In this document: piece by piece, positions 1 through 52,534 of the stretch
How the letters are laid out: each line of letters begins with the position of its first letter
How positions within the stretch are numbered: the stretch's first letter is position 1
IMG/VR virus record: IMGVR_UViG_3300044516_001715
Span: 1-52,534 of that record
DNA: 52,534 bases
Origin: a virus
Strand: one strand, 5' to 3'
Made by a program: the position numbers and the translations under genes
Notes under the pieces: model-generated
Seen by the model: the letters and a program-made list of their open reading frames with translations, nothing else
Told to the model about the DNA's origin: nothing
The model's database searches: none

Positions 1-2451
1 AATTGCATATTCCACAGGATATTGGGAAACTCCAGGATTTATGGAAGTTCCAGAAATTCCATTAGGAAAACCAAAGGCGACCGTAGACCCTGTAGTAGTA
101 AAATTTACATCCTGAGTGAGCGCAATGTCAATGAACGTCAAAAGTGAACCACTGTCAAAGGTTGTTTGACTTACAACCGTTATGGTGTTGTCAAAATGTT
201 GTAATGCTGAATTTGATGGATAATCAAAACTTACACTTATTTTATTCAGACCATCGAAGAATTTTTTTCGGGTGTTGAAAACATTTATTCTCTCACCAAA
301 TGGTAGGTCAGGAGAATAGGAAAAGAATTTGTCATTACCATCTATCAAAGTTACTTCTTCGGGGAAGGTTGTTTTATACCTATCACTAGCCTCATCGCCG
401 CCAACCGTACCCATAGCTTGAGAGAAAGACTGCGCAACAATTTGTTGGTCCTCATTCGAATAAATCGACGCTAAGGACTGAAGTATTTTTTCATAATAAT
501 AATAACTTGCTGAGAATTGAGTTAAAAGCGAACTTTTATCTCCTCCAATATCAGAATCTGAAAAAGATTCTCCACAAGAACATGTTTGACAATCTGGATA
601 GGTAAGTATTGGTAAGTAAAAACGATTGAAGCTTCTCCTCTTCAAGTTATTCAGAAGTATGTTGAGAAGTATGGCCGAACCCAAAATTTTTCCTCCGAGT
701 ATAATAAATTTAGTAGCCTTTTGTATTACAATAAAAGAACCTCCCGTAAAAAACTGAGTTCCTGCAAATAGTAATTCTATGAGACCAATTGCAATCAGAG
801 CGCCACCCAAAGTATAAAGGACAGTCAAAACAGTATTTTTAAAATCCACCATGAAATTCCAAAGCGCTGCAATCAAATGATATGCAATCAAAAGAGGTAT
901 TGAAATTATTTGAAGAACTTGTAGTAGTATGCTATAAATAAAAAACAAAAAGTCGAAATTTCTAAATCCCTCATTTACTGGAAATTTATTCACAGTTTCT
1001 TCACACGCATTATTATCAATTTCCTTAACTCCTATAAATTTACCCCTAGCACCATCTTTATATTGGTCTATAAGTGCAGATACAGTATAAACTCGATTGT
1101 ATTCAAATTCATAGAAAGTATCTTCACAATTTATTATTTGGTCCAATTTATCCACCGCCTGTTGTCCTTGTAAACCGTTTGTATAACCACTCCAATCCAA
1201 ACCAAAATAATATGAACTATTTAACTGCGGATTTGCAATTCCACTCAGATTAGGGTCTTGTATATTATTTGGCCAACCGAACTCACGAACGTTTGGTATC
1301 AAATAATATGCTCTACGGTACTGTTCAGAAGCATTTGAAGATTGTTGCCATTTAATTTTGAACCTATATTTCGATTTAGTTGGGATTCCAATAGTTGGGT
1401 CGTATGAAATTATTCTTTCTCCAAACTCATTTGTAACAAGGTACTCCAAATTCATCGGGAGCTCGATGAGCCAAGCACCGTTATCATCAATCACATTACC
1501 ATTCTTTTCGATATCGTATCTTTCTAAAAATGGATTTCCACTCAAATCAACTTGGAGTGTTTGTCTTATTGCTATTATTTGTCCTGGTCCTGCTTCCAAT
1601 TGACACAGGTTTCCAAAATCATCTTTCGGTCTTGAGTTTCTTTTTATTGCATATTGTTCAGAAGTAGAAAATATTGACCCCATGAAAACCGCGGTGGGTT
1701 GTATATCAACATTTGCTTCATTTCTTAAATCAAAATCAACTCTGTTTATTGCGATTTGACAAACTGCGGGTTCACCCCATAATGGAGAGACTTCAACGAC
1801 CTTAGTTAAATTTATTATTTGTGGTAATGAATTCAAATCAGCTGAGGTTCTAAATCTATTCCCCGCCACTTGAGCTTCTGTTGCCAAGCCCATTCTTATT
1901 AGGTCTTGTGGGGTAAGAGAAAATTCACCGATGTCTGATAAATCAACATCCATTACTATTGTTTGCTCACCAAGAGGAACACCCATAATCATGTAGTCCC
2001 CGCTGTCATTTGTCTTGGCAGTGAGTTTGTAATATTTGTCAAAAATTTCGACTGCGGTCTGTCCCGTAAGCACATCCAATCTGGATGGTAAAGTACCTGT
2101 CGCGGCGTGTCCTGTGTATGACGGCTCATAGGGTAGAAGATTATATCTATACCCATCTTCGTTCCTATCACTAGGTGAATTATAAGGGTATATTGAAGAT
2201 ATAATAGGATTAGATTGGTCAAACTGCTCTATGGGTATAAAAACCGCAACCCTTGCATATGGAATACCTAATCCATTATTCGCGGTGACCCTACCGACTA
2301 CAACACCATAGTCTGCACACAACCTCGAATAAACATCTTGTTGTTGGAGTTTGAGAGAAAGAATCTCTAAGAACTCAAACTCTTGTGTGAGTTCTACGTT
2401 TATTGTTTTAGTAATACCAAGTTCGGTCCTTATACGATAAGATTGACCCAT
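1..2451 (-). CDS. Very large virion/baseplate-associated protein with membrane segments (3' end outside window)
   Basis: The reading frame is open for 817 codons from an ATG at 2451 to the left edge, so the C-terminus lies outside the window. The N-terminal part (about residues 45-70 and 150-175) resembles carboxypeptidase-regulatory-like or prealbumin-like beta domains: VVGRVTANNGLGIPYARV, and later a DSGDYMIMGVPLGE turn. About residues 500-600 hold three strongly hydrophobic stretches, which is unusual for a phage structural protein. A cysteine cluster (CQTCSCG) follows near residue 625. The gene is the last of a run after gp25 and gp6 wedge genes, so a baseplate or cell-puncturing role is inferred from position. 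A TATTTAT motif lies 14 bases before the ATG. I do not recognise a specific T4 homologue. The gene is real with high confidence; its function is open. Confidence 0.8.
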   Translation of the reverse strand, partial: MGQSYRIRTELGITKTINVELTQEFEFLEILSLKLQQQDVYSRLCADYGVVVGRVTANNGLGIPYARVAVFIPIEQFDQSNPIISSIYPYNSPSDRNEDGYRYNLLPYEPSYTGHAATGTLPSRLDVLTGQTAVEIFDKYYKLTAKTNDSGDYMIMGVPLGEQTIVMDVDLSDIGEFSLTPQDLIRMGLATEAQVAGNRFRTSADLNSLPQIINLTKVVEVSPLWGEPAVCQIAINRVDFDLRNEANVDIQPTAVFMGSIFSTSEQYAIKRNSRPKDDFGNLCQLEAGPGQIIAIRQTLQVDLSGNPFLERYDIEKNGNVIDDNGAWLIELPMNLEYLVTNEFGERIISYDPTIGIPTKSKYRFKIKWQQSSNASEQYRRAYYLIPNVREFGWPNNIQDPNLSGIANPQLNSSYYFGLDWSGYTNGLQGQQAVDKLDQIINCEDTFYEFEYNRVYTVSALIDQYKDGARGKFIGVKEIDNNACEETVNKFPVNEGFRNFDFLFFIYSILLQVLQIISIPLLIAYHLIAALWNFMVDFKNTVLTVLYTLGGALIAIGLIELLFAGTQFFTGGSFIVIQKATKFIILGGKILGSAILLNILLNNLKRRSFNRFYLPILTYPDCQTCSCGESFSDSDIGGDKSSLLTQFSASYYYYEKILQSLASIYSNEDQQIVAQSFSQAMGTVGGDEASDRYKTTFPEEVTLIDGNDKFFSYSPDLPFGERINVFNTRKKFFDGLNKISVSFDYPSNSALQHFDNTITVVSQTTFDSGSLLTFIDIALTQDVNFTTTGSTVAFGFPNGISGTSINPGVSQYPVEYAI

Positions 2452-2465
2452 CAAATACTTTTATG

Positions 2466-2472
2466 ATAAATA
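2466..2472 (-). promoter_or_regulatory. Putative late promoter motif TATTTAT before large virion gene
   Basis: Coding-sense TATTTAT with 14 bases to the ATG at 2451, in an 88-base gap after the gp6-like gene. The gap holds no hairpin that I can see. Confidence 0.5.
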
Positions 2473-2539
2473 GTTATTGTGGTATTTTTAAAAAAACACA
2501 CAATCTAATTATACATCATCTTGACTCAAAATAAACTTG

Positions 2540-4378
2540 TTAGGAGAATGTAATTGTTTGGAAATTCTTTACTGATACCCTGATATCCTTGTTTGGGAAT
2601 CTAATCTGATAAACTTGGTTGGGTTGTGCAAAAATAGTATCATCAACAGGTTCAATTTGTCTTGTCTCAGGGTCAGAATATCTCATAGACGTTTCTGCTG
2701 AGGAATATTGTGCCCCAACTTCGTTGAAAATATCTAATCCTGCAACAGTCAAAACACCATTAGTATTTTGTATTTGACTTCTCAATTCCGACAAATATAC
2801 ATTTTGACCGAGTTGTCTTATCTGAGGATTGAAGTATGTAGAAACTTTATCAATAACCGAAGATATTACCTGTCCTGAATTCTGTGCTGAGTCTAAAACA
2901 ATTGATATATCTACACTCAAATCAATTACCTCAGCACTGAAAATTGATATGTAATCATTCATCATCCTATAGTTTGATAAATAATTTGCGATGTTTTGTT
3001 TCAGGGTGTTCGAAACTATGTTTGTTAGTTTTCCCTGAGTGTCATAAGACAAAATTTGAATGAGTATTTTATTATCGTTTTCTGTAATTGAAACCTTTGC
3101 TGGTGCTCCGAATTGGGAAGGCATATTTCTGATTATCGATTCATAATCCTGAACGGTCACAGCTCTTTTCTGAGCTGAGAAATTGAATGACACATAATTA
3201 CGGATTTCATCCACATTAGGCATGTTAGCTCCTCCAATAGCCGCTGTTACGTTTGTACATCTCAGAGAGTTTACTACAGCAGTATTGATTGTTTCAGACG
3301 GACCGTTTACAAAAAATGAAACAGTGCCCACTTGGTTGATTACATTTGTACCAAGATTGGTATTCAACCCTCCTCCAACTCTGTATTGAATAAACAATGT
3401 TGAATTCGGTTTAAGTGCGGCACCTAAGGATATATTGTTTGAATATTTTTGAATATTCAACGTGGTGCCTAATGTAGTAAATTGGTCCAGTGCATCTTGT
3501 GCCGTATTAGTACCACCACCAAATGTCAACTTCTTAAAACCTTCAGAAGTATACTCACTCATAAATCTATTTTGAGTTTGTATATATCTTCCAACTTTTA
3601 TTCCTGGTTGGTCTGAGACTTTGGTTGGGTCCTCTACAAACACTCTATCTTCAGCAAGAGCATCAACCTCGTACCATCTATTAGCTGCGCCAAGAAATTC
3701 GGCTGTTGTTGGAATGTTAGTGTATTGTGTTCCATCTTTAAGAAGCACGCTTGTTATACCTAAAACATTTTTTTCAGGTAAAAACAATTCAAAGAATGGC
3801 TTAACATCACTTGGTGTAATTACCCTTTTGAATACTTTGGTAATACCGTTTACAACTATTTCTCTTTTAGTAATAGTATAGTTTATGAGAATTCCATTCG
3901 TATTGAAATTTGGTATTTTGACTCTATTAGGGAAACCTTGAGAATTATAAGGTGATGAAAAATCTATGTCCTCTACATTCTCAAAGACTAATCCCGAACC
4001 TATGATTTGTGACCCTCTTACCAATGTGCCTAAGTATCTTTCATCTTCTTTGTCTCCAAATGCTGGAACTGTTATCGAAAAATCAACCAATGAGACTGAA
4101 GGTCTCATACCTGGAATTTTCAAACCGTAGGTTCTAGCTATATTGTATATTGAAGTTTTTTGTTGAGCATATTGTAAAACAGTCTCTTGAATACTCCTAT
4201 CAATATGATAATGTAAGTTATCTGCTACCGCAGCATTCAAGTCCAAAAAAACAGAAAATACTGATGCGTCGTTGAAATCTTGAATCAGTTCAGGGTAATA
4301 AGTTCTTACATAGTTTTGGAGTTCAACCCTAATTGACGCAAAGTCCCTTGACGTATATGATATTTGACGGTTAGCCAT
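2540..4378 (-). CDS. Baseplate wedge protein, T4 gp6-like
   Basis: The 612-aa product matches T4 gp6 (660 aa), the wedge subunit that forms the inner ring of the baseplate. The N-terminus has the typical RQISYTSRDFASIRVEL start. It is followed by a helical segment with FLDLNAAVADNLHYHIDRS, as in gp6 and J-type baseplate proteins of contractile phages. The C-terminal half carries the mixed beta region with FSAQKRAVTVQDYESIIRNM, a recurrent gp6/gpJ signature. The start lies 5 bases after the gp25-like stop codon, so the two wedge genes are co-transcribed and probably translationally coupled. No separate promoter is visible. Identification rests on recalled family motifs and on the pairing with gp25. 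Confidence 0.88.
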   Translation of the reverse strand: MANRQISYTSRDFASIRVELQNYVRTYYPELIQDFNDASVFSVFLDLNAAVADNLHYHIDRSIQETVLQYAQQKTSIYNIARTYGLKIPGMRPSVSLVDFSITVPAFGDKEDERYLGTLVRGSQIIGSGLVFENVEDIDFSSPYNSQGFPNRVKIPNFNTNGILINYTITKREIVVNGITKVFKRVITPSDVKPFFELFLPEKNVLGITSVLLKDGTQYTNIPTTAEFLGAANRWYEVDALAEDRVFVEDPTKVSDQPGIKVGRYIQTQNRFMSEYTSEGFKKLTFGGGTNTAQDALDQFTTLGTTLNIQKYSNNISLGAALKPNSTLFIQYRVGGGLNTNLGTNVINQVGTVSFFVNGPSETINTAVVNSLRCTNVTAAIGGANMPNVDEIRNYVSFNFSAQKRAVTVQDYESIIRNMPSQFGAPAKVSITENDNKILIQILSYDTQGKLTNIVSNTLKQNIANYLSNYRMMNDYISIFSAEVIDLSVDISIVLDSAQNSGQVISSVIDKVSTYFNPQIRQLGQNVYLSELRSQIQNTNGVLTVAGLDIFNEVGAQYSSAETSMRYSDPETRQIEPVDDTIFAQPNQVYQIRFPNKDIRVSVKNFQTITFS

Positions 4379-4383
4379 TATTT

Positions 4384-4860
4384 TTAAATATTGATAATTA
4401 TAAAATCACTTTCGGCAAATGTTTGAGCATTTGTCGAATAATCTATTTTTATTTTTGCAGTATATTCTGAAGTACCTTTTCCTGGTAATCTATAAACATC
4501 ATAAAGTCTGGCAGTTTCATCTGCAGTAATTTGTCCCATTTCCCTATTTACTTCCATAGATTCATCCGCTGGTTCAATCGTAATCTGATTTACCAATAAA
4601 TTAGGCATAAATCTTTGTATTGCATCTCTAATATCTGACTCAATAGCTTGAAATGTCAAACCATCCAAAGGCTCAAAAACAAATTCATATATTCTTGTTC
4701 CAAATTCAGGTAAATAGTAACGCGACCCCTTCCTTGTCAAAATAAGATGAATTAAATCTGCCCTTATCTGTTGAGACGTATATTCAGTTAATTCAAGAAA
4801 GTCTCCTCTAAAAGAATCATTGAATGGGAATTTTATACCATAGGTTGTTCCGTCTGCCAT
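4384..4860 (-). CDS. Baseplate wedge protein, T4 gp25-like (lysozyme-like fold family)
   Basis: The 158-aa product belongs to the gp25 family, a small wedge protein that joins the sheath initiator to the baseplate. The central segment GSRYYLPEFGTRIYEFVFEP is the family hallmark, with the conserved E-x-G-(T/S)-R loop. The family is historically named after lysozyme similarity, but its known role is structural. T4 gp25 is 132 aa, so the size fits. The gene is followed 5 bases later by the gp6-like gene, which is the order seen in many contractile-tail clusters. A TATTTAT motif ends only 5 bases before the ATG. A promoter at that spacing would give a nearly leaderless mRNA. Confidence 0.9.
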   Translation of the reverse strand: MADGTTYGIKFPFNDSFRGDFLELTEYTSQQIRADLIHLILTRKGSRYYLPEFGTRIYEFVFEPLDGLTFQAIESDIRDAIQRFMPNLLVNQITIEPADESMEVNREMGQITADETARLYDVYRLPGKGTSEYTAKIKIDYSTNAQTFAESDFIIINI

Positions 4861-4865
4861 ATCCC

Positions 4866-4872
4866 ATAAATA
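4866..4872 (-). promoter_or_regulatory. Putative late promoter motif TATTTAT before gp25 gene
   Basis: Coding-sense TATTTAT lies 5 bases upstream of the gp25-like start, in the 20-base gap after the DUF5522 gene. It marks the switch from DNA-metabolism genes to wedge genes, so an independent late promoter makes sense here. Confidence 0.5.
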
Positions 4873-4880
4873 TACTTTGA

Positions 4881-5072
4881 TTATTTTTTTACTAAAGTAT
4901 TACCTTTTTGTCCTTTTGGAAAATACGGACAGTACCTACATCCCGAACCACAACAATATCCTCTTCTGATATGGTACTCTTCTTTCATAACTTTCATACC
5001 ATTTTCCACATAAAAATCAGAAGGGAGAAGTTTTAGCTTCTCCCTTTTATTTTCTGAATGTTTTTTCATCAT
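4881..5072 (-). CDS. DUF5522-family small cysteine-rich protein
   Basis: The 63-aa product carries the pattern DFYVENGMKVMKEEYHIRRG followed by CCGSGCRYCPYF. This is the signature I associate with DUF5522, a roughly 50-residue family common in Bacteroidetes. The four cysteines (C-C-x3-C-x2-C) suggest a metal site, probably zinc. The gene overlaps the end of the ribonucleotide reductase gene by the four bases ATGA, so the two are translationally coupled. The second codon is also ATG, so the start could be three bases later. The function of the family is unknown to me. The coupling suggests a job linked to nucleotide reduction or redox chemistry, but that is inference. Confidence 0.8.
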   Translation of the reverse strand: MMKKHSENKREKLKLLPSDFYVENGMKVMKEEYHIRRGYCCGSGCRYCPYFPKGQKGNTLVKK

Positions 5073-6931
5073 ACAAATTTTACCTCACAAGCCCCACCAG
5101 CACATGCCGCCTCACCAGATAAGTCTGTATTATCATCTATTTCTACAATTTTGGATAAATCAACATCATGTAGTGTTTTCATCAACTCTTCGTATTTTTC
5201 TTTTGAACAATCTTCAAATGGTGCTTGAATGTAAGTTCCTCCGTCATATGGTAAAACCGATAAACCATTATAATATTCTTTATTTTCCCACATCCATTCG
5301 CCAACTGCGGGCCATTCATGTTCTCTGATTGATACTGTTGCCGATACATTATGTGCGTTTGAACCACTTCTGTGTCCTGGTTTAATCCATTCTTGTTGAA
5401 CTCTTTTAACTCTTTCGAGCAGTTGAATTGGTGATTCGTTTCTCAAAATTGACCCTTCTGGTGCTTTCTGTGGTATACCAATAACAGCTGTGTCGTGAGG
5501 TCTAAAGTATTCATCTTCAACTAATTCTGAATGATTGTCTTTCAAATAAGAATAGATTGATTCGTTTTTACCGACTCTTACTCTTCGTACATAATAATCA
5601 TTGTGCCATGCGTGGATACCTGATGACGTACCGAGTGTTAGAGAGGTTGTACCCGCTGGTTTAACTGTTGTTGTTCTTGCAGCAGGATTGATACCAATGA
5701 TGTCAGCAACTCTTTTGTTTTCTTCTTTTACAACTTTTGCGGCTGCTTTCATATTCAAACCTAAAACCGCACCTGAACCAATACCTGTCATAGAAATACC
5801 AACGAGGGCGTCTTTTTCAGTCGTTCTTTGCCAAATAGGTCTCAAATAATGGAAGTCAGTATATCCTGCTTGGAGTGTTCCAATGAACGAAGCAGCTTTT
5901 ACTCTGTCCTCGTAATCCTCTTGTGATACAACATTTGATACATTCACCTCCGTTAAATTACAGAATTGGAATGGTCTGAGAGCAATTTCACAACATGGAT
6001 TGGTTCCCCAATCTTTATCATTACTCAAATAAATTCCTGGTTCACCCGCCTTACTAAGTTCAATTTTTTTCCAAAGGTCCATAAAATACTCTTTTGTAAC
6101 CTTGTGACGAAGTAATACGGCCGAGTTATTAGCTCTACCTCTTTGAGGATTATGCTCCCACCATGAACCGGTTTTACAACCAATCATTTCTTCATCTGTT
6201 GCAGAGAACAAAGAAATCAAAGCCGCCCTTCTGATACCACCCGCTAAAACTGCATCAGCAATATGACATACCATGTCGTGAACTTCAATCGGTCTAAGTC
6301 TATCTCCGTCATTTTTTGAATCAAGAATACCCTCAAGTTTGATAAGGCACTCTTTGAGTGGTTGAGGTCCAGGAGCTTTTCCACCTGAGGTAACTAATCG
6401 AGCCCCTTTTGGTCTGATGTCGCTGAAGTCGAATTGGATGTAAGAACCCCCATAGAAATATGATTTTACTAACACCTTGACTGCATCGGCCCATCCTTCG
6501 ATTGAGTCAGCCACTAACCATCTTCTTCCCCTATCTTTATTTGGTTTTCTTATTTCAGGAAGCACATCAACATGATGTTTTTGAACAGAGTACCCCACAC
6601 CTGTACCTCCGAGTAATAAGAACATAATTTCAGAGAATACTCTCCAATCGTCTACAGGAGCATACGCACAATTGTAGATTCTGTTTGGTGAAATTTCGAT
6701 AGGTTTACCTGCGAATTGCATTGACCTCATTGATGGTAGAACCTGTTTTCTGTAAACATACATGTAGTTCTCGCGGATTTCTTTTTCTAATTTGGGATAC
6801 TTTTTGATATGCATCTCCATGTTTCTTGTTACAAGCTCTTGCCATGTCTCTCTTCTCTTCAGCTCAGGGATGTACTTAGCATACTTCATGTACACCGTGA
6901 TGTCTGATAAAATTCTGTTTGAAATGTCCAT
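5069..6931 (-). CDS. nrdJ: Adenosylcobalamin-dependent (class II) ribonucleotide reductase
   Basis: The 620-aa enzyme makes deoxyribonucleotides in the cytoplasm for phage replication. Recognisable elements are: the N-terminal PSMRSMQFAGKPIE and NCAYAPVDDW (first redox cysteine); LLLGGTGVGYSVQ near residue 110; NPCCEIALRPFQFCNL near residue 315, with the thiyl-radical and second redox cysteines; a PAGTTS loop (VKPAGTTSLTLGTSSG); and a C-terminal CAGGAC. The Cys-x4-Cys tail matches the re-reducing cysteines of the monomeric class II enzyme of Lactobacillus leichmannii. No small subunit gene is present, which fits class II. Activity would depend on host coenzyme B12. The long upstream gap (6932-7065) contains a hairpin and A/T-rich tracts. 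Confidence 0.93.
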   Translation of the reverse strand: MDISNRILSDITVYMKYAKYIPELKRRETWQELVTRNMEMHIKKYPKLEKEIRENYMYVYRKQVLPSMRSMQFAGKPIEISPNRIYNCAYAPVDDWRVFSEIMFLLLGGTGVGYSVQKHHVDVLPEIRKPNKDRGRRWLVADSIEGWADAVKVLVKSYFYGGSYIQFDFSDIRPKGARLVTSGGKAPGPQPLKECLIKLEGILDSKNDGDRLRPIEVHDMVCHIADAVLAGGIRRAALISLFSATDEEMIGCKTGSWWEHNPQRGRANNSAVLLRHKVTKEYFMDLWKKIELSKAGEPGIYLSNDKDWGTNPCCEIALRPFQFCNLTEVNVSNVVSQEDYEDRVKAASFIGTLQAGYTDFHYLRPIWQRTTEKDALVGISMTGIGSGAVLGLNMKAAAKVVKEENKRVADIIGINPAARTTTVKPAGTTSLTLGTSSGIHAWHNDYYVRRVRVGKNESIYSYLKDNHSELVEDEYFRPHDTAVIGIPQKAPEGSILRNESPIQLLERVKRVQQEWIKPGHRSGSNAHNVSATVSIREHEWPAVGEWMWENKEYYNGLSVLPYDGGTYIQAPFEDCSKEKYEELMKTLHDVDLSKIVEIDDNTDLSGEAACAGGACEVKFV

Positions 6932-6993
6932 TTTTAAAATTTTTTTGTAAAATGATTTTATTTAAAAAATCGGTGATTTTCTTATTAAATATA

Positions 6994-7014
6994 TGGTCGG
7001 CTGTAAACCGACCA
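6994..7014 (-). terminator. Hairpin between helicase and RNR genes
   Basis: A perfect 7-bp stem, TGGTCGG pairing with CCGACCA across a 7-base loop, lies downstream of the helicase gene. In the minus direction it is followed by TATATTTAATAAG rather than a clean U-run, so termination may be partial. The rest of the 134-base gap is homopolymer-rich A/T with no ORF. Confidence 0.5.
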
Positions 7015-7065
7015 CAAATTTAATTAAAAAAAAATAAGTTTTTTTTGAAAAAAGTAGATATTTAA

Positions 7066-8451
7066 TTAGGTACTTTTTTGTTGTTCACGTTGTTTTCTTT
7101 TCTCCAATAATTCTTTGACTCTGTCTTTTTTTCTTTCTTCTTGTTGTTCTTCAAATCCTAAGAATGTGATTGACGATTCAGTATCAATTTCGAGTAATTC
7201 ATTATTGAATTTACAATTCTCAAAAACAACCCCGTCTTTACCAAGACGAGATTTTGTGATGGCAATTGTCGCAAGATTCATCTCTTTCTGCTGTAGGGTT
7301 TTAGCGACAGTGATGATTACGTGACCCACTTGTGCTTTTTTGATTGAACCTCCCATTTGGTCTGTCGTAACAACTTCAGACGAAATTGAACTTCTATTAC
7401 CTTGGGTAGCTGTCCAACCGACAAGGTTCAATTCGTGACACATGGCTTCGAATGCTCTCATAATAGAACCCTCAGCTTTCCATTCGTCTTTTGCACTCTG
7501 TTCAGGAAGAACACAATCAATATAATCCAAAAGTATTAAATCTATCTTGTTACCCTCAGCAATCATTTTCCTAACTTGGTTCTTGATTTGACCCATGGTT
7601 ACTGTATCTGATGCCAACTTTTTGAGAATCAATTTGTTCTTCATAGTGTCTTGAATCTCTGATATTTTCTCCATAACTTTCTCTCTATTAGCCGCTAAAT
7701 TATCAGGTTCGACACCAGTCCATATTGTAAAATGTTTTCTCTGTATTATTTTAGGATTATCCTCAAAAAATATTTGAAGAACGTTATATCCATGATTGAA
7801 TGCTGTGTTTGCTATTTTAGTGAGTATTGTTGTTTTACCAACACCTGTTGGTGCAAGAATGACTCCGATTTCACCTTTAGCCAATCCACCTTTCAATAAC
7901 CTATCAATTCCAGTAATACCCATTGGTATAGGGTGCCTGTAATCATCCTCCAAAACGGTATCTAATCCTGAAAATATATCAGAGACATTTTTTTCAATTT
8001 CTCCAACTTGTAAAGCCTCCCGAACTAACCCTTCAACTTTATCGTAAGATTCAAAGTCTCCTTCAGTAATTATTTTTTGGGCTCTATCCATAGCCTTTTT
8101 TAATTCCTGTTGTTTACAGAATTTCAAAGCTTTCTCTTGAACGAATTGAGCTCCTTCAACGGGTGCGTCTTTGATTTGTTTTAAAGTATCTAATACAATT
8201 TTGACAACTAATTCTTGCGTTACTTCAGCCCTAACAATTTGTTCGATTGTTTCAAAATTGGGAGAAGCCTCATATTTCAGATGATATTCTTTAATCATCT
8301 GAATGATAATTTTGAAGTATTTGTTATCAAAATACGATGGCTCAAGAACGTCGACAATTGAGGATGCAAAATCTTTATCCTCTATTAGTTGGTTGATAAG
8401 TTGTATTTGAAACGTGTTACCTAAGTAGTCAAAGTTTTTGTTCATAGCCAA
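7066..8451 (-). CDS. Replicative DNA helicase, DnaB/T4 gp41-like
   Basis: The 461-aa product is a RecA-fold hexameric helicase that would unwind DNA at the fork. Walker A is seen as PTGVGKTT near residue 205, preceded by MGITGIDRLLKGGLAKGE, a DnaB-type H1 lead-in. The Walker B region is LILLDYIDCVLP. A DnaB-like DQMGGSIKKAQVGHVI segment and the late TKSRLGKDG arginine-finger region follow. The N-terminal 170 residues look like the DnaB N-terminal helical domain (LINQLIEDKDFASSIVDVL). Length matches T4 gp41 (475 aa). It lies in a replication operon after RNase H. A GAGGGG stretch about 15 bases before the ATG is a weak ribosome-binding candidate. Confidence 0.92.
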   Translation of the reverse strand: MAMNKNFDYLGNTFQIQLINQLIEDKDFASSIVDVLEPSYFDNKYFKIIIQMIKEYHLKYEASPNFETIEQIVRAEVTQELVVKIVLDTLKQIKDAPVEGAQFVQEKALKFCKQQELKKAMDRAQKIITEGDFESYDKVEGLVREALQVGEIEKNVSDIFSGLDTVLEDDYRHPIPMGITGIDRLLKGGLAKGEIGVILAPTGVGKTTILTKIANTAFNHGYNVLQIFFEDNPKIIQRKHFTIWTGVEPDNLAANREKVMEKISEIQDTMKNKLILKKLASDTVTMGQIKNQVRKMIAEGNKIDLILLDYIDCVLPEQSAKDEWKAEGSIMRAFEAMCHELNLVGWTATQGNRSSISSEVVTTDQMGGSIKKAQVGHVIITVAKTLQQKEMNLATIAITKSRLGKDGVVFENCKFNNELLEIDTESSITFLGFEEQQEERKKDRVKELLEKRKQREQQKST

Positions 8452-8478
8452 AGAAAATATCCCCTCTTATTTTAAATA

Positions 8479-8940
8479 TCAATCTCTCAAATCAATTCCG
8501 CAATATTCGTAAGATAATTCGGAATTTGAAAAAATGTCAGTCAGTTCTTTAAGAACATCCTTCAAATATGGTCTTACGTCAACCGTGTAACGAACTTTTG
8601 GTGGAAACTTTTTTCCATCGAAAATTCTCTGACAAATTGTCTGGTCTCCAACTTTCACCGATAGATAAAAGTTTTCAGGGCCTTCTGTGAAGGATGTCTC
8701 CATAATCTTTGGGTCGTGAATAATCGCCTCCATATTGTCCATCATATAAATTACCGTCTTCATTTTTAGGTAATACTGTAGTTCTTCGGACAATGATTTG
8801 ATGAAATAATAAAACTCTGTGGAGTTCTTTGCATCGGGGTTAAACCCTTTAACGTTGAAGAATCTTTGAACAACAATGTTGTCGTTCAGGGTCAACAAAA
8901 ATTCCATCTTGATGCTGTCGTGTTCTTTCATGTTTTTCAT
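8479..8940 (-). CDS. Conserved-looking replication-cluster protein with internal duplication, function unknown
   Basis: I choose the ATG at 8940, giving 153 aa (MKNMKEHDSIKMEF). It overlaps the stop of the RNase H gene as ATGA, the coupling used elsewhere in this genome. A start 63 bases earlier would overlap that gene heavily. The protein appears to be two copies of one unit of about 50 residues. FLLTLNDNIVVQRFFNVKGF near the start matches FYLSVKVGDQTICQRIFDGK in the second half, each followed by a helix-like tail (SLSEELQYYL, DVLKELTDIF). I do not recognise a family. Its place between RNase H and helicase suggests a replisome accessory such as a loader or adaptor, by position only. Confidence 0.7.
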   Translation of the reverse strand: MKNMKEHDSIKMEFLLTLNDNIVVQRFFNVKGFNPDAKNSTEFYYFIKSLSEELQYYLKMKTVIYMMDNMEAIIHDPKIMETSFTEGPENFYLSVKVGDQTICQRIFDGKKFPPKVRYTVDVRPYLKDVLKELTDIFSNSELSYEYCGIDLRD

Positions 8941-9935
8941 TTTTTTGTGTTTCGTTTTTCTTTTCTTGTTAGTTTCATAAATGGTTTTAGGAAGTTTACC
9001 CACGCCTCATCGTTTTTTGGTAGGTATTTGAATAGGCCGTCTTCCATCATCAGCCTCATTAGATTTTTATAACCTCGGTCAGTTGGGTCCATAATATCGG
9101 TATGAATTTGTTCCACAAGTTGTTTACCTTCTTGATTTATGAGGGGATTATGAAGGTCAACAATCCTTTGATTCACAACGTAAAACTCTTCTCCAAGTAT
9201 ACCACTTTTAGTCCGTCCAGTCAAAATATTTTCCAAAGATTTAGGTAATTTCTTTTGCTTTATATTTCGTGCATAACTCAAAATTTCTTCAATACTGCAT
9301 GGTCTCTCAAGCATAAAAGGGAATAATTTAACAAGAGTCTTTTCCCCTAAACCTTCAATACCATCAATATTGTCCGATTTATCTCCTGTGAAAATTTTGG
9401 TGAGAGTAATATTATAATGTGGGATGTCGACCTTATTGATTGTTACCTTATCCCCATTTTTAAAATACCTCTTCGCCACAGGGGAATAGATGGTCACTCT
9501 TTGGCTTATAAGTTGGGTTAGGTCTTTATCCGCAGAAAAGATAATAATGTCCTCATTGGTCGCAATTTGACAATAGTAAGCAATTAGGTCATCTGCCTCA
9601 TTATCTTTCATTTCTACCTGTCGTACGAATACCTCCTCCAAATACATCTTTACCCTAGCTTTTTGTTGAAGGTAGGATTCGTATTTGTATTCGTTCATAT
9701 CTTGCCGACGATTTCCTTTATATTGTGGATACAACCCTTTTCTCACGGAAGAGTTTGAATCACCGTCCCAAAATACTATTACCTTGTCGTGGTTGTGTTC
9801 TTCGAGGAATTTCCTGATGGTATTGATAAAATGATAAACTCCCCCTATATGGGAACCATCGTTATAAAGTTCTTTGACTCCGTGAAAACCAATTTTGAAA
9901 AGGTTGTCACCATCTACTAATAATGTTTTAGACAC
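8937..9935 (-). CDS. 5'-3' exonuclease / RNase H (FEN family, T4 Rnh-like)
   Basis: The 332-aa product is a flap-endonuclease-fold enzyme that removes RNA primers from Okazaki fragments. Metal-binding acidic motifs are visible: LLVDGDNLFKIGF at the N-terminus, VFWDGDSNSSVRKGLYPQYK, the EADDLIAYY segment, FSADKDLTQLI, and FTGDKSDNIDGIEGLGEKT (helix-hairpin-helix). Length is close to T4 Rnh (305 aa). AAAAGGATT before the ATG is one of the few SD-like sites in the window. The gene lies between the UvsX-like gene and the unknown duplicated gene in one operon. Confidence 0.92.
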   Translation of the reverse strand: MSKTLLVDGDNLFKIGFHGVKELYNDGSHIGGVYHFINTIRKFLEEHNHDKVIVFWDGDSNSSVRKGLYPQYKGNRRQDMNEYKYESYLQQKARVKMYLEEVFVRQVEMKDNEADDLIAYYCQIATNEDIIIFSADKDLTQLISQRVTIYSPVAKRYFKNGDKVTINKVDIPHYNITLTKIFTGDKSDNIDGIEGLGEKTLVKLFPFMLERPCSIEEILSYARNIKQKKLPKSLENILTGRTKSGILGEEFYVVNQRIVDLHNPLINQEGKQLVEQIHTDIMDPTDRGYKNLMRLMMEDGLFKYLPKNDEAWVNFLKPFMKLTRKEKRNTKK

Positions 9936-9957
9936 ATAATCCTTTTAAGGTGAACAA

Positions 9958-10959
9958 TCAATCTTCTTTTTCTTCTGTAAGTGTAAAATCACCTTCCGCA
10001 CCTATAATATCTTTCCAATAGTCCGCATATTCTTTCTTATACGCTTCAATTGAAGCCTTCTCTTCAGTAGAATCTTTACCCGCCAAAAATCCGTGTGGTG
10101 TAACTATGATTCTTCCGTCATCATATCCCAATCCATTGATATGATTTTTCATAACCGATATCTTACTTCTCACCGCAAACTTCACACTACGTTTATCTTT
10201 AGTAGCTGTTATCTTCGTTGTTCCAGCACCTTTCTGATTTCCGAAAAGAAAAACAAGTGAAGAGTTCAACCAAACTGATTCTCCACCCTTGGCTTTAATT
10301 TTTGGTTGACCAAATGGATTATCGGGAAGTTCAACCCACGGTTGATTGATTATGATAAGAGTATTTTCGTATTCGGTATCCGCTTTACGTGAGCCTGAAA
10401 TTCTTTGGTTGATACCCATTCCTATTTTATCAGATAATACTGAAGCGTTGTGTTGTTTACCACCTTTACCTTCGTAAGTCATCTTACAGGGAACAGAACC
10501 AACTGAATCCCATATAAAACACAAACTATAATTCAGTTCCCCTTTTTCTTGGGCATCTAAAAGTTGATTGACATAATCTGTAATTTGTTCAATATAACTG
10601 AAATTGTTGTTGAAAAGGAAGAGTCCATCCCAATCCATTTCACCTGTTTCAGTATCTACAACTTCTTCACACTGAAATCCCATGAGTTTCGCATGTTCAA
10701 AACTCCATTTTTGTTCTGTGATAATAAAAACAGGTAGAATATCTTTTTTCTGAGCATCAACAGCTGCCTTGATTGCTGCGGTAGTCTTCCCTGTATCTGA
10801 GTGACCCAAGAACATGTTGATATGTCCTATAGCAGGACCAGGTAAACCAACAGCGTCTAAAAAATCTGCACCAAGGTCCAAAAATCTTTGGGGTTTATAT
10901 TTTGCTGAAGTCGAAAATTTCTTCTTCAGGTTACTGAATTCGTTTTTCTTTATAGCCAT
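9958..10959 (-). CDS. RecA/UvsX-like recombinase
   Basis: The 333-aa protein would form filaments on ssDNA for recombination-dependent replication and repair. It has a RecA-type core with Walker A GHSDTGKTT near residue 52, CFIWDSVGSVP as Walker B, and IIINQPWVE with KAKGGESVWLNSS as the L2/NQ region. The sequence is much nearer to the shortened phage RecA type (UvsX, 391 aa) than to cellular RecA. The C-terminus is acidic (LTEEKED). It is followed by RNase H in the same direction and preceded by a 70-aa gene 2 bases away. No clear SD is seen. Confidence 0.88.
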   Translation of the reverse strand: MAIKKNEFSNLKKKFSTSAKYKPQRFLDLGADFLDAVGLPGPAIGHINMFLGHSDTGKTTAAIKAAVDAQKKDILPVFIITEQKWSFEHAKLMGFQCEEVVDTETGEMDWDGLFLFNNNFSYIEQITDYVNQLLDAQEKGELNYSLCFIWDSVGSVPCKMTYEGKGGKQHNASVLSDKIGMGINQRISGSRKADTEYENTLIIINQPWVELPDNPFGQPKIKAKGGESVWLNSSLVFLFGNQKGAGTTKITATKDKRSVKFAVRSKISVMKNHINGLGYDDGRIIVTPHGFLAGKDSTEEKASIEAYKKEYADYWKDIIGAEGDFTLTEEKED

Positions 10960-10961
10960 AA

Positions 10962-11174
10962 TTAAAAGTCTAAGTTGTAATCAATAAAATCTAATAGGTC
11001 ATCCTCAGGGAAATAAACCTCCCAACCCCCATTTTTGTTGATGTAAAACCCACCACCGTTACCATCTTCCCATTTTCTCAAATGAAGGACTTTTCCATTA
11101 TCATCTTCCAATTTGAGTTCGAATGTAACTGCTTCGTAAATTTTTTCAGGATGTTCTTTTACTTTGTAACCCAT
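10962..11174 (-). CDS. Small hypothetical protein
   Basis: This 70-aa acidic protein is rich in Gly, Asp and aromatic residues (RKWEDGNGGGFYINKNGGWEVYF). It fills the gap between the terminator after the SSB gene and the UvsX-like gene, with only 2 bases to the latter. No known domain is recognised. The operon position suggests a recombination or replication accessory, but nothing in the sequence shows it. Confidence 0.6.
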   Translation of the reverse strand: MGYKVKEHPEKIYEAVTFELKLEDDNGKVLHLRKWEDGNGGGFYINKNGGWEVYFPEDDLLDFIDYNLDF

Positions 11175-11185
11175 ATAAAAAAATT

Positions 11186-11207
11186 AAGGGCGGCCATGAC
11201 CGCCCTT
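11186..11207 (-). terminator. Rho-independent terminator after SSB gene
   Basis: Stem AAGGGCGG pairs with CCGCCCTT over a 6-base loop. In the minus direction it is followed by AATTTTTTTA. It would cut off or attenuate transcription from the strong SSB promoter before the UvsX gene. Confidence 0.88.
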
Positions 11208-11216
11208 TGTTATGAA

Positions 11217-12062
11217 TTAAAATGGTAAATCAGTGTCAACTTCAGCGTCTGCTTGAGGGTCAACAACTTTTGATTGTTTAGAACCACCAATAGAAGTTTC
11301 AGAAACCTCATCGTCACCGTAAACATATCCACCCTTTTCGTTATCCCACTTCGGTGTTTTTCCTTGTGCAATTGCTTCTAAATATTCAACAGGTTTTTTA
11401 CTATAAACATCTGTCCAAGAAAGCTCGTCATTTACCCACTCTTTAGCTTGGTCTTTATCTGCATGAACCGGTGTAGGGTCATCGTACATAATTGCACTAA
11501 CCGTGGTATATTCTTTTCCTTTTGGAGTCTTGGACTTAGCAAGTTCAATAATGAGGTCACGACCTTTTTCTGCGTCAGTGATATCTCCTTTGTTTCTCCA
11601 AATTGGAATAATTTTATCAAGGATTCCCTCGTTCTTGTAATTGTGTTTGAATCTCCAAAACTTTGGTCCATCTTGTTCGTTGTCACGGTCAATAACTTTC
11701 ACAATATAGAACTTACGGGATTTGTATTGCTTAGCAAGTTCCTTATCGGATTCTTTACCTGTAGCCATCAACTCTTCGTAAACTTCATTCAAAGGTGAAC
11801 GTTCGTTGTCATTTTTTCCTGGGTCATAAAACTTTTGCCATTGACCCCCAACTTGGATTTCGTGATACCAAGCCTCTTTGAATGGTGAGGAACCGTCTGT
11901 GGTAGGAAGAATTCTTACTCTTCTCTGACCTGATTTCTCTTTATCACCGAGGATTAAAGCGAAATACTTTTTCATTCTTTCGTCTTGCGACATTTTCGAT
12001 TGGGCCCCGCCCATTTGATTTTTTTCATACTGTGCCAATACGGCGTCTAATACATTACTCAT
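11217..12062 (-). CDS. Single-stranded DNA-binding protein, T4 gp32-like
   Basis: I set the start at the ATG at 12062 (MSNVLDAVLAQYEK), giving 281 aa. A longer frame would need a TTG inside the promoter -7 element. The layout follows T4 gp32: a short N-terminal self-association segment, a core with RVRILP and WYHEIQVGGQWQKFYDP, then an acidic tail. The core has no cysteines, so the gp32 zinc site is missing. The last residues are DTDLPF, which resembles the tip of bacterial SSB rather than that of gp32. Position beside UvsX, RNase H and helicase fits. It has its own promoter and terminators on both sides, as expected for an abundantly made protein. Confidence 0.85.
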   Translation of the reverse strand: MSNVLDAVLAQYEKNQMGGAQSKMSQDERMKKYFALILGDKEKSGQRRVRILPTTDGSSPFKEAWYHEIQVGGQWQKFYDPGKNDNERSPLNEVYEELMATGKESDKELAKQYKSRKFYIVKVIDRDNEQDGPKFWRFKHNYKNEGILDKIIPIWRNKGDITDAEKGRDLIIELAKSKTPKGKEYTTVSAIMYDDPTPVHADKDQAKEWVNDELSWTDVYSKKPVEYLEAIAQGKTPKWDNEKGGYVYGDDEVSETSIGGSKQSKVVDPQADAEVDTDLPF

Positions 12063-12086
12063 TTTTTTAAAATTTAGATTGTTTAG

Positions 12087-12118
12087 CAAATATAATTGGG
12101 ATTTCCCTATATGTCAAA
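12087..12118 (-). promoter_or_regulatory. Bacteroidetes-type promoter of SSB gene, with embedded inverted repeat
   Basis: In the coding sense TTTG (12118-12115) is followed after 20 bases by TATATTTG (12094-12087). This fits the Bacteroidetes vegetative consensus TTTG-N(about 20)-TAnnTTTG. The spacer contains GGGA-AA-TCCC (12107-12098), a small inverted repeat that could be an operator. The expected leader before the ATG at 12062 is under 20 bases. It is the clearest host-type promoter in the window. Confidence 0.7.
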
Positions 12119-12121
12119 TTT

Positions 12122-12145
12122 AAAAGGGACCAATCGGTCCCTTTT
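12122..12145 (-). terminator. Rho-independent terminator upstream of SSB promoter
   Basis: AAAAGGGACC pairs with GGTCCCTTTT around a 4-base loop, directly after the stop of the preceding minus-strand gene. It has flanking T-runs in both directions. It insulates the SSB promoter, whose upstream element begins 4 bases further on. Confidence 0.88.
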
Positions 12146-12147
12146 TA

Positions 12148-12831
12148 TTATTTAAATCTAAAATCTTCTCTGTCCTCTCCACTCGGTTGGAATGAATTTT
12201 TTATATCGTTCACATTGATATCACTAACTTGGTCGTCAGTCAAAACATATTCATTTTTTCCCGTTTTTTCCATTTCTTCTTTTTTGTCATCAAAAAAATC
12301 AGAGAGTCTTTGGTTGTAAGGGTATGAATCATAAACTCTCAAATTCAATTTTTCTTCAGGACTCTTGGACCTATATTTTTCTAATTTACTTTCCAAAGAG
12401 TTTAACTTACCCATAATTTGGTCCATCTCACCAAGTCTTTTCTCTAAATTAGATAATTGTCCAAAAAGGTTTTCAAAGTATTCGTCTTGTTTTTGTTGGA
12501 TATTTTTTTGAGCGTCAACTAAATCCGTTATCTCTAATTCTTCAGTTCCACCCTCATCATCTTTTTTTTCTGTGGATTTACCTTTGTCATCTAGTTTTTC
12601 TACGTCTGGGTCAGATTCAACATCCAATGGTTGGGGAGTAGGTATACCCTTAGGTACATCCGCCCCTTCTACTTCTGGAGTTGCGGGAGGAAGTCCCGGT
12701 GTTGCTCCCAAAGCTGCGGCAGCATCTGCTGCGGGGTCGGGTGGTGGAGGTTCAACGGTCTGTTCTTTGATATAACTTACGATAGAATTATATCTTTCTA
12801 TCTCACTAAGAATTTTTTTATCTATACCCAT
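12148..12831 (-). CDS. Acidic Pro/Ala-rich coiled-coil protein, function unknown
   Basis: The 227-aa product has an N-terminal helix (MGIDKKILSEIERYN). A disordered Pro/Ala/Asp-rich stretch follows (about residues 28-95, with EPPPPDPAADAAAALGATPG). Next comes a heptad-like coiled coil (about 105-160, QKQDEYFENLFGQLSNLEKR) and an acidic tail. No enzyme motif is visible. It follows the 74-aa gene by 2 bases and ends at a terminator, so it closes the tail operon. A structural, scaffold or chaperone-like role is possible; this is inference from composition and position. Confidence 0.7.
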   Translation of the reverse strand: MGIDKKILSEIERYNSIVSYIKEQTVEPPPPDPAADAAAALGATPGLPPATPEVEGADVPKGIPTPQPLDVESDPDVEKLDDKGKSTEKKDDEGGTEELEITDLVDAQKNIQQKQDEYFENLFGQLSNLEKRLGEMDQIMGKLNSLESKLEKYRSKSPEEKLNLRVYDSYPYNQRLSDFFDDKKEEMEKTGKNEYVLTDDQVSDINVNDIKNSFQPSGEDREDFRFK

Positions 12832-12833
12832 TT

Positions 12834-13058
12834 TTATCCGTTTAAAAGTTGTTTAATTCCTCTAGCAGTTTCTACCTTCACTCTTCTGTTTGCCAGATGT
12901 TGGTGACCTGCTCTTTCTATCAAACCATCTCTTTCTCTAACTACATAACATTCACCTGTGTCCAAATCACAAACTTCTTTTGAACCGTCTCCATTATCTT
13001 GTTCCGAAAACCTAACAGGCTTTCCCAAATAATTGTCGAGCATTGTTTTCAAACTCAT
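12834..13058 (-). CDS. Small hypothetical protein in tail operon
   Basis: I choose the ATG at 13058 (MSLKTMLDNYLGKPV), giving 74 aa. A longer frame overlaps the giant hub gene and starts with an unlikely hydrophobic segment. A TATTTAT motif 14 bases upstream supports this start. The product has a C-x5-C pair (EVCDLDTGECYVV) and a basic second half (HQHLANRRVKVETARG). I recognise no family. Confidence 0.65.
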   Translation of the reverse strand: MSLKTMLDNYLGKPVRFSEQDNGDGSKEVCDLDTGECYVVRERDGLIERAGHQHLANRRVKVETARGIKQLLNG

Positions 13059-13072
13059 AGAAATCTTTTTAT

Positions 13073-13079
13073 ATAAATA
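13073..13079 (-). promoter_or_regulatory. Putative late promoter motif TATTTAT before 74-aa gene
   Basis: Coding-sense TATTTAT, 14 bases before the ATG at 13058. It lies immediately upstream of the hub gene stop codon region. Confidence 0.45.
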
Positions 13080-13086
13080 TATTAAA

Positions 13087-16000
13087 TTAAATAAAAGTGA
13101 ATATACCTGGTGCAACTACAGGTATTAGATTTCCTGTTGTTGTTACAGAGATTTGTAATTGTTGTGGTGGAGTGCTTACTATTTGAGGGATAGAAAACTT
13201 TATTTTGTTTGTTGATATAAATTGTACTGTTCTAAAATCTACTTGTGTTGTTCCAACTGTAATAGTTCTTATGTATTCTAAGTTGGTTCCTGAAAGACTG
13301 ATAACTGTTCCTGTGGTACCGGTGAGCGGTGAGAATGCTGATAATACTGTTGGTGGACAAGCAGGAATGGTTGTTTGTTGTCCTCCTCCACCTTGATTGA
13401 ATGAAGTTCCAATGTCAGTTCGCAAACCTACTCTTCCCGCACTTGCAATCGCTTGGTCAACTATATTCCCATAAATTCCTAAGAATCTGTCTATGTTTGA
13501 TTCATAATATTCGAGTGTTACTTGTGCCGAAGGGAATGCTGTGCAGTAGTATTCAATTATTTTATCTTTGAAAACTCCACCGGTAATTTGTGAAATTCTG
13601 GGTGTGATTAAACCTGTCATAAATTTCAGGTAGGTATTCACATCGTTGAATTTTGCTGCGGGGAGTGATTTTTCACCACTTATTGTTTTGGTTTTGATAC
13701 ATGAATAAACATTAGGTACAAAATCTTGTGTTAAAGATGCCGCTATTGATTTGTCTAATGTTATATTACTAAAGTTGAAATCGTATGCAACAAATTCCCC
13801 CTTAGGGTCACCAGCTATACTAAATGTTCTCATGTAAGACAAAACGTATACAATAGTCTGAAGTTCTGCATTAGGTGCCGTGCCTGTGTATGTTTTTAGA
13901 CTATCTGAGAAATCGGTCGCGGTCAACTTCGTAAGTTGTCCCGTTGTAGATTCAAGTCTATCAAATTGTGGCGATAAATTTGCCCTACAAGCATTTTGAG
14001 CATCAACAGAAAGATTATTCGAATTTTGGATTAGATTTGTTTCTTTTCCTTGATTTGTAGTTGTTATAGTTGTGTTTTGGTCTGTCTTCTGTATTACTAA
14101 GTTTTCTAGTTGTGTTAAAAGGTTTTGATTTATCTTTTGTAGATAGTTATCCTCCACAGGGTAGTCATATATACCTTGTCTTACACCTGTAAAATTTGTT
14201 GTAAAATCGCCTGGTGTAATTGTATGAGATACATCTGTAATCAAATAGGGACCGTTGAACATAGGTACGTGTCTGAGATTGAAATACATCGTTGGTTGAA
14301 TTAGTGCGTTACCCATTGCACTAACCTCACACTGGTAACTTCTTCTTTTGTAAAAATTGTAAAGACTTGCGTTTTGAGTACCAACATTCTTAGTATTAGT
14401 TTGGTCAGCCATCATTAGAATTGCGGCAATTGATTCAGACGTTGCTTTACCGTTGTCTTGAGAAACACTGAAAGTTTGAAATACGTTTTGATTTCTTATT
14501 CCGATGTCTACGTTGAAACCAACAACTTTGTTAGAAAGACCCCAATCCGTTTTTCCTTGCTGGTTTTCAATTACAGGATTACCAGTAGGGTTTCTCAAAT
14601 CAAATCCATCGTCCCCAATACCCGTCAACTTTACTGATACACCGAGTTGGTCGGATGGTTTACCCACGTAAAAACAAACTATTTTGGGACCAGATTTTCT
14701 ATAGTCAACGTTTGTGAAAGTACCCCACATGTTATCGGCAAAATCCAAAGTGGATTCTGTATTTGGACTTTGTATTCCATTTACTTCCTGAACATTATAA
14801 AAATTACAATATGCGGGTAATGGCATCACAACAAAATTGTTTTGCATTAGCATTGAACTCAACAAAGTATAAACACTCATACCTTCGTTCAGGGCATTCT
14901 TATTTATCAAATTTTTAACGGAAAAGATATCGAGAACTACCGTCTCCCCAATGTTACGTGAAGCTCTATCCAAGAATAAAAAATCTTCGAATAGTGTCCT
15001 CTGTGAATAATCATATCCCGCAACCCACTTGTCATTCAACGATTTGAAAACGTTATATATTTCAACCTTACCTTGTAACCCTGAAAGTCCTGATTGGATT
15101 GTCTGTTCTTGAGGCTCTTGAACATCAGGTAGTTTAGCTTGAGTGGATATTATAACTTGATTTAACAAATCACCTTGGAAAGTTTCGTTGTTGTTCAAAT
15201 ACGCAGTCAAATTGTCTCTGAAATTTGTAACCAATAAATTAGGATTATTCAATCTTTGGGTCGCATACATTTTGATGATAGGGGCCAACAATCCAACATT
15301 CCTTGATGAGAATTCTATGTTGTTATTGATGAAAAAATCTGTGATGTATGAACCGTTGTCCGTATAAGTTAAATCAGGTATTGATGAAAATCCAACTTCG
15401 GTAAGTAATGATTTCCATGCAGGTCCATTCAAATTTTTGGACTGCTGTAGTGAGATACCCCCACCGGCCGATGGTAAAGTATTTGTTACGTACGGTTGAA
15501 AAGTGATTGGTTCAACCACTGTCGGTGTTTGTAAACCGATGGAAACATAAGACTCCCAAGTTTTTCTGTTGAACTTGGATGGATTACCATTTCTTATAAT
15601 CACGTCATATTCCATAATCGATTTTATCTGTGATGAAAAATTATTGAATTGATTTGTGATTGCTTCCTTAAATAAGTCTTTTGTATTAGTGGCTAGTGTT
15701 GGCGTCAATTTCATTGCCTCTCTCATAAAAGCCTGAAAATTTCTTGATATACCATCAATTTGTACCGCACTCTTATTTATTTCACTACGAGCGGGTGCAT
15801 ATTTTACGTTTGTAATTGGTGCACAATAATTCAAAAATTCTTTCTCCATCAAATCCAAGGCTCGTTTGTCGAATACTCCAAAAATTTCTTCCATGGTTGT
15901 ATAAGCGTTCGAAGACAAAAGTTGAAAAGGAACTATTGTAGACCCATCAGAGTAAATTAAATTCATATACGAATCTGTATTTGGTTTAATTACTTGATTA

Positions 16001-19000
16001 GCATCAAAATAACCATAGTTTGAAGCCGCCCATAAACATCTTACTGAACCGTTGTACATTGCTTTATTATCAACCAAATCCGTTGTTGTTGTGGGATTAC
16101 TTGTCTGATTTGTTACTAATTCATAATTCGTTTGATTCATATTAGCGCCAAAAGATGGTAGAATATAATACTCTGTACCGAACTCCACTTCATCAGTAGC
16201 CGGTACACAAAGATTTATAGTACTATACGCATCCACCAAAGTATTTGGTAGAAGTGCTGACCAAGTACTTACATTTACATCTTTGTTGTTTTGTTCCGCA
16301 GAAAATTCTGAATTGGGAAATTGATATAATCTTAGCCCGTCAGATACGGCCGATTGTATTTCTGAGTTGGTATAACTTTTGAACAAATCTCTACCGTTAT
16401 AAAAAAAAGCAAAATCGTTCATAACCTTCGGGTAAAAACCTGTCTGTATCTCCAAAATATTCTGATTTTGTTTTTCCAAACTTATTTCGTACTTTCTCGG
16501 ATTTGTTATTGGAAATTGAAACTCATACGTTGTAGTTTTGGAACTAAAGGTTGGGTCAAAATTTCCTAAATAATCAAAATTGTTCCATATACCGTCTAAA
16601 ATATCCTTGTTTGTTTCTACATATGTTTTATATCTGTACCATATTGACCCCATCTTCAATATCCAAGCATATGGTACTTTATGAATGGCTCCGAATTTAT
16701 TGAAACATGATGCCATATAATCCAACTCGTTATTTATTCCTAAGCTTTTATATCTCTCTCTAAGACTTATGAGAGGTAAAGAATTTATGAATAAGTAAGC
16801 GGCTTGTATGTAAGGGTTCCTACTTTTATTTTTTTCTAATCTTACACCATTTTGTATTGCGTTGATAAAAAAAGGTGTATTCAATATTGATGTGGTCTGT
16901 ACTTTACCCAAATACTTACTTGTTGGTGTCTGAACAAACCCTTCAGTTGGAATCATCCGAGAAGTGTTATTTATACTACCATCAAAGAACAAATTCATCG
17001 TTTGAGTACTGACATTAGGTTGTGTTGATAAACTTTCACTTATTATGCTCGGGGTTGGTGTTGTTCTGTATCCAAAATTTGTGACGGGTCTTTTGTTTAT
17101 GTAGTCATACAAATCTGTAAAATTAGAAATCATATTCCTGTCGGCAAATACCGTTATTACATTTTTGGTATCAAAAACATTATTCAGTGTTGCAGTAGCA
17201 CTTTGGGACATGTTAGTCTGAACCCATCCACTTGATGTAAATGGGTAGGTATCAATAATTTTGAATTCATTACTGGCATTTTTAGTCAAATCTACCAATG
17301 GTTTCAAATCTGCACTTTGTTGTGGGTCCAGTCCCAACTCTGTGGTTTTCAAAATTGAAAATGGATTGTCAGTCAGTTCTTTAAGATAGGATGTAACAAA
17401 AAATCCACGTTCATAATTATAGTAAGACGGACCCGTTCCATTATTTGAAATTTGTTTAAGAAAAGTGGGGTAGTTTTGAGAATTCAAATTTGTGTTTTTT
17501 AATTTGAATGTTATACCAGGATTATTTACTCCAAGACTTTCTATGATGTTGTTAGTTTCTACACTTGTATTCAACGTAATGAAGGGTGAGACTTGGTTGG
17601 GTAAAGCCCTACTGAAATTAGAATAATTTGCTGTGACATATTCTCTTTCCCATATTTCGTAAAAATATCTTACCTCTTGCTTATTTGAATAAATAACATT
17701 CGAAGTTGGGTACTCTATGGCATTTATTTGTATTGCAAATGTTGTAAGTTGACTTTCAATCGGAGTTTGGGTGGAGGGAATATTATCTTTCATTATCAAA
17801 CCCTTTATGTATTCTTCAACGAATTCAACTTCAGGCCATTTTGAAAAATCTGACGCCTGAGTAATTTTGACAACCGATGGTGCACCCAAATATTGTAGTT
17901 GAAATCTTCCCTTTTTATCGTCGGGACTTTCAACAAAAAATTGTGGCCATGGATAAACAGGTGTTTGTCCATTCACTATTCCTTGGTTCGCACCAGCCGC
18001 TTGTGAAGTAATTTGAACAACAGTTTGTGCTTCTGTGTTTTTTGCTGATGAACCATTTTTTTGAATTGCTAACGCTCTCACAGGGTCGTACTTCACACTC
18101 CAAGCCTTTGTGTGACAATCATCCAGAAGCCTTATAAAACCCTCCGTGTTTGCCATTATAACTGCGCACATATTTCTCACTGTAGGGTTAAATCCGATTC
18201 CTGTTGATTTGTCCTGAATCAGTAATTTTAATTCTTCAGTTATAGCGGTTTCGTAGGCTTTGAGTTTTTTTAGAGCATCTTCTTCTATTTGATTTACTGT
18301 TTGGGTGAATCCATTCTGTTGGTCAAAATTGAAAAATACAGGGTCGCTTTGTACTGTGGTGCCATTTATAACGGTACCCTTTTTTGCCAATAGAATGTCC
18401 AAATTATTTTGGGTTGTTGTTTTTTGAACGTCATTAGCACTTATGACATTGAAAAAAGACGCCGCTGTCGCATCTTTATTTATTTGACTTATATCAATTG
18501 TTATTTGTATTTGATTTGGGGTAAGTTTGTCTAATTTTATATTTTCATTGCTATCCTCGCCTAATGTTGGATTTTTTTTCAATTCACTCAAACTCCTATC
18601 AAAAATTGTATTTAAATTTTTTATTGCTGCTGTTTGTGAAACTAAATTTGTTTGAAGTTCCTTTTTGAAAAAATAAACTCTATTGTTGTTATTGAGAATG
18701 ATGGCTCTTGGGTCCAAATTAGTTAGAAACCATGAAGTATTCTGTGGGCCAATTAAACTTTCTACAAAAGCTTTCAAGGTCTTCAAATAGTTTCTTATAT
18801 TAGTCAATGGTTCTACATTCACTAAGGGGTAAGAATTTACAACATTTTTTTCAAACATTTCAAGTTTGTTCATCAATTGTAATAAAGTTAACTCAGGAAA
18901 ATCTTGAGGAATTAAACCTTTGCTTTTGTATTCACTATAAACTTCAACAACCTTCTCATACCCCCTCTCAGTTACAAATTCTGCATAAACTGTATTTTCA

Positions 19001-19881
19001 GCACGAGTTGCTGTAGTAGTTCCACCCTGTTGGGCTGAGGATGAATTCTGTAAACTTTGATTATTTGTTGCGGGATTAGCCACAACAGGTTCCAAACTTG
19101 TTGCGAATCTTTTATTATACATGTGAGGGGTTGCCAAAAGATGTGATATTAAAATTTCATTTAATATATTAAACTTGAACCCCTTGAATTCTAAAGTGAT
19201 TGAATAATTACCTGTTGAAGTATTGAACCTTGCGTCAAACTTTTCCAAGTATAGTTGGTATTTTATTGCCTGTCCGTAATACCCTTTTAGCGTCAAATAA
19301 AATTGAGGATAAGGTAAAGTAAAAAAAGCGGCATACGGGGAGTTATCTCCAAGTTGGAATAAAGCCCTTCCTTGAACATCTTCCAATTGCATTGAAACTG
19401 ATGGAATAAAACTTGTTCCAAGTTTACAGATAATAGAGGTGATACCCAATAAACCGTTGTCAGTAACATTTTGTTGGTCCAAAACAGTATCAACAAAGTA
19501 TGCTTTATTACCACGTGTGACGGTTTTCTCCAATTTGGCATTAGTAAATTGACCACTCAAAGCATCTTTACCTGTCAATTCATCATAGTAACCTGTACCT
19601 AAGTAATTATTTTTGGTTGGTTTTAGAAAATTTATTCTAGCAATAGTCATACTAGTGTTTACGTTTTCATTTGGTTGTATACCTAAAGCAAGTTTTGTTC
19701 TTGGTAATATTTGGGCCTCCAAATTAGCATACATCACCAAATTTTCGTGGTCTACAATTCTTTCACTTATTCTACCCGTACTATCAATAGTCTTATTTGG
19801 GTCAATTAAAATGATATTATCATAATCGAATTCAGGTAAAATATGACCACTTAAATCTCCTTGTATATTACTACCTGCCAT
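13087..19881 (-). CDS. Giant baseplate hub/tail protein with C-terminal IPT/TIG domain
   Basis: This 2264-aa protein is among the largest here. About residues 180-250 contain LTLKGYYGQAIKYQLYLEKF and TGNYSITLEFKGFKF, a beta-rich segment. About residues 1850-1900 contain NLRHVPMFNGPYLITDVSHT with TPGDFTTNFTGVR, the pattern seen near the end of hub proteins such as T4 gp27 and gpD-type tail proteins. The last 90 residues (FSPLTGTTGTVISLSGTNLE) form a typical IPT/TIG immunoglobulin-like domain. Long Asn/Gln/Thr-rich spacers link these parts. The gene overlaps the LysM protein stop by 11 bases. A hub with several fused modules is the best reading; the exact T4 counterpart is uncertain. Confidence 0.72.
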   Translation of the reverse strand: MAGSNIQGDLSGHILPEFDYDNIILIDPNKTIDSTGRISERIVDHENLVMYANLEAQILPRTKLALGIQPNENVNTSMTIARINFLKPTKNNYLGTGYYDELTGKDALSGQFTNAKLEKTVTRGNKAYFVDTVLDQQNVTDNGLLGITSIICKLGTSFIPSVSMQLEDVQGRALFQLGDNSPYAAFFTLPYPQFYLTLKGYYGQAIKYQLYLEKFDARFNTSTGNYSITLEFKGFKFNILNEILISHLLATPHMYNKRFATSLEPVVANPATNNQSLQNSSSAQQGGTTTATRAENTVYAEFVTERGYEKVVEVYSEYKSKGLIPQDFPELTLLQLMNKLEMFEKNVVNSYPLVNVEPLTNIRNYLKTLKAFVESLIGPQNTSWFLTNLDPRAIILNNNNRVYFFKKELQTNLVSQTAAIKNLNTIFDRSLSELKKNPTLGEDSNENIKLDKLTPNQIQITIDISQINKDATAASFFNVISANDVQKTTTQNNLDILLAKKGTVINGTTVQSDPVFFNFDQQNGFTQTVNQIEEDALKKLKAYETAITEELKLLIQDKSTGIGFNPTVRNMCAVIMANTEGFIRLLDDCHTKAWSVKYDPVRALAIQKNGSSAKNTEAQTVVQITSQAAGANQGIVNGQTPVYPWPQFFVESPDDKKGRFQLQYLGAPSVVKITQASDFSKWPEVEFVEEYIKGLIMKDNIPSTQTPIESQLTTFAIQINAIEYPTSNVIYSNKQEVRYFYEIWEREYVTANYSNFSRALPNQVSPFITLNTSVETNNIIESLGVNNPGITFKLKNTNLNSQNYPTFLKQISNNGTGPSYYNYERGFFVTSYLKELTDNPFSILKTTELGLDPQQSADLKPLVDLTKNASNEFKIIDTYPFTSSGWVQTNMSQSATATLNNVFDTKNVITVFADRNMISNFTDLYDYINKRPVTNFGYRTTPTPSIISESLSTQPNVSTQTMNLFFDGSINNTSRMIPTEGFVQTPTSKYLGKVQTTSILNTPFFINAIQNGVRLEKNKSRNPYIQAAYLFINSLPLISLRERYKSLGINNELDYMASCFNKFGAIHKVPYAWILKMGSIWYRYKTYVETNKDILDGIWNNFDYLGNFDPTFSSKTTTYEFQFPITNPRKYEISLEKQNQNILEIQTGFYPKVMNDFAFFYNGRDLFKSYTNSEIQSAVSDGLRLYQFPNSEFSAEQNNKDVNVSTWSALLPNTLVDAYSTINLCVPATDEVEFGTEYYILPSFGANMNQTNYELVTNQTSNPTTTTDLVDNKAMYNGSVRCLWAASNYGYFDANQVIKPNTDSYMNLIYSDGSTIVPFQLLSSNAYTTMEEIFGVFDKRALDLMEKEFLNYCAPITNVKYAPARSEINKSAVQIDGISRNFQAFMREAMKLTPTLATNTKDLFKEAITNQFNNFSSQIKSIMEYDVIIRNGNPSKFNRKTWESYVSIGLQTPTVVEPITFQPYVTNTLPSAGGGISLQQSKNLNGPAWKSLLTEVGFSSIPDLTYTDNGSYITDFFINNNIEFSSRNVGLLAPIIKMYATQRLNNPNLLVTNFRDNLTAYLNNNETFQGDLLNQVIISTQAKLPDVQEPQEQTIQSGLSGLQGKVEIYNVFKSLNDKWVAGYDYSQRTLFEDFLFLDRASRNIGETVVLDIFSVKNLINKNALNEGMSVYTLLSSMLMQNNFVVMPLPAYCNFYNVQEVNGIQSPNTESTLDFADNMWGTFTNVDYRKSGPKIVCFYVGKPSDQLGVSVKLTGIGDDGFDLRNPTGNPVIENQQGKTDWGLSNKVVGFNVDIGIRNQNVFQTFSVSQDNGKATSESIAAILMMADQTNTKNVGTQNASLYNFYKRRSYQCEVSAMGNALIQPTMYFNLRHVPMFNGPYLITDVSHTITPGDFTTNFTGVRQGIYDYPVEDNYLQKINQNLLTQLENLVIQKTDQNTTITTTNQGKETNLIQNSNNLSVDAQNACRANLSPQFDRLESTTGQLTKLTATDFSDSLKTYTGTAPNAELQTIVYVLSYMRTFSIAGDPKGEFVAYDFNFSNITLDKSIAASLTQDFVPNVYSCIKTKTISGEKSLPAAKFNDVNTYLKFMTGLITPRISQITGGVFKDKIIEYYCTAFPSAQVTLEYYESNIDRFLGIYGNIVDQAIASAGRVGLRTDIGTSFNQGGGGQQTTIPACPPTVLSAFSPLTGTTGTVISLSGTNLEYIRTITVGTTQVDFRTVQFISTNKIKFSIPQIVSTPPQQLQISVTTTGNLIPVVAPGIFTFI

Positions 19882-20194
19882 AATAATAAAAATATTGTTC
19901 TACAGCTGTTTTATAATCTTGGAGGGACGGTATCAGAGGGAACGGTATCACCAAGATAGCACCATCATAGATGTAATTTTCTAGTCCCCCGAAAATTGGA
20001 TTAGCCTGTAGAATCAACCATCCAAATACAGGGGAACTATAATATTGTTGTGAAATTCTATCTAATCTACTTTGACCTACTTTGTAAATGTATGTTTGGT
20101 CTGTAGTTTTTGCGGGAATAGTCACATATGGAACTATAGTTTGTTCTCCGTTGAATGTAAATTCATTATATCTGTTGTAATAAGGGTATGACAT
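19871..20194 (-). CDS. LysM-domain baseplate protein, T4 gp53-like
   Basis: The ATG at 20194 gives 107 aa. It overlaps the preceding stop by one base (TGATG); an in-frame TTG one codon earlier is unlikely. The core YKVGQSRLDRISQQYYSSP, then GWLILQANPI and a final YDGAILVIPFP, is a LysM fold as found in T4 gp53 and other small baseplate proteins. LysM in such proteins is usually structural rather than enzymatic. It sits between two giant tail genes and overlaps both, so its amount is probably set by coupling. Confidence 0.8.
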   Translation of the reverse strand: MSYPYYNRYNEFTFNGEQTIVPYVTIPAKTTDQTYIYKVGQSRLDRISQQYYSSPVFGWLILQANPIFGGLENYIYDGAILVIPFPLIPSLQDYKTAVEQYFYYYGR

Positions 20195-23100
20195 CAATTC
20201 AATTTAACTTTGGATATAAGAACGTCTCCACCAGGTGTTGTTGGCGTGTTCCATTTATTATCTGTATTTTGGTTTGTTTTTGCCCCCAAAGATTTTATTA
20301 AAATTTCTTGATTTGGGTCAGGAGCGCTGGATTTTGAATAGTCAAACTCCCTCGGTTTACCTAATGGGAATGGTGTAAAATTCAGAAAGTTTTTCATTTG
20401 ATTTGTTTCCATTTCGTTCAAAAAGGTCTGTGTTAGAGAATCTTCTTCATCAAATGCGGGTTTTACAATTCCTGTCCAATATGCATCAAATTCTTCAGAA
20501 TACCTCATAGAAGCGCCCCTTGGGGCTAAAGATTGATTTTCAATCAAATTTCCTATCATCGCATTCTTAAAAGTTTGATAAGCATCTCCTTTCAAATCAT
20601 TTGATAAAACCATGTATTGTCTCCTGAACGGGTTTCCACTGAACAGAGGGTTTTTACTAAAAGGAAAAAATACATCATTTTTTATTGTACTTATTTCAGT
20701 GCTGTTTATTCTAACTAAAATACCGGTATAAGTGTCAGAACCCACAGTAAAATTTACATTACTTGTAATTTTTGTGTAGAAATCATTCAAACTTACTTTG
20801 ATTATATCTATATCTTGGTCAAGCTCTTCGTTAGTTTTTGTAGGAGGGTTAGGATTACCCGCATTCACAGGTCCAACTCCGGTCGTTCCCGTCACCCAAT
20901 AAATCACCACGTTTCCATTAGTCTCTTGGAACCCGTCGGTATTGTCCCAAGAGGTTCCTGAATACGGAACAATATTGGCACGACTTACGTATTGTAGATA
21001 TGCTTGTTGTGTGTTTACAACATCTTGGACTATAGTAGTTGCGGCATTTATGAAAGTACCTTGTTTGGCTCTAACCAAGTCCAAATAATTTCGTTTCATT
21101 TGGTCTTTAGCCGCTCTTGAAAAATCTTTATCTGTATTACTTATCCATTCAATCCAAGGGTCTTGACCGGCATTTATTTGAGCAATCATGTCAGTGAAAA
21201 CTTTGTTTACATTTTTTTGTAAATTGTCTGCCTTTCCATACAAATATGTAATAGTGTTAGGGTCTGTATAAAAAGTTCCCTCTTGGTATTTTCTCTCTAT
21301 ACTCCATTGTTGTAACATGGCATTGTTATATTGAGAAAAAATTGATTTACTTTGGTTGAATACAGAAGTGAAATAAGTTTGGGTTGTTGATACAAAAGTA
21401 TCCATAAAATTTTTATAACTTATTCTTCCTGTCTCATCCGTTGCGGTGATAACGTTTGTCTGTCTATCACCTATGGTAGTACTGTTACTTAGAGCAGCAA
21501 TATTTTGAACTTGATTGGTTGTTGGTGCGGTAGGTTGAGCAACTGATTGTAAAAATTCTTTATCAAGTACTTTATAAGAATCGTCGGTGGGGTCTGCCCT
21601 GTCATCCCACATCTCTGTATTTGCGTAATAATTGAATGTTAGTGCGTTTTGTAATTTATCAACAGCAGTTTTTAAACCTTGTCCCCCAACAAAATTAAAG
21701 TTCAGAGTTATATTTGCAATCATAGGTTGAATACCTATCCCTTCAGGATTTATATCCAGTCCCTCAAAAGCTAAACTCAAACTAGTCGGAATTATTTTTG
21801 TATTATAAAAATCCCCCACCCTTAGTATCAAAACAGGTGGTGTTCCAAATGCGGTGTTTACAGCATTGTTATATTCTAATTCATAGGTACCACCAGCAGT
21901 GGCTTTCACAGTAGGGATTGTATCACCTGGTCTCATACATTGTTGTAAGAATGTCAATCTAGAATTCAAGCCCTCTGGGGTTGTGGAGTGGAAAGAAGGT
22001 TGGAAAAACTTCAATTTGTCTTTCAAATTATCGTATAACATGGGAGAGTCTTGTTTGATGGTCTCAAAATAATCACATTCTGATATGAGAGCCCTTACAA
22101 TTCTTTTGGATATGTTATCCGTTGGTCTAAATTTAGGTTCAACTCTTGTAGGCGGAGATGGTGGAATTGAAGTGTTCGTTGGTTGAGTTGGCACTATGTT
22201 TGGCGGTTGTTGTGAAGGTTCGGGTGCACTTATTGTTATAGATTTTATTTTTACCCTTCTACATGCCATTGCTGTTGAATTTGTAATTGATTGACCGGCA
22301 AGACTATTATTGTTATCATCGTTGTCCGAACAACTTTGAAACTCTGTATTTGAAATAAACTGATTCGAACTAGCATCCCATTGGAAAACTTGAACTTTTT
22401 CCGCCCCTTCTCCGAGTGGGTTTTCAGTGAAAGTTATTCTTCCTGATTGTATATAAGAATTCAAAAGTTGGTCTGAAGCAAACAAATTCTTCACACTTTC
22501 AATTCTTCTTTTCGAAAGTTCCAAATTATAATCTTTAGTGTTAGCCGCAGAAGCACTACCTGTCAAATCAATAACAACTTTGGATAGAGGGTTATTCTTC
22601 ATTACCGTTCTAAGTTCATTGAATAAATTTACTTGAACGTGGTTGTAATTTTGAGTAACTACATTATTGATAAAAACTCCTTGTGATGCATAAGTTGTGG
22701 TACTTTGATTTATATAATCCGTATAATATTGTGAATAACTTCCAACTACCGGTGATACCGAAGGTGGTGCTGGTATATCGTTAGGGAAATAAAGTGCAAA
22801 GTTTTGGAATTGTTTAAGTGTATCTTGTGGTGTATTCTGTGATGGTTGTGTGATTGGTTGTGAACTATTTTGTGTGTCCCTCGCGCCTGTAGCCAAAGTG
22901 TTTTTAGCCACCTCCACCTGTTCTTTACTAAGATTTTTCGATGATATTGCCTGTTGTATATCTTGTAATTCATTCGGAGGTATTGTATAGTATCTTTTCG
23001 CTAATTCATACAAATCATATTTTTTACAACCCGCAAAGAAAGATTCCAAAATACCATCAATTCTTTCTTTATTACTTTCGTTATTTAAAACTTTATTTAC

Positions 23101-25203
23101 TATAACATTTAGAACCGAAGGATGGTCTACAACAATTTTCCATTGTAAACTACCACCCCTACTTGTGTTAGTATATGTGTAAATTGGTTCTGGTCTACCA
23201 AGGAAATCTTGTGTTTTCCAATTTGCTGTCACATTTTCATTGAATGTCAAACCATAAGGTGGGAACCACATTACTCTACCGCCATTAGGACCCCTTTCAC
23301 AAATAGGTAATTCATTCACATTTATACCTGGTGTGTTTGATGTTCTCCAAGCTAAATTTTCTAATGAAAACATATATTTCTTAGCAAAGGCTGAATTATT
23401 TGTTCCAATCAAATTTGATGAAGCTTGACCGCCCTCTTGTTTGTTAGGCACTATATTCAAGTTATAGGTTTTATCAAAAACTGAATATGAAAATCTTCTA
23501 CCTTCATTTACAACGCCATCTTGTTTTTGTAAATCATTATACTGAAGATATGGTATATCCTTGGCAAAAACTCTACAGTATTCTGTACCAACCTCGTTTC
23601 CTAAAGAACCAACATAACTTAGTACTCTCGAACCTTTAGTTAGTTCTTTATACCCATCATTGAAAACTTTACTGACTTGGTCCATAGCATTACCAACATG
23701 TTGCAGTCTCCTACCGCCCTGTGGTTGGCTATTTATAATTCTTTGAGTATCATCAAGTATTGACCCTTGTCTAAACTCTAAATTTACAGACTCAGTTGAA
23801 TTGTATGATGAAGGTTTGAAGTCTTGGTCTAACTGTGTTACTTCTCCTCCAATACCAACTTTTTTTCCCGCATTCCCCCTGTATTTTGGGGATACCCAAG
23901 TGAATCCACCTTCAATTCCACCGCCATTGATATAAGCAGGTCCATTAGCTCCAAGTTTAATCTCTCTATTCGGTCCTTCATATAGTTGTGCTAACTCTTG
24001 TGGACCATATACAGGGGCTTGAACCTCTTGTCCGAATTCGTTATTCGGTAAATCCCCTGTAGGTGAAAAAACTCTTGATGGTTCTGAGGTTGGTGAACCT
24101 ATGTAGTAATTTGAATTGTTTATTGTTGTACCAAATAAAGCCCCACCAACTCTATCAAAAATATTCCTATCATATCCTGGCTTATATTTGTTATAATTTA
24201 TACTGCCGAATAATCTTGACCTTTGTCCTCCTCCAGTATTGTCCAAAAATATTTGTGAACCTGTCTTCGGGGGTCCTAATAACTGTCCAAAAAAATTACC
24301 CACAGTTGTGTTGGACCTTTGAAATGCTAACTGAAGTTGTTGTATTGTGGTTGGAAACCCTGAATTTATCGATGGGTCGAAATAAGAACCAGGTATTGGC
24401 GATGTTGGTATTATACTACCAGCTAATCTGAGGGCGAAATCCGTTGCAGCTAAAATTGGTCCTGATGGTTGGGTAATTACCCAATTTGGTTCGATGAGAG
24501 GAACCCTTGTAGTCAAAAGATTGAATATATCTGTACCACTATCTATATTGAAAAGATTTATTCTTCCCAACGTTTGTTGCCTTATTTCTGTGGCAATTCT
24601 TTCTTCAAATGACCTTCTGAGTGTAGATGCGCCGAGTCTGGCAATGTATGAATCTTGTGTCAAAAGACCGTTACTTCCCTGAGGGTCTCTTGTAAGTAGA
24701 ATTTGTACAGGATTATATGAAGAGGGTACAAAAGTTGATGGGTATGGTTGATTATTATATATGTTTCTTGAACCGTTTCTAATCCAATCAGGTTCTGTAA
24801 TCATTTCACCACTATCAACCGTCCCGTTACCACCGGTACCATAAGCGTTTCTTGGTCTCCATTCCCTTGCAGCAATTGGTGCTTGGTCTATGATGTGAGC
24901 ATCTTGTTGTCCTGGTCCATACTCACCTTGGTTTGAACGTGTGTTATTCAATCCACCCACATCTCCAACAATTCTATACCCACCTTCAGCCCCAAACTGA
25001 TTCAGAGGATAAAGTCTGTTGGCTAAAATTGGCGAATCAATTAAAACATCAGGACTGTCAGTAACCGACAACTGTGATTGTTGATACTCATATGTTATCG
25101 GGGGGTCAGGACGATTTGGAGATTTCGGGTAAGGTGCCAAATTTCTCGTCATCAATCGTGACCTGAACCTTTCGGAACTACTATAATCTAATGGGCTAGG
25201 CAC
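20194..25203 (-). CDS. 1669-aa virion protein with internal OmpA-like domain
   Basis: The first codon is probably GTG at 25203 (MPSPLDYSSSERF); the next in-frame ATG is 17 codons later. The first half is Gly/Asn/Pro-rich and low in recognisable motifs. About residues 820-940 hold VVIDLTGSASAANTKDYNLE, then LSKRRIESVKNLF, an OmpA-C-like peptidoglycan-binding pattern with the conserved Asn and Arg. About residues 1100-1200 contain ILRVGDFYNTKIIPTSLSLA and further beta structure. The gene lies between the tape measure and LysM genes in the baseplate region. A role in holding or sensing the cell wall during infection is inferred from the OmpA-like domain. Confidence 0.75.
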   Translation of the reverse strand: MPSPLDYSSSERFRSRLMTRNLAPYPKSPNRPDPPITYEYQQSQLSVTDSPDVLIDSPILANRLYPLNQFGAEGGYRIVGDVGGLNNTRSNQGEYGPGQQDAHIIDQAPIAAREWRPRNAYGTGGNGTVDSGEMITEPDWIRNGSRNIYNNQPYPSTFVPSSYNPVQILLTRDPQGSNGLLTQDSYIARLGASTLRRSFEERIATEIRQQTLGRINLFNIDSGTDIFNLLTTRVPLIEPNWVITQPSGPILAATDFALRLAGSIIPTSPIPGSYFDPSINSGFPTTIQQLQLAFQRSNTTVGNFFGQLLGPPKTGSQIFLDNTGGGQRSRLFGSINYNKYKPGYDRNIFDRVGGALFGTTINNSNYYIGSPTSEPSRVFSPTGDLPNNEFGQEVQAPVYGPQELAQLYEGPNREIKLGANGPAYINGGGIEGGFTWVSPKYRGNAGKKVGIGGEVTQLDQDFKPSSYNSTESVNLEFRQGSILDDTQRIINSQPQGGRRLQHVGNAMDQVSKVFNDGYKELTKGSRVLSYVGSLGNEVGTEYCRVFAKDIPYLQYNDLQKQDGVVNEGRRFSYSVFDKTYNLNIVPNKQEGGQASSNLIGTNNSAFAKKYMFSLENLAWRTSNTPGINVNELPICERGPNGGRVMWFPPYGLTFNENVTANWKTQDFLGRPEPIYTYTNTSRGGSLQWKIVVDHPSVLNVIVNKVLNNESNKERIDGILESFFAGCKKYDLYELAKRYYTIPPNELQDIQQAISSKNLSKEQVEVAKNTLATGARDTQNSSQPITQPSQNTPQDTLKQFQNFALYFPNDIPAPPSVSPVVGSYSQYYTDYINQSTTTYASQGVFINNVVTQNYNHVQVNLFNELRTVMKNNPLSKVVIDLTGSASAANTKDYNLELSKRRIESVKNLFASDQLLNSYIQSGRITFTENPLGEGAEKVQVFQWDASSNQFISNTEFQSCSDNDDNNNSLAGQSITNSTAMACRRVKIKSITISAPEPSQQPPNIVPTQPTNTSIPPSPPTRVEPKFRPTDNISKRIVRALISECDYFETIKQDSPMLYDNLKDKLKFFQPSFHSTTPEGLNSRLTFLQQCMRPGDTIPTVKATAGGTYELEYNNAVNTAFGTPPVLILRVGDFYNTKIIPTSLSLAFEGLDINPEGIGIQPMIANITLNFNFVGGQGLKTAVDKLQNALTFNYYANTEMWDDRADPTDDSYKVLDKEFLQSVAQPTAPTTNQVQNIAALSNSTTIGDRQTNVITATDETGRISYKNFMDTFVSTTQTYFTSVFNQSKSIFSQYNNAMLQQWSIERKYQEGTFYTDPNTITYLYGKADNLQKNVNKVFTDMIAQINAGQDPWIEWISNTDKDFSRAAKDQMKRNYLDLVRAKQGTFINAATTIVQDVVNTQQAYLQYVSRANIVPYSGTSWDNTDGFQETNGNVVIYWVTGTTGVGPVNAGNPNPPTKTNEELDQDIDIIKVSLNDFYTKITSNVNFTVGSDTYTGILVRINSTEISTIKNDVFFPFSKNPLFSGNPFRRQYMVLSNDLKGDAYQTFKNAMIGNLIENQSLAPRGASMRYSEEFDAYWTGIVKPAFDEEDSLTQTFLNEMETNQMKNFLNFTPFPLGKPREFDYSKSSAPDPNQEILIKSLGAKTNQNTDNKWNTPTTPGGDVLISKVKLN

Positions 25204-25223
25204 TTGATACTTCTATTTAATCA

Positions 25224-25230
25224 ATAAATA
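25224..25230 (-). promoter_or_regulatory. Putative late promoter motif TATTTAT before 1669-aa gene
   Basis: Coding-sense TATTTAT, 20 bases before the GTG start, in the 62-base gap after the tape-measure gene. It supports the GTG over the internal ATG. Confidence 0.5.
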
Positions 25231-25265
25231 GGTAAACATTATTTTTTTTTAAAACTAAATTACAA

Positions 25266-27251
25266 TTATGTTGTTACCGAATATTGTCCTTTTTTAGCAA
25301 TCTTACCTGCTCTGAGTAAAGCACCCTCGGTTACCTCCAAAAGGGCTTGTTTCACAGTTTCGGGTGATTGTAAAATATATTCAGTGAAAGCAGGATAAGA
25401 TGGCATACTACTGAAATCTGGTGGAAGTTTTACTGTAAGTTCTGCCGGTATAGGTGTTTTATCATCAAACGATACTTTCATATTCATTCCTGTTGTAGCC
25501 GCCCTTAAACCAGATTCATTTATTGCATTCAATAGTGGTAAAAAGGCCTTTGTTGATGCCGCATTCACAACAAACTCACCATCTGATAATCTTGTTTCTA
25601 TAGAATCGCTTGTTGAAGTACCGGGTCCCCTTACTAAACCACCGGTGGCTCTACCTGGGGGTAATCTTCTTCCACCACCACCAAGTCCTATTTTTCCCAA
25701 GATTTCATTTAACATTTCGGTTGCTCCTCTTCCTCTATCCGCATAAACAGTTTGAATATCTTTTTTGAAAACATCGTAAATTGCTGGAGCTGAGGCTTTC
25801 ATATAATCTTTTAATTTTGCTATTTCGTTTTGTTGTTCTCTTTCCCTCTGTGCTTCTGAAATTTTAGCATCTTGTATATTTTGTAATCTAGTTTTGAACT
25901 CTTCCATTTTTTCAAAAAATCCAGATTTTTCGTAACTCTTTCTCAGTGAATCTGCAACATCCCTCGTTGCATCCAACGAATTATTCACATTTCTCAAAAC
26001 TCCTGGCATGTTAAAATATGTTTTAGATAATACCTCTCTTACCGCTTTGAATTCGGCTAATAATTTTTCACTTGTTGAAAGTTGAGCTTCTTGTATTTTT
26101 TCCAATGTTTTGGGTGCTTCCTCTTGTTGTTTAATCAATCTTTGGAAATCATCTTTATTTAAATTATACAATTTTTGTTGATATTCATTCCCTTTGTCAT
26201 CTTTGATTGATACCTCATATTCTCCTCCTTCTCCCATTCTGGCAACGTTTGCAATCATTTTTTTGTCCTCTTCCGAAACATCAAAGTTTAATCCTGTGGT
26301 ATTGATTTTTTTTAATTTATCATCCATTTCAGCCGCGGCGAGCGCTGTTCTTCTCATGTTTTCCGCACTGAGTCCTGTCTCGTCTTCCAAAGCTTTCATT
26401 GTGAGAATACCCTGAGGACTGACTCTGAAACTTTTAGTTTTTTCATCAAAATATGTGAAAGATTTCGCGACATTTATTATACTGTCTTGTAAACCTGATG
26501 GGTCGTTTATAGATTGATTCATCAATTGGAATGGGTCTGTGAGATTTCCCACTGAAACTCCTAATCTTTGAAATGCTGATGCCATCTTTACCGCATCCTC
26601 AGGATTTAATACTTTATCTGCAAAGGTAAAGGTTTCTTTCATATCAAACCTTAGTCTCGAAGCCTGTGCTGCCATTTTGGTCAATCCCATAACTCCTTCG
26701 TTGAAATTGTATCTCGAGAGTTGTTCAGTTTGTTTAACCACATCTGCCATTACAACTTTAGCATTCTGTCCAATCCTTTGAACATAAACTATGGAATCTT
26801 CTAAGTTATCTGCAATGTTTTGATATTGTATACCAACAGTCTCAAATTCTCCAACAATAGTTTGAACGTTTTGTCCTAAAAGTTTACCCACCGTGAATAA
26901 ATCCTCAACGTCTTTCACGGAAGCAACTACATTTCTTCTTGTACCTGAAGCAATATCATTTATCGTTTCTGCGGCATCAGTATAACTACCACCTAAGGAA
27001 ACTATAGTAGGAGCGGCTGATGAGATTGTTCTCATCATTTCCTGTAATCTTTGTCTTGTACCTGTAAATGCTTTGTTTAGGGCTTCTGCGGTAAGAGTTA
27101 TGTCCTCGAAAGGCTTCAAAGCCGCTATAAGTGGATTTTTTGCCTCCGCAAGCGCTTTGTTCATTTCTGCGAAAGCTTCGGTAAACCTTTTTATGTTTTC
27201 TATGTCATTCTTGGTTGGTGTACCGCCCGTTCCTGTTGTTTGAAAAAACAT
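25266..27251 (-). CDS. Tail tape-measure protein
   Basis: The 661-aa protein sets tail length. It is mostly helical (long runs such as TEAFAEMNKALAEAKNPLI). Near residues 540-590 it carries ATGGLVRGPGTSTSDSIETR and LSDGEFVVNAASTKAFLPLL, the glycine-rich SDSI/GEFVVNA motif found near the C-terminus of many tape-measure proteins. It directly follows the tube and tail-chaperone genes, the canonical order. Length is similar to T4 gp29 (590 aa), suggesting a tail of roughly T4 size. A TATTTAT motif lies 16 bases before the ATG. Confidence 0.9.
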   Translation of the reverse strand: MFFQTTGTGGTPTKNDIENIKRFTEAFAEMNKALAEAKNPLIAALKPFEDITLTAEALNKAFTGTRQRLQEMMRTISSAAPTIVSLGGSYTDAAETINDIASGTRRNVVASVKDVEDLFTVGKLLGQNVQTIVGEFETVGIQYQNIADNLEDSIVYVQRIGQNAKVVMADVVKQTEQLSRYNFNEGVMGLTKMAAQASRLRFDMKETFTFADKVLNPEDAVKMASAFQRLGVSVGNLTDPFQLMNQSINDPSGLQDSIINVAKSFTYFDEKTKSFRVSPQGILTMKALEDETGLSAENMRRTALAAAEMDDKLKKINTTGLNFDVSEEDKKMIANVARMGEGGEYEVSIKDDKGNEYQQKLYNLNKDDFQRLIKQQEEAPKTLEKIQEAQLSTSEKLLAEFKAVREVLSKTYFNMPGVLRNVNNSLDATRDVADSLRKSYEKSGFFEKMEEFKTRLQNIQDAKISEAQREREQQNEIAKLKDYMKASAPAIYDVFKKDIQTVYADRGRGATEMLNEILGKIGLGGGGRRLPPGRATGGLVRGPGTSTSDSIETRLSDGEFVVNAASTKAFLPLLNAINESGLRAATTGMNMKVSFDDKTPIPAELTVKLPPDFSSMPSYPAFTEYILQSPETVKQALLEVTEGALLRAGKIAKKGQYSVTT

Positions 27252-27267
27252 AATTAAATATTATTCA

Positions 27268-27274
27268 ATAAATA
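27268..27274 (-). promoter_or_regulatory. Putative late promoter motif TATTTAT before tape-measure gene
   Basis: Coding-sense TATTTAT, 16 bases before the ATG at 27251, just after the stop of the frameshift extension. Confidence 0.5.
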
Positions 27275-27288
27275 CAAGACAAAAGTTT

Positions 27289-27441
27289 TTATTCTTTTTT
27301 GTGTTCCTCAACCCATTTATCCAATAGATATCTTCTGACAAATATGGGCATGTTCATAAAGTCATTATAACCAACATGAAAAAGGGTTGATAGATAATAA
27401 TACTCGTCTATTTGGTTCTTTCTATAATCAGAAGAAAGGGC
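27289..27441 (-). CDS. Probable +1 frameshift extension of the tail assembly chaperone
   Basis: A 50-codon frame ends with TAA at 27289-27291 and overlaps the end of the chaperone gene in the +1 frame. It has no ATG until FMNMPIF, 22 residues before its end. The frame opens only at 27474. It encodes a coherent peptide (ALSSDYRKNQIDEYYYLSTL, then NMPIFVRRYLLDKWVEE). This resembles short helical proteins with an MP-x3-R pattern that I recall from near tape-measure genes of other myophages. Lambda, P2 and Mu make their tail chaperones by frameshifting at this same map position. The junction GAA TTT TTT CGC C lets tRNA-Phe slip from TTT to TTC before a CGC codon, which should be rare in so AT-rich a genome. 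The fused product would be 294 aa. Frameshifting itself is inferred. Confidence 0.65.
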   Translation of the reverse strand, partial: ALSSDYRKNQIDEYYYLSTLFHVGYNDFMNMPIFVRRYLLDKWVEEHKKE

Positions 27442-28174
27442 GAAAAAATTCGACCCCAAAACTAACGTTGACAGTTAGTTTTTCTCCTGAAGGGGCAATT
27501 ACTTGTTTGGTTAAATCTAATCTTGGTTCGCTATCTTGCAAGAATTTTCTAATGTACTTGGAATCCGCTATGGGCATTTGTTCAATAAACTTAGCAATCT
27601 CCCCCTTATCAGAGTTACCATCAATCTCTACAATTTGAGATTGTAGAGTAAGAGTGACTCTCGGTGCAGGTCTGTTAGTCGGGTAACTTTCAAATGTTTT
27701 TTGTAGTTGGTTTTGTTCCCCAAAGGTTAGTAGTTTTAATTTTACAGATGCTCCCGAAACAGGTAGTTTTGTTGAAAATGTTCCGTCTTCGTTTGGCTCA
27801 TTTGAACTTTGTTTGATATCCAACTCTGCTAACGATATGTTTGCTTCAAAACTTTTTTTAGTTGATGGGTCTGTCACATTCATTGTAATGTAGGGTCCAA
27901 AAGATGTATTCCTTAAAAAAATGAGGATGGCTTCGATATCCCCTTCCAATAAGTCATCTATTTTAATATCAGGTTCATAAATTTTGTGTCTCAAAAGTGC
28001 GCCTGTCAAATCGTTTGTATTACCCAAAAGAATATTTTCATCCGATGCAGTAAGATATCCTACTTTTACTGATTTTTTTTTATTCTTATAAAATTTTCCC
28101 CCTGATGGAAATGTTACAACATCATGAGGAAGTGTGAAATTTTGTTGTCCGTATTCTCTACTTTGGTCCTGCAT
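27428..28174 (-). CDS. Tail assembly chaperone / T4 gp26-like baseplate family protein
   Basis: The 248-aa zero-frame product has an N-terminal pattern VVTFPSGGKFYKNKKKSVKV, then LTASDENILLGNTNDLTGAL, LLEGDIEAILIFLRNTSFG and YITMNVTDPSTKK. This matches my memory of the T4 gp26-type baseplate family (Pfam T4_baseplate). Its place between tube and tape-measure genes is that of tail assembly chaperones. It ends four codons after a slippery T6 run (27443-27448), beyond which a second frame continues (see the extension entry). A terminator-like hairpin ends directly before the ATG. Family membership is fairly likely; the chaperone role is inferred from position. Confidence 0.75.
   Translation of the reverse strand: MQDQSREYGQQNFTLPHDVVTFPSGGKFYKNKKKSVKVGYLTASDENILLGNTNDLTGALLRHKIYEPDIKIDDLLEGDIEAILIFLRNTSFGPYITMNVTDPSTKKSFEANISLAELDIKQSSNEPNEDGTFSTKLPVSGASVKLKLLTFGEQNQLQKTFESYPTNRPAPRVTLTLQSQIVEIDGNSDKGEIAKFIEQMPIADSKYIRKFLQDSEPRLDLTKQVIAPSGEKLTVNVSFGVEFFRPFF
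27440..27448 (-). other. Candidate +1 programmed frameshift site
   Basis: In the coding sense the zero frame reads TTT TTT CGC. After a one-base forward slip of tRNA-Phe the frame reads TTC GCC. The zero frame stops 12 bases later at TGA. The slip would keep good codon-anticodon pairing (TTT to TTC). A -2 slip on the same T-run would give the same frame. Confidence 0.55.
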
Positions 28175-28182
28175 AAAAAAAA

Positions 28183-28215
28183 TTTAACCGTGAAGTTTAT
28201 GTCTCCACGGTTAAA
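28183..28215 (-). terminator. Terminator/attenuator between tube and chaperone genes
   Basis: A 10-bp stem, TTTAACCGTG with CACGGTTAAA, spans a 13-base loop. In the minus direction it is followed by a T8 run (28182-28175), and the chaperone ATG starts at the next base. It would reduce read-through from the highly expressed tube gene. If transcribed through, it puts a hairpin against the start codon. Confidence 0.8.
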
Positions 28216-28246
28216 TATATAAGTTTTATTTTTATTCTAAATACTA

Positions 28247-28735
28247 TTAGTATACCAACACACAACGGTCAGGACGTAAACCACAAGTAATATCTGCCAA
28301 AGCGTCATTACTATAGGCCAGTGAACCGAAATTTGCACTTGTTAGGAAAGTTCCGTACAATATCCACTTCTCTACAACAACTCCTGTTGGGTCCAACATT
28401 TCAAGGTCCACATCTTTTTTGTAACCCGCAGCATAACCCATACGACCTGTCACTGATTCAGCATGTAAACGAACCCATTCCATCAGAGCCTGTGCCGCTG
28501 AAGGACCAATTGGGTCTCTGAATTTAACTTGTATTTCATCCCAATTGAATCTACCAGCAACAAATGTTGATGTATTCAAAAATTGAATTTCTGTAGAATT
28601 TATTTTGATAGATGGTCTTGAAGCAGATTCAACAAACCATTCGTTGATACCCATGCTTGAAGGAAACCTCAAAATAAATCGATTCTGCCGTTTCGGTTCG
28701 TAGGGTAAGGGCATCTTCATCAGTAAATCAGCCAT
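28247..28735 (-). CDS. Tail tube protein, T4 gp19-like
   Basis: The 162-aa product forms the inner tube through which DNA passes. It has the gp19 layout: RQNRFILRFPSSMGINEWFV, then SASRPSIKINSTEIQFLNTS, WDEIQVKFRDPIGPSAAQAL, LEMLDPTGVVVEKW and NFGSLAYSNDALADI. T4 gp19 is 163 aa. It follows the sheath gene with one HAD gene between, and ends at a strong hairpin. A TATTTAT motif lies 34 bases upstream of the ATG. Confidence 0.93.
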   Translation of the reverse strand: MADLLMKMPLPYEPKRQNRFILRFPSSMGINEWFVESASRPSIKINSTEIQFLNTSTFVAGRFNWDEIQVKFRDPIGPSAAQALMEWVRLHAESVTGRMGYAAGYKKDVDLEMLDPTGVVVEKWILYGTFLTSANFGSLAYSNDALADITCGLRPDRCVLVY

Positions 28736-28769
28736 ATAATAAAAGTTTTAATTTCTGTGTTTATATGTT

Positions 28770-28776
28770 ATAAATA
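28770..28776 (-). promoter_or_regulatory. Putative late promoter motif TATTTAT before tail tube gene
   Basis: Coding-sense TATTTAT (context CTATATTTATAAC), 34 bases upstream of the tube ATG. It lies in a 93-base gap with no hairpin. Confidence 0.5.
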
Positions 28777-28828
28777 TAGTACTAGTGAAAATTTTTTCCT
28801 ATTTACTTTTTTTTTAAAAAACTCATCT

Positions 28829-29656
28829 TTATTTTACTTCTTTTTTGATTCCTCCAGCAGTAGAATAAGTCTTTACTAGTTCTGGTTCATCTTCAAAAGC
28901 TTTTTTCATCACTTCTATATTCTTTAAATCATCATCTGAAAATCCTATGGTAGGTATAGATGGAATGAATTTATTTCCTATATCCATTTTAAGATAACTC
29001 CTTTTGTTTAGCAAGGCCGCCATTCCTCTAATATAGTCTACAAATTCTTTCATCGCAATAACTTTACCGTGTTCGGGATTTGTGGCTCCAATATCGTCAC
29101 CAAAAGAAACAGGGTGGTATTTGTTTAGTTCTAAATAAGTTTTAATAAGTTCTTCGTTTGTCATTTCTTGTTCACCAGCGAAGGTTCTATATTTTTTTAA
29201 ATTTTTAATAACTTGATTTTTATCTATTCCTTTGAAATCTGAGACTATGTAATTGTAAACAGCTTGTTTGAGAGTTCTTGGATTGTGACCCCTAGCTGTA
29301 ATTATAGCAAAAATAGAACCATTATTCACAGCCTCTACAAAATCTTCCCACGCTGGACCAGGTTCCGCTTTCATAGCGTCAGTTAAAAATTGTTTGTCTC
29401 CGTCTACTCTGAAATCTCTGAAAGCGTTAGGAGCAAAATCAACAATTGTATTACCTCTATATTTGAAGGGTCCCTTACCGATTTTACTCCTATACTCTGC
29501 AAAATCCTCTGTACTCATACCTACCTCATCACCCTCCTCGTCCAAAAGAAAAATTTCAGTCGGCATATGTACAATGTTGTCATCCCAATCAAAAGCATAA
29601 TACTTTAAATCTGGTGTACCCTCTGGATTTATCCCCTCTCGTAATTTAGTTTTCAT
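28829..29656 (-). CDS. HAD-superfamily hydrolase-like protein
   Basis: The 275-aa product shows HAD motifs in order. Motif I is AFDWDDNIVHMPT (nucleophile and acid-base Asp, near residues 23-26). Motif II is IITARGHNP (near residue 117). A possible motif III lysine lies in NLKKYRTF. Motif IV is SFGDDIGATNPEHGK (near residues 185-199). All key acids are present, so a phosphatase or phosphotransferase activity is plausible. The gene sits between sheath and tube genes after a strong terminator, in a module otherwise devoted to virion structure. Its substrate is unknown; nucleotide, nucleic-acid end or protein phosphate are all possible. Confidence 0.8.
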   Translation of the reverse strand: MKTKLREGINPEGTPDLKYYAFDWDDNIVHMPTEIFLLDEEGDEVGMSTEDFAEYRSKIGKGPFKYRGNTIVDFAPNAFRDFRVDGDKQFLTDAMKAEPGPAWEDFVEAVNNGSIFAIITARGHNPRTLKQAVYNYIVSDFKGIDKNQVIKNLKKYRTFAGEQEMTNEELIKTYLELNKYHPVSFGDDIGATNPEHGKVIAMKEFVDYIRGMAALLNKRSYLKMDIGNKFIPSIPTIGFSDDDLKNIEVMKKAFEDEPELVKTYSTAGGIKKEVK

Positions 29657-29672
29657 TTTGTAATAAAAAAGT

Positions 29673-29691
29673 GGGGGGTCTAAAACCCCCC
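29673..29691 (-). terminator. Rho-independent terminator after tail sheath gene
   Basis: GGGGGGT pairs with ACCCCCC over a 5-base loop, with a T-run after the stem in both directions. It directly follows the sheath stop codon and precedes the HAD gene ATG by about 17 bases. Confidence 0.92.
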
Positions 29692-29698
29692 GTTTTTA

Positions 29699-32600
29699 TT
29701 AGATATTTTCAAACGAAGCACCTGTTGGTGTAATGAAGAATTCGATATCTATGAATTCTAATGCCTTCGTTGGTTTAAGATATATTTTACCTGTAAGTGT
29801 ATTTCTATCTAAATCTTCTGGTGATGATGAAACTGTTACACGGAAATCATACAAACCTCTATCCCTTCTGATTGAATCAAGAATCGGATTGACACTATCC
29901 AAGAACTGTTGTCTAACTATTTGGTCATTTTGTTCAAACAACAATCTAACCGCGACAGCTGAAATCAACTTACGAGCTTGCAACAACAATCTTCTAACAT
30001 TTAATCTGTTTAGTGCTGTATCTGCCACTTGAAGTGTTTTATTACCCCAAATTACTGTTCCTACATCAGCGAACGTAGCAATCGGGTTGATTCTTCCTTG
30101 GTATAGAGTGTCTCTATCTTGTTGTGTTAGTTTCACTCTCGCTTTGATTGAGTTCACTAAACCTCTCGTATAACCTGCCGATGCAAACCATGGGAAAGAA
30201 ATATTATCTGTTAAAGCTAAGTTTCTACAAACTTCGCCGGTTGGTGGAATGTAAATTTGTGTATTATTTACAGTATCCCTTACTAAAATCCACGGGTAAT
30301 AAGTTGCTGTGTAGTTAGAGTCAATGCCTGTATTATCAAGATTATCTACAGCTGATTGTGGGTAAATAACTTGATTTTGGTCAGTTGAATCTGGAAGTAA
30401 CATGTTGTAGTCAGGTGTTGTAACAATATAAATTGAGTCAGCTCTTTGGAATTGAATCATATCTATCGCAGCTTCTACGAGTGTCTGATTATAAACATAA
30501 TCGATACTTGCTGTTGCAAAAACATTTATATTCGTAGACTCAGGATTTTGAAAAGTTAAAATACCAAGTAGATAAGCGTAGTAGTCTGTGTTAGCAAAAC
30601 TCTGACTATCAGCATCTACAGTAATATTTTTGAAAGTACCAAAACCTGTAGCGGTTGGGTATCTTGCTGTAACACAAGCACCTGCCAAATATCCTGTACC
30701 ACCTAAAGCGAATCTATCTTCGTTAGTTCTCCTTTCTTCGTAAATGTCCCAACCATCAAATCCTCCAGCCATACACAAAGTGAATTTCCTTGCATAGATG
30801 AAATAATAAGGATTATCTGGATTTTGGGGGTTTGATGTAAAATCAGCAACACCACATTCAAAAGCGGTCTGACCACTTGTTGTGTATTCATTTCCAATAG
30901 TTACCACTGTAGCTCCTGAATCTAAATGGAAACCTTTTGTCAAACCATTCCAAGGAGCCGATTCAGTTGCAAAACAAAAATCAATTACAGGATTCTTCTG
31001 TCCGAGATATTGTAAGAAAGCGTCTTCTATAGAAAACAAATAAGAAGTAGACATACCTAAATATGTTCTACGAACTACATCCCCCGGAGAGGTTACGCTA
31101 TTAGCTCCTCCTGCTGCTGACCCAAATGGAGGGTCAAGAACAACTTCTTGAGGAAAATTGTATTTTGTCTTGTAAAAAATCATAGGTGCTTGAACACTTG
31201 TACTACCATAAATTCTCTGATTAAATCCGTTGAATCCACAAGGTATGGCGTCTATTGGTGCATTTTCCGCCATCTCAACCATTATGTATTTTGAAATTAG
31301 AGCATACTCTCCATCATAGGAACCAATTTTCTTAGCAATAAAATTATTACTAGCCGGGTCCAAAACACAATTCTGAAATTTTTCAATTACGATAGGATTT
31401 GAATCTGTATCAAAGAATTGTCTTACTAACACGTCAAAAGTCATATTATCAAACGAAAGATTCGCAATAGAAATCTTTACTTCTGTATTTGCCGCATCAC
31501 CATCTGAAATTGAGATGAATCTAAATAAGTTGTATACTTTATTACCTCTCAATTCGGAAACTAAGTAAGGAGATTTTGGTGATTGGTATCTTTGTAATTT
31601 CCATGCTATAGAATCCGAAGCTAGACTTCTTGCTGAATCGAGTGCAATCATATTACAATTCAATCCACGAATATAACTTTGGTTGTAAGCATATTCCAAC
31701 GAACCAGAATAAAGCTCCTCAACGAAAATTGGGGTTTCAAATCTTGGTTTATCAAAATTACCAATACCTAAAACTTTCGTAATAAATTGCGGTGAAGTTG
31801 CTAGTAATGAGTTTTCGAATGAAAAAGTATTCCCATCTCTTGTAACGCCACTAAGTAGGAAAGTTGCAAACGGGTCTTGAGTAACACCTGAGTATTGATT
31901 TGTGCAAATCATATCCAAATCTGTTGTACCTGTGACCTCATATATCGGGCCATGGTTAGGACTTGAATTACTATTTGTGTATAATGAAATACCTCTAGAC
32001 CTCAAAGTTGCTACAACCATGTTATTGAAATCGGGATAAGCAGTACCTGAAAAATTATAAACGTTACCTGACACTGAACCTGTGAAAGTACCAGAGCCAA
32101 TATCCTGTAAACTGTCAATATAAAAATCCCAAGAATAACCAGTATATGAATTATTCGCACCTGGTTCGAAAGTAGCATAAAACCACGTATCATTATCTGA
32201 GGAACTCAAATCGTTAAAAGCCAAATTTAAATTGTTTACTCCAAAAGCATTATTAGTAGTACTGTAGACTGATGTAATACTGTTATAATCCCCATCAGGA
32301 ACAGAACCATAAAAAAACGAAGAAGTAGCACTCAAAGAAGTATCCGCTAAAACTTGTTGTATGTAGTTATCCAAACTTTGTTGATAGGTAGAAGTACTTC
32401 CGTTGGACAAAATATATTGAGATGTAAAATCATTCGATACATCTGTAGGGAACGTATTACCCCAAACAGTTACACTAGCTGTAGTTGCGGTGAATGTATT
32501 TGTAAAAGATGTTGTACCTGTTGAATCAACGGTTGTTGGGTCAACGTTAGCAATAGTTGTAATGGACCAAGATGGGCCTGCATCATAACCTGACAAACCT

Positions 32601-32899
32601 AAAACTCTTGTGACAAATAATTGATTAGATTGTTGTAGGTATGATTTAGCTATATAAGCTGCTTCATATTTTGGAATTTGAGTATTTACAAATTTTACAG
32701 GTTCAGTACCCCCAAAATAAGCTTGAAACTCATCATAGTTTGTTATGAAGATAGGTTCAAAAGCCGGACCTTTAATTGTCTCTCCTACGAGACCTAATGT
32801 TGTTACCCCCACACTCTGTGCCACGAACGATAAGTCGGTTTCAGAAGTGTAGACACCAGGTGACACATATACTTTTTGATTTACTTGTGCTGTTGCCAT
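29699..32899 (-). CDS. Tail sheath protein, T4 gp18-like, enlarged
   Basis: The 1066-aa protein is the contractile sheath subunit. The N-terminus YVSPGVYTSETDLSFVAQSV with VGETIKGPAFEPIFITNYDE is characteristic. So is the C-terminal block RINPIATFADVGTVIWGNKT, then NVRRLLLQARKLISAVAVRL, and FIDIEFFITP at the end. T4 gp18 is 659 aa. The extra length lies mainly in a Thr/Ser/Asn-rich region from about residue 110 to 350, and probably forms additional surface domains. The gene ends at a strong terminator and has a TATTTAT motif 34 bases before the ATG. Confidence 0.95.
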   Translation of the reverse strand: MATAQVNQKVYVSPGVYTSETDLSFVAQSVGVTTLGLVGETIKGPAFEPIFITNYDEFQAYFGGTEPVKFVNTQIPKYEAAYIAKSYLQQSNQLFVTRVLGLSGYDAGPSWSITTIANVDPTTVDSTGTTSFTNTFTATTASVTVWGNTFPTDVSNDFTSQYILSNGSTSTYQQSLDNYIQQVLADTSLSATSSFFYGSVPDGDYNSITSVYSTTNNAFGVNNLNLAFNDLSSSDNDTWFYATFEPGANNSYTGYSWDFYIDSLQDIGSGTFTGSVSGNVYNFSGTAYPDFNNMVVATLRSRGISLYTNSNSSPNHGPIYEVTGTTDLDMICTNQYSGVTQDPFATFLLSGVTRDGNTFSFENSLLATSPQFITKVLGIGNFDKPRFETPIFVEELYSGSLEYAYNQSYIRGLNCNMIALDSARSLASDSIAWKLQRYQSPKSPYLVSELRGNKVYNLFRFISISDGDAANTEVKISIANLSFDNMTFDVLVRQFFDTDSNPIVIEKFQNCVLDPASNNFIAKKIGSYDGEYALISKYIMVEMAENAPIDAIPCGFNGFNQRIYGSTSVQAPMIFYKTKYNFPQEVVLDPPFGSAAGGANSVTSPGDVVRRTYLGMSTSYLFSIEDAFLQYLGQKNPVIDFCFATESAPWNGLTKGFHLDSGATVVTIGNEYTTSGQTAFECGVADFTSNPQNPDNPYYFIYARKFTLCMAGGFDGWDIYEERRTNEDRFALGGTGYLAGACVTARYPTATGFGTFKNITVDADSQSFANTDYYAYLLGILTFQNPESTNINVFATASIDYVYNQTLVEAAIDMIQFQRADSIYIVTTPDYNMLLPDSTDQNQVIYPQSAVDNLDNTGIDSNYTATYYPWILVRDTVNNTQIYIPPTGEVCRNLALTDNISFPWFASAGYTRGLVNSIKARVKLTQQDRDTLYQGRINPIATFADVGTVIWGNKTLQVADTALNRLNVRRLLLQARKLISAVAVRLLFEQNDQIVRQQFLDSVNPILDSIRRDRGLYDFRVTVSSSPEDLDRNTLTGKIYLKPTKALEFIDIEFFITPTGASFENI

Positions 32900-32933
32900 T
32901 ATTAAATTATTCTATTGCAGATTTATTTTACTG

Positions 32934-32940
32934 ATAAATA
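32934..32940 (-). promoter_or_regulatory. Putative late promoter motif TATTTAT before tail sheath gene
   Basis: Coding-sense TATTTAT, 34 bases upstream of the sheath ATG, within the divergent region shared with the ribbon-helix-helix gene. Confidence 0.5.
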
Positions 32941-32989
32941 TTCTAATAATTATGAAAAAACTTTGATTTATAATATCTATTTGATAGTA

Positions 32990-33018
32990 GGCAGAATAAA
33001 TTCTACCTTTTTTCTACC
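32990..33018 (+). promoter_or_regulatory. Candidate operator: inverted repeat plus direct repeat before the ribbon-helix-helix gene
   Basis: GGC-AGAAT-AA-ATTCT-ACC (32990-33007) is an inverted repeat with one mismatched pair. Its right half TTCTACC is repeated directly at 33012-33018, abutting the ATG. Small ribbon-helix-helix regulators typically bind such short repeated half-sites, so autoregulation is a reasonable inference. Confidence 0.5.
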
Positions 33019-33180
33019 ATGAAAAAGAAGAAAGAAATAAAGAATATTAAAATAGACCCCGCAGTTCACGATTTACTTAAAACATATTGTGAAAAAAGGG
33101 GGATAAAAATTTATAAGTTTTTGGAAAACTTGATATTAGAAAAGTGTAAAGAAAAGAAAGATATATATGGAGAAAATTAA
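33019..33180 (+). CDS. Small ribbon-helix-helix (Arc/CopG-type) DNA-binding protein
   Basis: A 53-aa frame, the only plus-strand gene inside the tail module. A basic start (MKKKKE) leads to the strand IKNIKIDPAVHDLL, then two helices, TYCEKRGIKIYKFLENLILE and KCKEK. This is the ribbon-helix-helix plan, in which paired strands read the major groove. It is divergent from the sheath gene, and its stop codon overlaps the stop of the convergent 346-aa gene (TTAA). Repeats in front of it look like an operator. It could repress itself and the sheath gene. Without a profile search the fold assignment is tentative. Confidence 0.68.
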   Translation: MKKKKEIKNIKIDPAVHDLLKTYCEKRGIKIYKFLENLILEKCKEKKDIYGEN

Positions 33181-34217
33181 AATAAATTATTCTCCAAACT
33201 TATCATAGCTTCTTTTGTATTATCAATTTTTACAACAGTGACCTGTAATGTGTCTTGATTAGTTACCTGTATAAGAGGGACATTTGTTCCGTAAAAATTA
33301 CCATTTATATAGACTTCGTAAGAACTAACATTTTCTAAATTAATAATTTTCATATCTGCAGTAAAATATATTTTGTCTGTCAGAGAAGTGTTACCTATAA
33401 CAAACAAAAGCTCCGAGGGAAAAGACTGTGGTGACTTCGGCCAAACTTCTCTTCTTCTTCCAAAGTTTGTACTATCTATTTCAAAAACCTGTGCCATTCT
33501 TTGGATGGCCGGTTTAACTTCAAATTCTTCTTCATCTATCAAATATCCCATCATTATAAATTCATATGATTGGATATAAAATTTTCTTGAATCAATATTT
33601 AGTTGTGATTCATCAGAAATATTCTGCATTATTATTGGAACATATTGACCTTTGATAAAAGTATATGCTTGTCTAGAAGCAAAAGTTTGAAGAACACCTT
33701 TATTGAGTTGGTTTAACTCCCTCATTCTGTTACAAATTATTTTTACAGAATATGTGACATCAACGGGGACAGGTTGTGGAATCGTATATATATCCATACC
33801 TTGCATGTTTCCATCCCATGTAGGTACCGAAGCATAATAAAATTGTTTTCTGTTTGGTATGTTCCATCTAAGTGCTGGATTTGTACCGTATTTTACTTCG
33901 GGTGTTCTAACGACAGTAATAAAAGGTGGCTCAGGATTATTGTCCAAATCTACAAACTTCCATGTTTCAACGTATTGAGACCAATTCTGTGTGGTCAATA
34001 TAATATCTAATACAGGTATAGTTTTTCCTGCGGTAACTACTTTGAGTTCATTTTTAACAAAATCCAACATACCCCTATCTAAGTCAGCATGTAAAACAGA
34101 CTTAGGTAAATAAGTTCCATCCTTGTTTATATATTCCAAAAGTTCTTCCCTTCTTGAATATAAAGTTTTTTTGGGAACTAACGGCAGTGTTGGTTTTACT
34201 TGTTTGGGTAGCGGCAT
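33177..34217 (-). CDS. Neck or tail-completion structural protein (tentative)
   Basis: The 346-aa product has no motif I can assign firmly. Its central part, YASVPTWDGNMQGMDIYTIP with QPVPVDVTYSVKIICNRMREL, is well ordered beta-rich sequence. A second block, FYIQSYEFIMMGYLIDEEEF with EVKPAIQRMAQVFEID, follows, then a C-terminal beta domain. It lies just before the sheath gene in the transcription direction. In T4 the genes for neck and sheath-stabilising proteins (gp13-gp15) precede gp18, which suggests a similar role. It follows the 136-aa gene by one base. Confidence 0.6.
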   Translation of the reverse strand: MPLPKQVKPTLPLVPKKTLYSRREELLEYINKDGTYLPKSVLHADLDRGMLDFVKNELKVVTAGKTIPVLDIILTTQNWSQYVETWKFVDLDNNPEPPFITVVRTPEVKYGTNPALRWNIPNRKQFYYASVPTWDGNMQGMDIYTIPQPVPVDVTYSVKIICNRMRELNQLNKGVLQTFASRQAYTFIKGQYVPIIMQNISDESQLNIDSRKFYIQSYEFIMMGYLIDEEEFEVKPAIQRMAQVFEIDSTNFGRRREVWPKSPQSFPSELLFVIGNTSLTDKIYFTADMKIINLENVSSYEVYINGNFYGTNVPLIQVTNQDTLQVTVVKIDNTKEAMISLENNLF

Positions 34218-34218
34218 A

Positions 34219-34629
34219 TTACTGAGTTATGTAAATTTTATTTCTCATGTTCACCATTTCAACTTCCTCAGCAAAATATATTGGCTTGTTTGTACCTTTT
34301 AAAACAAACGTATCATTCACATATGGATTGTAAGTTACAATTAAATCACTATATGGTTCTTCAATTCTATCACATGGAAATTCACAAAAATCTAAAAGAG
34401 TTCCTATAACAAAAGCATGAACATTTTTTCTTTTTTCATCTCTGACTCTTTCTTTACCGCCAGGTCTAACTCGGAACTCAACGTCTTTAAGTTTCACATA
34501 ATCAGCATGCATAATAACTTTTCCCAAATATGAAATCGAAAATGTTTCTCTGTTTAAGTTATAGTAAACCATAACTCGTTGTCCCATAAATAATGAGTCA
34601 AACTGTGACTCTGTAATTATCAATTTCAT
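34219..34629 (-). CDS. Hypothetical protein of the neck gene cluster
   Basis: The 136-aa product starts MKLIITESQFDSLFMGQR. Similar starts recur in small phage structural proteins, but I cannot name a family. It is basic in the middle (RVRPGGKERVRDEKRKN) and beta-rich elsewhere. Its ATG overlaps the preceding stop by one base (TAATG), and it is followed 1 base later by the 346-aa gene. The three genes therefore form one translational unit. Confidence 0.6.
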   Translation of the reverse strand: MKLIITESQFDSLFMGQRVMVYYNLNRETFSISYLGKVIMHADYVKLKDVEFRVRPGGKERVRDEKRKNVHAFVIGTLLDFCEFPCDRIEEPYSDLIVTYNPYVNDTFVLKGTNKPIYFAEEVEMVNMRNKIYITQ

Positions 34630-35141
34630 TATATTCCTCTAAATTCATTTTCACTAACCCAAGTCGCCTCTATAGTTCTATAGAAGGGCTTATAGCCAGC
34701 GTACGTATGTTTATTATCAGATTTTACTCTTCCATCGTTTATGACCGTATAATATCTTACTCGGTCCTCTGTTTCATAATAACCAAAATAATCTCCCATA
34801 TTTACCTCAACCTGTAAATCATCTAACGTTTTTTGATAAATGGAGAATTTCATACTTCCCGGCTCTTGTTGTTTGACTCTTGAAGTTCCTAATAATTTAT
34901 TTGTTGGAGCTAATATTTGTACCAACCCTTTCAATTCTACAGGAGCCATAAACTGAATACCATCCTCCAAAACCTCCCCATAGACATCATCAGTTTTAGT
35001 TTTATATCTATCAATTCTGTATAACACAACAGTAAAATTCATATCACCAATCAACCACTCTTCACCCATGTCAATATCTAAAGCAAAATCCTCCCCACCG
35101 AAAAATTTACCTAACCTTGTTATAGGAACCAACTTTTGCAT
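34629..35141 (-). CDS. Neck-type structural protein (possibly T4 gp14-like)
   Basis: The 170-aa product contains NFTVVLYRIDRYKTKTDDVY and GEVLEDGIQFMAPVELKGLV. This is the kind of pattern I recall from phage head-tail connector and neck proteins, with a later beta segment MGDYFGYYETEDRVRYYTVI. It is the first gene of a three-gene run leading to the sheath. A TATTTAT motif lies only 6 bases before the ATG, so the mRNA may be nearly leaderless. The assignment to a specific T4 neck protein is weak. Confidence 0.55.
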   Translation of the reverse strand: MQKLVPITRLGKFFGGEDFALDIDMGEEWLIGDMNFTVVLYRIDRYKTKTDDVYGEVLEDGIQFMAPVELKGLVQILAPTNKLLGTSRVKQQEPGSMKFSIYQKTLDDLQVEVNMGDYFGYYETEDRVRYYTVINDGRVKSDNKHTYAGYKPFYRTIEATWVSENEFRGI

Positions 35142-35147
35142 ATATTG

Positions 35148-35154
35148 ATAAATA
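35148..35154 (-). promoter_or_regulatory. Putative late promoter motif TATTTAT before neck gene run
   Basis: Coding-sense TATTTAT, 6 bases before the ATG at 35141. It lies in a 56-base divergent gap between the neck genes and the plus-strand SET gene. Confidence 0.5.
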
Positions 35155-35197
35155 GTTTGAGTTTTATTATATTACAAGTAAAAAATTTTCAGAACCA

Positions 35198-35563
35198 ATG
35201 GAAATACGTCCACCAAGTAAAATATATCTCAAAGACAGCCCGTTACACGGATTAGGTGTTTTTTGTTCGGAAGAGATTCAGTATGATGAAATTATAGATA
35301 CCTGTCCCTTTCTACTATTTCCTCATAGAAGACAAGAAAAATTACCCTTTTTTCAAAATTATGCTTTTTGTTGGCCTAAATCAGAAAATTGGATAAACCA
35401 TGTTTTAGTTTTAGGATACGGTTCATATTACAATCACAATGAGGTTCCAAACGTAAGTTGGGATTCTGACACAGATAGAAATGTTTTTGTTTTTAAATCT
35501 TTGAGAAAAATTAAAGTTGGTGAAGAACTTTTTATAGATTATGGAAATGGTGTTAAATTTTAA
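35198..35563 (+). CDS. SET-domain protein (putative protein lysine methyltransferase)
   Basis: The 121-aa protein consists almost only of a SET domain. The N-terminal SPLHGLGVFCSEEIQYDEII is the usual GxG start. GYGSYYNHNEVPNVSW carries the NHxxxPN cofactor motif. FKSLRKIKVGEELFIDYG has the GEEL-x-x-DY catalytic tyrosine. The post-SET zinc cysteines are absent. SET enzymes transfer methyl from S-adenosylmethionine to lysine in proteins. No histone-like substrate is visible in the window, so a virion or host protein may be modified. It opens a plus-strand block and is followed 11 bases later by the SNF2 gene. Confidence 0.85.
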   Translation: MEIRPPSKIYLKDSPLHGLGVFCSEEIQYDEIIDTCPFLLFPHRRQEKLPFFQNYAFCWPKSENWINHVLVLGYGSYYNHNEVPNVSWDSDTDRNVFVFKSLRKIKVGEELFIDYGNGVKF

Positions 35564-35574
35564 TTGAATTTATA

Positions 35575-37323
35575 TTGTCGAACACTTTAGAATCAAAAGC
35601 AATTTCATTATTAGAAACCTACGATGGGGCTAATAATTATATCTTAGAACTCAAAAGGAAATCTGAGATAAATAAAAAGTTTTACCCAACAAGAAGTCAG
35701 GCCGAGTACATTATAAATAACTTTGACAAACAACCCAAAGTTGCCAAAAAATGGGTTATACTTGATGCTTATTTCGCACAAAAATTTGCGGATGATAGGT
35801 TACTTCATCAAATTCCGGAAAAAATTTGGGTGGAAAAATTATTAGCAGAAAAAGAAAAAGCTTATCACATATGGGGTAGATTTTTTGAGACAGACCAATT
35901 GAATGAATTTTGGATTCCTAAAGCAGCAATGATTAAAGACAACACGGTTAAAGATGTTGTTTTAGATTTCGAAAAATATTCTAATAGACCGCCTTTATCT
36001 CATCAGAAAGAAGCAATTCAAAAATTAGTTGAGAACAAAAAATATATTTTAGCTGACGATATGGGTTTGGGTAAAACCACCTCAACCATAATTGCATCTT
36101 TGGAATGCGGGGCAAAAAAAGTATTGATAATATGTCCAGCAACTCTAAAAATAAATTGGAAACGTGAAATAGAAAATTATTCAAAAAAATCTATCTATAT
36201 CGCAGAAGGTAAAAACTTTGACCCTAATTACGATTTTGTAATAATAAACTACGACATAATAAAAAATTTCCATGACACTAAAAGAAAAGATGAATCGCAA
36301 ATTATTAGCGCCAATTTTGATTTGGTTATTGTTGATGAAGCACACTATATCAAGAATGCTCAAGCACAAAGAACCAAACTAATAAATGATATTGTTAAAA
36401 AAGTTGATAGAATTTGGTTGTTGACAGGAACACCTATGACCTCGAGACCCATAGATTATTATAATCTTTTGAGTTTGGTTGATTCACCTGTTGCAAAAAA
36501 TTGGATGGCTTACGTAATAAGATATTGTAGTGGATATCAATTTAGGGTCGGCCCAAGAAAGGTTTGGAATGTCATGGGTGCTTCAAATTTGGAGGAGCTT
36601 AGAGACAGAACCTCAAACCTAACATTGAGGCGATTGAAGGAAGACGTACTTGATTTACCTGACAAAATCATTACTCCAATTTATCTGAGATTAAAATCCA
36701 AGGAATATGAAGAAGTAATGGGTGAATATTATAATTGGTACGAGAAAAATCCTGAAGAATCTAAATCACTTACAGTTCAATTTACTAAGCTCACCAAAGT
36801 CAGACAAATAATTGCAGACGAAAAAATAACACAAACAATAGAGCTAGCGGAAAACATAATTGAACAAGATAAAAAGGTTATAATTTTTTGTAATTTTACA
36901 AACTCTTTAAATAAAATTTTAGAACATTTCGGAAAAACTGCTGTCAAACTTGATGGTTCTATGTCCAAAACTGAGAGACAATTTTCAGTAGACCAATTCC
37001 AAGAAAATGAAAAAATAAAAGTTTTTGTGGGAAATATAAAAGCCGCGGGAGTTGGAATTACCCTTACCTCAGCTGAGGCTGTAATAATGAATGATTTATC
37101 TTTTTTACCTTCGGACCATTCACAGGCTGAGGATAGAGCATATAGATATGGTCAAAAAAGTAATGTGTTAGTTTACTATCCCATCTTTGAAAACACTATC
37201 GAAGGAATTATATATGATATATTGAATAAAAAAAAACAAGTTATCTCTACCGTATTGGGTGATAATAACAACTCCGCAGACTATGTTGAAGAAATTCTCC
37301 AAAGAATCAACGAAATGAGATAA
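35575..37323 (+). CDS. SNF2-family DNA helicase/translocase
   Basis: The 582-aa product is a superfamily 2 ATPase. Visible motifs are ADDMGLGKTTSTI (I, near residue 163), IICPATLKINW (Ia), VIVDEAHYIKN (II), LLTGTPMTSRP (III), KVIIFCNFTNSL (IV), VGNIKAAGVGITLT (V) and QAEDRAYRYGQK (VI). The QAEDRAYRYGQ form is typical of the SMARCAL1/HARP-like SNF2 group, which remodels forks and anneals strands. In T4-like phages UvsW does a comparable job. The start appears to be TTG at 35575; no ATG exists before about residue 117, where domain similarity has already begun. It may share a transcript with the SET gene. Confidence 0.88.
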   Translation: MSNTLESKAISLLETYDGANNYILELKRKSEINKKFYPTRSQAEYIINNFDKQPKVAKKWVILDAYFAQKFADDRLLHQIPEKIWVEKLLAEKEKAYHIWGRFFETDQLNEFWIPKAAMIKDNTVKDVVLDFEKYSNRPPLSHQKEAIQKLVENKKYILADDMGLGKTTSTIIASLECGAKKVLIICPATLKINWKREIENYSKKSIYIAEGKNFDPNYDFVIINYDIIKNFHDTKRKDESQIISANFDLVIVDEAHYIKNAQAQRTKLINDIVKKVDRIWLLTGTPMTSRPIDYYNLLSLVDSPVAKNWMAYVIRYCSGYQFRVGPRKVWNVMGASNLEELRDRTSNLTLRRLKEDVLDLPDKIITPIYLRLKSKEYEEVMGEYYNWYEKNPEESKSLTVQFTKLTKVRQIIADEKITQTIELAENIIEQDKKVIIFCNFTNSLNKILEHFGKTAVKLDGSMSKTERQFSVDQFQENEKIKVFVGNIKAAGVGITLTSAEAVIMNDLSFLPSDHSQAEDRAYRYGQKSNVLVYYPIFENTIEGIIYDILNKKKQVISTVLGDNNNSADYVEEILQRINEMR

Positions 37324-37329
37324 TCTCAT

Positions 37330-37336
37330 TATTTAT
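37330..37336 (+). promoter_or_regulatory. Putative late promoter motif TATTTAT before SOD fusion gene
   Basis: TATTTAT on the plus strand, 12 bases before the ATG at 37349. The motif changes strand with the gene, which supports a directional signal. Confidence 0.5.
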
Positions 37337-37348
37337 AGAAAAAACTCT

Positions 37349-38842
37349 ATGAATGTAAAGAACGAAAACAAATCCGAATCACAAAGAGAAATATTGATTG
37401 AGGAAATGAAAAAAATCGGAATTGAAAAATTACCATACTCCTACTCAGCTCTGAAACCCTTTATTGATGCCGAAACTATGGATTTCCATTATAATAAACA
37501 TTATAAGGGATATGTAGACAAATTAAATCAGGCTTTATCGAAAAAGAAAATGGGGGATTGGGATTTAGAAAAAATTATAAAAAATATTAGTAGATACGAC
37601 AAAACAGTCAGAAACAACGCAGGTGGGGCATTTAACCACGCACTTTTTTGGAACATGTTGACACCCACACCCGTTAGATTAAAGGGCGAACTACAAAAGA
37701 AAATTTTTTCTGAATTTAAAACATTTACAAATTTTAAGAAAAAATTTGAACTTATTGCCAAAGAAAGATTTGGTTCAGGATGGGTTTGGTTGGTTCTAAC
37801 AAAGAACAATAAACTCAAGATAATGTCAACCCCTAATCAGGACAACCCTCTAATGAACATTATTGAAGGTGGTGGTTTTCCTTTATTAGGTCTTGACCTT
37901 TGGGAACACGCATATTATTTGAAATATAAAAATAAACGCGATGAATACATTTCTAATTTTTGGAAAGTAGTGAATTGGGATTTTGTTAGTAAATTGTTTG
38001 AATTGAAAACACAAACAAAGTTATTAGAAAATAAAATATCCAAACAAATAATGACAGAAGGTAAATCTTATATTGTGGATTGTTCAACAGAGGACGAAAA
38101 ATTTTTTCAAAATTTGATGAAAGACAATGAAATAAGTAAATTATATGGAATGGGAATCTATGCCGCCCTTAAACAAGTAGATTGGTTAGAATTTAAACCT
38201 AAAGACCCTGAAAAAAATATAATGCAAGGATTTTACAAAAATGGAGAAAGGCACAACATCAGTTATTTAGCAGGTAACTACAGAGCTTTTTGTCTAATTA
38301 CCAAAAGTGTAAACAGATTACTCAAAGATAATAATCGTGATATATTACATTTTCAAAACAGAACACCAAAAGAACAAGTGCTCGCAGTAAAAAAACTCAC
38401 ATCAATTTTAAAAAAATACTCCAGTAAAATATTTGTTGAGGATTCCCCTTTCTTTCAAAAGATTATGTCAAACTTGAGTAATAGTAAGACAAAAGGGGAC
38501 AAGGTAGAAAATCAAACGAAAAAAAGATTGGAGAATGAATTCGGATTAGAAAATGTAGATATTCAAAGTGAGTTTGGTTCCGAAAGTGATAATCAAGGGA
38601 CAGACGGTCAAATTTTCAAAAATGAAAAAATAAATACTTTTCAAATCAAGCCATTAACAAATTACAAAATAGTTGATGATTTAGTTTACGTAGAAACCAC
38701 CGGTAAAATTTTACCTTATGAACAAGATTGGATGATTTTCACCAATAAATTCGAAACAATAATTTTAGAAAATAATGCCACAACGTTTGGTAGTAACGCT
38801 TACATATTCCCTGTCAGTAGTTTGATTTATACCTTAGTATGA
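37349..38842 (+). CDS. Mn-type superoxide dismutase fused to a PD-(D/E)XK nuclease-like domain
   Basis: Residues about 24-215 of this 497-aa protein are an Fe/Mn superoxide dismutase. All four metal ligands are present by alignment to E. coli SodA: His47 (FHYNKHYKGYV), His97 (NNAGGAFNHALFW), Asp183 and His187 (GLDLWEHAYYLKY). Gly93 with Gln164 in TPNQDNPLM fits the Mn type. The remaining 280 residues are unrelated to SOD. Their end has Glu387 (GDKVENQTKKRLE), Asp419 (GTDGQIF) and Gln432-x-Lys434 (FQIKP), an E...D...QxK pattern of PD-(D/E)XK nucleases. The middle (residues 235-375) is of unknown type. No frameshift separates the parts. The SOD call is strong; the nuclease call is a motif-based inference. 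Confidence 0.87.
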   Translation: MNVKNENKSESQREILIEEMKKIGIEKLPYSYSALKPFIDAETMDFHYNKHYKGYVDKLNQALSKKKMGDWDLEKIIKNISRYDKTVRNNAGGAFNHALFWNMLTPTPVRLKGELQKKIFSEFKTFTNFKKKFELIAKERFGSGWVWLVLTKNNKLKIMSTPNQDNPLMNIIEGGGFPLLGLDLWEHAYYLKYKNKRDEYISNFWKVVNWDFVSKLFELKTQTKLLENKISKQIMTEGKSYIVDCSTEDEKFFQNLMKDNEISKLYGMGIYAALKQVDWLEFKPKDPEKNIMQGFYKNGERHNISYLAGNYRAFCLITKSVNRLLKDNNRDILHFQNRTPKEQVLAVKKLTSILKKYSSKIFVEDSPFFQKIMSNLSNSKTKGDKVENQTKKRLENEFGLENVDIQSEFGSESDNQGTDGQIFKNEKINTFQIKPLTNYKIVDDLVYVETTGKILPYEQDWMIFTNKFETIILENNATTFGSNAYIFPVSSLIYTLV

Positions 38843-38849
38843 TATTTAT
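38843..38849 (+). promoter_or_regulatory. Putative late promoter motif TATTTAT before neck-type gene
   Basis: TATTTAT on the plus strand, 15 bases before the ATG at 38865, directly after the SOD fusion stop. It favours the ATG over a TTG two codons earlier. Confidence 0.5.
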
Positions 38850-38864
38850 AAAATAAACTTGTCT

Positions 38865-39992
38865 ATGGCAGTAATCCCTGAACCAGAAAGAAGTAGAATA
38901 TATACAAGAATTAAACATCAATTAGGAGCACCTTTAAGAAGTGTTGAATTGACGGATGAAATGTTGGATTCTTTGATGGAACTATCTATTGGAGATTATG
39001 AAGAATATGTTTTACAATGGCTAATTGATAGTCAATGGGTAAACTTAGTCAATTTAAACATGAATGAAAAATCTGTGGCAAGAGCATTGGTAACAAGAAC
39101 CATGGATTTTGAACAACAATTCGCGTACTCATATTCAAAAATTGTTGGTTTACAAACAATGGGGCCTTGGGTTTTAAAGAAAGACTATTTCGTTTTAGAA
39201 AGAAACAAACAAAATTATGAAATTCCTGCAGGTAGAGAGGTAAATGAATTATTATGGTTTTCCAATCAACCGTGGACCGCTTTTGGATTAGGTGGTATTG
39301 GTGGATTTGGTTTTGGGGGTATCGGTTTAGGTGCTAACGAAGCTGGTTACGCTCAATTAGGTTATCAAGGTTCTTATTTTATGATGAGTGGTTTTGATTA
39401 CTTGATTAGGATGCAAGAAGCAAATATTCTAAACAGAATATTGGGCGGTTCTCTGACATATAGAATTACAGGATTACCGGACGGTAAGAAAAATATATTT
39501 TTATACAACACTCCTGGAGGTCGTTTTAATTGGAGTAATTACAGTTTATATGAGGGTAAGGCCGTATGGTATTGGTACTACGACGTAGGTCCTGATGATA
39601 GAGCCGATTGTCTCAAAGCAAACCCTGACATAATTAAACTACCTACTGACGTACCAATTTCTGAATTGAGTTGGGAAGAGTTGAATGTTCCGGGTCAACA
39701 ATGGGTGAGAAGATGGTTCACAGCTTATGCAAAAGAGACTTTATCAAGGGTCAGAGGAAAGTATAGTGGAAATCTAAAGACACCTGATTCTGAGTTGATT
39801 ATGGATTATCAAATACTTCAAACAGAAGCTAAAGATGAAAAATCTAAACTATTGGAAGAGTTGATTGGTGCTGAAGGATGGCTCACAAGACTAAGACCTG
39901 AAAAAGTTATGGAAAGAGAAGCTCAAATAGCAGAAAATTTGAATAAACAAATGAAATTCAGGGCAATGCCTCGACAAATATACGTAATATAA
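38865..39992 (+). CDS. Virion neck/connector-type protein (possibly T4 gp13-like)
   Basis: The ATG at 38865 gives 375 aa. The N-terminus VIPEPERSRIYTRIKHQLGA and LTDEMLDSLMELSIGDYEEY look like a helical connector domain. Near residues 140-155 a glycine-rich stretch (FGLGGIGGFGFGGIGLGANE) breaks the sequence. The C-terminal third has WFTAYAKETLSRVRGKYSGN and SELIMDYQILQTEAKDEKSK, a pattern I recall from neck or connector proteins of marine T4-like phages. The gene is virion-related although it stands on the plus strand, apart from the other neck genes. The next gene overlaps its stop by one base. Confidence 0.65.
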   Translation: MAVIPEPERSRIYTRIKHQLGAPLRSVELTDEMLDSLMELSIGDYEEYVLQWLIDSQWVNLVNLNMNEKSVARALVTRTMDFEQQFAYSYSKIVGLQTMGPWVLKKDYFVLERNKQNYEIPAGREVNELLWFSNQPWTAFGLGGIGGFGFGGIGLGANEAGYAQLGYQGSYFMMSGFDYLIRMQEANILNRILGGSLTYRITGLPDGKKNIFLYNTPGGRFNWSNYSLYEGKAVWYWYYDVGPDDRADCLKANPDIIKLPTDVPISELSWEELNVPGQQWVRRWFTAYAKETLSRVRGKYSGNLKTPDSELIMDYQILQTEAKDEKSKLLEELIGAEGWLTRLRPEKVMEREAQIAENLNKQMKFRAMPRQIYVI

Positions 39993-40327
39993 TGGCAATC
40001 GTAAAAAATATACCATCAAAGAGAATTATAAACGGGTTTGCAATAGAAACTTCAGATAGTTCTGTTGTGACTGAAAAAGATTATAAAGTAACTGGAGAAG
40101 CGGTAATTGTCGTAAGAGGAGTGCCTAATGCAACTCTAACTTTGGACTCTATGACATCAGACCACGTTGTTGTTAAATCTATGACAAACTTGAAAGTAAA
40201 ACCCGACATCAATAAGATTGATGAAGAATATGATGAAGTTGATTTGGACAAATTTGCCTGTGTAGAATTTAAATTTATAAGGGACACCTGGTATATACTT
40301 TCTTCAGACGGACTCAAGAACTCCTAA
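39992..40327 (+). CDS. Small beta-rich hypothetical protein
   Basis: The 111-aa product starts at an ATG overlapping the previous stop (TAATG). It is predicted mostly beta (EAVIVVRGVPNATLTLDSMT, VEFKFIRDTWYILSSDG). I recognise no domain; the pattern could suit a head or neck decoration protein. Its last 24 bases overlap the convergent end of the DNA polymerase gene, so no terminator separates the two transcription units. Confidence 0.6.
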   Translation: MAIVKNIPSKRIINGFAIETSDSSVVTEKDYKVTGEAVIVVRGVPNATLTLDSMTSDHVVVKSMTNLKVKPDINKIDEEYDEVDLDKFACVEFKFIRDTWYILSSDGLKNS

Positions 40328-43132
40328 TTGGTCTTTCCAATTTTCTTCCGCTAATTCGTAAATATATTCTGGACTTAGACCCCTTCTATCCCAATAATTT
40401 ATTTCTTGTTCAGTAATATCCAGAACATCTTCTTTTAATTTGTCTTGGTCGCCTTCTTCGAATGGCATACCATTTATCAGTTCGCATTGAGCGGTTGTGA
40501 ATATACCTCTCTGTTCTGGGTCAGTCACTAGCAAATTATCACGTACTTCTTGTTGGAAGACTACTAACAAAGGTTCGATTCTTTTGTTAAAAGTAACAAT
40601 TGCTCTTGGAACGTTGTACTCACCTGTCAGGTTTGGATTATTGTCCAAAATATCACCCTTCAACATATAACAGTTAACAATCACACCATCTTCTATGGGT
40701 TTTAAATTTGGATTTTGTACACGATTGTATTCATTCAAATCTTTGATTTGTTTTGCAGTCATTTTTTGTACATCTCCTTGAGATGCCTTTTTTCCGTTGT
40801 TTACATACATTATAACGTCACCAAGATTCACGTTTAAACCTTCTTGTATTGCTAACTCCATGTGGGCCATTCTTGACATACTATTACCAGCTTTGGTCTT
40901 TTGTGTCAATCTTTTTCTATACTCATCTAAGGTCAACTTCACTTTTGCTCTCTGAGCGATTTGAGACAATGGAATTTTTTGGTCGAAAATTATTTGAAGA
41001 TATTCATAATAATATTCAATGAAATCTTTACCCTTACCTTCTAACAAAAGTTTGATTCCTTTGTCCAAGAAAGTTTCAATATAAAGAGGGAGTTTTTTTG
41101 ATTTGATGGAATTACCCGTAAGTTTTATTTTACCCTTGGCATCCATCACAGCATAGTTCTTCCTTGCCAAATTGATACACGAAGGCCAAACACCATCGGT
41201 ATCTAAAGCCATTTCACCCCTCATGAAAATATCATTATACTCCGCAACGTCTGCTTCGGGTCCTGTATATTCTTTACCAACTTTTACCTTCCAATTCAAA
41301 CCTCGACCTATGTACCTATGTTTATCTACATCATCAGGACTAGAGAAGTTCACACCATCAGTATCCATAACTAATGGAGTATAACCCCGAGACATAAAAA
41401 ATTTAATCATCTGCCGTAGATACTGACGACCTGTACAAGTAATCTGTTCACCCATGTACATATCACCCCAAGCAAAAACCTGAGGTGCGGATAGAGCCCC
41501 GAACATTGAATTGATGAAGATTTTAATTGGTAATTGTTTATTCGAATAGGATGCTGATTTTTGTGGGTCAGTCTTCTCAAATTCTTCGGCAAGTTGTTTA
41601 TAACGGATACGGGTGTCTCGAAAATATTTTAACATTCCTTTCATTGCACCTGTGACATCACAATCGGGAAAAACATCGTGTACAAGCTGAATAGAAGGGT
41701 ATAGAGAGGAGAAGTCTAACTTCAATACATTCTTACTATATCCTACCTTAAGTAGTCGGGAAAGACCTCCTACGAAGTCTGTTTTAGATTGTTTTTCTGG
41801 AATGGCTAACTTGTGTTTATATGACCAAGCCAACATCAACATTTTCCAAAGAGTAGCGGTACCCATAGTGGCAACTCTCTCATAAGTTGTGGGAATCATT
41901 GACGCCAGTAGGAATGAAGCTTGGTTGAATTCTTTATCAACCGCCAAAGTTTCCTCAAGGTCATCATCGAGGTATCTTTCAACAAGGTTATCTCCGGTTG
42001 TTTTTATATAAATGTCAGGTCTTTTGGAACAAGCATTATCTATTTCAGTATCTAAGCCTGATTTTTTATACTTTCCATTTTGTGTATTCAACCAATATTC
42101 TTCTTTTTTCTCATACATTTTTCCAATATCAGTGTGTTCAATATAAACACGGTCCGCAGACTCTTTACCGATAAATTTAGTAATGTATTTAAGACCTGCG
42201 GCCTTGATATTAGAATTGATTGCTTGAGCTCTCCTAACAGCATGAATAATGTCAATTACGTTATAACCCCATATTGATGTTTGTAAATAATCCTCAACTT
42301 CGTTGGCTAGTTTGAGAATGGATTCTTTTCTTGTGTAAGAATGTTGGGGGTGTAAGGATTTTATTGACTTTCTCAAATCAATTCCCAAAATCTGACTTCT
42401 TTGAAATATCCAATCCCAATCGAAGTTCGCGGAATTATAACCACCGATGATACTTGGTTTAATTTCATCTATGACTTTGAAGAATTCTAAGATAGCGTTT
42501 TTTTCATCTTTTTCTTCTAAACATTCTATAACTCGGTGATATCCTTTATTGGTTTTGATACCAATCATAAAAATTCTACCTTGTTTTGGGTCCAACGCAT
42601 TTGTTTCCAAGTCAAAAACTAACCTTGTTACGTCATCGTAATCGAGGAACCCTTTGAATAATCTTTTCTCTTTGGAAATTAGATATTGTTCTACGGGAGG
42701 TAAAACTAAAATTTTATCTTTTGTTTTTTCACCCCACGGGTCACAACCACCATCACGGAAAAATTGAATCAACTCTCTATATCCTTTCAAGGATTTGACC
42801 ATGAATGTCAGACCATTTTGTAATCGTTCGTTATCCTTGGTTTCTAACTTTTCAATAACAATTCCATATTTTGACATAGCTTCTTTCTGTGCTATTTTGG
42901 AATCGTTGTAAAACTTTAGTCCACGTAAATCACCGACCCAAGCAAAGGGAATAAATGTGTCCTTTCTAATTTCTTTACCTTTATTAGGTATCTCTTTAAT
43001 TTTGAAAATAGAGTTTGAAACATAATCAAACTCAATGGCGACGATAAATTCTTCGGGGTCATTTCCTTGTAGGAATGATTCAATCTCTTGATTACTAATC
43101 ATATAACTTACGAGTGGTTTATTGGCTTTCAC
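40304..43132 (-). CDS. Family B DNA polymerase with proofreading exonuclease, T4 gp43-like
   Basis: The 942-aa replicative polymerase has all core motifs: Exo I LVFDLETNAL (near residue 172); Exo II GGYNSANFDWDWIF; polymerase A KLDFSSLYPSIQLV (near residue 470); B KIFINSMFGALSAPQ; and C LVMDTDGVNF (near residue 589). T4 gp43 is 898 aa. Motif B has Phe in the usual Tyr place (SMFG for SxYG). The longest frame starts with GTG at 43132; an ATG 10 codons in (MISNQEIESF) is the alternative. No intein or split is seen. It is flanked by virion genes, away from the other replication genes. Confidence 0.95.
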   Translation of the reverse strand: MKANKPLVSYMISNQEIESFLQGNDPEEFIVAIEFDYVSNSIFKIKEIPNKGKEIRKDTFIPFAWVGDLRGLKFYNDSKIAQKEAMSKYGIVIEKLETKDNERLQNGLTFMVKSLKGYRELIQFFRDGGCDPWGEKTKDKILVLPPVEQYLISKEKRLFKGFLDYDDVTRLVFDLETNALDPKQGRIFMIGIKTNKGYHRVIECLEEKDEKNAILEFFKVIDEIKPSIIGGYNSANFDWDWIFQRSQILGIDLRKSIKSLHPQHSYTRKESILKLANEVEDYLQTSIWGYNVIDIIHAVRRAQAINSNIKAAGLKYITKFIGKESADRVYIEHTDIGKMYEKKEEYWLNTQNGKYKKSGLDTEIDNACSKRPDIYIKTTGDNLVERYLDDDLEETLAVDKEFNQASFLLASMIPTTYERVATMGTATLWKMLMLAWSYKHKLAIPEKQSKTDFVGGLSRLLKVGYSKNVLKLDFSSLYPSIQLVHDVFPDCDVTGAMKGMLKYFRDTRIRYKQLAEEFEKTDPQKSASYSNKQLPIKIFINSMFGALSAPQVFAWGDMYMGEQITCTGRQYLRQMIKFFMSRGYTPLVMDTDGVNFSSPDDVDKHRYIGRGLNWKVKVGKEYTGPEADVAEYNDIFMRGEMALDTDGVWPSCINLARKNYAVMDAKGKIKLTGNSIKSKKLPLYIETFLDKGIKLLLEGKGKDFIEYYYEYLQIIFDQKIPLSQIAQRAKVKLTLDEYRKRLTQKTKAGNSMSRMAHMELAIQEGLNVNLGDVIMYVNNGKKASQGDVQKMTAKQIKDLNEYNRVQNPNLKPIEDGVIVNCYMLKGDILDNNPNLTGEYNVPRAIVTFNKRIEPLLVVFQQEVRDNLLVTDPEQRGIFTTAQCELINGMPFEEGDQDKLKEDVLDITEQEINYWDRRGLSPEYIYELAEENWKDQLGVLESV

Positions 43133-43164
43133 AATATTGTGAAGTTTACCTTACTCATTCAGCC

Positions 43165-43171
43165 ATAAATA
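43165..43171 (-). promoter_or_regulatory. TATTTAT motif before DNA polymerase gene
   Basis: Coding-sense TATTTAT, 32 bases before the GTG start. This is the only copy in front of a replication gene, so it is either an exception or chance. Confidence 0.35.
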
Positions 43172-43198
43172 TAGGAAAAAAAAGAACACAATCAAACT

Positions 43199-44485
43199 TT
43201 AACATGGACCTTCATATTCAATTACAAGACCTGAATTATCAACACGGTAATACCCCGTCAAAGAATCTGTACTATTAGTATACCAAAGGTTTCCACCATC
43301 AAATGGAGTAGTTAAACTACTATCTGTATAAAAAATAGTAACACCTACTATCACATCGAACCAACCGAGCTCTGATGAATATATTGTTTGAGTAAGTGTT
43401 TTTGGGTCACATAAAGGTAATACGGAATCACCTGAGGAAATATTATATGGTGCGGATGCCGGAGTATTAGATGGTGTAATTGTAGGTGTTGGCGTAGGTG
43501 TGTTAGTTTGGGTTGGTGTAATGGTTGGAGTTGGTGTCACGGATGGATATGAAGAAAAAGAACAAGAGACTAAGGAGGACGCACCCACAAATTGAGTATT
43601 ATGAACAAATGAACCACCAAAAGGAGAATTCATTTCAAATTTATAAATTCCCAAAAGGGTAAAAAGGTATGTTTTTCCTTCAAACTGTGCAATCCCTAAT
43701 GGATTATTAAACGAACTATTTGAAACTGATTGAATTTGACTTCTAAATTCAAAATTACCTGTATTGTAATCGTACTGGTCTATTCCTATATAATAGACTC
43801 CAGAAATCTCTTGGAACCAACCATTTAGAAATTTACCATCACTTGTTATCATAAAAGTCCAATTTGAATTCTGTGGAAGTGTAAATTTTATAGTCCCACT
43901 CATCTGGGTTTGGGGTGGTGCCGGGATTGATAATTCCCATACATTCCAATCATAATCCACGAAAACTAATTTGTTTGGGCCGGCAACACTTAAACCCCAA
44001 GAATTATTTAAAATTGGAACATTTGAAGGAAAATCCAACAACCTGTAATTCGGAGAAATTGTATATGGTGGCTGTCCAGAAATATTCCATTCCCTAATAG
44101 TATATCTAAAACCAAATGGCGCGGGATATAATAACCATAAATTATCATTTGTATGAGCGACTTGCCATGGATTTAAACCACCACCACTATTTGGGACTTG
44201 AAAGTTTACACTTATATCCAACAATGGATTATAATAGTAAGTCTGTCCAAAATTATTCAATGTAATTAAAACACAATCAGGTAATGTTGAAAAAATTGTT
44301 TCGATAAAAATAGAATTTTCAAAAAAATTAGAGTAAGAAAGTGTTTCATCTAAAACCCAAAAAGATTTTGATTGGTTTGGGTTCAAAGGTACTTGATATT
44401 CCCACTCAGAGGTAAAACATTTTTGATAATTGAACGTAATTATATTGTCACCTGTATTCGATATTTTAATTTTTTTACAACTCAT
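43199..44485 (-). CDS. Modular adhesin-like virion protein with Thr/Pro-rich linker (paralogue 1)
   Basis: The 428-aa protein has three parts. The N-terminal 65 residues (SNTGDNIITFNYQKCFTSEW...) are shared with the 410-aa protein at 49520-50752, and are probably the virion-attachment domain. A beta-propeller-like middle follows, with repeated short W/Y/F beta strands (NDNLWLLYPAPFGFRYTIRE and later units). A Thr/Pro/Ser linker (about residues 315-345, TPTPTITPTQTNTPTPTPTI) then precedes a C-terminal domain of about 80 residues. It ends the island transcribed through the glycosyltransferase genes. A tail-fibre or decoration role is inferred from the modular design. Confidence 0.7.
   Translation of the reverse strand: MSCKKIKISNTGDNIITFNYQKCFTSEWEYQVPLNPNQSKSFWVLDETLSYSNFFENSIFIETIFSTLPDCVLITLNNFGQTYYYNPLLDISVNFQVPNSGGGLNPWQVAHTNDNLWLLYPAPFGFRYTIREWNISGQPPYTISPNYRLLDFPSNVPILNNSWGLSVAGPNKLVFVDYDWNVWELSIPAPPQTQMSGTIKFTLPQNSNWTFMITSDGKFLNGWFQEISGVYYIGIDQYDYNTGNFEFRSQIQSVSNSSFNNPLGIAQFEGKTYLFTLLGIYKFEMNSPFGGSFVHNTQFVGASSLVSCSFSSYPSVTPTPTITPTQTNTPTPTPTITPSNTPASAPYNISSGDSVLPLCDPKTLTQTIYSSELGWFDVIVGVTIFYTDSSLTTPFDGGNLWYTNSTDSLTGYYRVDNSGLVIEYEGPC
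43457..43545. repeat. Degenerate GGTGTTGGTGTA-type repeat coding a Thr/Pro linker
   Basis: About 90 bases of 6- to 12-base imperfect repeats. They encode alternating Thr and Pro on the minus strand within adhesin paralogue 1. Confidence 0.75.
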
Positions 44486-44498
44486 ATCGAAAATGTAT

Positions 44499-44876
44499 TT
44501 AACAACATCCTGTCTCGGAAATGAAACTATCTTGTACGTTTATATATAATTCCTCTCTGATTGGTAATATTAAATTTCCCTCATCATTCTTGATAAGAAA
44601 TTGACCTTGAAATCTACCTACTGTATTTGTATCTCGTGAAGTGAATCTAAAATAAACATAGTATTCTGGTGTAGCACCCAAAGGGAGAGTAATGGAAGTT
44701 ATGTAACAAGGAGCAGAGACAACTTTGGGTATACCAGTCTCGACGTTTATCATGGTAAAATAAATTGTTGAGATTGGTAAAGCCTCCATTAGCTCCAAAT
44801 ATCCTGCTCTGCCATCTTTTACAACTTGCATTTTGAGAAGTGGTAAAGTGGCATTTTTTTTGATGAAAAATTCCAT
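44499..44876 (-). CDS. Small fibre- or baseplate-type virion protein
   Basis: The 125-aa product begins MEFFIKKNATLPLLKMQVVK. This resembles N-terminal domains of some phage fibre or upper-baseplate proteins that start with a beta strand and LP-x-L. It is beta-rich throughout and ends in SETGCC. It lies 13 bases upstream of the 428-aa adhesin-like gene, so the two may act together. A TATTTAT motif ends 4 bases before the ATG, again a possibly leaderless gene. Confidence 0.55.
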   Translation of the reverse strand: MEFFIKKNATLPLLKMQVVKDGRAGYLELMEALPISTIYFTMINVETGIPKVVSAPCYITSITLPLGATPEYYVYFRFTSRDTNTVGRFQGQFLIKNDEGNLILPIREELYINVQDSFISETGCC

Positions 44877-44880
44877 AACA

Positions 44881-44887
44881 ATAAATA
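44881..44887 (-). promoter_or_regulatory. Putative late promoter motif TATTTAT before small fibre-type gene
   Basis: Coding-sense TATTTAT (context GTATATTTATTG), 4 bases upstream of the ATG at 44876. It separates the two virion genes downstream from the glycosyltransferase genes upstream. Confidence 0.45.
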
Positions 44888-44892
44888 TACTG

Positions 44893-46566
44893 TTATGACT
44901 CTTTACGTAACTTTCTATCGTAGTGGTCGAACCTATTATGTTCGGTTGGTGTCATAAGAAGCAAGCCGGGTTTGAGTTTACCTGTAACAGTCTGTTGATA
45001 CATATAACTCATCCATGTTTGTTCAAATGGGTGTGCCCAAGTTGTTTCCAAAAACATTTTTTTATTACCCGGTCTTGAAACTATTTGGGGCCAATTACAA
45101 TAGTATATTTCACCTGTCGCATATGGTATACCCTTATGTGAATCAATTTTGGTGAATTTTGTTTTGGGTGCATTTGGGTCTAATCCCATATTTGGAAGAC
45201 GAGGTTTTTCAGGCCAAAATTTTAATCTCACATCTTGAGGTACATTATACCAAGACCATTGAGTACTATTATCACCGAAAAATTCTGAAAAATTTAATTT
45301 TAAAAAATCGAAATTTTCTTTTTTAACAATTTCTAAAGATTTAGAATATAGATTATCTGTGAACCTATTGAAACCATTTTTACAAACTTCTTGATTTGGA
45401 TAGAAAAACATATCATCTTCAAAAAAAAGATAGTAATCTAATTCGGTTTCTTTATCAAAGTGTTCTGCAATCCATTGTCTCCCACCACAAATTCCTAAGT
45501 TGTCCTTTTTTATTTCTTCAAAATCATACTCGTCACATAATTGACTATAAGTTGAATCTGTTGTCCTATCAGTCGAATTATTCAAAAGAAATTTTTTTGT
45601 TTTCAATAAAAAATCTTTATCATAAGAATTCATTGATTGTATTAGGGTTTCAAATTGTTCCGGACTATTGAATGAAATGACATACAAACCTACCTTGTTT
45701 GTATCTAAGGATTCTTGAGAAACAAAACCACTTTCAGATTTTACTTGTAATTCATTATTTTTTAAATCCTCAAAAAATTTACCTATGAGACCATTACCTT
45801 CTATTTCAAAATAATTTATCAAATCTGAGTGTTTGTAACACATAATACTGAAAATAGATTCTTCTGTTCCCATCAAACCCATGTCCAAGGTAGATTTCAA
45901 TAAACCATAATAAATAGAATTTATTTCACCTATTGTATATTTTGGACCTCCGAAAAAACCACCTCTTGCAACTTTGTCCACTTTATCACCTGCAATCTCA
46001 TTTAGTTTTGAATATTCAAAACCGTGAATTTCATTATCCGCCTCATATGGAAAACAAATAAAAGAAAATTTCGAAATATATTTAGAAAGATTATTTAGGA
46101 CTTTGTCGTGTGTAAAATATCCTGGGTGTACTGTGTTTGTTATACCTCCATCAATCCAAAACATATACTCAGAGTTAAATTGGTCCATAATTTTCGCGTC
46201 ATGAAGTAGAAAAACTTTTGACATAACCAAAGGGTTATAGTTTTCCAATTTTGATTGAGTTGAATCTCTGAGCCAACCTGCAAGATTTTTCCAATTTTCA
46301 TTGTTTCTTATCAATTGGATTTTTTCAAAAAACTCATTTTCTCTAAACCAAGATAGCGGTCTTCTGATAAATTGTGTATTTTCTTTAGTTCTTTTTTTGA
46401 AAACGAACTCTTCAAGACTTTCGTCTCCAAAAATAATCAAGTTTTCAGAAACATTCAGAAGGGAATCAAATTTTTCTAAATAGTGTTCATAAGGTCTTTT
46501 CCAACCTTCATTTAATTCAGACCTGCCTATATCCCAAATACCTGTTACTAAAGTAATATTATTCAT
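44893..46566 (-). CDS. Two-domain glycosyltransferase (HtrL/YibB-like plus GT-A-like domain)
   Basis: The 557-aa protein has an N-terminal domain (about residues 1-275) of the HtrL/YibB type. It shows ITLVTGIWDIGRSELNEGW, then YNPLVMSKVFLLHDAKIMDQ and the YMFWIDGGITNTVHPGYF core. A second domain (about 290-557) starts GLYVISFNSPEQFETLIQSM and has LDYYLFFEDDMFFYPNQE, with an EDD metal motif as in GT-A glycosyltransferases. It ends with a basic tail. It overlaps the next upstream gene by 8 bases. It probably transfers sugars to an unknown acceptor; protein, surface glycan or DNA cannot be told apart from sequence alone. Confidence 0.78.
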   Translation of the reverse strand: MNNITLVTGIWDIGRSELNEGWKRPYEHYLEKFDSLLNVSENLIIFGDESLEEFVFKKRTKENTQFIRRPLSWFRENEFFEKIQLIRNNENWKNLAGWLRDSTQSKLENYNPLVMSKVFLLHDAKIMDQFNSEYMFWIDGGITNTVHPGYFTHDKVLNNLSKYISKFSFICFPYEADNEIHGFEYSKLNEIAGDKVDKVARGGFFGGPKYTIGEINSIYYGLLKSTLDMGLMGTEESIFSIMCYKHSDLINYFEIEGNGLIGKFFEDLKNNELQVKSESGFVSQESLDTNKVGLYVISFNSPEQFETLIQSMNSYDKDFLLKTKKFLLNNSTDRTTDSTYSQLCDEYDFEEIKKDNLGICGGRQWIAEHFDKETELDYYLFFEDDMFFYPNQEVCKNGFNRFTDNLYSKSLEIVKKENFDFLKLNFSEFFGDNSTQWSWYNVPQDVRLKFWPEKPRLPNMGLDPNAPKTKFTKIDSHKGIPYATGEIYYCNWPQIVSRPGNKKMFLETTWAHPFEQTWMSYMYQQTVTGKLKPGLLLMTPTEHNRFDHYDRKLRKES

Positions 46567-47446
46567 ATATTCTATTAAACTCTTCTAAAATTTTATAAAA
46601 ACTTTTGTTTTTCAAAAATAATTCTTCACTCGTACCTTGAGGTGCATTATCCCTACACCACCAAATATCAAAGTGTTTCCTCACAAATAAATCGTTGTGA
46701 TTGTAAAACATCAATGTCATTATTTGTTCTTCATGTGGCAAAAATTTACAAGAATCGTCTGACAAAATTTTTACAACATAATCTTCAAAAATACTAACCA
46801 TGTTATCCCACTTATCTTTATGTCCTCCAAACAACCCACCAATAATGTGAATTTGTCTTATGTAGTTTGTGTACCATTTTTGGTCAACAGTACCTGACCA
46901 GTAATTTCTTTCATTCTCTTTCCCCAGAATTAAAAATTTATCACTTGAGTCTATAATTAAATTATCTGAGAATGAATTATTGAACAGGGTACTTTCATAA
47001 AATCTTCTCATACCATGTGGAAAATTCAAATATTTCAAAGGTATGAGACCGCAATGTGAAAGTCCTGCATCAATCCAGTAGTAATAATCATACGACCTAT
47101 CTTCGTTCCACCACCAAGAAAACTTTGAATATTGAATTTCAATACACCTATCACCCCTTTTAATTTCTTCAACGTTTTTTCTAAGATTTATTAAATCTTT
47201 GAACTTACAATTGTTCAAATCAAAAACCTGAAACTTTAACTTTTCTTCTGATATTTTGTTTTCCTCGTAGAAAAAATTTTTCAATGATTCCAATTCTCTT
47301 TCAGATGTATAACATAAAAAATCTGAGTTTGTCATTTTCAAAAGAGATAGAAGACTATACCTATAATGAGTTCCTCGGGCAGGTCTACCGCCTAATTCAG
47401 TACCATTCAAATCACTATAGATTGCTGTTATAAATTTAATTTTCAT
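46559..47446 (-). CDS. HtrL/YibB-like glycosyltransferase-type protein
   Basis: The 295-aa product begins MKIKFITAIYSDLNGTELGG and has the family core YDYYYWIDAGLSHCGLIPLK, followed by IIGGLFGGHKDKWDNMV and LPHEEQIMTLMFYNHNDLF. These match the N-terminal domain of its neighbour at 44893-46566 in order and spacing, so the two are probably related. The family (WlaTC/HtrL) occurs in surface glycan clusters. It overlaps both neighbours (11 bases upstream, 8 downstream), which indicates tight co-expression. Confidence 0.72.
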   Translation of the reverse strand: MKIKFITAIYSDLNGTELGGRPARGTHYRYSLLSLLKMTNSDFLCYTSERELESLKNFFYEENKISEEKLKFQVFDLNNCKFKDLINLRKNVEEIKRGDRCIEIQYSKFSWWWNEDRSYDYYYWIDAGLSHCGLIPLKYLNFPHGMRRFYESTLFNNSFSDNLIIDSSDKFLILGKENERNYWSGTVDQKWYTNYIRQIHIIGGLFGGHKDKWDNMVSIFEDYVVKILSDDSCKFLPHEEQIMTLMFYNHNDLFVRKHFDIWWCRDNAPQGTSEELFLKNKSFYKILEEFNRIYE

Positions 47447-48179
47447 TATAGTGAAAATGTTTTTTTTCTTCTTTGAATTTATTATTTATTTCTTGATTCA
47501 TGAATTTATGGTGTATTTTCACAGGGGAATATAGATTCCAATTATATGTTTGAGTATAAAAATTATTATACATCCCATGTGAAACATCCGAATATGAATT
47601 TTTTTGTGGTGCTATTGGTAAAATTGGAGTATATGATTGAAATTTGGGATACACATTTTTGACTAAGTGTTCGTCTATTGGAAGAACATAATCACCACTA
47701 TGGAAAGCATAATCTTTTATTGACCTCACGGCATCTAAAACTTTTAAATCATAAATCAAAATATTCGTTGCAAATATTTCTGTCAATCTATCATTTGGTT
47801 TTGGAGGGAGATTAGTTATATCCAACAGCAAATTATATTTCGAGCTAATATTCACGGGTCTATTGAGTGTCGGTGCTAAATTCATAACACCGAATTCAAT
47901 GTCCGATATTTGTGACTCAATGTCCTGAAGTAATGATTTACAATATGGCATGAATTGACAATCATCCTCAATAATCATAACCTTTTCATACCCTCTCTTC
48001 TCAGATATTCTCAAAATTTCTAAATGAGATAATGTACATCCCATGTAACTATTTCTGTTTATTGCATTAAATAACTCGAAATCCCAACCGACATATTCTA
48101 ACTCAGACTTTATATCTAATAATCTATCAGGCCTTGATTCCAAGTTTATTACAAACTTAGGTAACTCTTGAAACTTCAT
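47436..48179 (-). CDS. GT25-family glycosyltransferase
   Basis: The 247-aa product has the GT25 pattern. LPKFVINLESRPDRLLDIKS is at the N-terminus. NRNSYMGCTLSHLEILRISE and GYEKVMIIEDDCQFMPYCKS with the EDD metal motif lie near residues 45-80. The family includes bacterial LPS galactosyltransferases and animal collagen galactosyltransferases, so the acceptor could be a glycan or a protein. It follows the GT60-like gene by a one-base overlap (TAATG). Confidence 0.85.
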   Translation of the reverse strand: MKFQELPKFVINLESRPDRLLDIKSELEYVGWDFELFNAINRNSYMGCTLSHLEILRISEKRGYEKVMIIEDDCQFMPYCKSLLQDIESQISDIEFGVMNLAPTLNRPVNISSKYNLLLDITNLPPKPNDRLTEIFATNILIYDLKVLDAVRSIKDYAFHSGDYVLPIDEHLVKNVYPKFQSYTPILPIAPQKNSYSDVSHGMYNNFYTQTYNWNLYSPVKIHHKFMNQEINNKFKEEKKHFHYNEN

Positions 48180-49444
48180 TAGCTTACATGATTATGAGAT
48201 AATTGTCCTGTTAGTCTGTCACACCAACCTTTTGATTCTGAATGTGGCCAAACAACCCAATATTTAGGTAATACATCAGTTTGGAACTCTCTCCAAATTT
48301 TACAATATTTGTCAGGGTCATTCATAAGTCTAGAAATTTCAGACTTGTCGGCATCTTTTCTATACAAAGTTTCGTCATTAGGTCCATGAAACGCAACCAC
48401 CCAAAAATCATAGTCCTTTTCAGGAACTGAAGAATAACCAACATCAATACAATGTTTATAGACAGTACAAAAGGATTTTTTCCAATCTTCTTCCGATTCA
48501 ATATTAGGACTTGGAGGATAGTTTTTATCTAAACACCATCTGTCCACAGCCCTTTTTTCAAATAAAAGACCTGAATATTTTTCATACTCTCTTAGTGTTC
48601 TTATGGGTCCAAAACCATATGGACCATCGTGCCCCTCTTGTTTTTCACCATCCATACCAAATAACTTTCTATTGGTAAGATGTGAATGTCTATTTTTATC
48701 TCCCCATGTTTTATCATCATCCCATTGTTTAGTCCTACCTTTACGAGTATACTCGTGATAGATTACAGGAATATGTGGGTGAAATAAATCATAACCCCAA
48801 GTATAAGCTCTGGCGGCAATTGATATTTCTTCACCGTGAAAATAATATTCAGGATTGTGTTGTACCTCTTTTGCGAAAGAACCTAATGTAAAACAAAAAT
48901 GTGCAGAATAAAATCTTGCAGGAACTGGCTTTTTCATTTCTCTCCAACCGGGAATTGTTTCAGGTAGAAAGAATACTGCACCCTCAGGAATAAATCTATC
49001 AAACGCCATTCTCCAAGCATCTTGAGCTCTTCCTTGTGGGTCATTATCAGGGTCAAAGGAGGGTACATAACCCGTAAGTAGAGGTTTTTTATACCCATCC
49101 TTTTGTAGACCCTTTATCATTTTGATTAGGATATCATCCCAATCTTTTACAAACCTCATGTGAGAATCAATCTGCAATGTGTATTTTTCATTTTTATACA
49201 ATTGTTGTACTAAATGTCTTGCCCAACAAACCCCTTTAGCTTCTTGATATGGAATGTCTAAAATTCTAAACCTCTCATCATTTCTCCATTCGTCTAAATT
49301 ATCGAAACCATCAGTTTCTGAATATTGTCTAGCAATTCCTAAAACTAAATTTTCAGGTTTTTTTGCATTGGATAACATATCTTTTATTGTATGAACAAGT
49401 TGTGGGTCTCTGTAAGATGCAATTTGTATAAAAATTTTACTCAT
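48179..49444 (-). CDS. GT60-like (polypeptide GlcNAc-transferase family) glycosyltransferase
   Basis: The 421-aa product begins MSKIFIQIASYRDPQLVHTI. It has AKGVCWARHLVQQLYKNEKY and TLQIDSHMRFVKDWDDILIK, the D-x-H metal motif of this family. FYSAHFCFTLGSFAKEV and YYFHGEEISIAARAYTWGYD follow. Members I know act on proteins, for example the Skp1 hydroxyproline GlcNAc-transferase of Dictyostelium. It is the first of four overlapping transferase genes and lies just after a terminator that ends a Thr/Pro-rich adhesin gene. The family is fairly certain; donor and acceptor are unknown. Confidence 0.85.
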   Translation of the reverse strand: MSKIFIQIASYRDPQLVHTIKDMLSNAKKPENLVLGIARQYSETDGFDNLDEWRNDERFRILDIPYQEAKGVCWARHLVQQLYKNEKYTLQIDSHMRFVKDWDDILIKMIKGLQKDGYKKPLLTGYVPSFDPDNDPQGRAQDAWRMAFDRFIPEGAVFFLPETIPGWREMKKPVPARFYSAHFCFTLGSFAKEVQHNPEYYFHGEEISIAARAYTWGYDLFHPHIPVIYHEYTRKGRTKQWDDDKTWGDKNRHSHLTNRKLFGMDGEKQEGHDGPYGFGPIRTLREYEKYSGLLFEKRAVDRWCLDKNYPPSPNIESEEDWKKSFCTVYKHCIDVGYSSVPEKDYDFWVVAFHGPNDETLYRKDADKSEISRLMNDPDKYCKIWREFQTDVLPKYWVVWPHSESKGWCDRLTGQLSHNHVS

Positions 49445-49472
49445 AAATTATATTTGGTATAAAAATAAAAAA

Positions 49473-49491
49473 CCTCCCGTGAAAGTGGAGG
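49473..49491 (-). terminator. Rho-independent terminator between adhesin paralogue and glycosyltransferase genes
   Basis: Stem CCTCC pairs with GGAGG over a 9-base loop. In the minus direction it is followed by TTTTTTATTTTT, about 30 bases after the 410-aa gene stop codon. Confidence 0.75.
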
Positions 49492-49519
49492 GTTGATATT
49501 TTATTTAAATAAATTTTTT

Positions 49520-50752
49520 CTACGTACAACTATATGGTCCCGAATCTTGATTTATCAATCCTCCAGTCACAACATACTCAGTCCCGTCTGTACAGATAGA
49601 ATAAGATGATGCGTCAGGAATGAAATGAGAATAAGGATTACCATCACAACCCGTCCATTCTATTGAACCTCCACCAACACCGGCACTTAAAGTATATCCA
49701 CTACAACTTGGAAGTCCTGATGTTAGAGAAGGTGTGGGTGTTGAAGTTGGTGTTTCAGTGTTAGTTGGAGTTACACTTGGTGTTACGGTATTAGTCGGTG
49801 TGACGGTTGGAGTTTCTGTATTAGTCGGAGTCACACTTGGTGTTGCTGGTATTGTTGATGTTGGTGTAGGTGTCACTGTATTTGTAGCGGTTATTGAAGG
49901 TGTTGGTGTGTTAGTACTAGTAGGACTTGGCGTAAGCGTGGTTGTTGGAGTGACAGTTGGTGTAGGGGTATTGGTAGGGGTTTTTGTCGGTGTGATTGTA
50001 GTTGTCGGGGTTGGTGATGGCGTAGGTGGTGGCGCCGCACTCAATGCACATAAACTAATTCTAACACCTTGATATTGAATGCTTGGTCCCTGAGAAAATG
50101 TTATTTGGGTAAAAGGTGTGGTTGTTTCAACAATAAATCTGGCTAACCCATCAGTATTGACAGCAGTTATTACTCCATTACCAATCTGCATAGGACAACC
50201 CGCACATTGAGCAATATTTGGAGTTCCCGCGTTCGTTGTTATATATAATCTGTCTCCGTTTGAAGCATCACCATTCCACACACCTGAATTAAACATCAGA
50301 GAGTTTAGTGGTTGACTAAAAATAAAAACTATTGTTGAACCCGAAGCAAAAGAACTCACGCCACCAGGTCCAGGCCCAATTGTGATTGGAACTCCCTGAC
50401 ATGGGTAGTTGTTTGGACCGTATGTGAAAGTATTTGTTGCACAGTTTGCATTTTGTGAAAGACCTGTTATTGATATACCGTTACTAACAACAACCTGACC
50501 GTTACAGGGTGTATTTATGGTATTACAGGTTGTGCAATTTTCCGCCCCTCTAAAAAAGTTTTCTGTTTGTATATCTACATTCTGTAAAAAAAATGATGGA
50601 ATCGCAAAAGTGTCCGAGATAGCCCAGACTCTTTTGGTTTCATTAGGTAAAACTTTCACCTGATATTCCCACTCTGCGGTAACACATTTCTGATAATTAA
50701 AAGTGACAAGAGTATCTCCTGTATTTTTCAGGGTGTATTTAAAACAATTCAT
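49520..50752 (-). CDS. Modular adhesin-like virion protein with long Thr/Pro-rich linker (paralogue 2)
   Basis: The 410-aa protein shares its first 65 residues with paralogue 1 ([20 protein letters not shown]), the likely attachment domain. A Cys-rich middle domain follows (about residues 70-235, [14 protein letters not shown] and a beta-rich body). The Thr/Pro/Ser linker covers about residues 237-345, more than 100 residues of TPT-type repeats. A 60-residue tip ends SGPYSCT with five cysteines. A T4-like TATAAATA lies before the ATG in the normal orientation. Fibre or decoration function is inferred from modular design. The tip differs entirely from paralogue 1. Confidence 0.72.
49725..50035. 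repeat. Long degenerate repeat coding the Thr/Pro linker of paralogue 2
   Basis: About 310 bases of imperfect GTTGGAGT/GTTGGTGT-type units. A 30-base block encoding [10 protein letters not shown]-like units recurs near 49760-49850. The opposite strand is open as a Val/Gly frame only because of the composition. Confidence 0.8.
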
Positions 50753-50758
50753 TTTTTT

Positions 50759-50766
50759 TATTTATA
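50759..50766 (-). promoter_or_regulatory. T4-like late promoter core TATAAATA before adhesin paralogue 2
   Basis: Coding-sense TATAAATA within about 8 bases of the ATG. It is the single example in the window of the T4 late core in the canonical orientation, against twelve of the reversed form. Confidence 0.35.
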
Positions 50767-50809
50767 TAATCCGAAATTTTAATTTTTGTCATAGTTCCAA
50801 ATGAATATT

Positions 50810-52534
50810 TTAAACGTTCAGAACTGCACTTATGTAAACAGTCTGCCCTGTGTTCCAACTAGTTGATGCTGATTGAATCAAAACAGCGTTACCTGTGTTC
50901 CCTGTAATTGGCGGAACACTGATTCCTGTACCGAACACAAATCCATCGCCCGCAACACCTGGAGGTGTTCCTGTATTAGCTGACCAATATTTGAATGCGT
51001 TTGTATCACCAGAGTAAATCGCGGTACTTCCTGTTTGAGTCATTGTAATTGTAATACTTTGACCTGTAAATTGTGAGAAATAATTTGTTCTATCAATTCC
51101 ATCAGTGTCAATTGAGTTCCAATATATTCCTCTACCACTTGTTGTCAATTCATTTGGATTTGTACTTCCTGAAGTGATTGAAGGAGCACTATTCATAATT
51201 GTATTACCCGTTGTTGGAAAATTGTATGGTAATACAATTAAATTAAATGAATATCCTGTTACTGGTTCAGGTGTAACACTTGGTGTTGGCGTTAATGTTG
51301 GAGTAACTGATGGTGTTCCAGTATTAGTTACACTTGGTGTTGGCGTACTTGTAGTTGTTGGTGTAGGTGTTACTAAAGTTGCCTCACATGCTGCACAGTT
51401 AACATAGAAAAGAAGTGGTGTTGCACCGTCTGTTGGAGTTGCCACGGTCTTCTCAACAATTCTATAACATCCACTTGGTGTTCCTCCTGTGAATGTGAAA
51501 TTGAATACGTCACCAGATGCTAATGTCGATGGTCCTAAATCAGCAACTAATACGTTCAAAGTGGTACATCCCGAAATTGTGTATGTAGTAACCGAACTTA
51601 AGTCAGTTGTAGTTGGTGTTGGTGTGTTCGTTGGTGTTTCACTAGGTGTTTCACTTGGGGTTTCAGTTATTGTTGTAGTTGGTGTTTGAGTTAAAGTTGG
51701 TGTAGGGGTAGGTGTTGGTGATAATGTTCCTATAACACAAATATCAACAGCCCCTTCATTAGGAGTGAAAAGAGGGAAGAATACATGTAATGGTTGTGTT
51801 ACAGCGTTGGTTGATGTGTAAATTAAAGTTGAATTATAATAATACTTTACACTTATTCCATCATAATCCACTTTCCACACATCAGATGATGAAACAACAG
51901 TACCGACATTTAAAACGGCAACTTGACCACCGTTTTCATATATTTCAACATTGTCACTATTAGTAAGGTAAATACCATATGACGTATCCTCATATGTGCT
52001 GCCAGGGGTAGCGGTTGGGTTGTAAGAGAATCCACCCATTAAAATATTACCATTCGCAGAAGTTTGGAAGGTTACGGAAACAGGACCAGTAAATGTCTCT
52101 AAAGAATATGCCGATGAATCCCATCCTGATGTTCCATCATTTATCGCACTATTACTTGTTGTTGTAGCATTGTTACCTATGAAAGTAAATGTTTCACAGT
52201 TTAAAATTGGTGATGGAGTTGGAGTTTGTGTTGATGTGTTTGTTGGTGTAGGTGTAGAGGTTGATGTTTCGGTATTTGTTGGTGTAGGAGTAGATGTTAA
52301 AGTTTCAGTTGGTGTGTTAGTTGCTGTTTCAGTAGGTGTATTAGTTGGAGTTTCACTTGGTGTATTAGTTGGGGTTGGAGTTATATTAGAAATCTCACAA
52401 TCATTACATCCACCATATCCAAATGATGCGGTAAACGCGTCGTCTATCGGAGCATTTATCTTACCAATGACTGAATAACATCCACTTGGTGTTGCTCCTG
52501 TGAATGTGTAATAGTTTACATCTCCAGGAACTAT
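50810..52534 (-). CDS. Large repeat-modular adhesin-like protein with Thr/Pro linkers (5' end outside window)
   Basis: The frame is open from the stop at 50810 to the right edge (575 codons), so the N-terminus lies outside. An internal ATG at 52039 is not the start, because homologous domain sequence continues upstream. Two copies of a Cys module are present, with FTGATPSGCYSVIGKI near 52450 and FTGGTPSGCYRIVEKT near 51470. Each ends C-x2-C-E and leads into a TPTPT linker. Between them lies a lectin-like beta domain (NSAINDGTSGWDSSAYSLET to IYENGGQVAVLNVG). The C-terminal 170 residues form another beta domain. Repetition of module-linker units suggests an extended fibre or surface adhesin. 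Confidence 0.72.
   Translation of the reverse strand: MVPGDVNYYTFTGATPSGCYSVIGKINAPIDDAFTASFGYGGCNDCEISNITPTPTNTPSETPTNTPTETATNTPTETLTSTPTPTNTETSTSTPTPTNTSTQTPTPSPILNCETFTFIGNNATTTSNSAINDGTSGWDSSAYSLETFTGPVSVTFQTSANGNILMGGFSYNPTATPGSTYEDTSYGIYLTNSDNVEIYENGGQVAVLNVGTVVSSSDVWKVDYDGISVKYYYNSTLIYTSTNAVTQPLHVFFPLFTPNEGAVDICVIGTLSPTPTPTPTLTQTPTTTITETPSETPSETPTNTPTPTTTDLSSVTTYTISGCTTLNVLVADLGPSTLASGDVFNFTFTGGTPSGCYRIVEKTVATPTDGATPLLFYVNCAACEATLVTPTPTTTSTPTPSVTNTGTPSVTPTLTPTPSVTPEPVTGYSFNLIVLPYNFPTTGNTIMNSAPSITSGSTNPNELTTSGRGIYWNSIDTDGIDRTNYFSQFTGQSITITMTQTGSTAIYSGDTNAFKYWSANTGTPPGVAGDGFVFGTGISVPPITGNTGNAVLIQSASTSWNTGQTVYISAVLNV
51240..51385. repeat. Thr/Pro linker repeat (proximal to C-terminal domain)
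   Basis: Imperfect GGTGTTGGCGTA-type units in the partial adhesin gene, following the second Cys module. Confidence 0.7.
51610..51725. repeat. Thr/Pro/Ser/Glu linker repeat (middle)
   Basis: Imperfect repeats encoding TPTLTQTPTTTITETPSETP, with tandem SETP units (tttcacttggtgt on the plus strand). Confidence 0.7.
52205..52385. repeat. Thr/Pro/Ser/Glu linker repeat (distal)
   Basis: About 180 bases of imperfect repeats encoding TPTNTPSETPTNTPTETAT and similar, between the first Cys module and the lectin-like domain. Confidence 0.7.

Follow-up and report, generated by a model that had tools for sequence, protein, structure and literature searches.

The window analyzed here is the whole 52,534-nucleotide stretch of the IMG/VR virus record IMGVR_UViG_3300044516_001715, and the locus under study lies on its minus strand between the tail tube and tape measure genes. 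Its features, in the direction of transcription, are listed below.

28247-28735, minus strand: tail tube gene (gp19-type), the upstream neighbor (phrog_4542 tail tube, E 1.5e-26).
27428-28174, minus strand: 0-frame ORF of 248 aa, the short tail assembly chaperone (TAC-N or lambda gpG analogue; T4 gp26-type, PF12322).
27455-27457, minus strand: GGG codon within an invariant GGGG run (GGG in 30 of 30 dereplicated sequences).
27440-27448, minus strand: shift site TTT TTT CGC (TTT TTT CGY in 80 of 80 close relatives).
27445-27443 to 27444-27442, minus strand: candidate +1 step in which tRNA-Phe moves from UUU to UUC while CGC, a rare Arg codon, occupies the A site.
27428-27439, minus strand: 0-frame tail past the slip codon, CCT TTC TTC TGA (PFF, stop), which overlaps the +1 frame (direct reading).
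27289-27441, minus strand: +1-frame extension of 50 codons, GCC...GAA, then TAA (putative TAC-C or lambda T analogue domain).
25266-27251, minus strand: tape measure gene, the downstream neighbor and presumed chaperone client (phrog_25241 tail length tape measure, E 4e-14).

The minus-strand 0 frame ends ...GGG GTC GAA TTT TTT CGC CCT TTC TTC TGA, with the TGA at 27430-27428. The +1 frame opens 47 nt upstream of the end of this TGA and closes at the TAA at 27291-27289, leaving a gap of 37 nt to the tape-measure ATG (27251). A fusion of the two frames is 294 aa long when one extra base is taken at CGCC. The initial annotation had described this overlap, with 50 codons past the slip, and the placement between the tube and tape-measure genes; direct reading bears out the former, and the coordinates of the two neighbors agree with the latter. 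Two of its details stand only in part. The stop said to follow four codons after TTT TTT CGC C is present, but counted from the second TTT it is the fifth codon. The +1 frame, said to have no ATG, indeed has no start near its beginning, but it is not wholly ATG-free.

Several other minus-strand genes around this cluster are unusual. A 275-aa gene (28829-29656) has an odd location between sheath and tube and looks HAD-type hydrolase-like by eye (AFDWDDNIVHMP); it had no PHROG match. The tail sheath gene (29699-32899) encodes 1066 aa, about twice the usual length, and matches sheath families in its C-terminal part only. Two very long ORFs lie downstream of the tape measure, 20194-25203 (1669 aa) and 13087-19881 (2264 aa); the first has an OmpA-like stretch by eye and no PHROG match.

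The 248-aa 0-frame protein matched PF12322 (T4_baseplate) at E 3e-11, scoring 43.7 bits against a curated cut-off of 24.5, and phrog_150 at E 4e-15. These matches, the position of the gene, and the homology to T4 gp26 and gp51 identify the protein as a tail assembly chaperone, as first proposed. It is the single PF12322 match in the 52.5-kb record, which may be a fragment. The short form and the extension were modeled apart with AlphaFold2, each as the plain window translation. The short form was predicted with a pLDDT of 87, and Foldseek matched its model to the SP-15 baseplate hub subunit (E 2e-16) and to gp26 of Aeromonas phage 25 (E 7e-6), which ties it to PF12322-type proteins in SP-15 and other phages. 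The extension, referred to as the T domain, was predicted as a three-helix unit with a pLDDT of 89. We did not detect a significant family for the T domain in Pfam or PHROGs, and a Foldseek search of BFVD with its model returned nothing below E 0.5; the weak matches include two annotated tail or tape-measure chaperones and a 59-aa PhiW-14 protein. Searches of the PDB by sequence and by fold gave no match. PF20546 (DUF6760) was considered as the T-domain family and rejected, with one member at E 0.07 and none matched in the window.

Close relatives of the locus comprise 80 IMG/VR loci at 61-100% identity; none were found in 84,980 species genomes. All 80 end TTT TTT CGY CCT TTC TTC TRA, and in all 80 (43 distinct gene/extension sets) the +1 frame is open for 136 nt beyond the stop. 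Judged across these relatives, this openness is far beyond chance, and conservation of the overlap, which had been suggested as a check, extends to every one of them. The -1 frame of the window group closes 17-47 nt past the stop, and the site is not of the -1 X XXY YYZ type. Selection was analyzed in 30 dereplicated sequences (<95% identity). Past the stop, the extension has a pN/pS of 0.21 in the +1 frame, and the upstream gene has 0.31. The +1 frame contains no stops beyond the 0-frame stop, compared to averages of 4.7 and 5.6 in the other two frames. The low pN/pS and this difference in stops point to purifying selection in the +1 frame only, and by these measures the extension is a conserved protein-coding stretch. 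The locus has the arrangement of a G/GT-type tail assembly chaperone locus: the gene sits between tail tube and tape measure, and the overlapping downstream frame is conserved as protein and has no start of its own.

The shift site itself is constrained. Both Phe codons are TTT in all 30 sequences, and eight other conserved Phe columns are TTT in 17-26 of the 30. The codon after TTT TTT is CGT or CGC in 30/30; elsewhere in these genes CGY accounts for 7 of 294 Arg codons (2%). The rarity of CGC expected in the initial annotation is confirmed, CGC being the rarest codon in the window's long ORFs (3 of 15,233 codons or 0.2 per 1000, the shift-site codon included). CGN makes up 13% of the Arg codons in the window, and TTT_CGN occurs in frame in just one other long ORF. 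The 0-frame codons past the slip are invariant in 30/30, apart from the TGA/TAA, because the +1 frame overlaps there. The overlap leaves unexplained both TTT codons, the use of CGY rather than AGA, and the upstream GGG. These are the elements of a UUU_CGN site: TTT CGC in the window and TTT CGY throughout the close relatives, a conserved overlapping +1 ORF, and CGN that is rare in the window.

Stimulatory elements were sought around the site. No RNA structure was convincing (RNAalifold consensus -5.5 kcal/mol, two pairs with compensatory changes), and with so weak a consensus a downstream pseudoknot or hairpin was rejected as the stimulator. No established +1 stimulator was found at the site, a suitably spaced Shine-Dalgarno run of the prfB type included, and the A-site codon is CGC with no stop codon there, unlike a prfB-type +1 site. 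A Shine-Dalgarno-like core precedes 2 of 29 window ORFs, a scarcity suggestive of a Bacteroidota host and one that leaves a Shine-Dalgarno stimulator like that of prfB unlikely; the host of the window group apparently does not rely on Shine-Dalgarno sequences. The GGGG run is invariant in L001-L080 and precedes the six T by 5 nt; GGG accounts for about 10% of the window's Gly codons, and the run is not conserved in the divergent immuto-like group. The run may be a signal or may pair with the downstream CCUU, and the pairs of such a possible hairpin around the slip site never vary.

Wider searches with the jumbo phage LR756508 protein gave 55 more loci, and searches with the Flavobacterium phage immuto protein gave at least 80. 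Among the matches listed, all distinct divergent ends (at least 98) have a +1 extension. Their sites, among the same matches, are mostly TTT TTT TGG, TTC TTT TGG, or TTT CTT TGG, with TTT CTA TGG (at least 3) and TTT CTT TAC (at least 1) being rarer, and each of these listed ends offers a P-site codon capable of +1 re-pairing (UUU_U, CUU_U, or UUU_C). The +1 extension is also present in isolated phages of Flavobacterium (immuto), Bacillus (SP-15), Listeria (LIS04), Microcystis (Mel-JY01), Rhodothermus (RM378), and Streptococcus (GXN1), and the GXN1 site is TTC TTT CGT C. In public records the extension appears as a small gene of its own at L088:4732-4869, L095:4408-4575, L091:4690-4869, L083:5740-5859, and L084:5746-5856, under the names 'baseplate hub assembly catalyst', 'putative baseplate hub catalyst', and hypothetical protein.

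Three other explanations for the extension were weighed against a +1 slip. A -2 shift as in phage Mu would have tRNA-Phe on the second UUU move two bases backward inside the six-T run, and it predicts the junction ...VEFFFALSSDYR with an extra Phe (FFFALSS) in place of ...VEFFALSSDYR for the +1 step. The TTTTTT of the window group would let the tRNA re-pair perfectly at -2, and neither TTT codon varies, so this group alone is compatible with either direction; LIS04 (TTT TTT AGT), the sole poor fit to UUU-to-UUC slippage, would have to slip at the first UUU and fits a -2 shift better. The divergent sites are more discriminating: TTC TTT TGG, TTT CTT TGG, AAC TTT CTA, and AGC TTT CTT allow +1 but no good -2 re-pairing. 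Among the matches listed, the 30-nt ends of both groups include 78 distinct sequences, all 78 with a +1 candidate and 12 without a -2 candidate. A fixed rare CGY in the A site is also typical of +1 sites. The +1 direction given in the initial annotation is favored because TTC TTT TGG and TTT CTT TGG permit no good -2 re-pairing, and we regard a -2 shift as improbable.

A separate small gene, with its own start or translated by coupling past the TGA, is how the extension is annotated in several relatives (SP15_046, immuto35A_232), and in some -1-class phages an ATG overlaps the stop codon. In the window group, however, conservation of the extension starts at the slip site, and the slip-site codons are themselves constrained. 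TTG 27459 had been named as a start that would undermine the frameshift, and it was rejected: in three relatives (L024, L038, and L074) the extension cannot begin there because a +1-frame TAG intervenes between the window's TTG position and the slip site. A later start was rejected too, since the first in-frame ATG, GTG, or TTG falls at codon 11 or beyond, usually at 17-31 of about 51, and its place is variable (39 distinct relatives). We consider a separate gene very unlikely. Transcriptional slippage on the T run, with a base gained or lost in some mRNAs, would draw on the six-T run of the window group, but RNA polymerase slippage usually takes a longer run than six T, and the +1 extension persists at homologous sites that lack one (TTT CTT TGG, AAC TTT CTA). 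This explanation is barely credible.

A related extension in the -1 frame of the same gene was found in cyanophage S-RIM8, Methylophilales phage Melnitz-1, Aeromonas phage ZPAH1, Vibrio KVP40-type phages, Delftia phage PhiW-14, and the Ackermannviridae. Most of these -1-class phages carry a T TTT TTC heptamer, and the S-RIM8 extension is annotated 'baseplate hub assembly catalyst', the name of gp51. The extension of the jumbo-phage PF12322 genes of XacN1 (L086) and LR756511 (L235) is also apparently -1. The full length of PF12322 is matched by T4 gp26 as well as by gp51, the latter being longer by about 48 residues. Profile comparisons of the T domain linked the window group to the immuto-like group (E 3e-7), the immuto-like group to the -1 class (E 9e-8), and the -1 class to the gp51 C terminus (E 5e-5), and each link beat 100 of 100 column shuffles. 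Compared directly, the window-group T domain and gp51 gave no significant match. By these profile links, homology between the gp51 C terminus and the T domain runs by way of intermediates. In a tree of the 0-frame protein, a strong branch separates the +1 from the -1 class, XacN1 excepted. XacN1 lies among the +1 class on a very long branch, which may reflect another change of direction or an artefact of the tree; no XacN1-like relatives were found in IMG/VR.

By every comparative test available, the programmed +1 frameshift site is real, and the reading first proposed for the locus is supported by conservation of the frame, constraint on the shift site, and the lack of a usable start. It is very probable that a single gene gives rise to two chaperone forms by a +1 slip in this T4-like contractile-tailed phage. 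We infer that the shift occurs, in a single +1 step and at low efficiency. The majority of ribosomes would stop at TGA 27430 and produce the 248-aa short form. A minority would slip one base forward with tRNA-Phe on the P-site UUU and the A site waiting on CGC; the tRNA would re-pair with UUC, a better match to its GAA anticodon. GCC would be read next, and 50 more codons would give the 294-aa form with its three-helix C-terminal domain. By analogy to lambda gpG and gpGT, coating of the tape measure protein may fall to the short form and recruitment of tube subunits to the extended form.

Earlier work has already reported what the gene does and that T4-like relatives use frameshifting (Vladimirov 2022, through citing papers). 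T4-like phages with short and long chaperone copies are attributed to Vladimirov, Gautam and Davidson 2022 as cited in PMC10885494, and poly-T -1 signals in T4-like phages to Vladimirov 2022 as cited in PMC12846349. The initial annotation knew of no frameshift in T4 itself; its two separate genes, 26 and 51, had already been proposed to take that place (Vladimirov et al. 2022, as cited in PMC10885494). The +1 branch and a UUU_CGN site in a phage look new, neither being described in the literature searched. The gene is one where a frameshift is expected, but the +1 direction is unusual within the family and opposed to that of its more familiar T4-type relatives. On balance, we lean toward a broader reading in which a whole T4-like branch makes its long chaperone by +1 P-site slippage, mostly of tRNA-Phe, and the T4/cyanophage branch does so by -1 shifting or duplication; the window group and the Streptococcus phage would use UUU_CGY, the influenza PA-X motif. 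If true, it would provide the first conserved case of UUU_CGN frameshifting in a bacterial virus. The recoding mode of the chaperone (-1, +1, or duplication) would be mapped on the tree of one family, and the switch could be studied with homologous parts. The extension is currently listed as a separate hypothetical gene or missed in annotation.

The locus shares features with several known systems. Lambda gpG/gpGT likewise come from one gene between tube and tape measure, with a short and a frameshift-extended form, but lambda shifts -1 at a heptamer, whereas the proposed shift here is +1 in a PF12322 family gene. T4 gp26 and gp51 share PF12322, and the gp51 C terminus is tied to the T domain via intermediates; T4 has two genes and no frameshift, in contrast to one gene with an overlapping frame. 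The -1 PF12322 chaperones of cyanophages, KVP40-type phages, PhiW-14, and the Ackermannviridae have the same protein, shift position, and homologous T domain, but they mostly use T TTT TTC in the other phase, with a -1 extension, and occupy a separate tree branch. The HSTV-2 halovirus tail chaperone, probably a +1 case (review PMC5009743), is also a myovirus protein, although from an archaeal virus. The prfB (RF2) CUU_UGA and the Listeria phage PSA/A118/A500 CCC_UGA sites involve a +1 P-site slip at a slow A-site codon, as proposed here, and CUU_UGG of the immuto-like group resembles the former; those sites have a stop in the A site and lie in different genes, whereas the present one has a sense codon and no prfB-like Shine-Dalgarno sequence. 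For UUU_CGN, +1 shifting has been demonstrated in influenza A PA-X and proposed in plant amalgaviruses, and is explained by a tRNA-Phe slip from UUU to UUC (PMC5052127). The slip proposed here is the same, P-site UUU to UUC with a rare Arg codon of the CGN type next in line, but those are eukaryotic RNA viruses and this is a gene of a bacterial DNA virus. A +1 motif shared between them suggests an inherent slipperiness of UUU before a slow CGN codon, on bacterial and eukaryotic ribosomes alike.

What the first reader, a model, noticed from the sequence alone, without database searches (positions are those of the whole stretch)
43199..52534. Possible virion O-glycosylation system: Thr/Pro-rich adhesins beside four glycosyltransferase genes
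Three proteins with mucin-like Thr/Pro/Ser linkers (30 to over 100 residues) flank an operon of GT60-like, GT25-like and two HtrL/YibB-like proteins. GT60 members modify polypeptides, and GT25 includes collagen galactosyltransferases. The linkers are dense in potential O-glycosylation sites. A phage cassette that makes and glycosylates its own mucin-like fibres would explain the co-location. It could protect linkers from proteases, mask the virion or bind host mucus or glycans.
Basis: inference. Interest (0 to 1): 0.85.

Follow-up and report, generated by a model that had tools for sequence, protein, structure and literature searches.

The report
Phage cassette for sugar-coating mucin-like fibres
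This uncultured phage appears to carry its own enzymes for attaching sugars to the threonine- and proline-rich stalks of its fibre-like proteins, much as our cells coat mucins, and the same enzyme family sits beside similar repeat tails in other phages and in bacterial injection machines.

Summary
Observation confirmed: three minus-strand genes carry Thr/Pro linkers of 47, 123 and 69+51+50 residues, the only ones of 30 or more in the window. They flank an overlapping operon of GT60, GT25-like, HtrL-like and HtrL-fusion genes. The modelled GT60 matches mucin-type polypeptide GalNAc-transferases best (Z 19-22; next 17).

The linkage recurs. A Thr/Pro gene lies next to GT60 in 72 of 80 clade loci and within three genes in 21 of 74 GT60 clusters (null 10.9, 0/5000), scattered over the GT60 tree. 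Thr-Pro repeat DNA is in 13 of 13 GT60-bearing large phage records and 0 of 5 RaK2-like phages without GT60. In Burkholderiaceae, 11 of 11 VgrGs near GT60 end in Pro-Ser/Thr repeats; 0 of 25 in GT60-lacking genomes do.

Best reading: GT60 starts O-glycans on linker Thr/Ser and its neighbours extend them. I measured no glycan; a cultured relative, XacN1, has reported virion glycoproteins. Against: in Paraburkholderia the repeats are as common without GT60, and 56 of 71 bacterial GT60 loci lack a linker.

The parts
50810..52534 (-). TPc: Thr/Pro-linker fibre-like protein, 5' end cut by the window edge; linkers at nt 52190-52396, 51587-51739, 51245-51394, alternating with other domains
   Evidence: the syntenic complete gene in L003, whose GT60 is 100% identical, is 1371 aa; phrog_15511 E=6.1e-12
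49520..50752 (-). TPb: Thr/Pro-linker protein directly upstream of GT60; linker nt 49691-50059 (123 aa)
   Evidence: the gene just upstream of GT60 has a TP linker in 72 of 80 clade loci
50555..50752 (-). TPb N-terminal domain (~66 aa, five strands and one helix in the model), shared with TPa
   Evidence: A4; AlphaFold mean pLDDT 84 for the 80 aa; no PDB match with E<=0.001
48179..49444 (-). GT60: putative polypeptide glycosyltransferase, putative initiating enzyme; D93, H95, H230 invariant in 42 sequences
   Evidence: PF11397 230.7 bits
47436..48179 (-). GT25-like glycosyltransferase, overlaps GT60 by one base
   Evidence: PF01755 43.8 bits, cut-off 24
46559..47446 (-). HtrL2: HtrL/YibB-like protein, putative glycosyltransferase
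   Evidence: no relevant Pfam hit; its clade HMM also matches an HtrL fusion protein weakly (L201|5, E=1.3e-5)
44893..46566 (-). HtrL_GT: N half HtrL_YibB (residues 3-255), C half a GT-like domain; homologues at 39.5-44% identity over the full length in XacN1, CM1 and RAS14
   Evidence: PF09612 75.7 bits, phrog_842
44499..44876 (-). p125: conserved 125-aa protein of unknown family
   Evidence: within three genes after HtrL_GT in 75 of 76 clade loci; no Pfam or PHROG hit
43199..44485 (-). TPa: Thr/Pro-linker protein with the same N-terminal domain; linker nt 43433-43573 (47 aa)
   Evidence: phrog_38031 E=1.7e-4 on residues 298-413

Best explanation
The region is a phage-encoded mucin-type O-glycosylation module. 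The three linker proteins are fibre or adhesin-type virion proteins whose Thr/Ser-Pro stretches serve as acceptors. GT60, a soluble enzyme with the fold of polypeptide GlcNAc/GalNAc-transferases, puts the first sugar on Thr (or Ser) of the stretches in the host cytoplasm. GT25, HtrL2 and the two-part HtrL_GT extend and vary that glycan before or during virion assembly. Shown here: the genes, the conserved and recurrent linkage, the predicted fold, and the co-occurrence in the large phages tested. Inferred: that the linkers are the acceptors, that the first sugar is alpha-GlcNAc, the order of the later steps, the virion location of these particular proteins, and what the glycan does (most likely it stiffens and protects the stalks or masks them; the outer glycan seems variable).
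For: (1) Conserved linkage: of 80 close GT60 loci, 77 have a TP linker in the flank and 72 within one gene; all 80 have an HtrL relative in the flank. The 3 without a linker are cut by the contig edge just upstream of GT60. (2) Recurrence: 74 GT60 clusters at 70% identity, TP within one gene in 13 (null 4.3) and within three in 21 (null 10.9), 0 of 5000 permutations as high; well-supported branches force at least 12 changes of that label on the GT60 tree (quick method). (3) Reverse direction: 12 of 49 TP-pattern viral contigs of 20.5 kb or more carry PF11397, 0 of 30 control contigs (Fisher p 0.0025); of the 40 with an in-frame linker ORF on the fetched stretch, 11 (p 0.0016). (4) Thr-Pro repeat DNA in 13 of 13 GT60-bearing large records, 0 of 5 RaK2-like phages without GT60; XacN1 has 15 ORFs with TP linkers of 39-401 residues among 457 ORFs examined, three of them (ORF369, 370, 372) near its tail sheath gene. 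(5) Bacteria: 11 of 11 VgrGs within 2-4 genes of GT60 in Burkholderiaceae end in Pro-Ser/Thr repeats of about eight unit types by my reading; among 27 VgrGs, one per Paraburkholderia-group genome, only the 2 from GT60-positive genomes have such tails (one of the two genomes is also that of L329, among the 11). (6) Fold: AlphaFold pLDDT 93.8; Foldseek ranks 1-30 all polypeptide GalNAc-transferases; Z 19.2-22.4 for 29 such entries, next 17.1. (7) A GT60 enzyme makes GlcNAc-alpha-Thr in T. cruzi mucins (PMC9472816, passages), and the Skp1 enzymes are soluble and cytosolic (PMC8724618, passages). (8) XacN1, with GT60, HtrL2 and HtrL_GT homologues, has 'at least two glycoproteins' by proteomic analysis (PMC5852040, passages; the supplementary figure not seen). 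(9) Linker proteins of relatives look like virion parts: three Laminin_G_3 stretches in L018 and a crAss muzzle C-terminal domain (PF25729, E=2.7e-20) in the TP protein near GT60 in L189; a phrog_8510 'virion structural protein' match in L018, over what may be only the lectin-like domain.
Against: No glycan was measured. In the Paraburkholderia group, repeat DNA occurs in 96 of 131 genomes without GT60 and 8 of 13 with it, so linkers do not need GT60 and there is no genome-level association there. 37 of 49 TP contigs showed no GT60. 56 of 71 bacterial GT60 loci have no TP linker in the flank. In the XacN1 clade no TP gene lies within three genes of GT60 (0 of 17). At 50% identity clustering the proximity test weakens (24 clusters; 250 of 5000 permutations as high for one gene), and the label is somewhat clustered on the tree (16 of 500 shuffles as low). 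The 11 VgrGs share a similar gene neighbourhood and are more like each other than the controls, so they are not 11 independent events. Five other Vgr-like proteins near GT60 have no such tail.
Confidence: 0.78

Rival explanations
1. The cassette glycosylates virion proteins, but not at the Thr/Pro linkers; linkers and transferases share a variable fibre module because both diversify the particle surface.
For: The genes upstream of GT60 vary much between relatives. In mycobacteriophages the reported glycans are at capsid and tail-tube C-termini (cited in PMC12619734). In the XacN1 clade linkers and GT60 are not adjacent.
Against: The same GT60 family lies near Pro-Ser/Thr repeats in unrelated proteins: VgrG tails and, by my reading of the sequences, small exported proteins, a sheath and eCIS-type proteins.
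Confidence: 0.1
2. The transferases modify host surface glycan (LPS or capsule), and the linkers are plain unmodified spacers.
For: The GT25 Pfam entry is named for LPS biosynthesis; HtrL/YibB lying by LPS genes is recalled. Thr/Pro repeats are common without GT60 in the Paraburkholderia group.
Against: No membrane segment is evident in the eight genes (highest 19-residue Kyte-Doolittle mean 1.55; 1.01 among the four transferases), so no flippase or polymerase among them; the rest of the phage was not searched for one. GT60 has the polypeptide-transferase fold, and GT60 and repeats co-occur in the large phages tested.
Confidence: 0.07
3. The transferases glucosylate modified bases of the phage DNA, as in T4.
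For: The C half of HtrL_GT has a weak match to phrog_842, beta-glucosyl-HMC alpha-glucosyltransferase (E=4e-4).
Against: 15 of 29 large records carry a PF00303 gene; all 10 that I fetched keep the Asn of the P-x-N-I-A-S motif of thymidylate synthase (that a dCMP hydroxymethylase would have Asp there is recalled). 14 of 29 had no PF00303 hit but may be fragments; other base-modification routes were not searched. GT60 is a polypeptide-transferase family.
Confidence: 0.03

Closest known systems
GT60 polypeptide alpha-GlcNAc-transferases of protists (TcOGNT1 of Trypanosoma cruzi, Skp1 GnT1 of Dictyostelium)
   Same: GT60 family (PF11397 match here; that the Pfam entry equals CAZy GT60 is recalled); mucin-like acceptor in T. 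cruzi; soluble cytosolic action in Skp1 modification, followed by transferases of families prevalent in prokaryotes (PMC9472816, PMC8724618, passages)
   Different: Encoded by a phage next to fibre-like genes; acceptor and sugar unproven; neighbours are GT25-like and HtrL proteins
Mucin-type polypeptide GalNAc-transferases (GT27)
   Same: Closest solved folds of the modelled GT60; conserved D-x-H and a later His (their match to the GT27 metal ligands is recalled, not computed)
   Different: 10-14% sequence identity in the structural alignments; sugar specificity unknown
Mycobacteriophage virion glycosylation (Freeman et al. 2023; paper not held; known here only through PMC12619734)
   Same: Phage-encoded transferases modifying virion proteins
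   Different: Reported on capsid and tail-tube C-termini; whether GT60 or Thr/Pro linkers are involved there was not checked
XacN1 (Xanthomonas) and RAS14/CM1 (Stenotrophomonas) jumbo phages
   Same: GT60 (44-46% identity) and HtrL_GT homologues, HtrL2 in XacN1 and RAS14, Thr-Pro repeat DNA, linker proteins
   Different: A carbamoyltransferase lies between GT60 and HtrL2 in XacN1; its linker genes are scattered through the genome
T4 DNA glucosylation
   Same: Phage glycosyltransferases; weak phrog_842 match of one domain
   Different: No dCMP hydroxymethylase sign in the PF00303 genes read; polypeptide-type GT60

Membership tests
GT60 / PF11397 | Match above the curated family cut-off | tested here: met
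   230.7 bits against 21
GT60 / PF11397 | GT-A fold of the polypeptide-transferase kind | tested here: met
   predicted model only; best 29 entries all polypeptide GalNAc-transferases, Z 19.2-22.4 against 17.1 for the next
GT60 / PF11397 | Conserved metal-binding acidic/His motif | tested here: inconclusive
   D93, H95 and H230 are invariant in 42 sequences; that they bind the metal is recalled from GT27 and was not mapped residue by residue
GT60 / PF11397 | UDP-GlcNAc:polypeptide transferase activity | not testable with these tools
   needs enzyme assay
GT25 / PF01755 | Match above cut-off over the domain | tested here: inconclusive
   43.8 bits against 24, but the best stretch covers 51 of 199 profile positions
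HtrL_YibB / PF09612 | Match above cut-off | tested here: met
   44893-46566: 75.7 bits against 24.1
HtrL_YibB / PF09612 (second protein, 46559-47446) | Match above cut-off | tested here: not met
   no PF09612 hit at E<=1; similar only through a clade HMM
Mucin-type O-glycosylation | Dense Thr/Ser/Pro acceptor stretches | tested here: met
Mucin-type O-glycosylation | Sugar on those Thr/Ser | not testable with these tools
   needs mass spectrometry
Phage virion glycosylation | Glycan-bearing virion proteins | not testable with these tools
   only the published statement for the relative XacN1
T4-type DNA glucosylation | Hydroxymethylpyrimidine synthesis gene | tested here: inconclusive
   PF00303 genes read in 10 large relatives keep the thymidylate synthase Asn; other routes, and the 14 of 29 records without a hit, not tested

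The most novel reading that the evidence does not exclude
Bacteria and phages have their own mucin-type O-glycosylation: GT60 enzymes are dedicated to Thr/Ser-Pro repeat stalks of contractile injection machines (phage tails and fibres, type VI VgrG spikes, eCIS parts) and of small exported mucins, with a shared extension set (HtrL, carbamoyltransferase, GT25). It would be a prokaryotic counterpart, and possibly a source, of the protist GT60 pathway.
Probability: 0.5. Interest if true: 0.93.

Novelty: new variant of a known kind. Interest (0 to 1): 0.85.

Why it matters
Virion glycosylation by phages is reported in few systems. A recognisable enzyme-acceptor pair (GT60 plus Thr/Pro stalks), whose GT60 part has relatives of the window's enzyme in 492 stretches of viral contigs, would let glycosylated virions be predicted from sequence. 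It would suggest what the Pro-Ser/Thr repeat tails of some type VI VgrG spikes are for, and offers soluble transferases testable in E. coli. It also gives a likely pathway to the HtrL/YibB family, which Pfam calls a 'protein of unknown function'.

Tried and rejected
Genome-level co-occurrence in the Paraburkholderia group was the first bacterial test and failed: the repeat DNA is common with or without GT60 (the DNA pattern was not checked for reading frame). The VgrG-tail pattern was noticed afterwards, and its control was run for it after the fact.

The N-terminal domain shared by TPa and TPb gave no PDB match at E<=0.001, so how these proteins attach to the virion stays open. A sequence search of GT60 against solved structures gave 0 matches at E<=1.

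Literature searched: phage, glycosyltransferase, virion, glycosylation, tail: 89 papers, 20 seen as listings; mycobacteriophage virion glycosylation: 4 listed; GT60 with polypeptide, GlcNAc, threonine: 4, passages of two read; PF11397: one paper, on a brown alga; GT60 with bacteriophage: 0; phage tail, O-glycosylation, proline-rich, threonine, glycosyltransferase: 0; VgrG with glycosylation, type VI secretion, glycosyltransferase, repeat: 18, 12 seen as listings, none by title on VgrG glycosylation; mucin-like with jumbo phage: 0; mucin-type O-glycosylation with bacteriophage and virion: 1, a mass-spectrometry review not read; Thr-Pro linker tail fiber: 0. The library holds open-licence papers only.

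Control limits: the control contigs came from an arbitrary 21-base pattern and are not matched for habitat or phage type. For some searches I used contigs of 20,500 bases or more: 49 TP records among the 80 rows listed (one more row was a second stretch of a record already in; the 40 loci not listed with lengths were left out) and 30 of 72 controls; 9 of the 49 have no in-frame linker ORF on the fetched stretch. One search read one VgrG per genome: 39 genomes searched, 35 with a match, 30 loci fetched, 27 with a VgrG ORF under my rule. The five RaK2-like phages were chosen by recall. RAS14 and CM1 gave mirrored counts and may be nearly one phage. The pattern read backwards also hit once each in three GT60-bearing records. 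Thr/Pro length depends on my rule and on greedy longest-ORF calling, which can misname frames in GC-rich DNA. In one search, clusters whose representative locus has under five genes were dropped; my HMM found GT60 in 71 of the 79 bacterial loci fetched, and the other 8 were dropped.

Whether the window belongs to the 'moraphages' of PMC12619734 (passages and section 12 read), which have four core glycosyltransferase groups, was not tested. The absence of other fold families is not evidence against them.


Full report
WHAT IS THERE. The window is a 52.5-kb virus record with contractile-tail genes: a tail sheath (phrog_23) and a tape-measure-like protein. Its last 9.3 kb holds eight minus-strand genes: TPc, TPb, GT60, GT25, HtrL2, HtrL_GT, p125 and TPa, followed by a family-B DNA polymerase. 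The four transferase genes overlap end to start by 1, 11 and 8 bases. Thr/Pro linkers of 30 residues or more are in TPa, TPb and TPc only; shuffling the rest of the proteome gave none. No product of the eight genes has an obvious membrane segment (highest 19-residue hydropathy mean 1.55, in TPa).

FAMILIES. GT60 matches PF11397 with 230.7 bits (cut-off 21) and phrog_24687 over nearly its full length. HtrL_GT has HtrL_YibB in its N half and a weak match to a second GT family in its C half. GT25 is above its cut-off but on a short stretch; HtrL2 has no relevant Pfam hit and is HtrL-like only through the clade HMM.

FOLD. With 42 aligned sequences AlphaFold gave pLDDT 93.8. Foldseek's first 30 chains are all mucin-type polypeptide GalNAc-transferases. 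VIA-align gives 29 such entries Z 19.2 to 22.4 over 258-287 residues; the next entry, a Leptospira transferase, has 17.1. A shared fold does not prove the acceptor. D93, H95 and H230 are invariant; that these are the GT27 metal ligands is recalled.

CONSERVATION IN THE CLADE. A scan of viral contigs found 492 stretches encoding a relative of the window's GT60; the best 80 were kept. Of these 80, 77 have a Thr/Pro ORF in the flank, 72 within one gene and 76 within three; all 80 have an HtrL relative. The three without (L054, L055, L070) are cut by the contig edge inside the gene upstream of GT60. The order GT60-GT25-HtrL2-HtrL_GT is kept in 63 of 77 loci with a full HtrL_GT; in 14 the stretch between GT60 and HtrL_GT holds 3 to 7 genes, by insertion or replacement. 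In one further locus (L058, not among the 77 because its HtrL_GT is cut) they include a GT10 fucosyltransferase-like protein and a rhamnosyl O-methyltransferase-like protein. So the first gene and the last transferase stay and the middle varies, which fits a fixed start and a variable outer glycan.

RECURRENCE OUTSIDE THE CLADE. Loci fetched by other GT60 queries, with a linker in the flank and within three genes: XacN1 clade 17 loci, 7 and 0; L151 clade 56 loci, 43 and 41; L220 and L221, 2 and 2; bacterial contigs 71, 15 and 14. Clustered at 70% GT60 identity, 13 of 74 have a linker gene within one gene (null 4.3) and 21 within three (null 10.9), 0 of 5000 permutations as high; at 60%, 51 clusters, 7 within one gene (null 2.3), 18 of 5000; at 50%, 24 clusters, 3 (null 1.0), 250 of 5000. 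On a quick-method tree of the 74 representatives the label changes 15 times, at least 12 forced by well-supported branches (shuffled mean 18.6, 16 of 500 as low): somewhat clustered, but not one inherited arrangement.

REVERSE TEST. On whole contigs of 20.5 kb or more, 12 of 49 against 0 of 30 have PF11397 (p 0.0025); of the 40 with an in-frame linker ORF on the stretch, 11. Some of the 49 belong to the window's own clade (L089 carries HtrL_GT and the TPb-type N-terminal domain).

CULTURED RELATIVES. In 50,697 phage records tblastn found a GT60 relative of the window only in XacN1, CM1 and RAS14 (E<=1e-5); two other GT60 queries found the same three. All three also have full-length HtrL_GT relatives, and XacN1 and RAS14 an HtrL2 relative. 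In XacN1 the order is GT60, carbamoyltransferase, HtrL2, one unknown, HtrL_GT. XacN1 has 15 ORFs with linkers of 39 to 401 residues among 457 ORFs in bases 1-320,000; ORF369, 370 and 372 lie beside the tail sheath and sheath-stabiliser genes, and ORF325 follows two baseplate wedge genes. [quoted passage not shown] the supplementary figure was not seen, so which proteins is unknown to me). Thr-Pro repeat DNA is present in XacN1, RAS14, CM1 and ten uncultured GT60-bearing records, and absent from RaK2, K64-1, GAP32, CBB and 121Q, in which PF11397 was not found. The five were picked by recall as RaK2-like phages. The window is itself AT-rich (G+C 34.9%), so low G+C alone need not explain the absence.

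BACTERIA. Partners of GT60 include VgrG in Trinickia, Paraburkholderia and Cupriavidus and, by my reading of the sequences, a contractile sheath in Azospirillum, an eCIS-type protein in Sphingomonas, and small exported-looking proteins in Saprospiraceae and Jiulongibacter. In L330 the genes before GT60 are TssF, TssG, an ImpA_N protein and a fimbrial protein, and those after it an Rhs protein, a small gene and VgrG. All 11 VgrGs within 2-4 genes of GT60 (L314, 316, 321, 322, 323, 328, 329, 330, 331, 333, 340) end in repeats that keep Ser or Thr near Pro although the unit differs. In the control, 27 VgrGs from as many genomes of the Paraburkholderia group (39 searched), the tail is present in 2, from the only two GT60-positive genomes of the sample, and absent from 25. 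The 11 share a neighbourhood and are not independent, and one of the two control positives is the genome of L329. Some 'bacterial' contigs are probably phage (L303, L319; my reading). In Jiulongibacter (L300) GT60 is followed by a carbamoyltransferase and an HtrL relative, much as in XacN1.

VIRION LOCATION. The largest linker protein of L018 carries three Laminin_G_3 lectin-like stretches and a match to a 'virion structural protein' family; two of the four large clade proteins scanned had no Pfam hit. The linker protein two genes from GT60 in L189 has a crAss muzzle C-terminal domain. For TPa, TPb and TPc themselves virion location is inference.

MECHANISM AND RIVALS. GT60 enzymes include polypeptide alpha-GlcNAc-transferases: TcOGNT1 makes GlcNAc-alpha-O-Thr in T. 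cruzi mucins (PMC9472816, passages), and the Skp1 enzyme is cytosolic and followed by other transferases (PMC8724618, passages). A phage enzyme acting in the host cytoplasm on its own Thr-rich stalks, extended by GT25 and HtrL enzymes, is the simplest fit. DNA glucosylation is poorly supported: the PF00303 genes read in ten large relatives look like thymidylate synthases. Host-glycan remodelling is poorly supported: the eight genes show no membrane protein.

RESULTS AGAINST. The Paraburkholderia group shows repeats without GT60 (96 of 131 genomes) as often as with it (8 of 13). Most bacterial GT60 loci (56 of 71) and most TP contigs (37 of 49) lack the partner. The XacN1 clade has no adjacency. 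Five other Vgr-like proteins near GT60 have no tail. I found no biochemical evidence for the window's genes.

VERDICT. I call it a new variant of a known kind: mucin-type glycosylation chemistry known in protists and animals, here inferred for phage virions and bacterial injection machines. No paper naming GT60 with phages or VgrG glycosylation was found in the searches named (open-licence papers only, long lists seen in part).

Noticed in passing
37349-38842 (+): A 497-aa protein has a complete Fe/Mn superoxide dismutase (PF00081, PF02777) in its N half and ~280 residues without a significant Pfam match after it; a phage-encoded SOD fusion. Relatives of the gene lie beyond PolB in many clade loci.
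   Followed up: no
window 44499-44876 and relatives: The 125-aa p125 gene is kept within three genes after HtrL_GT in 75 of 76 relatives yet has no Pfam or PHROG match.
   Followed up: partly
L314, L316, L321-L323, L328-L331, L333, L340: VgrG spikes near GT60 carry C-terminal Pro-Ser/Thr tandem repeats of about eight different units.
   Followed up: yes
L189:1-7533: GT60 and a Gly_transf_sug protein lie between two Thr/Pro proteins, one with a crAss muzzle C-terminal domain, so the association reaches a crAss-like tail protein.
   Followed up: partly
L018:14543-15223, L045:10075-10695: An opposite-strand ORF of ~206-226 aa lies between HtrL_GT and p125 in several relatives; possibly a mobile gene.
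   Followed up: no
L335:6382-9990: A protein next to GT60 with a Thr/Pro linker also carries a Rv2525c-like glycoside-hydrolase-like domain.
   Followed up: no
35198-35563 (+): A 121-aa ORF that reads like a SET-domain methyltransferase (my reading of the sequence, no family search run).
   Followed up: no
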